DNA from: Platanthera guangdongensis | Taxonomy: Eukaryota > Streptophyta > Magnoliopsida > Asparagales > Orchidaceae | Assembly: GCA_039583875.1 (NCBI GenBank) | Contig: CM077163.1 | Coordinates: 111,051,213-111,115,212, forward strand | Direction of reading: 5' to 3' | Length of the DNA: 64,000 bases | Shown here: piece after piece, positions 1-64,000 of the stretch | How the letters are laid out: every line of letters begins with the position of its first letter | Position numbering within the stretch: position 1 is the stretch's first letter | The notes under the pieces: generated by a model | The model's input: only the letters and a program-made list of their open reading frames with translations | Told to the model about the DNA's origin: nothing | Database searches by the model: none | Translations under genes and position numbers: made by a program

Positions 1-1318
1 TGCGGCAAGATGCCGTTTGTGTTGTGGTGGTGATTGTCCCGTTTGCTTGAAAAGAGTACATGTAGTCGAACCCGGACAAGGTTAGCTCCTCGTGGTGGTA
101 GATGGTTTCCTTGACAAGGTTAGCTCCAAATGAGAATGGAGATGGTTTCCTTGGTGGACAAGGTTAGCTCCGCACGAGTTGGAGATGTTTTCCTTGGTGC
201 GCGGGAACGCTGCGGTACAAAGAGGGATTGCGATGTGTTTAGTCTTGGTTGTGTTGTGCCAAGGCGTGGCTATGTCTCCGTGGTCGGCTGGCTATCCCGT
301 GACACGTGCGTCATGTGTGGAGAGTGTCCCGGCGAGACTAGTCCCCTTCTGTGAGACTGACGAGAATGCCAAGCTTGGGGCAAGCCCGGGCAAAGAGGCC
401 ATGAGCGGGTGGGGTCCAGCAAGGCTTCTTAGAATCGGTCAGTCTGTGGTTGTTGGAATCCTGACATGAGACGTCAGAGCTTGCAGGCAAGCCCGGGGCT
501 AAGCCCACGAGCGGGTGGGGCCTTGGCAAGATTTCCATGTGGCGGCCTGTGCGCCGTGTGAGGGAGTTGTGTCTCCCTCAATGTTTGCGGCTTTATGCCA
601 ATTGGGGAAATGTGAGTACCCAAATGTTGTGATGTTGTGCTAGATGCATACGGTTTAGGGTACCTTGGGTGAAGCCCGGGTGTTGCATTCATGTTGCATA
701 ATAGGCCCTTTCTTTATATGCTCAACCAGTAGAGAACATGTTTGTTGATTGAGACATCCAAGCCTGTTTTAATGTTTTTCTATTTATAGAAATTTATATT
801 GCATATGAAGTGCTGACTTGCAGGTTGGAGGGTTCCCCGGGGTCCGTTAGGGGCGGCCGGGAGGAGATGTGTTGTTACACAGTTTGAGGTCAGCCTTTGC
901 TGACCCACGTTACTAATAATTTTTACAGGGCAAGGATCGCACGCAGGAGCTAGCACGCCGGCCAAAAAGGCCTAAGCCCATGAAGTGTTTTCTCTTTTGT
1001 AGCACTACTTTGATGATGTATGTTTGAGACTATTTTTGTCCGGCTTGCATGCCGAGGTAGACTAGGAGTGCTGAGCATATTCATGTTTGATTGTACTGTA
1101 TACCGCTTTTGGACATTTGATGTAAGGCCTTAAGGCCATTTGTTTACTCTTTTGGATTAGTGGATAACTTCTAGTTGTGCTTGGTTTTCCGCTGTGTTGT
1201 GCAAGTGTTTTGAGTTTGGGTAGCTATATCAACTTTTAATACTAAAGCTGTGGTGTTCGTATGTTGTGGGGCCCCGGCCGGACCCATATTATACGTCTAT
1301 TACAGGGGAGGTGTTACA
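1..1318 (+). repeat. E1 5' LTR, 3'-terminal part
   Basis: Matches 7432-8749 and ends in GGTGTTACA, the inverted match of the LTR start TGTAACACACC at 6135. It carries a good splice acceptor at 927-928 (TACTAATAAT then TTTTACAG). Under the proposed leader splicing this whole segment is intron. The tandem repeats and first exon of this LTR lie left of the window. Confidence 0.95.
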
Positions 1319-1457
1319 ATTTGGTATCAGAGGGAGGTTGGATTCAAGGTCAGTGCGTAGAGAAGTTATCCACATAAGAGTAACGCGGGACCATGAGTGT
1401 CCTTATGTTTTAGTCTTGAGATTGGAGACTAATCCCTTATTTCTTGTCTTCCTGAAG
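1319..1457 (+). other. E1 leader, 3' end of proposed leader intron
   Basis: Internal leader between the LTR and the gag body. It ends in a pyrimidine-rich run and AG at 1456-1457 (TTGTCTTCCTGAAG), directly before codon AGT at 1458. The gag frame has no ATG between here and 1569. Joining the LTR donor at 7153 (the 5' LTR equivalent) to this acceptor keeps the gag frame (phase 0). The intron would be about 1736 nt. Confidence 0.55.
1322..1336 (+). promoter_or_regulatory. E1 primer-binding site (tRNA-iMet)
   Basis: TGGTATCAGAG begins four bases after the LTR end. This is the usual plant initiator tRNA-Met complement; it matches 11 bases, then diverges (GGAGG instead of C..). Under the splicing model below it lies inside an intron, so only unspliced RNA could be reverse transcribed. 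Confidence 0.85.
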
Positions 1458-2619
1458 AGTGCAAGCAACGAGGCGGGCACTTCAAGAGCAAGGGATGATC
1501 TCTCGGCGAGCAGTGCTACTGCTCCAGGTCTTTTGGGCACGGGTGTAGACCCGGTCGACTTCTGCCGCATGCTTGCAGAAGCGATGGTGGCAGCTCAGGC
1601 TGCAGCAGCGGCTCAGGTGGCAGCCCCTGCCACACCAGATACGGCAACGGCCGTGCCAGGAGCAGAAGCCAGGCGAGTGGAGCCTTTGGCGGAGAGAGTA
1701 GTTGTTGGACATGGAGATCGACACATGAAGTACTTCCTGAGTTTCCATCCCCCGTCCTTCAAGGGTACTGGAACGCCAACGGATGCGGAGGACTGGTGGG
1801 TTCGTATTCAAGAACTGTTAAGGGCGGCAGAGACGCCAGAGGAAAAGAAAGCTGAGTATGCGGCTTTCATGTTGGAAGGGGATGCCAAGTTATGGTGGGT
1901 GGCCCATAGCGGCCGCCAGTTTCCGGGACGCACCCCGTCAGTGGAAGAGTTTGGGGACGCTTTTCTTAAGAGGTATATCCCAGTTTCAACTCGGTTGGCC
2001 CTGCAGAGGCAGTTTCTGCATCTAATGCAGCGAGACAAGACAGTGGATGAGTACGTGCAAGAGTTCACCCGATTGGGTCGTTATGCGGGAACGACAATGG
2101 CTGATGATGTAGAGAGGGATAACCTCTTCTACCAAGGTTTGAGGGAGAATCTGAGGCAGCCCCTCATCTCCATGAAGAGGGCGGGATTTAATGAGTTAGT
2201 TGAAGCCGCCAGGAGTTTGGAGAATGATTTGGAGCGAACCCAACGCCGTAAGGGTTTTACTCCCAAGCAAGGGGAAGGGAAGCCTTCCCAATCTCATGGA
2301 AAGTCTGATGGGAGTAGGTGGAGGAAGAAGCCTTCCACTTCCAGATCTGGTGAGAGGAGCAACTGGACGCCTGGGGGTTCCCACTCTAGGGGACCGCCGA
2401 CGTGCTACAACTGCGGGAAGGTTGGGCACATAGCCCGTGCTTGTCATCAAGGGGGAGCGGGGCAAGAGTCAAAGCAGGAGCAGTCTGTGCGCTCGGGCCC
2501 CAGTGCTGCAGAGAAAGGAAAGATGGCGGAGTCGAGCGCTTCTCGGTTCCAACCGGTGCAACCAAGGGCCTACAACCTTGGACAGCAAGAAGCGATCCGC
2601 CAGACGGATGTGGTGACAG
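1458..2619 (+). CDS. gag: E1 gag (main exon)
   Basis: Structural Gag of a chromovirus, forming the cytoplasmic particle. Visible parts are a variable acidic/Ala-rich start, the conserved gag core ([11 protein letters not shown], then a [12 protein letters not shown] block), a basic Ser/Arg-rich linker and one CCHC zinc knuckle ([14 protein letters not shown], about 2403-2444), then the conserved tail [20 protein letters not shown] start at 1458 because a splice acceptor precedes it in phase. The frame is open further upstream into the LTR, but without an ATG. A conventional start would be the first in-frame ATG at 1569, losing 37 residues. Without splicing at 2620 the frame stops at 2636, five codons after the donor, which would give Gag alone. 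Confidence 0.85.
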
Positions 2620-2690
2620 GTATGAAGAGAATTTAAGTTTAAATTTTGTGCTTCATCCTTTTAGACTTTTGTGTAATGTCTATGTTGTAG
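2620..2690 (+). other. E1 gag-protease intron, 71 nt
   Basis: Donor CAG|GTATGA at 2619/2620, acceptor TATGTTGTAG|G at 2690/2691. It is T-rich, about 28% GC against roughly half in the flanks, as expected for plant introns. Phase 1: it splits the Gly codon of the VVTG motif. Removal joins the gag frame to the pol frame, which is offset by two. The same position is interrupted in E2, E3, E4 and E5. No RNA evidence is available here. Confidence 0.75.
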
Positions 2691-5600
2691 GCTTCGTGTT
2701 AGTTTCCGGATACCCCGCTAGGGTATTGTTTGATACAGGAGCATCGCACTCCTTTCTTGCGGAGAGCTTCATCCGGAGAATAGGAGTTGAGTCTTTCTCG
2801 TCGGGTGCAGAGCTGAAAGTGCGCATGCCCAATGGGTCATCTATGACCACCGGGGTTAAAGGGCGCATTTGTTGGGAGCTAGACGGAGTTGTCTTCGCTC
2901 TGGAAGCGGCAGTGTTACCTTTAGTAGAGTTCGATGTCATTTTGGGTATGGACTGGCTTGCAGAGCAGCGCGCCAGTATTGACTGCCTTTCTAAGGTGGT
3001 GACCTTAAGGAGTAAAGGGCAAGCAGAAGTCAAGTTTGAGGGCCTTGGTGGAGTGGCCTGTTCCCTGATATCGGCCATGCAGTTGGTGCGGGCGGTTAAC
3101 CAGGGTGGTGTAGCGCTTGTAGCGTTATTGGAGGTTCGTCTCTCCCAACTGTCGATTGAGGAAGTGCCTGTGGTGGCAGAGTTCAAGGATGTGTTTCCGG
3201 ATGAACTTCCTGGAGCGCCTCCTCGGCGGGAGATCGACTTCTCGATCGAGTTAGTGCCGGAGGCTAGACCGGTGTCACGTCCTCCATTTAGGATGGCACC
3301 AAAGGAGTTAGCGGAACTTAAGGTTCAGTTACAGGAACTGTTGGAGCAAGGGTATATTAGACCCAGTTCTTCACCGTGGAGCGCACCGGTGTTGTTTGTG
3401 AAGAAGAAAGACGGTAGCATGCGCCTGTGCATAGACTACCGAGAGCTTAATAAGTTGACCGTCAAGAATAAGTATCTGATCCCTCGGATAGACGACCTGT
3501 TTGACCAATTGGTGGGGTCAGTGGTATATTCGAAGTTGGACTTGAAGTCGGGATACTATCAGCTACGAATTCAGGACGAGGACATACCCAAGACTGCTTT
3601 TGGGACAAGGTATGGACACTTTGAATTTACGGTGATGCCGTTCGGGCTGACGAACGCACCATCGGTGTTCATGGATCTGATGAATCGGGTATTCCGGGAA
3701 TACTTGGATTCTTTTGTGGTTGTTTTCATTGATGACATTTTGGTGTATTCCAAATCGCAAGTGGAGCATGAGACCCACTTGAGAATGGTTTTGCAAGTGT
3801 TGAGGGAGAATGAGTTGTATGCAAAATTCTCCAAATGCGAGTTCTGGTTGGAGAAGGTGGCATTTTTGGGCCACGTGATTAGTGGTGATGGGGTGGCAGT
3901 GGATCCAGCGAAAGTGGAGGCCATCAGAGATTGGCCGGTGTTGAGGACCGTGGCGGAAGTCCGAAGTTTTCTTGGACTAGCCGGGTATTATAGGAGATTC
4001 GTGGAGAATTTCTCGAAGATAGCTCTACCCCTCACCTCTCTCACTCGCAAAGACCATAAATTTGTGTGGACCCAAGAGTGCGGTCAAGCATTCGAGGCAC
4101 TAAAGGAGAGGCTTATGATGGCTCCGATCTTGAGTTTACCGCAAGGGACAGATGGATTTCAAATTTTCAGTGACGCATCGGGATGCGGTTTGGGTTGCGT
4201 TTTGGTGCAACATGGGAAGGTGATAGCCTTTGGGTCTAGACAGCTGAAACCTCATGAGAGGAATTACCCCGTCCATGACTTGGAGTTGGCGGCGGTAATC
4301 TTCGCGCTGAAAATTTGGCGACATTATGTTTATGGCGCAAGAGTGGAGATCTTCACGGACCATAAAAGCCTGAAGTATCTCTTAGATCAAAAGGACTTGA
4401 ATATGCGGCAACGCAGATGGGTTGAGTTTCTTGGAGACTACGAAGTGGCGATTCAGTACACGCCGGGTAAAGCCAATGTGGTGGCGGATGCGTTGAGTAG
4501 AAAGTACTCGGGGCTAGGAAATTGGATCGAAGCTCATGATGAGCGGTTGGTACGGGAATGGGAGTCCCTTGGATTGGAATGTGTTGCGAGAGGCGAGTCT
4601 AGCGTGGCTCGGTTGAACTGGATTGAAGTGCAAAACGACTTGTCCGATCGTATTCGGGAAGCGACTCGATTAGATGTGGAGTTTCAACCTTTTGTGTTGG
4701 AGGCTCAAATGGGCGAGAGCAGCACCTGGGAGATGATCGGGGGAATCTTGAGAAAGGATGGAAGGGTTTGTGTACCGCAGTTTGGCAATCTCTGTGAGGA
4801 GTTGATGTTCGAGGCTCACTTCTCAAAGTACTCCATTCACCCAGGCAGTACAAAGATGTACTTGGATATGAAGAAATCCTTTTGGTGGCCGGGGTTGAAG
4901 CGAGATGTGGCTTTGTATGTGAGTCGTTGCCAAACATGTGCCTTGGTGAAGGCCGAATGTCAGAAACCGGGTGGGTTCCTGAAGCCCCTTCCAATTCCTG
5001 AATGGAAATTTGAGGACATCTCCATGGACTTTGTGCATGGTTTGCCTAGATCGCAGCATGGGAATGATGCTATTTGGGTGATCGTGGATCGCCTAACCAA
5101 GGTGGCTCACTTCATCCCGAACCGGAAAGAGGACAGCGTGGAGAAGCTGGTGGAGTTGTATGTTCGCAACATTGTGCGACTGCACGGAATTCCTAAGAGC
5201 ATAGTCAGTGATCGCGATGGACGGTTTACGTCCAAGGACTGGAGACTGGTTCAGAAGAACTTGGGCACGAAGCTAAAGTTTAGTACGGCGTTCCATCCTC
5301 AAACTGATGGGCAAACGGAGAGAACGAACCGTACTATGGAGGATATGTTGAGGATGTGCGTTCTTGATTTTGGCAAGAGGTGGGAGGATCACCTCTTCAT
5401 GGTAGAATTTGCGTACAACAACAGTTTTCAAGCTAGTATAAAGATGGCGCCATACGAAGCTTTGTATGGGAGGCGGTGTCGAACGCCAATGTCTTGGGCA
5501 GAGGCGGGAGACACCAAACTTCTGGGAAAGGATGCGGTAGTTGACGCTTGTGAGATGGTACGGACCATCCAAGAGCGTATGAAGGTGGCACAAGACAGGC

Positions 5601-6076
5601 AAGCGAAATATTTTAATGCTCGTCACCGGAAGTTAGAATTTGCAGTTGGTGATTGGGTTTATCTGAAGGTCAAGCCGTTCAAAGGCGTCTCGCGGATTCG
5701 CCGACTCAAGAAGTTGAGTTCAAGGTTTTTGGGGCCTTTTGAAATTGTTGAGCGGATAGGAGAAGCAGCCTATCGGTTGGCATTGTCCGCAGATTTGAGT
5801 GGATTACATGACGTCTTCCATGTCTCCGTGTTGAGGAAAGCCTTGGTGGAGGCTAGCGTGGTGATTGAGCCGGCATCGGTGCCGATTGAGGAAGACTTGA
5901 GGACGCGAGTCCTTCCAATCGCTATAGAAGATTCAGAGATTCGGCAGTTGCGGAATAAAGAAGTTAAACTTGTGAAAGTTCGTTGGGACAACTGCGGTCG
6001 TGAGGAGTTCTCGTGGGAGCGAGAACAGGCCATGCTAGAAGACTATCCAGAACTATTTTTGTCAGGTACAATTTAA
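2691..6076 (+). CDS. pol: E1 pol: PR-RT-RNaseH-INT with chromodomain-like tail
   Basis: Polyprotein, open throughout. Aspartic protease with [10 protein letters not shown] (about 2727-2757) and a VILGMDWL block. Reverse transcriptase with LCIDYRELN and the catalytic FIDDILVYS (3725-3751). RNase H with SDASG (about 4170) and DALSRK. Integrase with the HHCC zinc domain (about 4819-4960), catalytic Asp in MDFVHGLP, Asp in SDRDGRF (about 5207) and Glu in the RTMEDML block (about 5340). The C-terminus ([21 protein letters not shown]) is the chromodomain-like tail of Tekay/Del elements. No ATG opens the frame, so expression depends on fusion to gag. I favour splicing over frameshifting because the frame offset differs between copies (+2 here, +1 in E3). 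Confidence 0.93.
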
Positions 6077-6120
6077 GTTGTGTACCCTTTTGTTTTGTAA
6101 TTTCGGGACGAAATTCAGTT

Positions 6121-6133
6121 AAGTGGGGGAGAG
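6121..6133 (+). promoter_or_regulatory. E1 polypurine tract
   Basis: AAGTGGGGGAGAG sits immediately before the 3' LTR start. It is the plus-strand primer position expected for LTR elements. Confidence 0.9.
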
Positions 6134-6203
6134 TTGTAACACACCAGTTTTTGCAAGAGGTTCAATCTGCTGTTCTGGAAAATTTTTGGGTTCTGGCAGG
6201 AGG

Positions 6204-6614
6204 CACACGGCCTGCGACACGGGCGTGTCGCAGGGCGTGTCGAGGCCGTGTCGACACTCGGCCCAAGTGTCGACACTTTGTGCTCGACAGAGTGTCGAGA
6301 GTGAGGCACACGGCCTGCGACACGGGCGTGTCGCAGGGCGTGTCGAGGCCGTGTCGACACTCGGCCCAAGTGTCGACACTTTGTGCTCGACAGAGTGTCG
6401 AGAGTGAGGCACACGGCCTGCGACACGGGCGTGTCGCAGGGCGTGTCGAGGCCGTGTCGACACTCGGCCCAAGTGTCGACACTTTGAGCTCGACAGAGTG
6501 TCGAGAGTGGGGCACACGGCCTGCGACACGGGCGTGTCGCAGGGCGTGTCGAGGCCGTGTCGACACTCGGCCCAAGTGTCGACACTTTTGCTCGAGAGTG
6601 TGTCGAGACTGGGG
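6204..6614 (+). repeat. 103-bp tandem repeat, four copies, in E1 U3
   Basis: CACACGGCCTG recurs at 6204, 6307, 6410 and 6513 (spacing 103), with a partial, more diverged copy from 6615. Each unit holds the hairpin GCGACACGGGCGTGTCGC and two perfect GTGTCGACAC palindromes. Long open frames on both strands here are by-products of the repeat. Confidence 0.93.
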
Positions 6615-7128
6615 CACACGGCTTGGGACACGGGCGTGTCCCAGACCGTGTCATCTCTCGGGTTGGAGTTGGGGCCGTGTCGTTGGAGCTACACGGCAGG
6701 CCACACGGCCGTGTCACGTGGGACACGGGCGTGTCGGATTGAACACGGGCGTGTCGAATGCCCGTGTCTGATTCCAGGCGCGTCGATTTGAGACGGCGAA
6801 TGAGGCACACGGCCCTGGACACGGGCGTGTGCCAGGCCGTGTTCGGCCCAGGTCTTTTATTTTCCAGGCGAATCGCAGCCAGTCTTTTTCTGGTTTTGGG
6901 ATCTAACGGTTCAGGCCATCTCCTGGACAGTTAAGCCCGACCCTAGGGTTACAGATCCTCATTCGTTTCCAAGTTCTCTCTTCCTAAGATCTTGAGAAAA
7001 CCTAGAGCAAGGAGGAAGAAGAAGAACTCTTGGGCTGTAGGAAGGGTGTCGGAGCTCCGAATCGCGAGCCGAGTCCGGATCCGTGAAGCTTGGAGCATTG
7101 CGAAGTGTTCCATCCGGCTATTTTTGCC

Positions 7129-7152
7129 ATGGCAAGGAAGAGGAGTCGGAAG
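7129..7152 (+). CDS. gag: Proposed gag exon 1 inside E1 LTR
   Basis: ATG in good context (TTGCCATGG) opens eight codons, MARKRSRK, ending at a strong donor AAG|GTAACGAC. E2 has a counterpart at the same LTR offset (position 959 in E2, 995 here) with the same GTAACGAC donor. The basic start fits chromoviral Gag N-termini, and the gag body lacks its own start. This is the 3' LTR copy; the functional one would lie in the 5' LTR left of the window. Alternative: a short untranslated-leader ORF. Confidence 0.6.
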
Positions 7153-8749
7153 GTAACGACATCTCTCCTCTCGGTCTTTAGGATGCACGTTTTAGCATCA
7201 TCTAGTTTTCTTTTCTCTAATTTTTGGGCACCAAACTCTCAAATGAGAGGGGTTTTGGCTTGCCAAGTTTCAAGAGGAACTTCCGGGTCGATTGAGTCCG
7301 TCCCCGGCATATTTTGCATTAGAGATCCGCTTCGCTAGTGGATTAGGCATGGTGGGTGAAGCCGTAGTCGCGACCGTTAGTCCGACACGGTGATGTTGCA
7401 TACGAACTTAGGGATTCGTAGAGGTTTCCGATGCGGCAAGATGCCGTTTGTGTTGTGGTGGTGATTGTCCCGTTTGCTTGAAAAGAGTACATGTAGTCGA
7501 ACCCGGACAAGGTTAGCTCCTCGTGGTGGTAGATGGTTTCCTTGACAAGGTTAGCTCCAAATGAGAATGGAGATGGTTTCCTTGGTGGACAAGGTTAGCT
7601 CCGCACGAGTTGGAGATGTTTTCCTTGGTGCGCGGGAACGCTGCGGTACAAAAAGGGATTGCGATGTGTTTAGTCTTGGTTGTGTTGTGCCAAGGCGTGG
7701 CTATATCTCCGTGGTCGGCTGGCTATCCCGTGACACGTGCGTCATGTGTGGAGAGTGTCCCGGCGAGACTAGTCCCCTTCTGTGAGACTGACGAGAATGC
7801 CAAGCTTGGGGCAAGCCCGGGCAAAGAGGCCATGAGCGGGTGGGGTCCAGCAAGGCTTCTTAGAATCGGTCAGTCTGTGGTTGTTGGAATCCTGACATGA
7901 GACGTCAGAGCTTGCAGGCAAGCCCGGGGCTAAGCCCACGAGCGGGTGGGGCCTTGGCAAGATTTCCATGTGGCGGCCTGTGCGCCGTGTGAGGGAGTTG
8001 TGTCTCCCTCAATGTTTGCGGCTTTATGCCAATTGGGGAAATGTGAGTACCCAAATGTTGTGATGTTGTGCTAGATGCATACGGTTTAGGGTACCTTGGG
8101 TGAAGCCCGGGTGTTGCATTCATGTTGCATAATAGGCCCTTTCTTTATATGCTCAACCAGTAGAGAACATGTTTGTTGATTGAGACATCCAAGCCTGTTT
8201 TAATGTTTTTCTATTTATAGAAATTTATATTGCATATGAAGTGCTGACTTGCAGGTTGGAGGGTTCCCCGGGGTCCGTTAGGGGCGGCCGGGAGGAGATG
8301 TGTTGTTACACAGTTTGAGGTCAGCCTTTGCTGACCCACGTTACTAATAATTTTTACAGGGCAAGGATCGCACGCAGGAGCTAGCACGCCGGCCAAAAAG
8401 GCCTAAGCCCATGAAGTGTTTTCTCTTTTGTAGCACTACTTTGATGATGTATGTTTGAGACTATTTTTGTCCGGCTTGCATGCCGAGGTAGACTAGGAGT
8501 GCTGAGCACATTCATGTTTGATTGTACTGTATACCCCTTTTGGACATTTGATGTAAGGCCTTAAGGCCATTTGTTTACTCTTTTGGATTAGTGGATAACT
8601 TCTAGTTGTGCTTGGTTTTCCGCTGTGTTGTGCAAGTGTTTTGAGTTTGGGTAGCTATATCAACTTTTAATACTAAAGCTGTGGTGTTCGTATGTTGTGG
8701 GGCCCCGGCCGGACCCATATTATACGTCTATTACAGGGGAGGTGTTACA

Positions 8750-8959
8750 TGGTGGATCCATATACAGACACATATTATGCATCCCATACTACATAATATG
8801 CCCCGTATACTTCATGTTATGCTATGAGTGTAGTGTTCGTGCTTCAGCTAAGTTGTGCTGATGACATATCGGCGTGTGTGTGATATGATGCTAAACACCT
8901 AATACTAACAAGGAAAGGTTGCCCGACAAATTGTCAAGCAACCTCCCTCTAATACCAAC
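8750..8959 (-). other. E7 leader with primer site, cut by E1
   Basis: Reverse complement reads GTTGGTATTAGAGGGAGG right after an LTR end (GGGTTGTGACA), an iMet primer site with one mismatch (8946-8959). The rest matches the leader of E5 (around 57260-57470), including the ATAATATG motif and the GGATCCACCAT stretch at which E1 is inserted. The rest of E7 lies left of the window. Confidence 0.8.
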
Positions 8960-9950
8960 TGTCACAACCCGCATTTTCACCGCATAAAAGGTTTGTTAGA
9001 GTAATGGAAAATGCCCGTCATGATGCCACGTCAGCAGGGGATAACTGTGGATGCTCAGGCAGACACCCAACTAAACATGAAGAAAGGTTCTTTTTAAGTT
9101 ATCTTAAGGAAAAATCAGTTAAGTGCAGAAGTTAGCCGTATCCCTCGGCTTAGTGGCTCACCTAGTGCACGAATTAAAATATATTATACGCTGCGGAAAA
9201 ATACTTGATTAGATTGACCCATATATCCTACATGAGTATAAACGTCCCCGAAGGACAACTCATGCTATGCAAGACTCTTAATTTATTATAATAGGAAAGA
9301 TAGCTTTTACGGTCGCTAAAAAACATGTTAGAGTTTCAAATTATGCAATGCATGAAGTAATAGTAGTAGATTTTATAGTTAAAAATACCTAACATGCATT
9401 CCTAACATAAATCCTCCCAGAGAACAAACAATCCACATCCACATTTAAAGAAATGAGTAGCTAGCAAGTACCAAGCAACTAACAAATCAGTGTGCGCCAA
9501 CAAACTGACACGAACCCATGAACAAAAGTACGTCTGAACTAGAAAAAAACTAAACAAACAACAAACTACCTCGCTATGACGAGGCAACAACCACGACCAA
9601 CACTACCGCCAGAAAACTCCAAAACCAGCTCTGCAAACTGCTACTGCTCTGAACCTGAGACATTCCAAAGATAGAACACCTCAGTAAGACGGTACAAAAG
9701 GTGGAAGGAAAAGTAGTAAGCCAAAAATAAACAAAGGTCAACAGGGGTACCAACCCAAGACCAAAAGTATTGAAATAAGGTACAAAAGAAAACAGGGCAT
9801 CAACAGGAAAGGAATTCCTACGTGATCTGGTCACGTTCCACAAGGGCACACCAGACACACAACGCTATAAGGTGGCTACATGATTATTTCACCAGAAGAG
9901 AAAAAAAAAAAAACCTTTATTACGCACCTGTGGTCGACTTTACCCGAACA

Positions 9951-10237
9951 CACGGGCGAAGTGGTCACTCTTGGACACACCACCCAAAAACACGGGCAAA
10001 GTGGTCGCTCTTGGACACACCACCCAAAAACATGGGCGAAGTGGTCGCTCTTGGACACAACCCCCAAAAACACGGGCGAAGTTGTCGCTCTTGGACACCC
10101 CCCCCCCCAAAAAAAACACGGGTGAAGTGGTCTCTCTTAGACACACCCCCCAAAAACACGGGCGAAGTGATCGCTCTTGGACACATCCCCCAAATATACA
10201 GGCGAAGTGGTCGCTCTTGGACACACCCCCCAAAAAG
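9951..10237 (-). repeat. 40-bp tandem repeat, about seven copies
   Basis: Units begin CACGGGCGAAGTGGTCGCTC and recur at 9951, 9991, 10031, 10071 and on, joined by C-rich and A-rich runs that vary in length (an 11-C run near 10100). E4 has only about one degenerate unit at the matching LTR place (48310-48370), so the array grew in E7. Confidence 0.9.
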
Positions 10238-11084
10238 AACAAAACGGATATATAATCCGTCTAACTATGAGGGAATCTCATACTCACCACCATACAATGT
10301 AAACATCCAAAAAAAGCAGGTAGACTTCCATAGGGCACTAATGAAGGTGACAAACACTGCAGAGGTGGAATCGTCCACTAACTCCCGCATTCAAGAACCC
10401 AAAGAAAATAAAAACAAATATCTCGAGATTTGGCTCGACAGATTCTACTTGACATTACCGAACTCAAGACGCGGTTGATCAACCTCTAGGAGCAATTTAC
10501 ATTCCTAGATAAATTCTAACGCTCTAAAAACGAAAGCTAAAACATGCATAGCCATAATTAGGATACACCAGGAACACTTAACCAAAACCAGACAAAATCG
10601 GGCTTTCCAAGACAACATTGTACAACAACAAAGGAACGTTGAAACGATAATCATCACAATGACGTGGAAGAATAAGCGCAGAAAATTTAAAGAACATGAA
10701 AGTATAGTCGTTACCATCAAATCGGACAAAGAGAAACGAGGGGAAAACCACCACTTGCCTTGGTTTTACCAGAAAAGTCCTCTGAATCGCTCCACGTCGT
10801 AGATCGGGGCAAAAGACTGCGGGAGGAGTTGAAATCTAGACAAAAAGGGTCGAAAAGAGGATTAGGGCCGAAAAACCCTAACGAGAAAATCTCAAGAAAC
10901 GGGGAAGAAATTACCACGAGGGCGTAACTCTCGACGAGAGCTTTCCAGATCTACGATCGGTTTGAAATTCCGAGCACCGGAGCACCGTCAACGGCCACCG
11001 AAAGAATAAGGAGGGACAACTTCTATCTCGCTCATGCCGCTCTGGTTCGAGAGGAAAACGAATCGGAGAAGAAGATGAAGAAGA

Positions 11085-11092
11085 CATTTATA
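11085..11092 (-). promoter_or_regulatory. E7 LTR TATA box candidate
   Basis: Reverse complement TATAAATG lies downstream (in element direction) of the U3 palindrome arrays. It is followed by a splice-rich leader-like stretch. The position suits a U3/R boundary. Confidence 0.5.
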
Positions 11093-11171
11093 CTAAAGGT
11101 GATAACAGGAAAACAACAAAATAGACTGGGTTTAGCTGAACAGGTTTTCCCGAAGCAGAGGGAAAGGGGGA

Positions 11172-11490
11172 TGGATTACTCGAGTATCAGACAAAACCTA
11201 CCCTAGTAGATCAATACCACCACTCGAGTCACAGAAGACCTACTTGAGTAGTTCAATACAACTACTCGAGTATCGGGGGAGGAGTACTCGAGCACTATGG
11301 GAATCACACGAGTATGGCACTGGGATTACTCGAGTATAAGGGAATTACATGAGTATAAGGCAAGAGAATTACTCGAGTATACGGTTGTTACTCGAGTACT
11401 GCACGGGGAAGCTACTCGAGTACAAGGGTTACTCGGGTTCAGCACGGGAAAACAACTCGAGTACAATGGACTTACTAGAGTACAAGGGAG
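11172..11490 (-). repeat. ACTCGAGT palindrome array in E7 U3
   Basis: About a dozen irregularly spaced ACTCGAGTA-type octamers (some ACTCGGGT or ATGAGTAT variants), each a perfect palindrome with a TCGA core, separated by 15-25 bp. Confidence 0.85.
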
Positions 11491-11589
11491 GATCCACTCG
11501 ACGATATCTGCTCGAAAATTGTCGAACGCAGAAAGCAGGGCCCGATCGTCGAACTCAGCTTGAAAATCGTTGAACTCAACACGGAGATC

Positions 11590-11910
11590 CGCTAGACCTA
11601 CAGCAAGCTCCGCTCGACGAATTCATCGAGCCCAGAAGAATGACAATGATCGAGCTCCGCTCGACGATCGTCGACCTCCAGACAGCGCCCAGAAAAAATG
11701 GCAAATCGTCGAGCTCCGCTCGACGATCGTCGACCTCAACACAGTGCCCAGGAAAAATGACAAATCGTCGTGCTCCGCTCGACGATCGTCGACCTCAACA
11801 TAGCGCCCATGAAAAATGACAATCGCTCGACGATCGTAGAACCCGACACGGTGCTCAAGAAAAAGGAACACAATCATCGAGCTCCGCTCGACGATCGTCG
11901 AACCCGACAC
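11590..11910 (-). repeat. 59-bp repeat with CGACGATCGTCG palindrome
   Basis: GAGCTCCGCTCGACGATCGT recurs at 11652, 11711 and 11770 (spacing 59), with further diverged units to about 11905. Each unit holds the 14-bp palindrome TCGACGATCGTCGA. It lies at the U3 start of E7. Confidence 0.9.
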
Positions 11911-13534
11911 AGCGCTAAGAAAAACCGAAGAAAACTCGGTTCGACGAAACCCTACACCTTAGGAGGGCTTCCCGAGAAATCAACTGTAACAACCCCATCC
12001 GTTTATATGGTATATTCTAGAAGGTCCGGCCGGGGCCCCACAGGATATATCACAAAACAGACGGTGAAGGTACAGGATGATACCAGAGTAGCGCATCGCA
12101 CCTATCACAAAGCATTCTAGCGGAAGCCGATCCTACAACTTGAACTCCTCATGAATGTCCAAACATAAAGCTCCACATGTTATACGATATAGGTGTCTTA
12201 CAACAAGTACAAATAGTTGGCCTTATGGCCTTACATGGCTATCAAACAGTGGCCTAAATCAATTGGCGCGCAGGCCGGCCACATGAAGAGAAAGTACACA
12301 AAAGCAACACATATAGACTTCGAGGGCTAGCAGTAGTAGCAGCAACAGCAACATGAACATCATCCTTTACGCGTCCCGCTTGGCTCACCAGCACCTGTAC
12401 AGGGACAATCCACCCAACGGTGGCAAACAAAAGCAACGGTCAGCATTCAGCTGAGCAAATTATAACGACCCTACCCCTTTTCTCGGGGCAGCGGTACTCT
12501 TCCCTGCAGGCATATCATATCACAGTATGACAATATATCTCATCAAAATATGCTTTCACGCACACAAGCCATCACAACAATTCGCCACCCGGCCCAACGG
12601 TCCGTGCACTCAGGGCACATTCTTGGTGTTCTGGCAAAGCTCTTGCCCACCACCGTATCAGGGTCATCACCCAACGGTAACTCTCTTGAGCATTTACTCC
12701 ATGGCGTGCAGTCGGAGTTAGTCTTCCTACACCGGGATGGCCCGTAGCCCCCCATTGTGTCATGGCGCGCAGGCCGAAGACTCTTGCTATGCGCTCCAAC
12801 AGACCGCACGTTTTGGTCTCACGTCGGACGGACATAGCGCAGGTCAGATCCTCCACCCCCTATTGCTCAAATCGCCTTGCCTTCTCCGAGTAGAGCGTAC
12901 TCATGGCTATATCAAAGGCGCGGGTCGGTCTCACCAATCCTGTTCTTGGCATTCAAGCCTGGGTATTTCTCTATACCCATTTTCTTAGCACAACAACTGG
13001 TCTTTCCTGGGCCTCCCAGTACTTCCTGTGACTCTCTTCACAGGTGGACACCGCACAATCACAAGTGTCAGGGGTCTTTCCTGGCTACCATGCCAGTACT
13101 TCCTGTTACTCGCTTCACAGGTGGACACCCTACGACATCAAGCATCACAAAAGGCCTTTCCTGGTCACACCAGTACTTCTTGTACCTCATTCACAGGTTG
13201 GACCCAAAAACATACCACAGCTATTTTCCGGGGCTACCACCCCAGTACTTCCGGCTACTCCTTTTCGCAGGTATAACCCGTTGACTCCTTAAACTACACG
13301 TTTCGCACGGAGTCTTCTCCGGTTCATATGCAACATCACCAATCCAGACCAACCTGTCCAGATGGGCTTCACACAGCATGCCTATTCCGTACTCCATTTT
13401 CGGATCTATATGCCAACAAAAGGGGATTTCATGAATCACCCAAACGACTCCCAAAATCAGTCACCTCTTGGTGGGGGAATCACAAAGATATGCCAAAATA
13501 AAGCCTTCACATGGCTAGGAAGAAACGTCGTTAC

Positions 13535-13558
13535 CCTTGACGACCGCTTCGGTTCCAT
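13535..13558 (-). CDS. gag: Proposed gag exon 1 in E2 3' LTR
   Basis: Eight codons MEPKRSSR ending at donor AGG|GTAACGAC. The 5' LTR copy at 33711-33734 reads MAPKRSSR with the same donor, and E1 has MARKRSRK. In phase it would join the E2 gag body, which starts VTRSG right after its acceptor at 19211-19212. Confidence 0.6.
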
Positions 13559-13839
13559 GAACTCAAAGCTTCATTGAAAGACTCGCAAGAGCGTTTCCTC
13601 CGCAACACCGTCTTCGGATTTCTTGTCGGTAAACCGCAGCACCACCAGCAGCAGCCCCCTTTCCTCCTCCTCATTCTTCTTCCTCTCCTTTCTCTCTTAA
13701 CTTGAAGAAAGCTCAAGGCCAAGTAAAATGAGAATAACTTGTCAGATTTCAGCCTTTAGGAAAAGAGGAAAGAAGCTCAGTCTTTGGATCCAGACTGAAG
13801 GAATGGACGGCCACGATTTTGCCAAAAACACTGATTTTG

Positions 13840-14490
13840 ACCTGACACGGCCTGTGACACGCCTGTGTCCCAGGACATACGCCTCAAGCGGTGGTCAACC
13901 GACCTATCCAGACCAGTGACACGCCCATGGAACACGCCCGTGTCATGGGCCGTATCACACAACACGCCTTTGAACACGCCCGTGTCTGAGGCCGTGTGCC
14001 TGGGCAAAAAAAATCCCAAAACATCCCGAGACTTCACACGGCCTGTGACACGCCCGTGTCTCAGGCCGTGTGCCCAGACACGACACGAAGACACACCCTG
14101 TTGAATCCTTCGTCGGGCTGAGTTCGTCGACCTGATATGACACGCCCGTGTCACAGGCCGTGTTCAATCTCTCGACACTCAACACTCGACACTCGACACT
14201 CGACACTCGTCGAGAAAAAATCATCGAGCACACGACACGGCCTTGGACATGCCCGTGTCCTGGGCCATGTGCCCGCTCTCGACACATCGTCGAGCGAAAA
14301 AATCATCTACACGAAAGCCGATAGTCGACATAGCCTTGACACGCCCTGCGACACGCCCGTGTCGCAGGCCGTGTCCGCTTCTCAACGACCGTCGACTCCA
14401 AATTTCGTCGACTACGCGGCCAAATCGTCGACCCAGCTTGACACGCCCTGGGACACGCCCGTGTCCCAGGCCGTGTCACCCAAAAATTTT
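13840..14490 (-). repeat. GACACGCCCGTGTC palindromes in E2 U3
   Basis: Irregularly spaced copies of GACACGCCCGTGTC with flanking CAGGCCGTGT, plus CACTCGACACTCGACACTCG runs near 14180. The core is shared in sense with the E1 U3 hairpins. Confidence 0.85.
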
Positions 14491-14634
14491 TTGTTTGAGA
14501 AATTTGGGCTGTTACAATCATCCCCTTCTACAAGAAATTTTGTCCTCAAAATTCAGACACAGGAAGGCAACAGTAACCAGCAAGAAAAATGTTACAACAT
14601 GCAAAATTTTATGTTACAACATCCTCTCTATAGA

Positions 14635-17600
14635 TTACAAAAACAGCTCAGGGAACTCTTCTCGCATGGTTTGCTCTCGCTCCCATGTCAGTTCTTCACG
14701 GCCGCAGTTGTCCCATCGGACTTTCACCATGCCGACCATCTTGTTCCGCAACTGTTTCTCGGCTCGATCTTTGATCTGAATGGGTCTAACTCTCATTGTT
14801 AGCCTAGACTCCACCGGCACACGATCATCTGCGATCACTTGAGCTGGATCTTTCACGGCCTTCCGAAGCACCGAGATGTGAAATACATCATGTAATCCAC
14901 CCAAGTCTGCCGACAGAGCTAGCTGATAAGCCGCTTATCCAACTCGCTCAACCACTTCAAAAGGACCCAAATATCTTGGACTCAACTTTTTCAATCGTCG
15001 AATCCGGGAGACACCTTTGAATGGCTTGATCTTCAAGTAGACCCAATCGCCAACCGCAAATTCCACGTTCCGGTGTTTGGCGTTGTAGTACTTCGCTTGT
15101 CGATCCTGAGCAATAAGCAATCTCTCTCGAATCGACCGTATGGTTGAGTTTGCTGCATCAACCTCATTTGGTTTAAAAATCCGAGCTTTGCCCGCTTCTA
15201 CCCAAGCCAAGGGAGTACGACACTTCCTTCCATATAGCGCTTCATATGGTGCCATCCCAATGCTCGCCTGGTAGCTGGTATTATATGCAAACTCTACCAT
15301 ATAGAGATGATCTTCCCATCTCTTTCCGAAATCAAGGGCGCACATTCGGAGCATGTCCTCCATTGTTCTGTTGGTACGTTAAGTTTGGCCATCTGTTTGG
15401 GGATGAAAGGTCGTACTGAAAGTCAATTTCGTGCCCAACAGTCGGTGAACTAGCCTTCAATCATTTGACGTAAAGCGCCCATCTCGATCACTTACGATGC
15501 TCCGAGGAACACCGTGAAGCCGCACAATCTGGTCAACATATAACTTTGCCAAACTTTCCACTGAACCATCCCGCCTGTTCGGGAGAAAATGTGCCACTTT
15601 CGTTAGCCGGTCAACAATCACCCAAATGGAATCATTTCCTCGCTGCGATCTTGACAACCCGTGCACAAAATCCATGGAAATATCATCAAATTTCCACTCT
15701 GGGATCGGCAGTGACTTCAAATAACCGCCCGGCTTTTAGCATTCCGCCTTCACCATCGCACATGTTTGGCATTTAGTGACATAAATGGCAACATCTTTCT
15801 TGAGCCCTGGCCACCAGAATAGCTTCTTCATATCGTTGAACATCTTCGTGCTCCCGGGGTGAATGGAATATTTTGTATAATGCGCTTCATACATCAGTTC
15901 TTCCCTCAATTTCCCTACATTAGGGACGCACAAATGACCTTCTTTACGCAAAAGACCGTCATTCCAGGTGAATTTGCCCTCTGGCCCTTCATTCACATAG
16001 CGTAAGAGATCTTCATCCAACTCCGTTGCCCGTCGAACTCGGTTTGCAAGGTCACATTGCACCTCAGTCCAGTTCAAACATGCAGTGGCAGTGGAATTCT
16101 TATCAACACAATAAATCTCCAACACCTCCAGCTCTTGGATCAGACGTTCATCATGCCTTTGTAACCAATTTGCTCTAGCCGGAACCCGCCGACTCAACGC
16201 ATCCACGACAACATTCCCCTTCCCGGGCGTATAGTGAATCTCTAAAGTGTAGTCCCCAAGGAACTCCAACCACCTTCGTTGTCGCATATTCAAATCTTTC
16301 TGCTCCAAGAGGTACTTTAGGCTCTTATGATCTGTATAAATCTCCACCTTCACTCCATAAAGGTAGTGTCGCCACAACTTGAGTGCAAAAATCACCGCCG
16401 CTAGTTCCAAATCATGGACGGGATAATTTAGCGCGTGCACCTTCAGCTGGCGTGAGCCATAAGCAATAACCTTTCCATTCTGCAGAAGAACGCAGCCTAA
16501 CCCGCTCCCTGAGGCATCACTATAAATCACAAATCCGTCGGTGCCACGTGGCGAAGACAACACCGACGCCGTGGTCAACCGAACCTTCAGCTCTTCAAAA
16601 GCTCCTGCGCACTCTAGCGTCCAAACGAACTTCTGATCTTTTCGCGTCAATGTGGTGAGCGGCAAAGCGATCCGCGAGAAGTTTTCCACAAATCATCTAT
16701 AGTAGCCCGCAAGTCAAAGAAAACTCCTGACTTCGGCCACGGAAGACAAGATTGGCCACTCCTGTATGGCCCTTATCTTCGCTGGATCCACTGCAATGCC
16801 CGCTCCACTCACCACATGGCCGAGAAATGTAACCGACAATAGCCAAAACTCACACTTCGAGAACTTGGTATAGAGCTGATTTTGCCTCAACGTGTTCAAC
16901 ACCAACCGCAAGTGAATCTCATGCTCAGCTTTTGACTTCGAGTACACCAGGATGTCATCAATGAATACGATTACAAACAGATCCAGGTACTCACGAAAAA
17001 TACGGTGCATCAAATCCATAAACACCGAGGGCGCATTGCACAGTCCAAATGGCATGACGGTGAATTCATAGTGCCCGTAACGCGTTCCAAATGCGGTTTT
17101 GGGAATGTCACCTTCCCGAATTCTCAACTGGTAATAACCAGACTTCAGGTCCAACTTCGAATAGACGGTTGAGCCCACCAGCTGATCGAATAACTCATCA
17201 ATCCGGGGTATCGGATACTTATTCTTCTCAGTCAGCTTATTCAGTTCACGGTAATCGATACACAACCGCAACCCACTGTCTTTCTTCTTTACAAAAAGCA
17301 CAGGCGCGCTCCAAGGTGGCATACTTGGCCGTATATAACCTTGCTCTAGCATTTCTTGTAGTTGAACGTTCAACTCCGCCATCTCTTTTGGCGCGACGCG
17401 ATATGGCGAGCGGGACACAGGTTTCGCACCTGGCACCAACTCGATCGTGAAGTCAATCTCCCGCTGGGGTGGTAGCCTAGGGAGATTTGTGGGAAACACA
17501 TCTGTAAAGTCTGCCACAATCGGAACCTCGCACACACTGGCCTTAGGCTCAACAACCTGAATTAGTGCAAAGTAACACTCCGCACCCTTCCGAACAGCCT

Positions 17601-17999
17601 TGACGACCTGGAGTGCAGACATCAACGTCCCGCCTACTCCTCGCATACCCGCGAACTTTGTCTCCTGTTCGGTATTTTGGCCCAACGTGATTTCTTTGGA
17701 CTGACAATCAATCATGGCATGTTGCTCTGTAAGCCAATCCATCCCAAAAATCACATGGAATTCTGATATTGGCAAAACAAATGCAGTCAAACTGAAATCC
17801 CGACTTCCTAACTGAATCGCCACATCGCAAGCTTGATCCGCAAGCATCCAACAGCCATTCGGCAACACGACTCTGACGCTATCTGTCTTTGCACGACTGG
17901 GTATCCCAAGCCGCGCTATAAACTCACTAGACAGAAAAGAATGTGATGCACCCGTATCAAACAGTGCTCGCGCCAGCGTGTCCCAAATCAGCACAAATC
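14635..17999 (-). pseudogene. pol: E2 pol pseudogene
   Basis: Protease ([15 protein letters not shown] near 17960), RT ([18 protein letters not shown] near 16950), RNase H (YSDASGSGLGCVL, DALSRR), integrase zinc domain ([15 protein letters not shown]) and DDE core ([28 protein letters not shown] block), ending in the chromodomain-like tail with [17 protein letters not shown] and PELFL. Very close in sequence to E1 pol. Broken by stops or indels near 14930, 15365, 15450, 15730 and 16700. It cannot make full Pol. Confidence 0.93.
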
Positions 18000-18088
18000 A
18001 TATGACAAACATGTCACACACAAACCGCAAACATAGATAGATTAAGCAAAGCATACAAATAGTAGCATATTCAAAACTAAACTCATAC
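18000..18088 (-). other. E2 gag-protease intron, 89 nt, acceptor lost
   Basis: Donor CAG|GTATGA as in E1, in the same Gly codon after DVVT. At the expected 3' end the last two bases are AT, not AG (GTCATAT|GA), although the downstream codons ([12 protein letters not shown]) align with E1 and E3. I infer a decayed acceptor. Confidence 0.6.
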
Positions 18089-19210
18089 CTGTGACCACGT
18101 CACTCTGCTTGATGGCCTCCATTAGGCCAAGATTGTAGACCCGGGGTTGCGCCTGCGAGGCAGAGGAATCCAGCACTGCCTTTCCTTTTTCAGCATCAGA
18201 TGCGCTCGCATTCTTTTCACTCATTGGCGGCATCCGACAGTTTCGCGCAATATGCCCCATCCGGCCACAATTGAAGCAGATACGAGTGTCTGGCTTGGAG
18301 GTAGCCCCTGACGTTGCTCCCGTTGCAACTGATGAAGGCACTTGTCCACTAGGCTTGGACTTCTTGCCCCATCACTTTTTATAAAATGGTTTTCCCGATC
18401 GGGGCGCCTTCCACTCCGGTTGCGTCACAGCCAAAGCTCTCTTCCCTTGCACCCTTTTCAGATCCTTTTCCAATGCGCTCGCAGTGTCAACCAACGCTTG
18501 AAAACCTTGGTTCACCGAACTTGACACAAGGAACCTCAGCTCGTCCCTCAGTCCTTCATAGAACCGATTGGTCTTCCTCTGTTCATCAGCAAATATAGAA
18601 CCCGCATACCGCCCCAAGCGAGTAAATTCATGCAGGTATGCGTCAACACTGACATCACCTTGTGTTAACCTTTGGAATTCATTTTCCATGGCTATCCGTT
18701 GAGCCGCAGGAAGGTGCTTCGCTAGAAGAGCTGGGAGAATTCTTCCATCGATACTTGGGTTAACGGACGACCAGCCAAGTGATGCAACTCCATCTCATCC
18801 CACCACAATCGAGCTTCTCCTTCAAGCAAGAAGGTAACTAAAGTAACTTTCTGATGCTCCGCCGTTCCAATCGCCGTCAGCACTCGCTTGACGCGCGATA
18901 GCCAATCCTCAGCCTGCGTCGGAGTTCCCGCTCCCGAGAACGTAGGCGGATGGAAACTCATAAACCGCGTTAGCTACTTCTCAGCTGCTCGAGGAGCCAT
19001 ATCCACTACAGGTTCCGGCCTTGCCGCCACCTGTTCTGGCCTCACAGCCGCTTGTTCCTGCCTAATTGGCTGGCCTTGGATCATGGTAAATAAAGCCTCT
19101 GCAACTAAACGCACATGTTCCGCAGACGGTGGAGGTGTAGGCACCGTGGCTGGTGCCGTACTTTCATCAGAATGCTGAGGCTCAGACGGCCCAGCTCCAC
19201 TTCGTGTCAC
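18089..19210 (-). pseudogene. gag: E2 gag pseudogene
   Basis: Pieces of one Gag: N-terminus VTRSGAGPSEPQHSDES, gag core (MSFHPPTFSGAGTPTQAEDW, LLEGEARLWW), [12 protein letters not shown], and one CCHC knuckle (CFNCGRMGHIARNC), then PRVYNLGLMEAIKQSDVVTG. Stops or indels near 18342-18371, 18690-18721 and 18962-18973. The frame opens at 19210 exactly after an acceptor (TGTCCACCTTTAG), is preceded by an in-frame TAG, and has no ATG at its start. This is the best evidence that the start codon comes from another exon. Confidence 0.88.
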
Positions 19211-19430
19211 CTAAAGGTGGACAAGACACACACATTAGCGGTCGTACCGAAGCAAACAACACAAAATAAGAACACGCAGGTTCCTTAAACACATCAAGTT
19301 TGCATTCCTATCATGGACATTCAGGAGTTCATTCGTAGACGTTGGTTTGCACAAACACGTGCTCGCCACCCCACAAAAGAAGTCGACCATGACTTCGAGA
19401 GGGAAAGACCAAGACAACTGATACCAAAAA
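19211..19430 (-). promoter_or_regulatory. E2 leader with primer site, inside proposed intron
   Basis: TGGTATCAGTTGTCTTGG at 19409-19426 is an iMet-type primer site with a diverged second half. The leader ends in GTCCACCTTTAG. A 50-codon ATG frame in between ends in TAA and is not conserved in E1. Confidence 0.75.
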
Positions 19431-20589
19431 TGTAACAACCCCATCCGTTCATATGGTATATTCTAGAAGGTCCGGCCGGGGCCCCACAGGATATATCACA
19501 AAACAGACGGTGAATGTACAGGATGATACCAGAGTAGCGCATCGCACCTATCACAAAGCATTCTAGCGGAAGCCGATCCTACAACTTGAACTCCTCATGA
19601 ATGTCCAAACATAAAACTCCACATTTTATACGATATAGATATGTCTTACAACAAGTACAAATAGTTGGCCTTATGGCCTTACATGGCTATCAAACAGTGG
19701 CCTAAATCAATTGGCGCGCAGGCCGGCCACATGAAGAGAAAGTACACAAAAGCAACACATATAGCCTTCGAGGGCTAGTAGTAGTAGCAGCAACAGTAGC
19801 ATGAACATCAGCCTCTACGCGTCCCGCTTGGCTCGCCAGCACCTGTACAGGGACAATCCACCCAACGGTGGCAAACAAAAGCAACGGTCAGCGTTCAGCT
19901 GACCAAATTATAACGACCCTACCCCTTTTCTCGGGGCAGCGGTACTCTTCCCTGCAGGCATATCATATCACAGTATGATAATATATCTCATCAAAATGTG
20001 CTTTCACGCACGCAATCCATCACAACCGTTCGCCACCCGGCCCAATGGTTCGTGCTTTTAGGGCACATTCTTGGTGTTCTGGCAAAGCTCTTGCCCACCA
20101 CCGTATCAGGGTCATCACCCATCGGTAACTCTCTTGAGCATTTACTCCATGGCGTGCAGCCAGAGTTAGTCTTCCTACACTGGGATGGCCCGTAGCCCCC
20201 ATTGTGTCATGGCGCGCAGGCCGAAGACTCTTGCTATGCGCTCCAATAGACCGCACCTTGGTCTCACGTTGGACGGACATAGCGCAGGTCGGATCCTCCA
20301 CCCCCCCCCCCCCCCCCGTTGCTTAAATCGCCTTGCCTTCTCCGAGTACAGCGTACTCATGGCTATATCAAAGACGCGGGTTGGTCTCACCAATCCTGTT
20401 CTTGGCATTCAAGCATGGGTATTTCTCTATACCAATTTTCTTAGCACAACAACGAGTCTTTCCTGGGCCTCCCAGTACTTCCTGTGACTCTCTTCACAGG
20501 TGGACACCGCATAATCACAAGTGTCAGGGGTCTTTCCTGGCTACCATGCCAGTACTTCCTGTTACTCACTTCACAGGTGGACACCCTAC
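19431..20589 (-). repeat. E2 5' LTR, segment 1
   Basis: Matches the 3' LTR from TGTAACAACCCC to the copia A insertion at CCTAC. It contains a 17-C run near 20301 that is absent from the 3' LTR (short C run there), a sign of slippage or assembly trouble. Confidence 0.93.
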
Positions 20590-21702
20590 TGTTGGAGTTA
20601 CCATTGTGATCTGGAAGTGATCAAACATGTAATCTCACTGCCAACGCGATATGGGCCTGCAGGGTCGCATATAAGAGATGTGGAGAAGTTGGATGATTGA
20701 CTGTGTTGGTAAAGGTTGCCAATCACCGACCTGAATGGGGTTGTGGGCAAAGTGTTGCCTTAAAGGATCGTCGGGTTTGGGCAAATGTTGCCTTGGAGGG
20801 CTGGTAAGGTTTGTCGTCCGAGGGTCGATAACAATCGTCGAGACTCGTCTCTCTTTGATTCCCGCCGATCGACGAGAATCGTCGAGAATCAATATGCTGA
20901 TTCTCGACGATCGACGAATTCGACAAGTATCATCGACCGCGGTTCGACGATCGACGAGATTCGACGTGTATCGTCAAGTGAGGCTCGACGATCGGCGAGA
21001 ATCGTCGAGTATTGTACTCTGATTCTTGGCGATCCATTGTGATCCTCGCTGATCGATTCTCGCAGATTCTCGCCGATTCTCACCGACTGATACTCACCGA
21101 TTCTGGTACCCTATTTTCGGGGTGGTCTGTGGATAGCGATTTTACTAAGTTTATTTTATACTTTGAGTATAAATAGAACACTTAGGGTTTTCGGGCTTTA
21201 CGTTTTTTTGTTTTCGGCAGACGATCGAAATCGATGGAAGCGTTCCGCCATTCCGCGATCGTTCTGCCGATACCGAATCCCGCCGCCGACGGAAGGGTTC
21301 CGCCGCCGCCGTGTTCGCTCCGTTGACCTCCTCATCTCCGGCGATCGTCTCTGGTGTTGCTCTTCCTGGCGCGGACCTAGCAGTCCGTGGAACAACAAGG
21401 TGCGGTCATCGTTCTTCCCGATCTTCCGTGCGACGGAAAGCTCGGTGTTCTCCCGCTCGTGTGGAATTCTGCAGAAACGTGGATATTATTCCACGTAGAA
21501 CTCGCCACTAGCAAGAAGAAAAAGTTTGGAGCATCTCCGTTGAGTTGTGACTCAACGCCACCGAGGTAATTTTTGCCTAGTTTTTGCTAACTTCTTGATT
21601 CAACGTTCATGGCCCGATCCACATCTCTTTGGGTTTTTCTTGATGTTTTTCTCTTCCGCTGCGTGCACAATTGTTGTGCCATCCCCTTTGAGAAACCCAA
21701 CA
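20590..21702 (+). repeat. Copia A 5' LTR (1113 bp)
   Basis: Begins TGTTGGAGTTACC and ends AACCCAACA. U3 (about 20770-21090) is packed with CGACGATCGACG and GATTCTCGCCGATCGACG units that pair into hairpins. TATA box at 21168. The 3' LTR has an extra unit of about 32 bp. Confidence 0.95.
21168..21175 (+). promoter_or_regulatory. Copia A TATA box
   Basis: TATAAATA follows the palindrome array and is followed by AGAACACTTAGGG, a likely transcript start area. The same motif lies at the matching place in copia B LTRs (34503-34510 on the reverse strand). Confidence 0.7.
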
Positions 21703-22682
21703 GTGGTATCAGAGGGAGGTTTCGGCCATGATCGTTGTATTGGAAGTTTGTTATTCCAATGCGTGTAAACCTAGGGATTTAGAAGTGTTCTAAATGTCTA
21801 GATTTAGTCTTGGTTCCCCGCCAAGAACCTCTGGAATTGCGTGGAATTTCTAATTGTTAGAAATTGTGATCTCCTTAGCAGTAACCATCCCTCGATTTTG
21901 TTTTGGATTTTGAATCCAACAAAGAGAGATGAGCTTGTCTACAGCTTTAAGTTGAGTTGTCTTTGCCTTTATCCAATGCATGTAAATCTGAGGATTTGGA
22001 AGTCTCCGGATGTTCAGATTTAGCCCTTCCTTCTATCAATTGTTGATGGTGTCAGGATGTGCACATAAGGGATGCATGTGGTTTTAGAAGAATTGTTTTT
22101 CTTTGGATGTGCACATTGATCAAATTTTGGTCATGGTTAATTGTTAACCTATAATTAAAATCCCTTCATCTAATATTAAGTGTTCGGATGCCTTCTGATG
22201 GATGACACTCTTCCTGCCTCGATCGATGAAGTGTGGGCTTGCCAAAGCAAGGTGCATTAATCTATCTTGGTAAGGGTGCGAGCGGATAATTGTGATATCC
22301 CACTGTCGACATCAGGTCCATCTTAACTAGGTGACCTCAAAGGTTGAGTGCCTAGAGGCATAGGGTTGGCATGCACCATATGATGGATGCGAATAAGGAG
22401 TTATTCACCAACCATACAAGAATTGCATGAGGATGCAATTGGCAAGCGTTGCCTACCTAAATAACCGCATTGTGAGAGGAACGCCAAAGAGAACTCATAG
22501 TGTTGGTGAAATACGGATCTTGTCCACTAAGAGAGTAGCTCGCATGAACTCTCCGAATTGTTAGTGAGGGCTATCATTTCGAACAAAATAGTGGGAGTAT
22601 TTTAATTGAAATCCAAATTAAAATAAATTGTATTTGAAATTTTGGTACTGATTTTATTCTGCATAAACTCTTGTAGAATTCC
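21703..22682 (+). other. Copia A primer site and long leader
   Basis: TGGTATCAGAGGGAGG at 21704 is the iMet primer site. About 980 bp of leader follow without a convincing gene before the gag ATG. Copia B keeps the same leader length (40034-41016), so the length is a family property. Confidence 0.85.
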
Positions 22683-23504
22683 ATGGCAAGTGTTTCACAC
22701 TCCACCTTGTCTCTGAGAGCCATCCTTGAGAAGGATAAGCTCAGTGGGACAAATTACATGGACTGGTATAGGAACCTGAGAATTGTTCTCAGGCAAGAGC
22801 GAAAGCTCTATGTCTTGGAAGAAGAAGCCCCCGAGGTGCCGACCGGGAACTCTTCCCGTGCTGAGAAGGATGCTTATAAGAAGTATACTGACGACGCTTT
22901 AGATGTCGAATGTCTTATGCTTGCCACTATGAACTCTGAGCTTCAGAAGCAACATGAGAACATGGGGTGCAAGGAGATTGACGAGCATCTCAAGAAAATG
23001 TTTCAAGGGCAGGCTCATCAAGAGAGGTTCGACATCACAAAATCGTTGTTTCAGTACAAGATGGGAGTTCGAGACTCAGTAGGGACTCACGTACTCAAGA
23101 TTATTGGGTATATAGAGAACCTTGAAAGGCTGGGTTTTCCTCTTGGTCAAGAGTTGGCCACGGATCTGATCCTGCAATCGTTGCCGGACAGTTATGAGCA
23201 GTTCGTCTTGAACTACAACATGAATGAAATAGACAAGACACTGCCCGAACTCCTAGGCATGTTGAGAACTGCCGAAATCAATATGAAGAAGGCCAAGCCT
23301 GCCAGCCCCATACTGATGGTGCATAAGGGCAAGGGCAAGGCCAAGGGTTCTAAGAAGACGAAGGTGGGACCTAAGTCATACCTTGAGCCCAAGTCTTCAG
23401 CACTGATGAAAAAGGAAAGCACGGTGAAGGAAGGGAAATGCCACCACTGTGGCAAGGCTGGTCATTGGAGGAGGAACTGTCCTTCGTACATTGAGGGTCT
23501 GTAG
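22683..23504 (+). CDS. gag: Copia A gag (273 aa)
   Basis: Starts ATG in context CCATGG. Copia Gag with the LSGTNYMDWYRNL block near residue 20, the gag-like core (VLEEEAPEVP, LILQSLPDSYEQFVLNYN), a Lys-rich linker and one CCHC knuckle (CHHCGKAGHWRRNC) near the end. The frame ends in TAG, and pol continues in the same frame after it. Copia B has CAG at this place, so the TAG is a CAG-to-TAG change that uncouples Pol rather than a designed stop. A readthrough origin is possible but less likely. Confidence 0.9.
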   Translation: MASVSHSTLSLRAILEKDKLSGTNYMDWYRNLRIVLRQERKLYVLEEEAPEVPTGNSSRAEKDAYKKYTDDALDVECLMLATMNSELQKQHENMGCKEIDEHLKKMFQGQAHQERFDITKSLFQYKMGVRDSVGTHVLKIIGYIENLERLGFPLGQELATDLILQSLPDSYEQFVLNYNMNEIDKTLPELLGMLRTAEINMKKAKPASPILMVHKGKGKAKGSKKTKVGPKSYLEPKSSALMKKESTVKEGKCHHCGKAGHWRRNCPSYIEGL

Positions 23505-26500
23505 AAATTGAGGGGAGGTATGACTTCCGCTTCAAATGTTTACGTTATAGAGATAAACCTTTCTGCTCCTTCATCTTGGGTATTGGATACCGGATTTGGT
23601 TCTCACATTTGTACAAATGTGCAGGAACTGGGAAGGAGAAGATTGCTGAGTAAAGGGGAGGTGGACCTCCGCGTCGGCAATGGAGCAAGAGTTGCTGCTG
23701 TAGCCGTAGGGGTTTATCGTCTTTCTTTGCCCAGTGGGCTTGTAATAGAACTAGATAACTGTTATTTTGTTCCGACCATAACTAGAAACATTATATCTAT
23801 TTCATGTTTGGACATGATTGGATTTTCTTTTATAATTAAGAACAACTGTTGTTCTATATTTAAGAATGATGTTTGTTATGCTGTAGCCCAATTGTTTAAT
23901 GGTCTTTATGTTTTGAACTTGGACCATCTGACCTGTAATGTAGAAAATAATAAAAGACTAAGAAAAAATAACTTGAACCCTACTTTTCTCTGGCATTGTC
24001 GTTTGGGCCATATCAACGAGAAGCGCATATCCAAACTCCATAGAGATGGACTTTTGGACTCATTTGATTATGAATCATTTGAGCGATGCGAATCTTGTTT
24101 GTTAGGCAAGATGACTAAAGCTCCTTTCACTGGTTATACTGAGAGGGCTGAGGATATTTTGGGTGTTGTACATAGTGATGTATGCGGACCCATGAGTTCC
24201 ATGGCTAGAGGTGGGTATTTCTACTTTGTTACATTTACTGATGATTTCAGTAGATACGGATATGTGTATCTTATGAAGTGCAAATCCGAGACATTTGAAA
24301 AGTTCAAAGAGTTCAAGAATGAAGTAGAAAACCAGTTGGGTAAAAGGGTTAAAGCACTCCGATCTTATCGAGGTGGCGAATACCTGAGTCATGAGTTCCG
24401 TGATCATCTGAAAGAGTGTGGTATTGTATCACAGCTCACTCCACCTAGAACACCACAACATAATGGTGTGTCTGAGAGGAGAAATCATACTCTGTTAGAC
24501 ATGGTACGTTCGATGATGAGCCATGCAGACTTGCCTGTTTCCTTTTGGGGTTTTGCTTTAGAGACTGCTGCAATGACATTGAATCACGCTCCAACGAAAA
24601 CGGTTCTGAAGACACCATATGAGATATGGACTGGGAAGCGTCCTAGTATGTCGTTCATTAAAATTTGGGGTTGTGAGGCATACGTGAGACGACAAATGCC
24701 TGACAAGCTGGAACCCAAATCGGATAAATGTTATCTGGTGGGATATCCTAAGGAAACGAAAGGGTATTACTTCTACCTACCGTCTGAGGGCAAAGTGTTT
24801 GTCGCAAGGACTGGTGTCTTATTGGAGAAAGAGTTCTTATCAAGAAAGACTGAAAAGGTAGAGCTTGAATAAGTTCAAGAACCACATGTAGTGAATGAAT
24901 CGGAATTGGATTCTGAGACAGGACTACAAGATGTTGTAGCTAGAGAACCTGCTCAGGGAACACAAGTCCTACGTAAATCTGGTAGACCGAGGTTTGAGCC
25001 TGAGAGATATGGATTTCTCGTGTCTCAAATAGGTAATGTGTTGCTTATGGATCATGATGATGAACCAGCAACCTACCAAGAGGCTATGAATGGACCGGAC
25101 TCCGACAAATGGCTTGAGGCTATGAAATCCGAAATGGACTCCATGTATGCAAACCAAGTTTGGAACTTGGTGGAACCACCTGAAGGGGTACGACCCATAG
25201 GGTGCAAGTGGGTCTTCAAGAAAAGACCGACATGGATGGGAATGTACAGAAATTCAAAGGGCGACTGGTGGCTAAGGGTTTCAAGCAAATTCATGGTATT
25301 GACTATGATGAGACCTTTTCCCCCGTTGCTATGGTGAAGTCCATTAGGATATTGCTTGCTATTGCTGCGTATTATGACAACGAGATCTGGCAGATGGATG
25401 TCAAAACGGCTTTCCTTAATGGAAACCTCCTTGAGGAAGTGTATATGACACAACCCGAGGGTTTTGTATCCCCAGATGAAGCCACTAATATATGCAAGCT
25501 GAATAAGTCCATTTATGGACTGAAACAGGCCTCTCGAAGTTGGAATCTTCGTTTTGATGAGAAAATCAAAGAGTTTGGTTTCATCAAGAATGAAGATGAG
25601 CCTTGTGTTTACAAGCGAATCAGTGGGAGCATTGCTGTCTTCCTGATATTGTATGTAGATGACATACTGTTGATCGGGAATGACATTCCTACCCTGAAAG
25701 TTGTTAAGAATAACCTAGGGAACTGCTTTTCAATGAAGGATTTGGGTGAAGCGACTTATATACTTGGTATTAAGATCTATAGAGATAGATCGAAGAAGTT
25801 GCTGGGTTTGACCCAGAGTACGTACATCGAAAAGGTGTTGAAGCGGTTCAACATGTTTGAGTTCAAGAAAGGATTTTTGCCCATGTCTCATGGTGTGAAT
25901 CTCTCTAAGGACCAGTGTCCAAAATCTTGTGAAGATAAGGACCGCATGAAGTTAATTCCATATGCTTCGGCAATTGGATCAATCATGTACGCGATGTTAT
26001 GTACTCGACCCGATGTCTCCTTTGCTTTGAGCATGACTAGCAGGTATCAGTCAGACCCCGATGAGTGTCACTAGATTGCAGTCAAGAATGTCCTGAAGTA
26101 CTTGACAAGGACTAAAGATGCATTCTTGGTGTATGGTGGAGGGGAAGAGCTCGTTGTAAGTGGTTACACGGATGCTAGCTTCCAAACTGATAGAGATGAC
26201 TCCAAGTCTCAGTCAGGTTTTGTGTTTTGCCTGAATGGAGGAGCTGTGAGCTGGAAGAGTTCCAAGTAAGAGACAGTTGCTGATTCTACAACAGAGGCCG
26301 AGTATATCGCAGCAGCTAATGCGGCGAAGGAGGATGTATGGATTAGGAAATTCATCGTCGAGCTTGATGTAGTTCCTAGCATTGTTGGTCCCGTAGTTCT
26401 CTATTGTGATAACAATGGTGCAATTGCACAATCTAAGGAACCTAGATCTCATCAGCGCTCCAAGCACATACTTCGGCGGTTTCATCTTATTCGTGAGATT

Positions 26501-26641
26501 GTCGAACGAGGAGATGTAAACATTTGTAGAGTGCCGACTGAGGAAAATATTGCGGATCCGCTGACAAAGCCTCTCGCGCAGAGAAAGCATGATGGTCATA
26601 CTAGATCGATGGGTATACGATACCTAAATGATCAAATCTAG
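23505..26641 (+). pseudogene. pol: Copia A pol pseudogene (PR-INT-RT-RNaseH)
   Basis: Protease WVLDTGFGSHICTN (Cys-Gly turned to Phe-Gly), integrase zinc domain (HCRLGHINEKRI, CESCLLGKM), catalytic core with VHSDVCGP, then RSYRGGEYLS in which the second catalytic Asp is Tyr (copia B has Asp), and GVSERRN. RT with FLNGNLLEEVYM and YVDDILLIGND (about 25651). RNase H with ADSTTEAEYIAAAN. Breaks: TAA at 24870, a one-base deletion near 25222, TAG near 26073 (Trp lost) and TAA near 26268. Not functional. Confidence 0.93.
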
Positions 26642-27610
26642 CGAGAATCTTGTGGATTGCATGTAAATATGTATTATGTTGGCTGTTTGTTCATATGATG
26701 AACTGTGTACCTAGTTTTTCCTTTTACAATTAATGGAAAGTTCTTTTATTATGTATTTTTCTATGTGATAGTTAAATGTTTACATAATAGATACCCTTAG
26801 AATGTTCGCTTCCATGGGACATCAAGTACGTGACTTGAATGTGAGAGCCCATGATCTATTTGAAGCTTCATTCTTAAAGGTCCCTGGTCGAGTATCATCA
26901 TAGAAGCTAAGGGTGATGATGGTACATGAACACTAGCACGTGCGTTGACTGATGACCGGTTCTCACAGGTCATGATATTGTGATATCAAGTCATCACGTG
27001 GGTACTTGTTAGTGAACAAGTTATACTGGACAGACCCAACCTGAGACTACTCTGTGGATTGTCATCCAATCGTGTCATGAGTAGGTCTTAATTGACAATG
27101 GTGTTGTGATCCTTTGACCTGAAGTCACAGCATTCATCAAGTGAGGAAGAGCGTGCTTTGAAGCCATCTAAAGTCTTCCTTGAGAAAGGTTGATGATAAG
27201 GGTGGTTGTTGGGCATGTTACGAATCATTTGGGTGTTTGTGTGTGAGCAGATATGGGATTTGTCATCTTGTATGACAGGAGTTGCATCCATGGGCCCCTT
27301 AATGGAACTGGACTGAGAAATGCATGGCCATGCTTGATTGAGTCAATATGTGATATTGGACTCACCATTCTCTGGAAGTCCGTCCTGGATCAAGAAAACT
27401 TGGATTGAGCTATTACGAGGGTGACACGGTCCATGCCTCTAGTTCTTTCCGGATGTAAGGGATAAAGGGACAAGGACAACGTTGATACATTGGTCATAAA
27501 GGCTTATGAGTTATAAACTCTTATTGCTTGGGGAGCAATGATGCATTGCTAGATGCCGCTCATTGTTTGTGAGGTTTTTGCTTTGATACTTTCGAGATCA
27601 AGTGAGAGTC
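26642..27610 (+). other. Copia A 3' untranslated region
   Basis: About 970 bp between the pol stop and the 3' LTR, without sense coding. It ends in the purine-rich GATCAAGTGAGAGTC. Copia B keeps it (35105-36073). An antisense 67-codon frame (27088-27291) is open in both copies. Confidence 0.8.
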
Positions 27611-28702
27611 TGTTGGAGTTACCATTGTGATCTGGAAGTGATCAAACATGTAATCTCACTGCCAATGCGATATGGGCCTGCAGGGTCGCACATAAGAGAT
27701 GTGGAGAAGTTGGATGATTGACTGTGTTGGTAAAGGTTGCCAATCACCGACCTGAATGGGGTTGTGGGCAAAGTGTTGCCTTAAAGGATCGTCGGGTTTG
27801 GGCAAATGTTGCCTTGGAGGGCTGGTAAGGTTTGTCGTCCGAGGGTCGATAACAATCGTCGAGAATCGTCTCTCTTTGATTCCCGCCGATCGACGAGAAT
27901 CGTCTCTCTGATTCTCGCCGATCGACGAGAATCGTCAAGAATCAATATGCTGATTCTCGACGATCGACGAATTCGACAAGTATCGTCGACCGCAGTTCGA
28001 CGGTCGACGAGATTCGATGTGTATCGTCAAGTGAGGCTCGACGATCGGCGAGAATCGTCGAGTATTGTACTCTGATTCTCGCCGAACCATTGTGATCCTC
28101 GCTGATCGATTCTCGCCGATTCTCGCCGATTCTCACCGACTGATACTCACCGATTCTGGTACCCTATTTTCGGTGTGGTCTGCGGATAGCGATTTTCCTA
28201 AGTTTATTTTATACTTTGAGTATAAATAGAACACTTAGGGTTTTCGGGCTTTACGTTTTTTTGTTTTCGGCAGACGATCGAAATCGATGGAAGCGTTCCG
28301 CCATTCCGCGATCGTTCCGCCGATCCCGAATCCCGCCGCCGACGGAACTGTTCCGCCGCCGCCGTATTCGCTCCGTTGACCTCCTCATCTCCGGCGATCG
28401 TCGCTGGTGTTGCTCTTCCTGGCGCGGACCTAGCAGTCCGTGGAACGGCAAGGTGCGGTCATCGTTCTTCCCGATCTTCCGTGCGACGGAAAGCTCGGTG
28501 TTCTCCCGCTCGTGTGGACTTCTGCAGAAACGTGGATATTATTCCACGTAGAACTCGCCACTAGCAAGAAGACAAAGTTTGGAGCATCTCCGTTGAGTTG
28601 TGACTCAACGCCACCGAGGTAATTTTTGCCTAGTTTTTGCTAACTTCTTGATTCAACGTTCATGGCCCGATCCACATCTCTTTGGGTTTTTCTTGATGTT
28701 TT
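27611..28702 (+). repeat. Copia A 3' LTR, first part
   Basis: Same start and palindrome-rich U3 as the 5' LTR. Interrupted at GTTTT by the solo LTR, and resumes at 33247-33304 with TCTCTTCCGCTGCG to AACCCAACA. Confidence 0.93.
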
Positions 28703-31700
28703 TGTAACATCCCAATTTCAACTAGACCCCCCTAAGGGTGATTTTGGGCAAGGCTAGTTCAAGACCAACCCTAGGATGACCTTGGGGACCAAGTGGGCCT
28801 AGGTAGGAGGATGAAAGCTACCATGGTCTGCAAATAGTAAAATTCAAAACAATATTTTAGAAGGACATTAGGGCTTCACCATGACTCCATGACCCCATCA
28901 CAACATTATTAACCTAGCAAAGGGGGGGGGGGGGGGGTCAACCCAAGCTCAACCCCTTTTTCCTTTTAAGTTAACCACAATATAATGAAATATTATGGGT
29001 GGAAAGGGCTGCCAATAGGCTGGGGAGTCAGCATGGTCAGCTTTGGTGACAAGGAAAGAGAGAGAAAGCTTCATTCCATACTAATGGAGGAGAGAGAAAA
29101 GGGGAAAGAGAGTTGAAGGAGGAGATTGGCCAAGGAAAGGCCAATGGTCCCCATTGATGGCAGCATTCATCTCCTCCAGTGAAGGGGAGGAGTTTCCAGC
29201 CGTTTTCCTGGCTGTCAAGGGGCTGTTACAGCCTCCACCATCATGGCCGAAACAAGCCTTTAATGGCCATGATGGCCATGGCAGTTTCTTCCATTCTTCT
29301 CCCCCTCTGATGTTTTAAACATCATCAGTGAGCTTGGAGAAGAATTTCCCAATCCTTAACTGAAGAAATCCGGCGAGTTTACTGGGAGATTGCAGAATTC
29401 CGATCGGCGGCGCCACCACCATGTCAACCCGCAGATCCGCTCGTCTCCAGGCCGCCAACAAGGTCCTCCTCCTCCTCTTTTCTCTTGGGTAGATCTTAGG
29501 TTTCATTAGGGCCAAGGTTCGGGCACAATTGAGCCCGATCCAATTCGCAAAATTCATGGCTTTCGGCCGAAAATTTTATTGGTTGGATCGCCGGAATCCG
29601 CCCCTCCGGCGGCTGTGCCGCCGTCTGGCGATAGCCACCACCTCAACGGAGATGATGGTGGCGGTGGCCGGCCGGGGAAGGGACTGGGTGGCCGGCGGCA
29701 GACGCTTGAAGTCGGCACAGGAAGAAGCAATCCTGGCCGTTGGCTCATCGGGGACGATAACCCAGCGCCGTCGATCTGCGCCAAGATTCGCGCGGCATCA
29801 AATCAGATACTTTAGGATTTAAATAAATATCATTTCATTTCTGTCACATTAGATGTATTTAATGTATTTAATTTTTAAAAATACTTAGGGACCCTGAATG
29901 GAAATCTGCCCAACATGAAAATTGTAGCTTCGGGTGTCTAGTTTGTAGCAAAAATTGCTTGGACCCTTTTGGGCCACCGGTTAGACCAGGGTACCCCTTT
30001 TTGGTAGGACCTATACCTAGGCCTAAACAGAAATTAGTTTTGGTGCCCACACTTCATTCCTTGTCCAAACAAGTTGAAATTTGGGCAGTGAGAATGTTTT
30101 AGTCATATCTAGAACCTGTCCAAAATTTAGAATTTTTGGAGAATATTTTTCTATATTTTTTAGAAAAATTTAATAAATCATGATTAATTTAATTATGTGA
30201 CCTAATTAATTTAAAACTCCCCCAAATTTTGGTGGGTGGTCTTAGATGTCATGATAGGTATAGGGTTAAAACTTTAGCTCATTTGGAGATGTTTAGGATA
30301 GGTAATTTACCCACCCTATATATGACCTTATAATGGTATTTTGGTCAAAAGCCACTATTTGATGGTTGAGTGGCCAAATTCCCTCATCAGAGGCTGAAAT
30401 TTTGGCCACTGATATAATTTGACTTTTTACACTCACTTATGAAGTTTGGAGTGGTTTGGACTAGGGTAGCCCTAGAATTTTAGGGTAGGCCCTTTAGGGT
30501 AAATTACTAGGGTTTGAAGAATTTGGGGTCAAAAGACCTTGGATGGACTTGAAACTTGGGAATGATGTCCATAGGGTTACTATGGTCCTGTGGATAAAAT
30601 TTTAGGGCATTTGGAAGAATTTAAACCCCTTAAATCTATAACCCTAGTTTAGGGTACTAGCTTTGAAATCATAAGATCTAATACCAAAACTTTCTGAAAA
30701 GGGCTGAGTTTTTGAATGGGTAGTTGTTTAGGGTATATATATATCTGGAAATTTTATAATAAATTTTGGATGAATATTTTTGGTACTTTATTCACAAAGT
30801 CATGTTTTACAATTTTCACTTAGGAATTTTTGGAGAAAAGTATACTTGATTAAATCTGATGAAACTTAGCAAAGGGGCTTGTAACCATGGTACCCATCTC
30901 TGTAAAGTTTTATGAAATTTTTGAAGAATGATATTTAGTAGTTGCTTCTTTAATTAAATAATTCTATGGAACTTTGGTAAATTTAATAATGACATTTAAA
31001 TGGTCTAAAAAATTTTAATTTCTTCATCATGATGTTTTTAGTTCCTTATGAAGCCCTAGTAATTTTTACATAATTATTGGAGACATATTTGTGGCACTTC
31101 CTTCATTATATTTGATCTTAGGAATTATTTTTAATAAATCCTTTAGAGGTCAAGAACTATCTGGAAAATTATGCAAATTGGCAACCAATAATATTTCTCT
31201 GTTATTTAGTGAATACAAATTTTAGGAGGCCATTACCTGAGAAAATCTTATGGTTCATGTTCAAATTGACTATGGCCTAGTTTTTGAGTAAAATTCAATA
31301 AATAGTAGATTAATTGGGAAAAATATGATTTTCTGAATTTAGACTATATTTGTCATAATAGACCTCTGGTAAAATTTGTAGAGTTATTGGAGGAGAATTT
31401 AGAGTATCACCTATTGAGTACATCATATCAGCTTAGGGAGGTCTGCAATTAGTAAAAACAGCAGAAATCAAATTAAAGTGCACAATGAGTTTAGGAAGTT
31501 GGAATAATGGGGCATTAGTCTGGTAGGTGAATTAGGTTTGTCATCAGAAGTGTAGATGAGTAGTGGAGGTTGGTTAGAGTTGTGTGGGGTTCGGGATCGA
31601 CAAAGGATCACTCATCCTCGTTGAAAAGAAGGAGTCATATACACTTGGGTTAGAATTCAATTATAACCCTAAGGGATTGAGAGATTTGTGTAGTAACCAA

Positions 31701-33246
31701 TAATAATATGTGCCTTGCGAAAGGGAGCTTTGGGCGTAATCCCATCGTAGTTCCTAGTGCCTTCGAGAGCCCTTCACGGGGAATACCTTGGGCAGTCCTG
31801 GGCTAACGCAACTCATAGGAATAATGAAACTTCAAGAGTAACTAGAATAATTAGGGTTTCACTCTCACACACCCCGAGGTTACGGGAAGTAATTTTGGCT
31901 AGATGATCAAGCAGTAGGCTCGGTCGTTGTGGTAAGAGGGCAGGATGGCCCGGTGAGCTTCGGCTCGGTGTTGGTACGTAAATTTGCATGTGCATAAAAG
32001 GAATGAAATTAAGGTGGTGGGTCTTCGGTATTGGAGGATCTTAGCTCAGACACCAATACGTTGACTTGGCAAGTGTTGTGATAGCACTTCGCCAACAGAA
32101 GTCCGGTGCGCCAGCCGGCAAGAGTACGCAGGAGTCCGCTTAGTGCACCAGCGTTGAGGCGTACGATAGGTCTGACCAGTAGTGCTATACTGGTTTAGAG
32201 GTGGGCGAGGCCCAACCCACCGCTTCCGTCTGCCACTACGGAGGTATCCTGGGAGGTGAGGCTCCAGAAAGGGGGAACTAAAGGTCTGTGTGCACAGAGT
32301 CGGGTGTGTGTGTTGCACTTGCTTGATCCATCATACCCACTTGCATGTCATAGCATAAGCGATTCATTTAACACTTTGACACCTAAAATATAAGTGGTAT
32401 GGGACACTTATACATTAGGCCCTGCAAAACGACCCCTTGGTCTATAAGCTTGTGTGGGAAAGTTTATAAATTAAGGTTAATTTTCTTTACATATATATAT
32501 TGCTGTTAATAACCGACACCCCAACGTATAAATTGGTATGGGACTCTTTATACGATGGGAGCCTTGCAAAAGACCCCTTGCTTATATGTACCCATATAAG
32601 TTAAGGTTACTTTACTTTACTTGTTTACAAATATGTTTAGTTACTATATAAATTGCTAGTTTTAGGTCCACCGTCACCTGCATTTGATATACTCTCCACT
32701 TTCAAGTCCTCCCTTTCTTCCTCTCCGCTCGGTGCCTAGGAGCCATGGGGGAAGGGGTGGGGGATGATAGGACTTAGTCTTTTAGACTAACGGTTTTCGA
32801 ACCTCATCATTTAGGGGATCGCGGAGCCCAGATTGGAGGAGCAGCCCCAGAGGTCGACACGCTTGGAGATAGGGCAGTCTAGCACAGGAGTTCAGACAGC
32901 TGGGACCGTGAGGCCCTTACTCTAGTAGTGTTTATTTTATTTCCACATGAGAGATCTTGTGGTGAGGAATTGTTGTATCGGGCATAAGCCCTTATTTACA
33001 GTGCTTGGTTTTGTGGACTCTCCCATCGTGGAGATATTTTACTTGATGTGATATTTCTGTGGACTTTTACTTAGAGTTTTGCTTCGCATGTTATTACTCT
33101 AATTTTGTTACTATGCTGCGATCGAATTGGCCGGCAGAAACGACGTTTTGTGGTGATGACGCTTCCGGGCGAGAAGGTGTCACCGCAAAGCGGCGGTTCT
33201 GGGCATAAGACCCTGTGTTTTTTTTTAAAAAAAATGGGGTCTTACA
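28703..33246 (+). repeat. Solo LTR of a gypsy family, 4544 bp
   Basis: TGTAACATCCC to GGGGTCTTACA with target duplication GTTTT on both sides (28698-28702, 33247-33251) and no internal region. Its end (CTGGGCATAAGACCC then GGGGTCTTACA) matches the E6 LTR, so it is a relative. It holds a 16-G run at 28922, a proposed gag exon at 29421-29462 and an AT-rich middle (29820-31500) without coding. Formed by LTR-LTR recombination. Confidence 0.92.
29421..29462 (+). CDS. gag: Proposed gag exon 1 in solo LTR
   Basis: ATG in context CCACCATGT opens MSTRRSARLQAANK and meets AAG|GTCCTC. The basic RRSAR start resembles the E6 and E2 exons and lies at LTR position 719. The donor is weaker than in E1 and E2. 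No gag body remains to test it. Confidence 0.45.
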
Positions 33247-33304
33247 GTTTTTCTCTTCCGCTGCGTGCACAATTGTTGTGTCATCCCCTTTGAGAAACCC
33301 AACA

Positions 33305-33984
33305 CCTACGACATCAAGCATCACAAAGGGCCTTTCATTGTCACACCAGTACTTCTTGTACCTCATTCACATGTTGGACCCAAAAACATACCACTGCTAT
33401 TTTCCTGGGCTACCACCCCAGTACTTCCTGCTACTCCTTTTCGCAGGTATAACCCGTTGACTCCTTAAACTACACGTTTCGCACGGAGTCTTCTCCGGTT
33501 CGTATGCAACATCACCAATCTAGAACAACCTCTCCAGATGGGCTTCACACAGCATGCCTATTCCGTACTCCATTTCCGGATCTATATGGAAACAAAAGGG
33601 GATTTCATGAATCACCTAAACGACTCCAAAAATCAGCCACCTCTTGGTGGGGGAATCACAAAGATATGCCAAAAGAAAGCCTTCACATGGCTAGGAAGAA
33701 AGGTCGTTACCCTTGATGACCGCTTCGGTGCCATAAACTCAAAGCTTCCTTGAAAGACTCGCAAGAGCGTTTCCTCCGCAACGCCGGCTTCAGATTTCTT
33801 GTCGGTAAACCGCAGCACCACCAGCAGCGGCCCCCTTTCCTCCTCCTCCTTCTTCTTCCTCTCCTTTCTCTCTTAACTTGAAGAAAGCTCAAGGCCAAGT
33901 AAAATGAGAATAACTTCTCAGATTTCGGCCTTTAGGAAAAGAGGAAAGAAGCTCAGCCTTTGGATCCAGACTGAAGGAATGGAC
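33305..33984 (-). repeat. E2 5' LTR, segment 2
   Basis: Resumes after the CCTAC duplication and matches the 3' LTR (13131-13816) up to the copia B insertion at GGAATGGAC. It includes the proposed gag exon 33711-33734. Confidence 0.92.
33711..33734 (-). CDS. gag: Proposed gag exon 1 in E2 5' LTR
   Basis: MAPKRSSR then AGG|GTAACGAC. This is the copy that would have been transcribed. Joined in phase 0 to the gag body at 19210 (VTRSG...), with an ancestral intron of about 1780 nt that contained the rest of the LTR and the primer site. Copia A now sits inside that intron. Confidence 0.62.
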
Positions 33985-35104
33985 TGTTGGGTTTCTCTAT
34001 GAGGATGGCACAACGCTTGTGCACGCAGCGGAAATATAAACATCAAGAAAAACCTAAAGAGATGTGGATCGGGCTATGAACGTTGAATCAAGAAGTTAGC
34101 AAAAACTAGGCAAAAATTACATTGGTGGCGCTGAGTCACAACTCAACGGAGATGCTCCAAATTTCTTCTTCCTGCTAGCGGCGAGTTCTACGTGGAATAA
34201 TGTCAATGTTTCTGCAGAAGTCCACACGAGCGGGAGAACGCCGATCTATCCGTCGCACGGATTATCGGGAAGGAGAAGACCGCACCTCTGCTAATCTACG
34301 GACTGCTAGGTCCGCTCCAGGAAGAGCAGCACCAGTGACGGTCGCCGGAGAAGAGGAGGTCAGCGGAGCGAACACGGCGGCGGCGGAACCCTTCCGTCGG
34401 CGGCGGGATTCGGGATCGGCAGAGCGAACGAGCGGAACTCTTCCGTCGGGTTCGATTCGCTACAGGAGAAAATCCAGCTATCACCCGAAAACCCTAAGTG
34501 TTCTATTTATACAAAAGGTATAAATAAACCTAAGAAAATTGCTATCCGCAGACCACCCAAGAATGAGGTTCAGAATCAGTGAGTATCAATCGGTGGGAAT
34601 CGGCGAGAATCGATCGGCGAGCATCACCATGGATCGGCGAGAATCAGAGTACAATACTCGACGATTCTCGCCGATCGTCGAGCTTCACTTGACGATACAC
34701 GTCGAATCTTGTCGACCGTCGAGCCGCGGTCGACGATACATGTCGAAGTCGTCGATCGTCGAGAATCAACATATTGATTCTCGACGATTCTCGTCGATCG
34801 GCGAGAATCAAAGAGATGATTCTCGTCGATCGGCGGGAATCAGAAAGACGATTCTCGACGAATGCTATCGACCCTCGGACGATAATCTTACCAGCCCTCC
34901 AAGGCAACATTTGACCAACCCGACGATCCTTTAAGGAAACACTTTGCCCACAATCCCACTCAAGGCGGTGATTGGTAACCTTTACCAACACAGTCAATCA
35001 ACCAACTTCTCCACATCTCTTATGTGCGACCCTGCAGGCTCATATCGCGTTGGCAGTGAGATCATATGTTTGATCACTTCCAGATCACAATGGTAACTCC
35101 AACA
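33985..35104 (-). repeat. Copia B 3' LTR (1120 bp)
   Basis: On the + strand TGTTGGGTTTCTC to GGTAACTCCAACA. It carries the GATTCTCGACGATTCTCGTC hairpin units in U3 and a TATA box near 34503-34510. Confidence 0.94.
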
Positions 35105-36073
35105 GACTCCCACTTGATCTCGAAAGTATCAAAGCAAAAACCTCACAAATAATGAGCGGCATCTAGCAATGCATCATTGCTCCCCAAGCAATAAGAGTTC
35201 ATAACTCATAAGCCTTTATGAACAATGTATCAGCGTTGTCTTTGTCCCTTTGTCCCTTACATCCGGAAAGAACTAGAGGCATGGACCGTGTCACCCTCGT
35301 AATAGCTCAATCCAAGTTTTCTTGATCCAGGACGGACTTCCATAGAATGGTGAGTCCAATATCACATACTGACTCATCCAATCATGGCCATGCATTTCTC
35401 AGTCCAGTTCCATCAAGGGGCCCATGGATGCAACTCCTGTCATACAGGAGGACAAATCCCATATCTGCTCACACACAAACACCCAAATGATTCGTAACAT
35501 GCCCAAAAACCACCCTTATCATCAACCTTTCTCAAGGAAGACTTTATATGTCATCAAAGCACGCTCATCCTCACTTGATGAATGCTGTGACTTCAGGTCA
35601 AAGGACCACAACACCATTGTCAATTGAGACCTACTCGTGACACGATTGGATGACAATCCACAGAGTAGTCTCAGGTTGGGTCTATCCAGTACAACTTGTT
35701 CACTAACAAGTACCCACATGATGACTTGATATCACAATATCATGACCTGTGAGAACCGGTCATCAATCAACACACGTGCTAGTCTCCATGTACCATCATC
35801 ACCCTTAGCTTCTATGATGATACTCGACCAGGGACTTTTAAGAATGAAGCTTCAAATAAATCATAGGCTCTCACATTCAAGTCACGTACTTGATGTCCCA
35901 TGGAAGCGAACATTCTAAGGGTATCTATTATGTTGACATTTAACTATCATATAGAAAAAAGACATAATAAAAGAACTTGCCATTAATTGTAAAAGGAAAA
36001 CCAGGTACACAGTTCATCATATGAACAAACAGCCAACAAAATACATATTTACATGCAATCCACAAGATTCTCG
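35105..36073 (-). other. Copia B 3' untranslated region
   Basis: Parallel to 26642-27610 of copia A. It contains the same antisense 67-codon frame on the + strand (35424-35627), with a few substitutions and one extra basic/aliphatic change, still open. Confidence 0.8.
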
Positions 36074-39000
36074 CTAGAGTTGATCATTTAGGTATCGTAT
36101 ACCCATCGATCTAGTATGACCATCATGCTTTCTCTGCGCGAGAGGCTTTGTCAGCGGATCCGCAATATTTTCCTCAGTCGGCACTCTGCAAATGTTTACA
36201 TCTCCTCGTTCGACAATCTCACGAATAAGATGAAACCGCCGAAGTATGTGCTTGGAGCGCTGATGAGATCTAGGTTCCTTAGATTGTGCAATTGCACCAT
36301 TGTTATCACAGTAGAGAACTACGGGACCAACAATGCTAGGAACTACATCAAGCTCGCCGATGAATTTCCTAATCCATACAGCCTCCTTCGCCGCATTAGC
36401 TGCTGCGATATACTCGGCCTCTGTTGTAGAATCAGCAACTGTCTCTTGCTTGGAACTCTTCCAGCTCACAGCTCCTCCATTCAGGCAAAACACAAAACCT
36501 GACTGAGACTTGGAGTCGTCTCGATCATTTTGGAAGCTAGCATCCGTGTAACCACTTACAACGAGCTCTTCCTCTCCACCATACACCAAGAACACATCCT
36601 TAGTTCTTCTCAAGTACTTAAGGATATTCTTGACTGCAATCCAGTGACACTCACCGGGGTCTGACTGATACCTGCTAGTCATGCTCAAAGCAAAGGAGAC
36701 ATCGGGTCGAGTACATAACATCGCGTACATGATTGATCCAATTGCCGAAGCATATGGAATCAACTTCATGCGGTCCTTATCTTCACAAGATTTTGGACAC
36801 TGGTCCTTAGAGAGATTCACACCATGAGACATGGGCAAAAATCCTTTCTTGGACTCAAGCATGTTGAACCGCTTCAACAACTTTTCGATGTACGTACCCT
36901 GGGTCAAACCCAGCAACTTCTTCGATCTATCTCTATAGATCTTAATACCGAGTATATAAGTCGCTTCACCCAAATCCTTCATTGAAAAGCAGTTCCCTAG
37001 GTTGTTCTTAACAACTTTCAGGGTAGGAATGTCATTCCCAATCAACAGTATGTCATCTACATACAATATCAGGAAGACAACAATGCTCCCACTGATTCGC
37101 TTGTAAACACAAGGCTCGTCTTCATTCTTGATGAAACCAAACTCTTTGATTCTCTCATCAAAACGAAGATTCCAACTTCGAGAGGCCTGTTTCAGTCCAT
37201 AAATGGACTTATTCAGCTTGCATATTTTAGTGGCTTCATCTGGGGATACAAAACCCTCGGGTTGTGTCATTTACACTTCCTCAAGGAGGTTTCCATTAAG
37301 GAAAGCCGTTTTGACATCCATCTGCCTGATCTCGTAGTCATAATACGTAGCAATAGCAAGCAATATCCTTATGGACTTTACCATGGCAACAGGGGAAAAG
37401 GTCTCATCATAGTCAATACCATGAATTTGCATGAAACCCTTAGCCACCAGTCGCCCTTTGAATGTCTGTACATTCCCATCCATGTCGGTCTTCTTCTTGA
37501 AGACCCACTTGCACCCTATGGGTCGTACCCCTTCAGGTGGTTCCACCAAGTTCCAAACTTGGTTTGCATACATGGAGTCCATTTCGGATTTCATAGCCTC
37601 AAGCCATTTGTCGGAGTCCGGTCCATTCATAGCCTCTTGGTAGGTTGCTGGCCCATCATCATGATCCATAAGCAACACATTACCTATTTGAGACACGAGA
37701 AATCCATATCTCTCAGGCTCAAACCTCGGTCTACCAGATCTACGTAGGACTTGTGTTCCCTGAGCAGGTTCTCTAGCTACAACATCTTGTAGTCCTGTCT
37801 CAGAATCCAATTCCGGTTCATTCACTACATGTGGTTCTTGAACTTCTTCAAGCTCTACCTTTTCAGTCTTTCTTGATAAGAACTCTTTCTCCAAGAAGAC
37901 ACCAGTCCTTGCGACAAACACTTTGCCCTCAAACGGTAGGTAAAAGTAATACCCTTTCGTTTCCTTAGGATATCCCACCAGATAACATTTATCCGATTTG
38001 GGTTCCAGCTTGTCAGGCATTTGACGTCTCACGTATGCCTCACAACCCCAAATTTTAATGAACGACATACTAGGACGCTTCCCAGTCCATATCTCATATG
38101 GTGTCTTCAGAACCGTTTTAGTTGGAGCGCGATTCAATGTCATTGCAGCAGTCTCTAAAGCAAAACACCAAAAGGAAACAGGCAAGTCTGCATGACTCAT
38201 CATCGAACGTACCATGTCTAACAGAGTACGATTTCTCCTCTCAGACACACCATTATGTTGTGGTGTTCTAGGTGGAGTGAGCTGTGATACAATACCACAC
38301 TCTTTCAGATGATCACGGAACTCATGACTCAGGTATTCGCCACCTCGATCAGATCGAAGTGCTTTAACCCTTTTACCCAACTGGTTTTCTACTTCATTCT
38401 TGAACTCTTTGAACTTTTCAAAGGTCTCGGATTTGCACTTCATAAGATACACATATCCGTATCTACTGAAATCATCAGTAAATGTAACAAAGTAGAAATA
38501 CCCACCTCTAGCCATGGAACTCATGGGTCCGCATAGATCACTATGTACAACACCCAAGAGATCCTCAGCCCTCTCAGTATAACCAGTGAAAGGAGTTTTA
38601 GTCATCTTGCCTAGCAAACAAGATTCGCATCGCTCAAATGATTCATAATCAAATGAGTCCAAAAGTCCATCTCTATGGAGCTTGGATATGCGCTTCTCGT
38701 TGATATGGCCCAAACGACAATGCCAGAGATACGTAGGGTTTGAGTCATTTGTTCTTAGTCTTTTATTATTATCTACATTACAGATCAGATGGTCCAAGTT
38801 CAAAACATAAAGAACATTAAACAATTGGGCTACAGCATAACAAACATCATTCTTAAATATAGAACAACAGTTGTTCTTAATTATAAAAGAAAATCCAATC
38901 ATGTCCAAACATGAAATAGATATAATGTTTCTAGTTATGGCCGGAACGAAATAACAATTATCAAGTTCTATTACAAGCCCACTGGGCAAAGAAAGACGAT

Positions 39001-39239
39001 AAACCCCTACGGCTACAGCAGCAACTCTTGCTCCATTGCCGACGCGGAGGTCCAACTCCCCTTTACTCAGCAATCTTCTCCTTCCCAGTTCCTGCACATT
39101 TGTACAAATGTGAGAACCACATCCGGTATCCAATACCCAAGATGAAGGAGCAAAAAGGTTTATCTCTATAACATAAACATTTGAAGCGGAAGTCATACCT
39201 CCCCTCAATTTCTGCAGACCCTCAATGTACGAAGGACAG
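36074..39239 (-). pseudogene. pol: Copia B pol pseudogene, one stop
   Basis: Nearly whole copia Pol: protease WVLDTGCGSHICTN, integrase with CLLGKM, VHSDLCGPM, RSDRGGEYLS (second Asp present) and GVSERRN, RT with YVDDILLIGND, RNase H with ADSTTEAEYIAAANAAKEAVW, ending at RYLNDQL. I see one break, TAA at 37268-37270 where copia A encodes Tyr (LLEEVYMTQ). It is better preserved than copia A. Confidence 0.92.
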
Positions 39240-40033
39240 TTCCTCCTCCAATGACCAGCCTTGCCACAGTGGTGTCATTTCCCTTCCTTCACCGTGCTTT
39301 TCTTTTTCATTAGTGCAGAAGACTTGGGCTCAAGAAATGACTTAGGCCCTACCTTCGTCTTCTTAGAACCCTTGGCTTTGCCCTTTCCCTTATGCACCAT
39401 CAGTATGGGGCTGGCAGGCTTGGCCTTCTTCATATTGATTTCGGCAGTTCTCAACATGCCTAGGAGTTCGGGCAGTGTCTTGTCTATCTCATTCATATTG
39501 TAGTTCAAGACGAACTGCTCATAACTGTCCGACAACGATTGCAGGATCAGATCTGTGGCCAACTCTTGACCAAGAGGAAAACCCAGCCTTTCAAGGTTCT
39601 CAATATACCCAATCATCTTGAGTACGTGAGTCCCTACTGAGTCTCGAACTCCCATCTTGCACTGAAACAACGCTTTAGTGATGTCGAACCTCTCTTGACG
39701 AGCCTGCCCTTGAAACATTTTCTTGAGATGCTCGTCAATCTCCTTGCACCCCATGTTCTCATGTTGCTTCTGAAGCTCAGAGTTCATGGTGGCAAGCATA
39801 AGGCATTCGACATCCAAAGCATCGTCAGTATACTTCTTATAAGCATCCTTCTCAGCACGGGAAGAGTTCCCGGTCGGCACCTCGGGGGCTTCTTCTTCCA
39901 AGACATAGAGCTTTCGCTCTTGCCTGAGAACAATTCTCAGGTTCCTATAACAGTCCATCTAATTTGTCCCACTGAGCTTATCCTTCTCAAGCATGGCTCT
40001 CAGAGACAACGTGCAGTGTGAAACACTTGCCAT
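39240..40033 (-). pseudogene. gag: Copia B gag pseudogene
   Basis: ATG at 40031-40033 in context CCATGG. Two stops: TAG near 39960 in the NYMDW block (Tyr lost, Trp to Cys beside it) and TGA near 39276 replacing the first Cys of the zinc knuckle. The gag-pol junction codon is CAG here, so gag and pol were one frame in this family. Confidence 0.9.
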
Positions 40034-41016
40034 GGAATTCTACAAGAATTTATGCAGAATAAAATCAGTACCAAAATTTCAAATACAATTTATTTTAATT
40101 TGGACTTCAATTAAAATACTCCCACTATTTTATTCGAAATGATAGCCCTCACTAACAATTCGGAGAGTTCATGCGAGCTACTCTCTTAGTGGACAAGATC
40201 CGTATTTCACCAACACTATGAGTCCGCTTTGGCGTTCCTCTCACGATGCGGTTAATTAGGTAGGCAACGCTTGCCAATTGCATCCTCATGCAATTCTTGT
40301 ATGGTTGGTGAATAACTCCTTATTCGCATCCATCATATGGTGCATGCCAACCCTATGCCTCTAGGCACTCAACCTTTGAGGTCACCTAGTTAAGTATGAC
40401 CCGATGTCGACAGTGGGATATCACAATTATCCGCTCGCACCCTTACCAAGATTGATTAATGCACCTTGCTTTGGAAAGCCCACACTTTATCGATCGAGGC
40501 AGGAAGAGTGTCATCCATCGGAAGGCATCCGAACACTTAATATTAGATGAAGGGATTTTTCAATTATAGGTTAACAATTAACCATGATCAACATTTGATC
40601 AATGTGCACATCCAAAGAAAAACAATTCTACTAAAACCACATGCATCCCTTATGTGCACATCCTAACACCATCAACATTTGATAGAAGGAAGGGCTAAAT
40701 CTGAACATCCGGAAATTTCCAAATCCTCAGATTTACATGCATTGGACAAAGGCGAAGACAACTCAACTTAAAGCAGTAGACAAGCTCATCTCTCTATGTT
40801 GGATTCACAATCCAAAACATACTCGAGGGATGGTTACTGCTAAGGAGACAACAATTTCTAACACTTAGAAATTCCCACGCAATTCCAGACGTTCTTGGCG
40901 TGGAACCAAGACTAAATCTAGACATTTAGAACACTTCTAAATCCCTAGGTTTACACGCACTGGAATAACAAACTTCCAAAACAACGATCATGGCCGTAAC
41001 CTCGCTTTGATACCAA
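40034..41016 (-). other. Copia B leader and primer site
   Basis: Next to the LTR the reverse complement reads TGGTATCAAAGCGAGG (about 41000-41015), an iMet-type primer site with substitutions. The remaining leader matches copia A and has no gene. Confidence 0.82.
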
Positions 41017-42146
41017 TGTTGGGTTTCTCTATGAGGATGGCACAACGCTTGTGCGCGCAGCGGAAAAATAAACATCAAGAAAAACCCAAAGAGATGTGGA
41101 TCGGGCTATGAACGTTGAATCAAGAAGTTAGCAAAAACTAGGCAAAAATTACCTCGGTGGCGCTGAGTCACAACTCAACGGAGATGCTCCAAATTTCTTC
41201 TTCCTGCTAGCGGCGAGTTCTACGTGGAATAATGTCCACGTTTCTGCAGAAGTCCACACGAGTGGGAGAACGCTGATCTATCCGTCGCACGGATTATCGG
41301 GAAGGAGAAGACCGCACCTCTGCTAATCCACGGACTGCTAGGTCCGCGCCAGGAAGAGCAGCACCAGCGACGGTCGCCGGAGAAGAGGACGTCAGCGGAG
41401 CGAACACGGCGGCGGCGGAACCCTTCCACCGGCGGCGGGATTCGGGATCGGCGGAGCGAACGAGCGGAACTCTTCCGTCGGGTTCGATTCGCTACAGGAG
41501 AAAATCCAGCTATCACCCGAAAACCCTAAGTGTTCTATTTATACCAAAGGTATAAATAAACCTAAGAAAATCGCTATCCGCAGACCACCCAAGAATGAGG
41601 TTCAGAATCGGCGAGTATCAATCGGTGGGAATCGGCGAGAATCGGCGAGAATCGATCGGCGAGCATCACCATGGATCAGCGAGAATCAGAGTACAATACT
41701 CGATGATTCTCGCCGATCGTCGAACTTCACTTGACGATACACGTCGAATCTTGTCGACCGTCGAGCCGCGGTCGACGATACATGTCGATGTCGTCAATCG
41801 TCGAGAATCAACATATTGATTCTCGACGATTCTCGTTGATCGGCGAGAATCAAAGAGATGATTCTCGTCGATCGGCGGGAATCAGAAAGACGATTCTCGA
41901 CGAATGCTATCGACCCTCGGACGACAATCTTACCAGCCCTCCAAGGCAACATTTGACCAACCCGACGATCCTTTAAGGAAACACTTTGCCCACAATCCCA
42001 CTCAAGGCGGTGATTGGTAACCTTTACCAACACAGTCAATCAACCAACTTCTCCACATCTCTTATGTGCGACCCTGAAGGCTCATATCGTGTTGGCAGTG
42101 AGATCATATGTTTGATCACTTCCAGATCACAATGGTAACTCCAACA
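41017..42146 (-). repeat. Copia B 5' LTR (1130 bp)
   Basis: Pairs with 33985-35104, with several substitutions and a few small indels. Confidence 0.94.
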
Positions 42147-42859
42147 TGGGAGGCCACGATTTTGCCAAAAACACTGATTTTGACCTGACACGGCCTGTGA
42201 CACGCCCGTGTCCCAGGCCGTGTGCCTCAAGCTGTGGTCAACCGACCTATACAGACCAGTGACATGCCCATGGAACACGCCCGTGTCATGGGCCGTGTCA
42301 CACAACACGCCTTTGAACACGCCCGTGTTTGAGGCCGTGTGTCTGGGCGAAAAAATCCCAAAACATCCCGAGACTTCACACGGCCTGTGACACGCCCGTG
42401 TCCCAGGCCGTGTGCCCAGACACGGCACGAAGACATGCCCTGTCGAATCCTTCGTCGGGCTGAGTTCGTCGACCTGATCTGAATCGCCCTGTGACACGCC
42501 CGTGTCACAGGCCGTGTTCAATCTCTCGACACTCAACACTCGACACTCGACACTCGACACTCGTCGAGCAAAAATCGTCGAGCACACGACATGGCCTTGG
42601 ACACGCCCGTGTCCTGGGCCGTGTGCCCCCTCTCGACACATCGTTGAGCGAAAAAATCATCGACACGAAAGCCGATAGTCGACACGGCCTTGACACGCCC
42701 TGCGACACGCCCGTGTCGCAGACCGTGTCCACTACTCAACGACCATCGACTCCAAATTTCGTCGACTGCGCGGCCAAATCGTCGACCCCAGCTTGACACG
42801 CCCTGGGTCATCACCCAACGGTAAGAGCCTTTCCTGTTTGAGAAATTTGGGCTGTTACA
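42147..42859 (-). repeat. E2 5' LTR, segment 3
   Basis: Matches 13810-14516. Near its end (about 42808-42836) a 33-bp stretch of the 3' LTR (GACACGCCCGTGTCCCAGG and on) is replaced by filler that copies other places (see findings). Ends GGGCTGTTACA, then TCAAC. Confidence 0.92.
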
Positions 42860-43254
42860 TCAACACAAGCCCAAGGCATTAAAATAGAAATTTAACGTGT
42901 TCAGATAGTTGAATAGGGAACTATGAGATCAAAACAAAGGCTCGAACGCACCGAATTAAACGAAACTCATGCCGTAGGCAAAAATTGCTGCGACGGACAC
43001 AATGGCAAAGTCAAAATCAAGATCCTACGAGCCATTCCCGAGATATTAACCGCCAAAACATGCGGCGAACAAAAACAAAACCCAAAACTTCGATCGCGCG
43101 CCGAGACTCCAAAAACGCTCGGGTTGCGACGAAATTGGACGAGCACATCTAAAACTACTCAAATCCAACACTCGACGTTAAAAGTAACGCCACGATGTCA
43201 TAAATCTGACATTGCCCAAACAAATAAAATCATCGAAAAATCGGGGGCGTTACA
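42860..43254 (-). repeat. E7 5' LTR, terminal part
   Basis: Continues the LTR interrupted at 11984. Ends ATCGGGGGCGTTACA, matching the E4 LTR end at 50290. A long open frame through it (42923 on) is chance fused to E6 integrase. Confidence 0.88.
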
Positions 43255-44003
43255 GCCGTGGGAAAGGCTCTTACCGTTGGTAGAATTCTCCTACAACAAT
43301 AACCACCAAGCAAGTATCGGCATGGCTTCTCATGTAGCTCTTTATGTAAGGAGGTGTAGAACCCCCTTGTCTTGGGTGCAAGATGAAGACCCGAAGGCTT
43401 TGGGTGTTGAATATATTGAAGATACCGGTGCGGCGGTTAGACTGATTCGGGATCGCATGTTGGAAGCTCAAAGTCGGCATGTGAAGTTTTATAATGTCAG
43501 GCACCGGATGGTGGAATTTCAAGTGGGTGATAAGGTGTTCCTAAAAAATCCGACCGATGCATGGAGTGTCACGTGTGTGTGGTGTGAAAAAGCTCAGCCC
43601 AAGGTATGTTGGGCCTTATACTATATTGGAAAGGATTGGCCCGTTGGCCTATCAGTTGGAGTTACCGTCCGAGCTAGAGAACCTCCATGACATGTTCCAT
43701 GTGTCATCGCTTCGGAAGGCGTTGTTGCAGCCCGATCAATACATCCCCACAACCGATGGTGTTGTGGCGTCTGATAGGTCTGTGCGACTAGAGCCGGTGC
43801 GGATCGTGGATAGCGAGACAAGAAAGTTACGTCACAAAAGTGTTCCCTTGGTGAAGGTGCTATGGTCTAATCATGGGAAGGAGGAATACACTTGGCAGGC
43901 AATGGATTTGATGCAAAAAACACTATCCAGAGTTGTTTGCACAAGGTATTTTTATTTAAAAGCATATTGTATTTTCTATTATGATTTTCTCCCCATAACA
44001 TAA
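43255..44003 (+). pseudogene. E6 integrase C-terminal fragment
   Basis: Starts mid-integrase (PLVEFSYNNNHQASIGMA, YVRRCRTPLSW), then the C-terminal domain (KLSPRYVGPYTILERIGPLAYQ, HDMFHVSSLRK) and chromodomain-like tail (LVKVLWSNHGKEEYTW). One frameshift near 43550-43570 and another near 43905, where KHYPELFAQG reappears in a different frame. E7 is inserted in this gene; the upstream part is beyond the window. Confidence 0.9.
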
Positions 44004-44027
44004 GCCTGATTTCGAGGACAAAATCTT

Positions 44028-44046
44028 TTATTTTGTTTATAGGATT
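44028..44046 (+). promoter_or_regulatory. E6 sequence before 3' LTR
   Basis: The expected polypurine tract position reads TTTTGTTTATAGGATT, preceded by GAGGACAAAATC. It is purine-poor, so the tract is either degenerate or uses AGGATT. Confidence 0.35.
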
Positions 44047-44204
44047 TGTAACGTCCTGAATCGCACTAGGCCCCTCATACGTGTTCTTGGGTCAGGAGGG
44101 CTGACTTGGGTTCGGGGGAGTGCTGATAACTGGATTGCACATATGAATAGGATTTGTATAACCCAAGTCATTGGTCAACACTTTGGTGTCGAGGTGTTGA
44201 CGTA

Positions 44205-44560
44205 CTGGGTCAAGGTGTCGACACAGTGTGTCGACACTCAGGTTGAGGTGTCGACACACTGGTGTCGACACCGTGTGTCGACACTCGCAGTGTTGAAACA
44301 CTGGAACCATGTGTCGACACAGTGTGTCGACACACTGGGGTTGAGGTGTCGACACACTGGTGTCGACACCATGTGTCGACACTCGCTGTGTCGACATACT
44401 ATAACCAGGTGTTGACACCCTGGGGTCGAGGTGTCGACACACCGGTGTCGACACCGTGTGTCCACACATGTTGCGTCGACACACTGGAACCAGGTGTCGA
44501 CACAGTGTGTCGACACCCAGATGTTGAGGTGTCGACACTCTGGTGTCGACACCATGATGC
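44205..44560 (+). repeat. GTGTCGACAC array in E6 U3
   Basis: More than fifteen GTGTCGACAC or one-base variants, often paired as TGTCGACACACTGGTGTCGA. Spacing is irregular, so this is a cluster rather than a strict tandem repeat. Confidence 0.9.
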
Positions 44561-44848
44561 AAGACACGGGCCTACCCGTGTATGTGAGTGTGTGAGACAA
44601 GTATGACACGGGTAGGGACACGGGAGTGTCCCTACCCATGTGTCGTTGTGTCGAGTTAAGTTCGTCGAGATGTATCGGGAGGAGGACATGGCGAGGGAAC
44701 ACGGCCGTGTTATGTGGACATGGGTCAGGACACGGGCATGTCCCTACCCGTGTCGAATAATGAACCGACACTGAAACCTTCTGTAGCGCTTCGCGCAAGC
44801 AGGACACGGGCAAGGACACAGACGTGTCCCTACCCATGTCACTTTTCA

Positions 44849-44856
44849 TATAAAAG
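44849..44856 (+). promoter_or_regulatory. E6 LTR TATA box
   Basis: TATAAAAG in a GC-poor dip just after the U3 array, about 125 bp before the proposed first exon. This places the transcript start near 44880 and the ATG in R/U5. Confidence 0.7.
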
Positions 44857-44976
44857 GGGAAGATAAAACCCTAGCCGTCATTTCATCCCCTATTTCCTGA
44901 GAGAAACTTCTGTAGAAAGGGAAACCACTGGAGAAAGTCTCGGAGGAGAAGATCCGACGTCGCCGTGAAGGAGAAG

Positions 44977-45036
44977 ATGCCGCCAAGAAGAGTTACACGA
45001 TCTATGGCCAAGAATAGTGGAAATGCCGGAAATGAG
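44977..45036 (+). CDS. gag: Proposed gag exon 1 in E6 LTR
   Basis: ATG opens twenty codons, MPPRRVTRSMAKNSGNAGNE, ending at donor GAG|GTGTGC. RRVTRS resembles the E2 joint across its intron (KRSSR then VTRSG), as if the junction lies further downstream here. LTR position 931. The gag body is not present to confirm the join. Confidence 0.5.
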
Positions 45037-46139
45037 GTGTGCTTTCTCCCCTCTCCCATGGTGCTAGATTTGTAGTTATCTAGGCGAGATGTCGACTCAA
45101 AAGAGTCTAGACTTGCGAGGTGGTGATTTCTCTAGGAAGAGGACGTCCTAGGGCTTGTGCTCTAGGGCTAGTTGTGTCTTCAACCTCTCCAACCTTCTAT
45201 GCGAAGATGGGTGATGGTTTCATGAATAGTAAATGCCTCATGAGGGTGAATTAGGCAGGAGGAATTTCTGGTGTGATATTGGAAGACCGACTCGAGGAGG
45301 AAGATGAACCGATGCCATTTATTCCTCTTTGAGATGCGTGCAGAGTCGGTGTTCTGCGCGCAATGATCTCCTTAGCCATTTTCTGATGTGATATGGCCAG
45401 ATCTGGGCATTTATCTAAACACAAAAGTTGAAGCCCTTGAAAATACTGTTCCAACGAGTGGTTGCACGCCTTCATGCGAAGTCTGTAGCCATGGGAAAGT
45501 CTGGACGAATATGACGTCCGATAAATCCTGCATGCGGAAATTGTGTTTTGTACGCAGCGGATTTCAAGGCTGATTTCAAGTATGATACCTTTGAATCTGG
45601 GTTTTGGTCTGAACATAAAAGTTGTATATCATGGAAAGACCTTTCCATTGAGAGGTTACATGTCGTAACCGGAATCCTGTAGCTCCGGGAATCACCGGTT
45701 GAAGTTGTTGTCCAGATTTATTCTGCAGTTAAATTCTGGATTTTTATATAATATGGATTTGGATTCGGTGGAATCGATGTTGCAAACAAACTCAAGATTT
45801 TGGTGAACTATTTTATGTTAACCACCGTAGTGCTATGAGTGATGAATATTATTAATTGGATTTCATATAACTGAATTAATAAGCAAGCTTATTTAAATGA
45901 AGTGACTAGATACAAATTGGTAGATTATTATTTATGCGCATCATGCTTGTAATATGTTGAAATCATTTGGAATGACAAATAGAAGGATAAACCATGGTCA
46001 TGAGTATGTATGATGGTTAGAATGAAATGTAGTAGTCCAATACTTAGAGCATAGTCTCCCTACAGGTAGTATTATGGAGGGATGTAAGTGCGGCGTTGGC
46101 CGTCACTAGTTAAGTTAATGTTGAAATGAGTTATAGATG

Positions 46140-46545
46140 GACGGTTGGGCTTGGTACTCGGTGTCTACGTCCCGGGGCTCCTTCCGTGCCGAGTGGATGG
46201 TTGGGTTGTGTCCTCATGCTTACTTCTGAGGACCCTTCCATGCCACGATGTTGTGGAATTTGTATGTGGTCTGAATCGACACATGGTGTCGTAATCCTGG
46301 GTTAAGGATAGTGTGGCAGGTCCACGGGCTCACCGATTGTCACACCGACGGGGTTGATAGTTAGACTTTGGTCGGTTGGGCTTGGTCCTTGGTGTTCACA
46401 TCTCGGGGCTCCTTCCATGCCAGGTGAACGGTTGGGCTTGGTCCTCGTGCTTACTTCCGAGGCTCCTTCCGGGTCACACAAGGTCAGTTCCGGGCTTGGT
46501 CCTCGGTGCACATCTTCCCGAGGCTCCCGCTGGGCCATAGTACGC
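46140..46545 (+). repeat. Imperfect repeats in E6 LTR
   Basis: GGTTGGGCTTGGTCCTCG followed by a GAGGCTCCTTCC block recurs about five times at irregular 55-75 bp spacing. No coding potential is convincing. Confidence 0.7.
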
Positions 46546-47572
46546 ATGGGCTCCGCTGTTGTGTTCTTAGCGTTGAGGTGTAAAGAGGTCTAGGTGAAGT
46601 AGTGTGGATACCCACCTAGTAGTAGAGATGCCCGCTCTACTGTCACCGCCTAGCCACGGCGACTGACGCCTGAGAGGTTAGCTACCTGCTCGAATAGTGG
46701 GAACTATAGTCTATGTCGGCATAGCAATTGCATGTGTGTGATCATGGGTGAGTCATTGTATAGCATACATAACATTTCATAACATTGCACAACAAGATCA
46801 TCATCCTATAAGTTTGTATGGACACTCCTATACGATGAGTTACTTATGTAAATCGATCCTTAACTTATAAGTTTGTATGGGCAATCTTATAAGTTAAGTT
46901 ACCTTCCTGTTATAGTTACTTGCACTTGTTAATTTACTAATACGTGTACGTTTTGATTTACTAATTGTTGTGTAGAGCTGCTAGATTATAATGTTATTAA
47001 TCTTATTGTACCATTACCACCTGTCTGTACATGTTTTACTGCATATAATACTTGTACCCTTGTTCCTTTCTCCGCCCGGTGCCGAGGAGTTGCCGGGGGA
47101 GCGGATGTGAAGCCACTTACTCTTTTCAAGTAACGGTTGCTACGTCTTCCTTTTTAGGAGGTCACCCCGCAGGTAGAGTAGCCGCAGACTTTGCAACAGG
47201 ACAACCAGGACGGGATGACAGGGCCTGATGTGACGGTGCCGTCGCTACCGTCATTTATGGATGTGAGTGCTAGGCGATTCTGATGTTGCCCGTTTGGGCA
47301 ATTACTAGCTGTACTCTGATATTTGTATAAGCATGTTTAGCTTCTCTCCATTTGTTGTACTATTTGGACATTATTTCTTAGTGTGGATTTGACTTCTTCT
47401 CTTTTATAATATGGTTGGGTTGTCAAGTTTATATTGATATTGATTGTAGCCGGCGGAATTGGCGTCTTGTCGTACAAGTTAGCCCGTGCGCTAATGCTAC
47501 CGCAAGGTGGCTGTTTCTGGGCATAAGACCCCCCTTCGTGCCGTGTTTTGGGATCCGGGAGGGGGTCTTACA

Positions 47573-47641
47573 CTAGGACACGCCCGTGTCCCAGGCCGTG
47601 TCACCCAACGTTTTCCAAATTCAGGGATTTGGTGTGTCACA
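47573..47641 (-). repeat. E8: LTR-end remnant
   Basis: GGACACGCCCGTGTCCCAGG then GTGTCACCCAA, ending GGTGTGTCACA. It resembles the terminal 70 bp of the E2 LTR and, in reverse, the start of the E1 LTR. The rest is presumably left of E6. It separates E6 from E4. Confidence 0.55.
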
Positions 47642-50290
47642 TGCATGTTCTAGATTTATAATAGAAGTAAAAATGGATTTTTGTTACAGTCATTAAATTT
47701 AGTGATCTAGTATTTTGAAATATGCAATGCATGAAGTAGTAATAGTAGTTTTTATACTTGAAAATACCTATCATGCAATCCTAGCATAAAACATCTTAGA
47801 GAGTAAGTAAACCAAATAAACAGAATGAAAGCAAGTAGCAGCTAGCAAAAAAAATATTCAAACTCAACTATCCTGTGGGCATCAACAATCTGACACGAAC
47901 CCACTTAAAGCAAAAGTATGTCAGAACTAGTAAAGGAAATTACAACAAAAACTATCCCGCAGTACCGAGGTAAACGCCACAGCCAATACTACTGCTCAAG
48001 AACTCCAAATCCAGCCCTGATACCAGCTACAGCTCTGAACCTAATACATTACAAAGACAGAAGACCTCAGCAAGAAAGTACAAGTCATGGCAGAAAGGTA
48101 AGCCAAAAGTAAACAAAGTTCAAGGGGTACCAACCCAAGACCAAAAAACAGAAATACTGAAATGAAGTACAATAGTAAGGTACAAAAATAAACTCAGAAA
48201 GGAACACTTACGTGAACCATCACGTATAATAAAAGTACCCGAGATGCACAGGACTATAAGGGGAAAAATCACGATTAAATCACCAGGAAGAAAACAAAAC
48301 TCTATTAGCCACATGTGGTCAACTCCTCCAAAAACAACACAAGTAGGGTGGTCAACTCTTCTGGACACACCCCCACAAATATATTAATCTGTCATAATTG
48401 CGGGGCAGACTGGGTACTCCATAATTCACCACAAATGCCCAAACACCTGGTAGAGTTCCACAAGGTACTAATAGAGGGATCAAACGTTGCGGCGGTGGAT
48501 TCGCCCACTAATAACACCCACAATAAAGAAAACCATGAAGTCACACCCCATAACGACCCGGGTTTAGAGCTAAAAGGCCCACCATAACCCTTCCTGGGCC
48601 TGGAGGCCTGTCTCGCCCCACAGTATCGCCACGAAGAAAACCATGATATAAATCTCAAGACTTGGCACTTCGGATTCTACTAGACATTTCTAGATTTAAG
48701 AAACGGTTTATCAACCTTTCAGAAGGATTTACCATCCTAGGTAAACTCTAACATGGCCTACATAATAGCTTAGGAACGATTATAAGAGCGAGATTTACCC
48801 ATAACATCAAAACATATAGCACTTAACAAGGCTAGGTAGCAAAATCCAGAACATGAAAATTACAAGTGGATTTAGACAAGGGATCTAAACAACACTATAT
48901 CCATCAGGTTATAAAAGATAATGATATCAAGAAGTTAGAAATTTTCTACAGATCTGGAGAAAGATGGGAAGAGAGGGAGAAACCATCACTTGCCTTGGTT
49001 TTACCGAAAAAGATCTCCAAATCACACCACGACGTAGATCGGGACCAAGAACGATGAGGGAAATCGAAATCTAACAAGAATGGCCAAAAATAGGAGTTTG
49101 GGCAAAAATCCCTAGCGAAAAAACTCAGGGATTCGGGAAGATTTTACCACGATGACGTAGCTCTTGTTGAGAGCTTTCCGGATCTATATTCGGTTGAAGA
49201 TTTCGACCACCGTAGCACCGTCGGCAGCCATCGGAAGAATCGCGGAAACTCTCTCTCTCGCTCACGCCGCTCTGGTTTAGGAAGAAGAAAGGAAGTACGG
49301 CTCTAAGGAGGAAGAAAAGTACATATATATAAGGTATAATTAAAATAATTTTACCTACAACAGTAATGTTTCTAAGAAAGGAACTGATGAAGAGGGTTAG
49401 CTGGACCGGACTTCTCGTGAATAAGCCATGAATTTCTCGAGTGGAAGAAAATATTTCTCGAGTAGAAGATATTTCTCAGGAATAGGGAGGAAGATTACTC
49501 GAGTAGAAGAAGCATTACTTGAGAACAGGTGGGAGACTAATCGGGAACAACAATTCATGTTCTCGAGTACAAGGTAGAGCTCTCTCGAGAACTAGACAAG
49601 GCCTTCTCGAGAACTGGGCAGATCTCGATTACAGAAGAAGATTACTCGAGTACTATAAAACCTTCTCGAGAAGTAAAACGACATCTCGAGAATAAGACTG
49701 CATCTCTCGAGAACGATAAGTTACTTCTCGAGAACAAACGAGTATTTCTCGAAATCAACAGAAGCATTTCTCGAGAGCTTCAAGACCTCTCGGGAACTAG
49801 AGGGGGAAATTTCTCGAATACAAGAAAGGGGCATTTCTCGAGAGAAAATACGCTTCTCGGGAACAAGTTCCAGCCACTTGAGAAAAGAAGGGCAAAATTC
49901 CCGAGTACATTACACAATTCACTGTCGAGAACAGGGTTGTCCATCCCGAGTACTAAGCAGGGCAAATTTAAGAAATTTGAATTTGTCTAACATTCCGGGA
50001 TAAAATGTCGACTCTACGAATTTAGAAGCAAAGGAAACCCTAGAATCTGACGCACCATTCTTGAGACACTATCATCAAATGCTTACACAAGCAAAAATCA
50101 TCACAAAGATCCACAAATTCAATTCAATCAAAATCCCAAATTTATATCAAACAGACCCAACGGACGCGAAAACGCACAAACAGTGTAGTGCCATGAACAC
50201 AACATAAAAAGGGGGGGGGGTAACGCCACGACGTTATAAATATGACGACACCAAATCAAATAATAACATCAGAAAATCGGGGGCATTACA
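47642..50290 (-). repeat. E4 3' LTR, truncated
   Basis: Ends AATCGGGGGCATTACA at 50290; next to it, in element direction, lies TTAAGGGGTTGTGAC, the polypurine tract. TATATATA near 49323-49331 on the reverse strand. Shares long blocks with E7 but lacks its 40-bp array. A 10-G run at about 50211. Confidence 0.88.
49430..49945 (-). repeat. TCTCGAGA palindrome array in E4 U3
   Basis: About twenty TTCTCGAGAA, TCTCGAGT or ACTCGAGT octamers at 15-30 bp spacing. At the same LTR place E7 has mostly ACTCGAGT. Confidence 0.85.
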
Positions 50291-50396
50291 GTCACAACCC
50301 CTTAAAAGGAAGTTTCGTCCCAAAACTTATCACAACTTAAAACCATATCAAAACGAAAAACCTAAATACCACCAAAACATGAAGACATACCAGAAC

Positions 50397-53300
50397 TAAG
50401 GGAAGAGAAGCGGATGAGATTCTCTCATCACCGACTCCAATTCTCACGTCGCGCTCTCGACGTCTTGATCATGCCAGAGAACTTTAACCATGGGGATGGT
50501 CTTTCTCCGCAACACTCGATCTTGAGAATCCAAAATACGGACAGGTTCTTCCACGTACGTAAGGTTGGGACGAATCTGGGGCACGGAGTCATGGACTTGA
50601 AGATCACTATGAATACACTTCCACAACTGGCTCACATGAAACACATCATGGACACCAGGGAAGGTAGCAGGCAACTCCAGCCTATAAGCTGATACTCCGA
50701 TGCGCTCAAGAATTTGAAAAGGTCCCACATACCGGGGGTCTAACTTGTGGTTCCTTCCAAACCTTTTAATACCTAACATCAGAGAAACTTTCAAGAAAAC
50801 CAAGTCCCCAACGGTGAACACCAGATCGACCCTACGTTGATTAGCATATTTCTCATAACGCTCTTGCGCTACACAGAGCTTTTCCCGAATATGAGTTGCA
50901 ACACAATTCATCTCTTCAAGGGCTTCCAGACCTAGTAACGGTCTCTCACCAACCTCAGCCCAAAATGAAGGAGTCCTACAATGCCTCCCATATAAGGCCT
51001 CAAACGGGGACATTTACAGACTCTCTTGATAACTGTTATTGTAAGTAAATTCCATGAGTCCGAGACGTTCATCCCAAGCACCACCGTGATCCAAAATATA
51101 ACACCTGATCATTTCTTCCATGATCTGATTTATCCTTTCCGTCTGAGCATTCATCTGCTGATGATTGGCGGTGGAATACCTCAAATCGGTACCCAACCCC
51201 TCCTGTAAACTATTCCAAAAATGAGACGTAAATCTAGAGTCTCGATCTGACAAGATACCGACAGGCACTCCATGTAATATGATGACTTCATCAAGATATA
51301 ACTCAGCTACCTTCTTCATAGAATACCCAATCTTAAAAGGCACAAAATGAGCACACTTAGTCAATCTATCAACTATCACCCAAATAGAGTCATGCCCACG
51401 GGGAGATCTCGGTAAACCGGTGATGAAATTCATCGAAATACTCCCCCACTTCTAAGTAGAAATATCAAGCGGTGCCAATCTACCTCCAGGTCTTCTATGG
51501 TCAGCTTTAACACGCTGACACGTATAACATTCTGACATAAACTTCGCTATATCATTCTTCATCCCGGACCACCAAATAATTTGCTTTAAATCTTTATACA
51601 TCTTGGTGGAACCAGGATGGTAGACAACACTAGAACCTTGAGCAGGCACAATACTAGCCTGAATATCATCGAAAGCAGGGATGCAATATCTACCCCGATA
51701 TTTCAGAGTATCAAACTCATCCAAAGAGAAATCAGGTAGCTCTCCGTTCTCAATTTTATTCCGGAGATGCAACAAATCTAGGTCATCCTTCTGGTGCGCT
51801 ATAGTAAGGGAAATCCAAGAGGGCTCTTCTGCTTCCAAACTAGCAGGCACAATACTTCTCCCAACTTCAATATCCATCAGTAAGAATTCTTCCACCAAGG
51901 GCTGTAGACACATATTAAAGATTTTGGCGGTCTTTCTGCTCAAAGCATCGGCTACTACGTTAGCCTTTCCCGGATGATAAAGAATCTCCACTTCAAAATT
52001 GGCCACATATTCTAACCACCTACGCTGGCGAAGATTTACCTCGTTCTGAGTGAAGACATACTTCAAACTCTTATGGTCTGTATAGATCTTGCACAGCGTG
52101 CCATACAATAAATCTCTCCAAATCTTCAGCGCATAAATTACAGCAGTAAACTCTAAATCATGCGTAGGATAGATTCATTCATGAATCTTCAATTGTCTTG
52201 ATCCGTACGTGATCACCTTTCCATCTTGCATCAAAACACATCCAAGTCCAATATGTGTGTGTCCACATATACAGTGTACTCAACTCCTTCAGCAGGCAAG
52301 GTTAATACTAGAGCAGTACACAATCTCTTCTTCAGCTCTTGGAAAGCTTCTTCACACTTATCGCTCCAAATGAACGCGGTGTTCTTTTGGGTAAGTCTAG
52401 TTAGAGGAGCAGACAACACTGAAAACCCTTCTACGAATCTTCTATAATAGCCAGCCAGGCCTAAGAAGCTCCAAATCTCCTTATGCGTAGAAGGTCACTC
52501 CAATTCCATCACAACAGAAATCTTGGTCGGGTCTACGGAAATACCATCCTTGCTCACAACATGGCCCAGAAAGGACACCTGAGGTAGTAAGAACTAACAC
52601 ATGCCCAACTTTACATATAACTTATGCTCCATCAGGGTCGACAAAACCAATCGCAAATGTTGAGCATGCTCCTCAACACCGCGGGAATACACAAGTATGT
52701 CATCTATGAATACGATCACAAAATGGTCCAAGAAATCTTTGAACACTATATTCATTAAATCCATGAAAGCAAAGGGTGCATTGGTCAAATTGAAGGACAT
52801 CACCAAAAACTCAAAATGTCCATGCCGCGAATGGAAAGCAGTCTGTGGAATATCTGCCTCACGAATTCTCAACTGGTGGTAGCCTGAACAGAGATTGATC
52901 TTTGAAAATACCGAGCTACCACGCAACCGATCGAACAAATCATCAATCCTCGACAAGGGATATCTATTCTTAATGGTCACCTTATTCAATTCTCTATAAT
53001 TGATGCAAAGCCTCATCGATCCAACCTTTTTCTTTACAAATAATACAGGAGCACCCCACGAAGAAGAACTCGGTCTAATAAAACCACACTGCAACAACTC
53101 GTCGAGCTGAGTGCGTAATTCATCCAACTCGCGCGGAGTAATACGGTACGGTGCCTTGGCAATAGGACGAGTACCTGGCTCGAGGTTTATCACAAACTCT
53201 ACCTGTCTCACAGGAGGAATTAGGAAAAACATCTGGAAACTTTAGCACCACCGAGATATCCTCAAGATGTGGTATAACAAAAGCTGTTTCCAAAGCAGAA

Positions 53301-53741
53301 ATAGAAATGAAATATGCCTAACAATCAGACTCTATAGCACGACAGACACGTACTGCTGAGATAATAGGGGAAACTTTGTCCTGAGAACCATAGACACTCA
53401 TAGGTTGGCCATTACCCAACTTGAAATCCAGTCACTTTGCCTTGCACTGGATGGCTGCATCATACTTGGACAACCACTCCATGCCGAAAATCATGTCGAA
53501 ATCTGCCAGATACAACACCATTAGATCCACAAAGCCTAGGAAATCACCTAGACAAATAGGGTATCTCTGAATTCCTTGATTAGATATCACCGAATCACCG
53601 GAGGATGCTTGATGTTGAAGGAGTATCCTAATTGATCCACATTCAAATGATGTTTGTCTACGAAACTCCACGCCACAAAGGAATGGGTGGCACCTGAATC
53701 GAAAAGAACACGCGCCCACCTATTCTCCACCTTAAAATCCC
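50397..53741 (-). pseudogene. pol: E4 pol pseudogene
   Basis: Protease (FGMEWLSKYDAAIQ), RT ([18 protein letters not shown] near 52690), RNase H ([15 protein letters not shown]), integrase zinc domain ([26 protein letters not shown]), core ([20 protein letters not shown]), and tail (RKTIPMVKVLW, then TGA for Trp). The HPQTDGQ motif is degraded to HQQMNAQ. Stops or indels near 50446, 51012, 51440, 52170, 52220, 52500, 52590 and 53225. Not functional. Confidence 0.92.
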
Positions 53742-53817
53742 ATAAAATCATGGCATACATAACTAAACAAACAAAAACTAGGGCAACAATAGAGAGTGAA
53801 ATAAACTAGTGTCTAAC
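53742..53817 (-). other. E4 gag-protease intron, 76 nt, decayed
   Basis: Donor GT kept at 53817/53816 after VIP; 3' end reads TTTTAT|GG, so the AG is lost. The position is fixed by alignment of the eight residues before ARVLFDSG with E5. Confidence 0.45.
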
Positions 53818-54557
53818 ATGGTATCACTTATGTAGAGTTCTGAGCTTCCTCCGTAGTCACCACATTCAGCTTTCATTTCCCTCTGTCCTGGTTTGGTGGT
53901 GGCAGCAGAGCCCGAAGCGGGGCAGGCTACAGTGGAGTCAGAACCTGGGGGCATTTATACTTCAGGTCCCCCTTCTGCCCGCAATAGAAGCAAACCTTAT
54001 CCTTCGACCAGCAACGACTCACGTCATGTCCCTTCTTTACACAAAACCTGCACACCAATTCTCCTTTGGGTGCACCATGGATGGCGAGCACCTGCTGCTT
54101 CAAGGTGACAGTCCTTTTGAAACACCTTTCGTAGGGGTGGCCAGATCGAACACAGAAGCTACATATTTCTCTACTTTTCTTCTTCGAAGAAGGGCCAAAT
54201 GCCCTAGAGCTTCCATCCTCATCGCCCTCCCTCTTCTCTTTTCTTGTAGCAACACCTCGATTATTGGAGTTTTCAATCACCTCAACCTTCAAAGCAGCTT
54301 CCACTACCTCAGCATAACTTTCAGCTCTATAAGCGCTTGTCAACTGTTGGACATTGCTTCTCAGTCCTTCGAGAAAGCTCTTCACTCTTCCCGCCACCGA
54401 AGCTACCATATCAGGAGTAAATCTGCTCAACTTACTAAACTCAATCTCATATTCGCTCACCGTGAGCTGCCTCTACTTCAGATGTAGAAAATTATTCATC
54501 AGACGGTCCTGCTCGACTGATGGTAGAAACTTCTTAAGCAGCATCTTCTTGAACGAC
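53818..54557 (-). pseudogene. gag: E4 gag pseudogene, three zinc knuckles
   Basis: YEIEFSKLSRF core, then CSFCVRSGHPYERC, CRFCVKKGHDVSRC and CFYCGQKGDLKYKC (third His to Asp). A stop follows near 53926 and TAA replaces a Gln codon just before the donor. Truncated at 54557 by E5. Confidence 0.88.
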
Positions 54558-54956
54558 TGTAACGCCCCCGGTTTTTCTGTGTTTTGTTTGATCTTTGGCT
54601 GGAGTTACGATGGCGTATTTCCGGCTTTTAGCCATTGTAGAGCGTGGTCTTAGCTCTTAGGGTTCCTTATGTAGCCTGTTTTAGCCTGTTAGCAAGATTC
54701 CCCAGCTAGCCGGAGTCTGTTTGGTGACTCGGTTGGGCCTCTTAGGGAATGCTTGTGTTTTTGACTTCGGGTGGTAATATCCCGAGTTTTCTTCGTCGAA
54801 TGCTAATTTAGACTTCGCAGTTGTGTTCGTAGCGTGGGTTTTTAGCTGCGATGCGAATTTCATCATTTTTTCCGAGATATTTCGTGTCTCGCGTCGTTTT
54901 GATATTGAGTGTAAGGAATTATTATGTATTGATTGTTTATTATTAAAACTGATGTG

Positions 54957-54966
54957 TATATATATA
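54957..54966 (+). promoter_or_regulatory. E5 LTR TATA box
   Basis: TATATATATA, then a T/C-rich leader starting near 55000. It lies about 400 bp into the LTR, so the palindrome array falls in R/U5 rather than U3. Confidence 0.6.
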
Positions 54967-55359
54967 GCCTTAGGTTAGAAATTAGGGCTCAGTTCTTTGT
55001 CTTTTCCTTTTATTCTTTCTGGTAGAAGCCGCCGCCTGTGCGAGAGGAAGAGAACCGCCGGACTACCCTAGCCTTCGGGCGCCGATTCCTGGAGATTTAG
55101 TGGTCGAAATTCGATTTAGAGAGTGGATCTGGACTGCCCTCGCCTGGATCTGCATTCTTTCTGCTCCTCAGCTTGCTGCTCTGCAGCTAGATCCGAGAGT
55201 GGGGGAAATCGCCGACCAAGTTTTTCTGGTATTGAGGCATGTGATGTTCCCTCATCCTTGCCATAGTTGATCTTTGCCTTCTTTTGTTTAAATTTTATCT
55301 CTTTCTTACTTAGATCTTAGGTATACATTAGGGTTCGTTCCCGATCAAACTGTGGTTAG

Positions 55360-55880
55360 TGTAGACACCGGCCAGCAGTGGTGTCGACACCAGCAACTGT
55401 GGTGTCGACACTTGGTGTCGAAACCTACAGCTGTGGTGTCGACACCAGCAGCGGTGGTGTCGACACTTGGTGTCGACACCAGCAGATGTGGTGTCGACAC
55501 CAGCAGCGGGGGTGTCGACACTTGGTGTCGACACCAGCAGCTGTGGTGTCGACACTTGGTGTCGACACCAGCAGTTGTGGTGTCGACACTTGGTGTCGAC
55601 ACCAGCAGCGGGGGTGTCGACACTTGGTGTCGACACCAGCAGCAGAGGTGTCGACACTTGGTATCGACACCAGCAGCAGAGGTGTCGACACTTGGTGTCG
55701 ACACCAGCAGCAGAAGTGTCGACACTTGGTGTCGACACCAGCAGCAGAGGTGTCGACACTTGGTGTCGACACCAGCAGCAGAGGTGTCGACACTTGGTGT
55801 CGACACCAGCAGCTGAGGTGTCGACACTTGGTGTCGACACCGGCTTGTCGTGGTGTCGACATATCGTGTCGACACTGGTT
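55360..55880 (+). repeat. 34-bp tandem repeat of GTGTCGACAC, about 14 copies
   Basis: Unit GTGTCGACACTTG, GTGTCGACAC, then CAGCAGCNGNG, period 34 (for example CTTGG at 55521 and 55555). Two perfect palindromes per unit. Open frames of 145-185 codons on both strands come only from the repeat. Confidence 0.95.
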
Positions 55881-57259
55881 GCCGCATTGGTTTTGGGGTC
55901 AAGTAAGGCTCGGGGTTGGTTCGGGTTAGGCGTGAAAGGTCGCGTCGGTTAGACCCGACGTTTTTGCCTTAGGTTCGTGTGTTTCTTAGGATTGTTAGTG
56001 TGACCTTTTCCCTAGGGGGGCATTGGGTGTTCGGCTAGTTTCTGCATGCCGACTCTTGGGTTGTGGCAGGTGGTGGAGTTTTGGTGGCCTCTGGAGGGGT
56101 GGTTTTATGTGGATAGCTGTGGCCACCGCCTTTTGCCCCGGTTTGGGTTGGTGTGTGTGGAACCCTAAAGCTGCCACTGTTTGACCCCTTAGCCCTTTTT
56201 GGACCTGATTTTGGTTATGTATTCAGATCCATATTTTGACCATTGCCACTTACCCACGTGTTAGGACTGTTAGTCCCTTTCCTGTTTATGCTTTCTTTTC
56301 TTTTGGCATACATGTATATGTCTTGTTGCTATTGCAGACTCTTTTGGTAGGGCATAATGGTTTTATTACTCACACTTGGTGTGCTCTGCTGTGCTCTAGA
56401 CAGTATTCTCTTCTTACTGTCACCCCTTTTCTTTTGCTTATAGCAGTTTGTTGCCGGGTTGGTAAACCCTCTTCTTATTATTTCTCATTAATCTATTGCT
56501 CTATTTACCATTTGATTATTTCCATGCTGAGGTGTTCTTTTCTTGAATGCCTCAGGTCCAGGTTGTAGCCAGTTCAGCGACTAGTTCTTTTGGAGGGGCT
56601 TGTTGGTGGCCTCTTAGGTAGCTGAGATAGCTGAACCCCGTTTTTATGAGGTAGTTCTTTACTTTTTCTGTATAGACATACATACTCGCCAGTGAGTTCG
56701 TGTCAGGTTGTTGACGCCCACTGGTGGCTTCTTGCAATGTTGGGTATGACTTAAACTGCTGTTTTTGCCTATTTTATGGTTGGTTACTTGCTTCTGGGAA
56801 GGATTTATGCTAGGTTGCATGTTAGATATTTTTAAAACCTAAAAGTATTTCTATATGTACCTCATGCATAACATGTTTTCTAAAACAAGACACTATTTTT
56901 CCTCAGCGTAAAACACTATCTTTCATACCTACTATATTCACCTTATATTCGTGCATACCATGAGTCGTCCCCTGGGGATACTCATGCTCAATTAGGGTGT
57001 CAACTTAATTGAACCAAAGTATTTTCTACTGCGTATAAATATAATTTTAACCGTGGACTAGCTGATCCACCGTGCCGAGGGATACGGCCATTCAACTTAA
57101 CTAATTTTATTTCACATTTAATCAACGATTTTCCTTAAAATCTAAGGTCTGGAGTTTTGCCTGAATGTGTGCAGTTATCCCCTGCATGACGTGGCGTCAC
57201 GACACGTGTTTTCTCTTGCTCTGATACGATTTTATCGTTGAGAAAATGCGGGTTGTGAC

Positions 57260-57946
57260 AGTTGGTATCAGAGCCAGGTTGCTTGACAAATGGTTGGGCA
57301 ACCTTTCCCTTGTTTGCATTAGTGGTTAGCGTCATACCATACACACACCGATATGTCATCAGCACTGCTTGGCCGAAGCACGAACACTGCACTCATGAGC
57401 ATAAAGAAGTATACATGGCATATTATGTAGTATGAGATGCATAATATGTGTTTGTATATGAATCCACCATAAGAGGCAACATGTGATGGTTATGTAGTAT
57501 GGGATGCATAACCTCACCACATGAATGCGGCTAGCACGTTTTCTTTGTTCGTTGCATGGGAATGTTATGTAGTATGAGATGCATAACATTTTCATGTGTA
57601 CGCCACCCATGGCATGCACTAAGGCCTTTTTAGAATGCATAGCACATCATGCATATCATAACATTTCATAAGCACAACGTGCCAAGCTAAAGATTTGCAA
57701 GATGACATATGTACACACATGGTTTTGAGTAAAAAAGAATACAAATACATGCATTCATGGTTTAGGCACCTGAGTTAGTATGATGGTGGTGAACCATCTT
57801 AGGTTAAGCATAACATCATCATGGTAAAAACAACTCCCAAAGCAAGTTTTGCAGTTGAAGTTCATATTTAAGTGTGTTTGTCCGTACCGGGTAGTTTTGT
57901 TCTAGCTGATGGGCTAGGTTTTGTCTAAAGCTTGTGCGATTTTAGG
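57260..57946 (+). promoter_or_regulatory. E5 primer site and leader
   Basis: TGGTATCAGAGCC at 57262-57274 is a perfect initiator tRNA-Met match. The leader holds three spaced copies of TTATGTAGTATGAGATGCAT (57422, 57491, 57562 approximately) and ends in GCGATTTTAG just before the gag ATG. Confidence 0.9.
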
Positions 57947-59170
57947 ATGGTGAGACGTCCTGCGACGAGATCAACCCCCCAATCCGAGGGTGAGACGTCA
58001 GGAGCGTAGAGCGACGCGTTGGTAGAAAGCTTGCGGCAGAGTAATGAGGCGTTATCGAGGCAGGTAGTGCTATGTAGGCTCAGATTCAGTCCCTTGTAGC
58101 AGTGGTGGCGGGACAGAACCTGAGAGCTCAGGACCCCACTGAGGGGGTAGCTGTTCCTGCCCCTCCTGCTCCTCCCATGCCTTTGGTTGTGGTGCCCCCG
58201 GAGATGACGTTCATATCCCAGTTTCAGCGGCTGAGACCCCCAACCTATGATGGGCAGGCAAATTTCATGATTTTGGATGACTGGATGATTACCATTGAGG
58301 AGATGTTCTCTTACTCAGGGATTACGGATGATCAGAAAGTGATGCTCGCTGCCTACTAGCTCAAGAGCTTAGCAAAGAATTGGTGGCTGAGGGAGAAAGA
58401 GAGCCTAGTGGCAGGTTGCACTTGGGAGTCATTTAAGGTGATGTTGTTTAGTAAGTTTCTGCCTTCAGTCGAGCGGGACCGGCTAATGAATGACTTTCTT
58501 CATTTAAAGAAGAGGAAACTCACGGTTAGTGAGTATGAGATTGAGTTTAGTAAGTTGAGTCGGTTTGCTCTAGGTCTGGTGAGTGTTTAGGCAGACCGAG
58601 TTAAGCGATTTCTGGGTGGACTAAGAAGTGACATTCAACAGTTAGCGAATGCCTATGGAGCATTCAGTTATGCCAGCGTGGTTGAAGCTGCCTTGATAGT
58701 TGAGGCCATTGAGAATGCCAAGAATAGAGGCCAACAGTTGAGGAAGGATAAGCGGAAGTCCGATGGAGGGAAGAGCCCTCAGGAACCTGGTGCTGTCTCG
58801 AGAAAGAAGATCAAAGAGATTTGTAGCTTTTGTGTCCGGCCAGGCCACCCCTTTGAGAAGCGTTTCAAAAGGTTGGGAGCGTAGAAGAAGGTACAGGTGC
58901 ACGCGATTCAGGGTGTTTCCAGGGGAGACTTGGTGTGTGCCTTGTGTGGAAGGAAGGGGCATGAGGCTGCCCGTTGTTGGTTAAAAGATAAGGTCTGTTT
59001 TCAGTGCGGCCAGAAGGGTCATCTCAAGATAAGGTGCCCTCAGACCCAGCCTATTCTGCAGCCAGTTCCCCTCCAGGCTTTGCCACTGCCTCAGTAATTG
59101 GATAAAGGAAAGGGGAAGCTGAATGTGCTTTCGGCAGACGAAGCGAAGACCTCGACCCAGGTTATCTCAG
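57947..59170 (+). pseudogene. gag: E5 gag pseudogene, three zinc knuckles
   Basis: Here the gag start is internal: MVRRPATRSTPQSEG at 57947. The core has FISQFQRLRPPTYDG, FLHLKKRKLTVSEYEIEFSKL, then three knuckles: CSFCVRPGHPFEKRF (last Cys lost), CALCGRKGHEAARC and CFQCGQKGHLKIRC. Stops: TAG near 58018, 58358, 58588 and 58882, TAA near 59095. Three or four of these look like CAG-to-TAG. It ends in VISG at the intron donor. Confidence 0.9.
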
Positions 59171-59264
59171 GTTCGACTCCTCCCCAGTCGTCTCATTACG
59201 TGCCCATTTTGGTTGTAGTTTTCATTTTAGCGCTTGTTGCCTTAGATGCGTGCGCAATTCGTAG
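59171..59264 (+). other. E5 gag-protease intron, 94 nt
   Basis: Donor CAG|GTTCGA, acceptor AATTCGTAG|GA. It splits the Gly codon in phase 1, as in E1 and E3. The exon after it reads eight codons to ARVLFDSG, the same spacing as E1, but the first of them is TGA. Confidence 0.6.
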
Positions 59265-61840
59265 GATGAGTTAAGGTAAAGAACCGCTGGGCGCGCGTTC
59301 TCTTCGATTCCGGCGCTACCCACTCGTTTGTGGCTAGAGCCTTCGTGGAGCGGTTCAGTTTGGGCCTAGATCGTGGTTGTGGTGCCTTCTACGTTAAGTT
59401 CCCCTCTGGTGACTCTGTGGTTACGGACCTGGGTGTCCTCGATTGTCCGATTTTGTTGGGAGATTTTCTAGCCAAGGCAGATCTGAAGGTGATTGACCGG
59501 GAGGACTTCGATGTTATTTTGGGCATGGACTGGTTGTCAAGGTACGATGCTATGATCCAGTGCAAGGGTAAGCGCTTGGACTTCATCAAAGACAACGGTC
59601 AGCCAGGGAGCATTTATGGGTATTCCCTCCAGGAGTCTCCAGTCATTTCTGCGGTGCGTGCTCGGAAGTTGCTTTATTCTGACTGTTTTGCCTGTGTGGT
59701 CTCTCTGGTAGGGACGATTGTTAGTGTGCCCCGCTTGGAAGAGATTCCTGTGGTGTGTGACTTCTCCGATGTGTTTCCTGACGATCTTCCAGGTCTTCCA
59801 CCCGATCGAGATGTCGAGTTTGCCATAGATTTGGAGCCAGGCACGCGTCCTATTGTAAAGGCGCCGTACCGGATGGCCCCGCGAGAGCTGGAAGAGTTGC
59901 GAATTCAGCTGGATGAGTTGTTGGAAAAAGGCTTTATAAGGCCGAGTGCTTCGCCCTGGGGTGCGCCAGTGCTGTTCGTTAAAAATAAGGATGGGTCGAT
60001 GAGGTTATGCATCGACTATAGAGAGCTGAACAAGGTTACTATTAAAAACAGGTACCCTTTGCCACGAATCGACGATTTGTTTGACCAACTGCGTGGTAGT
60101 GCCGTGTTTTCCAAGATAGATCTTCGTTCGGGCTATCACCAGTTGAGGATTCGGGAGTCAGATGTTCCGCGGACGGCGTTCCGCTCTCGTCATGGGCATT
60201 TTGAGTTTTTGGTTATGTCATTTGGTTTGACTAATGCGCCCTCAGCCTTTATGGATTTGATGAACAGAGTTTTCAAGGATTTTCTAGATAAGTTTGTGAT
60301 TGTCTTTATAGGCGATGTTTTGGTGTATTCTAAAGATGCGGAGGAGCATGATCGACATTTGCGACTGATCTTGGCGACTCTGAGAGACCATAAGCTATAA
60401 TCCAAGCTGGGCAAATGTGAATTTTGGTTGCCTCAAGTCTCTTTTCTAGGCCACGTGATTAATAAGGAGGGAATATCGTTGGACCCAGAAAAGATCGCTG
60501 CTGTTATGGAATGGGCGAGACCTGTTACTCCCAAAGAGATCAGAAGCTTCTTGGGTCTGGCTGGTTATTATAAAAGATTTGTATAAGGCTTCTCTACCTT
60601 GTCCGCGTCGTTGACCAAGTTGACGCAGAAGAATGTAGCCTTTATATGGGATGGTAAGTGTGAGAAGGCTTTTGAGGAACTAAAAAGAAGGCTATGTTCG
60701 GCTCCAATTTTGTCTTTGCCTACGGAGGGTAGTGAGTATGATATATATGTGGATGCGTCGCATGTCGGATTGGGCTGCGTTTTGATGCAGGGCGGGAAGG
60801 TGATTGCGTACAGGTCGAGGTAGCTAAAGACTTACGAGAGGAGTTACCCTACGCATGACCTGGAGTTTGCAGCTGTGATCTATGCCCTAAAATTGTGGAG
60901 GCATTTGCTATATGGCGCGCAGTGCAAGATTTTCACGGATCATAAGAGTTTGAAGTATGTATTCACCCAGAAAGAATTGAATCTGCGCCAGTGGCGGTGG
61001 TTGGAGTACGTGGCCGACTATGATGTTGAAATTCAGTATCATCCGGGCAAGGCAAATATGGTGGCTGATGCCCTAAGTTGGAAGTCAGGTAAGATTTTTA
61101 ATCTTTTCGTCGAGCGTCTAGTGGAAGAGTTTCTTTTGATGGACATTTCTGTGGGAAGCTGTGATTCGCAGAGTTGCTTGGCAGTGGCAGAACCTTCGTG
61201 GATTGTGCTTACGAGACTGCATCAGAAGGACGATCCCGATCTTCTGCATTTGTATCTTCGAGCTGAAAAAGGTGAATTACCAGATTTCTCTATAGATGAT
61301 GCGGGTACCTTGAAGTATCATGGCAGGTTTTGCATCCCCGCGGTTGGAGATATCCGGTATTTAGTGTGCAGAGGAGCCCACGGATCTAGTGTCGCCTACC
61401 ATCCAGGGTCGACCAAGATGTATCATGATTTAAAACAGATTGCCCGGTGGTACGAGATGAAGAAGAACATAGCCAGATTTGTTTCAGAGTGTTTCACTTG
61501 CAGGCGTGTGAAGGCCGACCATAGGAGGCCTGGTGGCAAGCTGACTCCCTTAGAGATTCCGATGTGCAAGTGGGAGAGTATCTCGATGGATTTCATTACC
61601 GGCTTACCGAGATCTCCTAAGGGGGATGATTCAATCTGGGTAATCGTAGACAGATTGACGAAGAGTGCTCATTTCGTACCATTTAAGATCGATTATCCGA
61701 TGAGGAAGATAGCCGAGCTGTATCTAGAAGAGGTTGTTAGATTGCATGGTGTACCCGTAAGTATCATATTAGATCGAGACTCCAGGTTCACGTCTCGTTT
61801 TTGGAAGAGCCTTCAAGAAGGGTTGGGTATAGATTTGAGT
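59265..61840 (+). pseudogene. pol: E5 pol pseudogene, truncated in integrase
   Basis: Protease ([24 protein letters not shown]), RT (LCIDYRELN), with the catalytic box FIGDVLVYS near 60307 in place of FIDD, RNase H (YVDASHVGLGCVL, DALSWK with Arg to Trp), integrase zinc domain ([24 protein letters not shown]) and core [11 protein letters not shown] and LDRDSRFTS. Stops near 59267, 60399, 60585 and 60823. Ends at GIDL, then joins E3. Confidence 0.92.
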
Positions 61841-63016
61841 ATGATCGAGGAACGCAACTGAGGACAACCAAAACTCGCATTTCGAGAACTTGGAGTACAA
61901 TTGATTCCTCCTCAGCGTCTCCGAAATGAAGTGAAGATGCTTGAAGTGATCTTCCTCACTCTACGAGTACACCAAAATGTCGTCGATGAAGACGATCACA
62001 AAATGGTCCAAGTACTCCCTGAAAGTCCTGTTCATCAAATCCATGAACACTGACGGCGCATTCGTCAACCCAAACGGCATGACTGTAAACTCGTAATGCC
62101 CGTATCTCATACTGAACGCTGTCTTATTGATATCACTCTCCCTTATTTTCAATTGATAGTAACCAGACTTAACATCCAACTTAGAGCACACCGTCAACCC
62201 GACTAACTGATCATATAGATCATCAATCCTTGGGATCAGGTACTTGTTCTTTTCTGTTAGCTTGTTCAGCTCCCGATAATCAATATAGAGTCTCAAGCTC
62301 CCGTCCTTCTTCTTAACAAAAAGGACCGGTGCGCTCCAAGGCAACGAACTCGGACGCACATAACCTTGCTCCAACAACTCTTGCAGTTGAACATTTAGCT
62401 CCGCCATTTCCTTAGGCACTAGCTAATACGGAGAGCGTGACACAGGTTTAGCACCTTGCACTAGCTTAATCGTGAAATCCATCTCCCGTTGAGGCGCGGC
62501 TCCATGAAGATCGGCAGGGAACACATTAGGGTACTCAGCTACCACCGAAATACTATCCATCGTAGGCTTAGGCCTTGCAACCTCCACTTGCGTAAAGAAC
62601 AGTTTTGCACCAGCAAAACCACATTCACCACCTGAAGAGCCGACATCAACGTCTTGCTCGACCCTTTCAAGCCCGTAAAAGTCGTCTCACGACTGTTCCC
62701 AACTTAACTTCCTTACGACCGCAATCAATATGAGCTTGCTGCTCTGAGAGCCAGTCCATGCCAAATATTACGTCGAACTCCACCAGCGGCAGTAGTGACC
62801 CTTGCAAATGGAACTCCTGACTCCCAATACGAATCTTAACACCACAGATTCTCTCCGCGTACATCGAACACGCATTGGGTAACAACACATCCAGTTTGTC
62901 CTTCGCCACCAAAGAAGATACTCAGATGCACGATGTGAATTCTTCAGACAAAAATGAGTGCGAAGCTCCCGTATCAAAGAGTGCTCTCGCCGGATTATCA
63001 CAAATCAAAACAAATC
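61841..63016 (-). pseudogene. pol: E3 protease-RT pseudogene
   Basis: Protease [18 protein letters not shown] then TGA near 62920, [15 protein letters not shown], and frame changes near 62700. [47 protein letters not shown] at about 61962-61990, with a degraded remainder to 61841. Confidence 0.9.
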
Positions 63017-63092
63017 CTAAACAAGCAGTGGTAAGGTAACATGCACATAACAAGTATGAAACAATTTCACTTGTTATAAATTTAAACCATAC
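63017..63092 (-). other. E3 gag-protease intron, 76 nt
   Basis: Donor CAG|GTATGG, acceptor CTGCTTGTTTAG|GA. AT-rich. Removal joins DVVTG to [16 protein letters not shown] with no stop, offset +1 (E1 is offset +2). Without removal the frame stops two codons after the donor. Confidence 0.75.
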
Positions 63093-64000
63093 CTGTCACC
63101 ACATCTGCTTGTTTAATGGCCTCCTGTTGGCCAAGATTATAAACTCTCGGTTGAGCTGGAGCGTAATGGGACACGGTTGACTCCACCGCCTTTCCATTCT
63201 CTTCATAAGTTGCTCCCGGCTTCCTCTCGTACTTGGGACGTCCGCTCCAGCAGTCATGGGCAAAGTTCCCCAGCTTTCCACAAGTAAAACATGCACCCGG
63301 GGTCCGACCAATAGTCACCCCAGAAGAACCGAAAGAAGGAGCTGGACCCGAAGTCCTAGCCTTCTTAAAGAACTTATGGTACCCAGACTTTGAGGTAGTC
63401 AGCACCTTGAACTCAGACTTCTTATCACCAAAGCTTTTATTTGCATGTACATTTTTCAAGTCCTTCTCCAATGACCGGGATGTGTTGACCAGGGTCAAGA
63501 AGCCCTGCGTCATCGGCCCCGAGAGTAGTAGCATTAAGTCATCTCTTAGACCTTCATAGAAACGGTTTGTCTTACGCTCCTCATCCGCGAACGTAGAGCT
63601 AGCATACCGACCCAACTGAGTAAACTTGTGGAGATACTCATCCACGCTACTCTCTCCTTGCACCAACCTTTGGAATTCATTCTCCAAAGCTATCATCTGC
63701 CACGAAGGGAGGTACCTTGCCAAGAACAGTCTCGAGAACTCCTCCATTGAGATGTCCGTAATTTGTCTACCCCTCAAGTGATGTAGCTCCAAGACTTCCC
63801 ACCACAATCTAGCAACACCAACCAGAAGGAACGTAGCTATAGTGGTCATCTGGCACTCCTCCGTTTTAGTAGCTTTCAGGACTCTCTTCACCTGGGAGAG
63901 CCAATCTTCAGCTTGCGATGGGGTTCCCAACCCGAGAACACAGGAGGATTAAAGCTCATAACGTGCTTGAGGTGCCTTTCAGTTGCTTGCCTCGGCACCA
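63093..64000 (-). pseudogene. gag: E3 gag, partial
   Basis: Gag core (LWWEVLELHHLRGRQ, YLHKFTQLGRYA, RKTNRFYEGLRDDL) and one knuckle CFTCGKLGNFAHDC in which the zinc His is Asn, then [21 protein letters not shown]. One indel near 63930 (FSGLGTPSQAEDW changes frame). The N-terminus is off the window. Confidence 0.85.

Follow-up and report, generated by a model that had tools for sequence, protein, structure and literature searches.

A probable LTR-encoded Gag start codon and probable leader and gag/protease introns in Ty3/gypsy retrotransposons of Platanthera guangdongensis

How a single RNA can act as message and also as genome has long been a question in the biology of retroelements. Here, we describe Ty3/gypsy retrotransposons of the orchid Platanthera guangdongensis in which the start codon of Gag appears to be encoded within the long terminal repeat (LTR), in a short predicted exon that is in phase with a distant gag body; this anatomy, made in the initial annotation of the locus, is confirmed. 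Very probably, these elements possess two introns, namely, a leader intron that begins at the LTR exon and a second intron at the gag/protease border, an explanation built on the anatomy of the elements, the recurrence of that anatomy and the existence of genomic copies that lack the second intron. If this explanation is correct, the answer to the old question is written in the DNA: the primer-binding site would be intronic, so that the RNA from which Gag is made could not be copied.

Methods

The analysed window is a stretch of 64,000 nucleotides (C17:111051213-111115212) that holds a nest of LTR retrotransposons, and whole-genome searches covered 4.25 Gb. Motifs were surveyed on both strands of the window and 221 kb of flanking sequence (pieces L022-L044), 284.8 kb in total. 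The motif was defined as an ATG, 7 codons with at least 3 K or R, and GTAAC, and its occurrence by chance was estimated from 20 Markov-shuffled sets. Genome-wide counts of junctions and exons were made at no more than 3 mismatches. Thirteen copies of the element E1 were picked by a perfect match to an exon-containing probe, so that the identity of the exon among them is by construction; 12 of the 13 have a readable acceptor, L012 being the one without.

Results

Organization of the E1 element

The element E1 is laid out as follows in the window:

1..1318, + strand: 3' part of the E1 5' LTR (99.7% match to 7432-8749; the remainder lies before base 1, in L022)
1322..1332, + strand: E1 primer-binding site, TGGTATCAGAG, directly after the LTR and within the predicted leader intron
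1456..1457, + strand: AG of the predicted E1 leader acceptor, preceded by a pyrimidine-rich run and common to 12 of 13 E1 copies
1458..2636, + strand: E1 gag body (predicted exon 2), with Retrotrans_gag and zf-CCHC matches
2691..6076, + strand: E1 protease-RT-RNase H-integrase frame (predicted exon 3), with a weak chromodomain match at its end
6136..8749, + strand: E1 3' LTR (start approximate)
7129..7152, + strand: E1 LTR exon 1, ATGGCAAGGAAGAGGAGTCGGAAG = MARKRSRK (ATG plus 7 codons)
7153..7160, + strand: predicted E1 leader donor, GTAACGAC, abutting exon 1

The LTR pair, the zinc-knuckle gag and the order protease-RT-RNase H-integrase identify E1 as a Ty3/gypsy element. The Pfam Chromo profile matches the end of the integrase weakly (E 0.0052; 17.1 bits, under the 25.1 cut-off), and E1 may belong to the Tekay/Del clade; TGGTATCAGAG is presumably the complement of the initiator tRNA-Met. 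A tRNA-Met primer site is given for most chromoviruses in a survey of plant LTR elements (PMC6317226). Among 7,997 candidates scored in a comparison of the E1 gag body with a protein database, none reached E 0.001 or better, and scans of viral contigs with pieces of pol found no relative.

Both the exon MARKRSRK with its adjoining donor in the LTR and the in-phase body after the AG at 1456-1457, as claimed in the initial annotation, were read directly, and the E1 5' LTR, in its part upstream of the window (L022:2611), has an identical exon and donor. Donor and acceptor are 1,736 nt apart, of which 279 nt precede base 1 and 1,457 nt fall within the window, in keeping with the proposed leader of about 1.75 kb, and the predicted intron contains U5 along with the primer-binding site; splicing would join CGGAAG to AGTGCAAGC. 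The frame of the body is open from 1224, without a methionine before CRML. The further claim that the E1 gag body lacks an ATG holds for 9 of the 12 copies with a readable acceptor, in which the open frame before exon 2 is free of methionine, and fails in the other 3, which have one and count against it.

E1 itself interrupts the leader of a minus-strand element of the E6 type, beside the primer site of that element (8749-8957; L022 near 1617), and TGGTG at both ends of E1 is a probable 5-bp target duplication. The E1 LTR also contains 103-bp tandem repeats (6200-6652, + strand), and the LTR-to-LTR distances among genomic copies vary by about that step.

LTR exons in other elements

Exons or exon-like frames were also read in the LTRs of E2 and of two further families within the window:

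33711..33734, - strand: exon 1 in the E2 5' LTR, MAPKRSSR, then GTAACGAC
13535..13558, - strand: copy of exon 1 in the E2 3' LTR, MEPKRSSR, then GTAACGAC
19211..19212, - strand: AG of the E2 leader acceptor, in CACCTTTAG, aligned with four relatives
44977..45036, + strand: exon of E3 (third LTR family), MPPRRVTRSMAKNSGNAGNE, 20 codons, then GTGTGC, with a TATA-like box 128 nt upstream
29421..29462, + strand: frame of E5 (fourth LTR family, probably a solo LTR), MSTRRSARLQAANK, 14 codons, then GTCC in place of a normal donor

In E2, exon 2 opens with GTG ACA CGA (VTRSG) immediately after CACCTTTAG and is preceded by a stop, exactly as had been described together with MAPKRSSR and its donor. The E2 5' LTR is interrupted by inserted elements. 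Two related copia elements lie in opposite orientations in one E2 LTR (20589-28703 and 33983-42146), the first of them adjoined by the 4.5-kb solo-LTR-like stretch of E5.

Only the gag-pol region of E4 falls inside the window (61.9-64 kb, minus strand), and its 5' end was read from the flank. There, the LTR exon ATGGCGCCAAGGAAACGTGCTAGG = MAPRKRAR is followed by a GTAACT donor and, past the primer site, CTATAG is followed by the body, GTGACCAGAAGC (VTRS; GTGACC start). Matching pairs of an exon and TATAG-GTGACC were found in three elements located by their protease in the 198 kb downstream, namely, L026el (MAPRKNAR), L032el and L037el (both MAPKRNAR); the predicted E4-type leader junction is GCWAGG joined to GTGACC. 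These four pairs outside the window support the reading of the leader as a putative intron. In all six elements with both parts assigned (E1, E2, E4, L026el, L032el and L037el), the exon is in phase with the body.

L041el, with the exon MPPKRITRSMAGNE followed by GTGATT, was grouped with the E3 type, which has longer exons. The E5 relative L025 has MVPRRSSRRKAAGK, again followed by GTCC, and no gag body was matched to the E5-type LTR; the E5 type lends the LTR exon weak support because GTCC, in L025 as well, is not a normal donor. Measured from approximate LTR starts, the exons lie 993, ~960, ~930 and ~720 nt into the LTR in the four families. Thus, the originally reported offsets of 719-995 bp stand, while the fourth family, E5, lacks a normal donor. 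A scan upstream of L030el, L034el and L035el found no exon within the pieces searched, the 5' LTRs of these elements lying partly in other pieces; the motif survey, which covered some of those other pieces, assigned no exon to the three elements either. Further LTRs with an 8-codon exon and GTAACG are located at L028:6310 (+) and L031:7551 (-), with the readings MAQKRTTR and MAPKRSSR.

Occurrence of the exon-donor motif beyond chance

One LTR by itself is weak evidence for such an exon, given that GTAA[CG] appears by chance in 8% and 11% of simulated LTRs and a looser donor in 37% and 56%; for this reason, a cross-family motif test was used instead. The octanucleotide GTAACGAC alone is mildly enriched, with 4 matches versus 1.25 expected (a number attained in 2 of 100 shuffles). 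The complete motif occurs at 12 places in the 284.8 kb, compared with a total of 2 across the 20 shuffled sets (0.1 per set), and all 12 places read M[AEV] plus a basic run. These 12 places correspond to 8-9 elements, with LTR pairs included (E1, E2, L032/L033 at 99.3% and perhaps L036/L037 at 90.6%). The conserved exon and donor that the initial annotation had proposed to look for in related elements are, in this form, present.

Between the primer site and the acceptor, a noncoding block is strongly conserved in the comparison of E2 with the E4 type (~19250-19320, minus strand; L023 ~380-470, minus strand). The possibility that this block forms a hairpin acting as a packaging signal was considered and rejected, the folding being no better than that of shuffles in 4 of 4 stretches.

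The gag/protease intron and its genomic traces

The second predicted intron is an addition to the earlier account of this locus. In the window, it is represented by the following segments:

2620..2690, + strand: predicted gag/protease intron of E1, 71 nt, 72% A+T versus 46% in the flanks
18000..18088, - strand: gag/protease intron of E2, 89 nt, acceptor dinucleotide lost in a degraded copy
63017..63092, - strand: gag/protease intron of E4, 76 nt

The E1 borders read ACAG then GTATGAAG at the donor and GTTGTAG then GCTTCG at the acceptor. Among 10 junctions that were read closely, 9 have the intron (E1, E2, E4, L026, L030, L032, L034, L037 and L041, with the donor only in L026el), and it is absent in L035. 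The segments at the 8 junctions with both ends are T-rich, with an A+T content of 68-72% versus 46-54% in the flanks, measure 71, 89, 76, 76, 75, 113, 97 and 91 nt (2, 2, 1, 1, 0, 2, 1 and 1 modulo 3), and are bounded by GT..AG in 7 of the 8 cases, E2 being the exception. The fused reading is alike across the junctions (..VVTG joined to FVLV.., or equivalent), and the unspliced frame ends after 1-15 codons. In E1, the stop of the Gag frame begins 14 nt past the second donor; the same distance was found in 10 of the 12 E1 copies, the frame being broken earlier in the other 2.

Genome-wide, the spliced gag/protease junction was detected at 107 places in the E1 pattern (57+50; 4 exact and 9 with one mismatch among the first 100 listed) and at 198 places in the E4 pattern (99+99), with 0 places for the backward control of either pattern; neither count represents independent events, and, at higher mismatch, some places may belong to both sets. 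Several sequence variants of the junction are represented, those of L032 and E4 among them. In L035 (minus strand, near 8461), the intron is missing from a site at which it is present in L030el (66% alike over 1.3 kb) and, judged by eye, in L041el. A 161-nt probe spanning the L035 site had 1,574 candidates, of which 40 were scored, L035 included; all 40 were intron-less, and this intron-2-less subfamily is abundant.

Copies without the second intron are best read as products of reverse transcription of spliced RNA, that is, the gag/protease intron was probably removed in RNA that was later reverse-transcribed. In the L035 type, the lack of the intron may be ancestral; this is less likely in the E1 type, where copies with the intron greatly outnumber those without it (3,074 places genome-wide for the unspliced E1 donor side versus the 107 places for the spliced junction, both for the E1 type only). 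Six intron-2-less loci were probed with small windows. Three of these, C6 and C12 of the E1 type and C9 of the E4 type, retain the LTR exon, a GT donor and the primer-site region, with slightly altered donor and primer-site letters in C6, one altered exon residue in C12, and a window that stops short of the acceptor in C9; C11 was informative for the primer site only, and the windows for C4 and C15 missed. RNA without intron 2 appears to have been copied, and copying of RNA without the leader was not seen in the genome-wide junction counts given below, as would be expected with an intronic primer site.

Evidence on the leader intron

In the 12 E1 copies, the leader ranges from 1,629 to 1,743 nt and passes through all three phases while the frames of the exon and exon 2 are preserved, as predicted if splicing joins the exon to the body. 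No other ATG precedes the LTR ATG for 329 nt in E1, 322 nt in E4 and 331 nt in L026el, and, in the E2 5' LTR, it is the first for the 250 nt preceding an insertion. Counting against its use, a nearer upstream ATG is found in the E2 3' LTR (16 nt), L037el (30 nt), L041el (102 nt), E5 (111 nt), E3 (141 nt), L025 (198 nt) and L032el (214 nt). Also counting against leader splicing, the donor GTAACG is devoid of the usual G at position +5.

The leader-spliced junction was found at 0 places genome-wide for the E1 type and 0 places for the E4 type, and the E1-type LTR exon with its donor is present at 8,552 places (4,179+4,373), at least the first 100 among the matches listed being exact. The zero count fits a leader-spliced RNA that would not be copied because the primer-binding site is absent from it, and is equally expected if the leader is never spliced. 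The joined N-terminus shows a weak resemblance to the contiguous Gag N-terminus of the E6 type (P 0.03 as the best of eight comparisons, the rest not significant), which was not relied upon.

Elements of another subgroup, typified by E6, have a different arrangement:

57944..57949, + strand: acceptor-like AG, one base, and gag ATG in the body of E6 (same arrangement in L034)

The sequence is TTTTAG then GATGGTGAGACG in E6 and CCATAG then GATGGCAAGACG in L034. Three related LTR stretches have a common GTAA site (10911-10914, ~49.15 kb and L025 near 2.8 kb, all on the minus strand), and E6-type elements perhaps possess a non-coding leader exon. The arrangement in E6 and L034 suggests that the leader intron may be older than the LTR exon.

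Alternative explanations

The LTR ATG could belong to a short upstream frame, with Gag starting internally or at a non-AUG codon of unspliced RNA, the candidate starts being the GTG straight after the acceptor in E2 and E4 and CRML/HMK in E1. Upstream frames are frequent in leaders, the E2 and E4 bodies happen to open with GTG after a stop, and the unspliced E1 LTR frame continues well beyond the donor. Nevertheless, we consider this explanation unlikely: in the 12 E1 copies, the LTR ATG is separated from the gag body by 40-44 further ATGs, ribosomes that scan an unspliced leader are not expected to arrive at the body, and the conserved 8-codon length, the phase and the GTAAC donor would have no role. 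Alternatively, the leader could be spliced as a common type of 5' UTR intron, the LTR exon being non-coding and Gag starting in the body. This would accord with the E6-type gag ATG one base past the AG in both examples and with the GTAA site of the three related LTR stretches, but the E1, E2 and E4-type bodies have no ATG at that point, and the LTR exon is in phase in six elements, making this explanation quite improbable for them. The probability appears slighter still that a conserved promoter or packaging sequence in the LTR reads by chance as a short basic peptide. In BLAST searches with the exon masked, the flanks of the E2 and E4-type LTRs are related, and so the likeness of their exons is not fully independent; however, in the alignment of E2 with the E4 type, the ATG and AGGGTAAC are retained without indels amid much diverged flanks, and the acceptor region is conserved as well. 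Moreover, the E1 LTR flanks match only the other LTR of E1, not E2 or the E4 type, with a similar exon nonetheless, and the phases of exon and acceptor are matched.

As for the second intron, Gag-Pol could be produced by ribosomal frameshifting, which occurs in LTR elements and for which the overlap of the gag and pol frames in E1 might speak. We regard this, too, as highly improbable. The lengths of the segment modulo 3 vary and, with them, the shift that would be required in each element, so that one frameshift rule cannot explain the joining of gag and pol; a scan of E1 for slippery heptamers printed none; and many genomic places, as counted above, lack exactly the GT..AG segment.

Discussion

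Under the two-intron explanation, which we prefer, the leader intron would extend from the short 5' LTR exon, encoding a basic Gag N-terminus, to just before the gag body, and its removal would take out U5 and the primer-binding site. In the leader-spliced mRNA, the AUG of the LTR exon would come first in several families, and Gag would be made from this RNA, with reverse transcription left unprimed; conversely, RNA that retains the leader would yield no normal Gag and would be usable as the genome. With the gag/protease intron of 71-113 nt retained, Gag would stop within a few codons of the donor, and with this intron removed, gag and pol would be fused in frame, giving Gag-Pol. Leader splicing, use of the LTR AUG and separate RNA pools are what we infer from the genomic sequence. 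It also seems likely that such elements operate two switches, the leader intron setting protein versus genome and the gag/protease intron setting Gag versus Gag-Pol; leader-spliced RNA would then seed no copies, and RNA lacking only intron 2 would repeatedly leave intron-2-less copies.

The 8,552 E1-type exon-donor places make splicing directly testable in ordinary RNA data. For annotation, the implication is that, if introns are ignored, Gag N-termini and the continuity of gag and pol would be missed, and sound elements may be called broken.

A search of the open-access literature, with subscription papers mostly outside its reach, did not turn up any account of a gag exon located in the LTR. 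The env mRNA of avian retroviruses is a partial parallel, in that splicing links a start codon in the leader, plus a few codons, to a distant body; there, however, it is Env that receives the start of Gag, from an exon outside the LTR. Neither "intron" nor "splic-" occurs in the text of a paper on CRM elements (PMC3059260). For Diaspora, a Ty3/gypsy element of soybean, donors in the LTR were predicted, and that paper states that no intron upstream of gag had been reported in any retrovirus or LTR retrotransposon; unlike the case described here, the Diaspora donors are a prediction only, and the start codon is in the body (PMC1142308).

A 2025 review describes plant elements as generally free of introns and singles out Ogre and EVADE as notable exceptions (PMC12786077). 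In the 2019 survey of plant LTR elements, Bianca and Ogre are each reported with two separated frames, an intron is cited for Ogre, and the word "intron" is used twice, neither time for Tekay (PMC6317226). In Ogre, which belongs to the Tat lineage of Ty3/gypsy, two polyprotein frames are brought together when an intron is removed from part of the transcripts, as proposed here, but that intron lies between gag-prot and RT in another lineage, whereas the E1-type intron sits between gag and protease; a leader intron with an LTR exon is not described for Ogre in the text examined (PMC6317226). In EVADE, a Ty1/copia element of Arabidopsis, alternative splicing likewise produces an mRNA distinct from the full-length RNA, in this case one for Gag only, from which the protease region is dropped, and a coding exon in the LTR goes unmentioned in the available part of the review (PMC12786077). 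BARE1, a Ty1/copia element of barley, has separate RNA pools for translation and replication and, close to the gag/protease border, a U-rich intron of 104 nt (CAG/GTAT), a primer-site-bearing leader intron not being described for it in the text examined (PMC3735527). Splicing of BARE leads to Gag only (PMC3735527), whereas in the orchid elements the frame ends after Gag if the intron is kept and runs on if it is removed, and splicing would lead to Gag-Pol.
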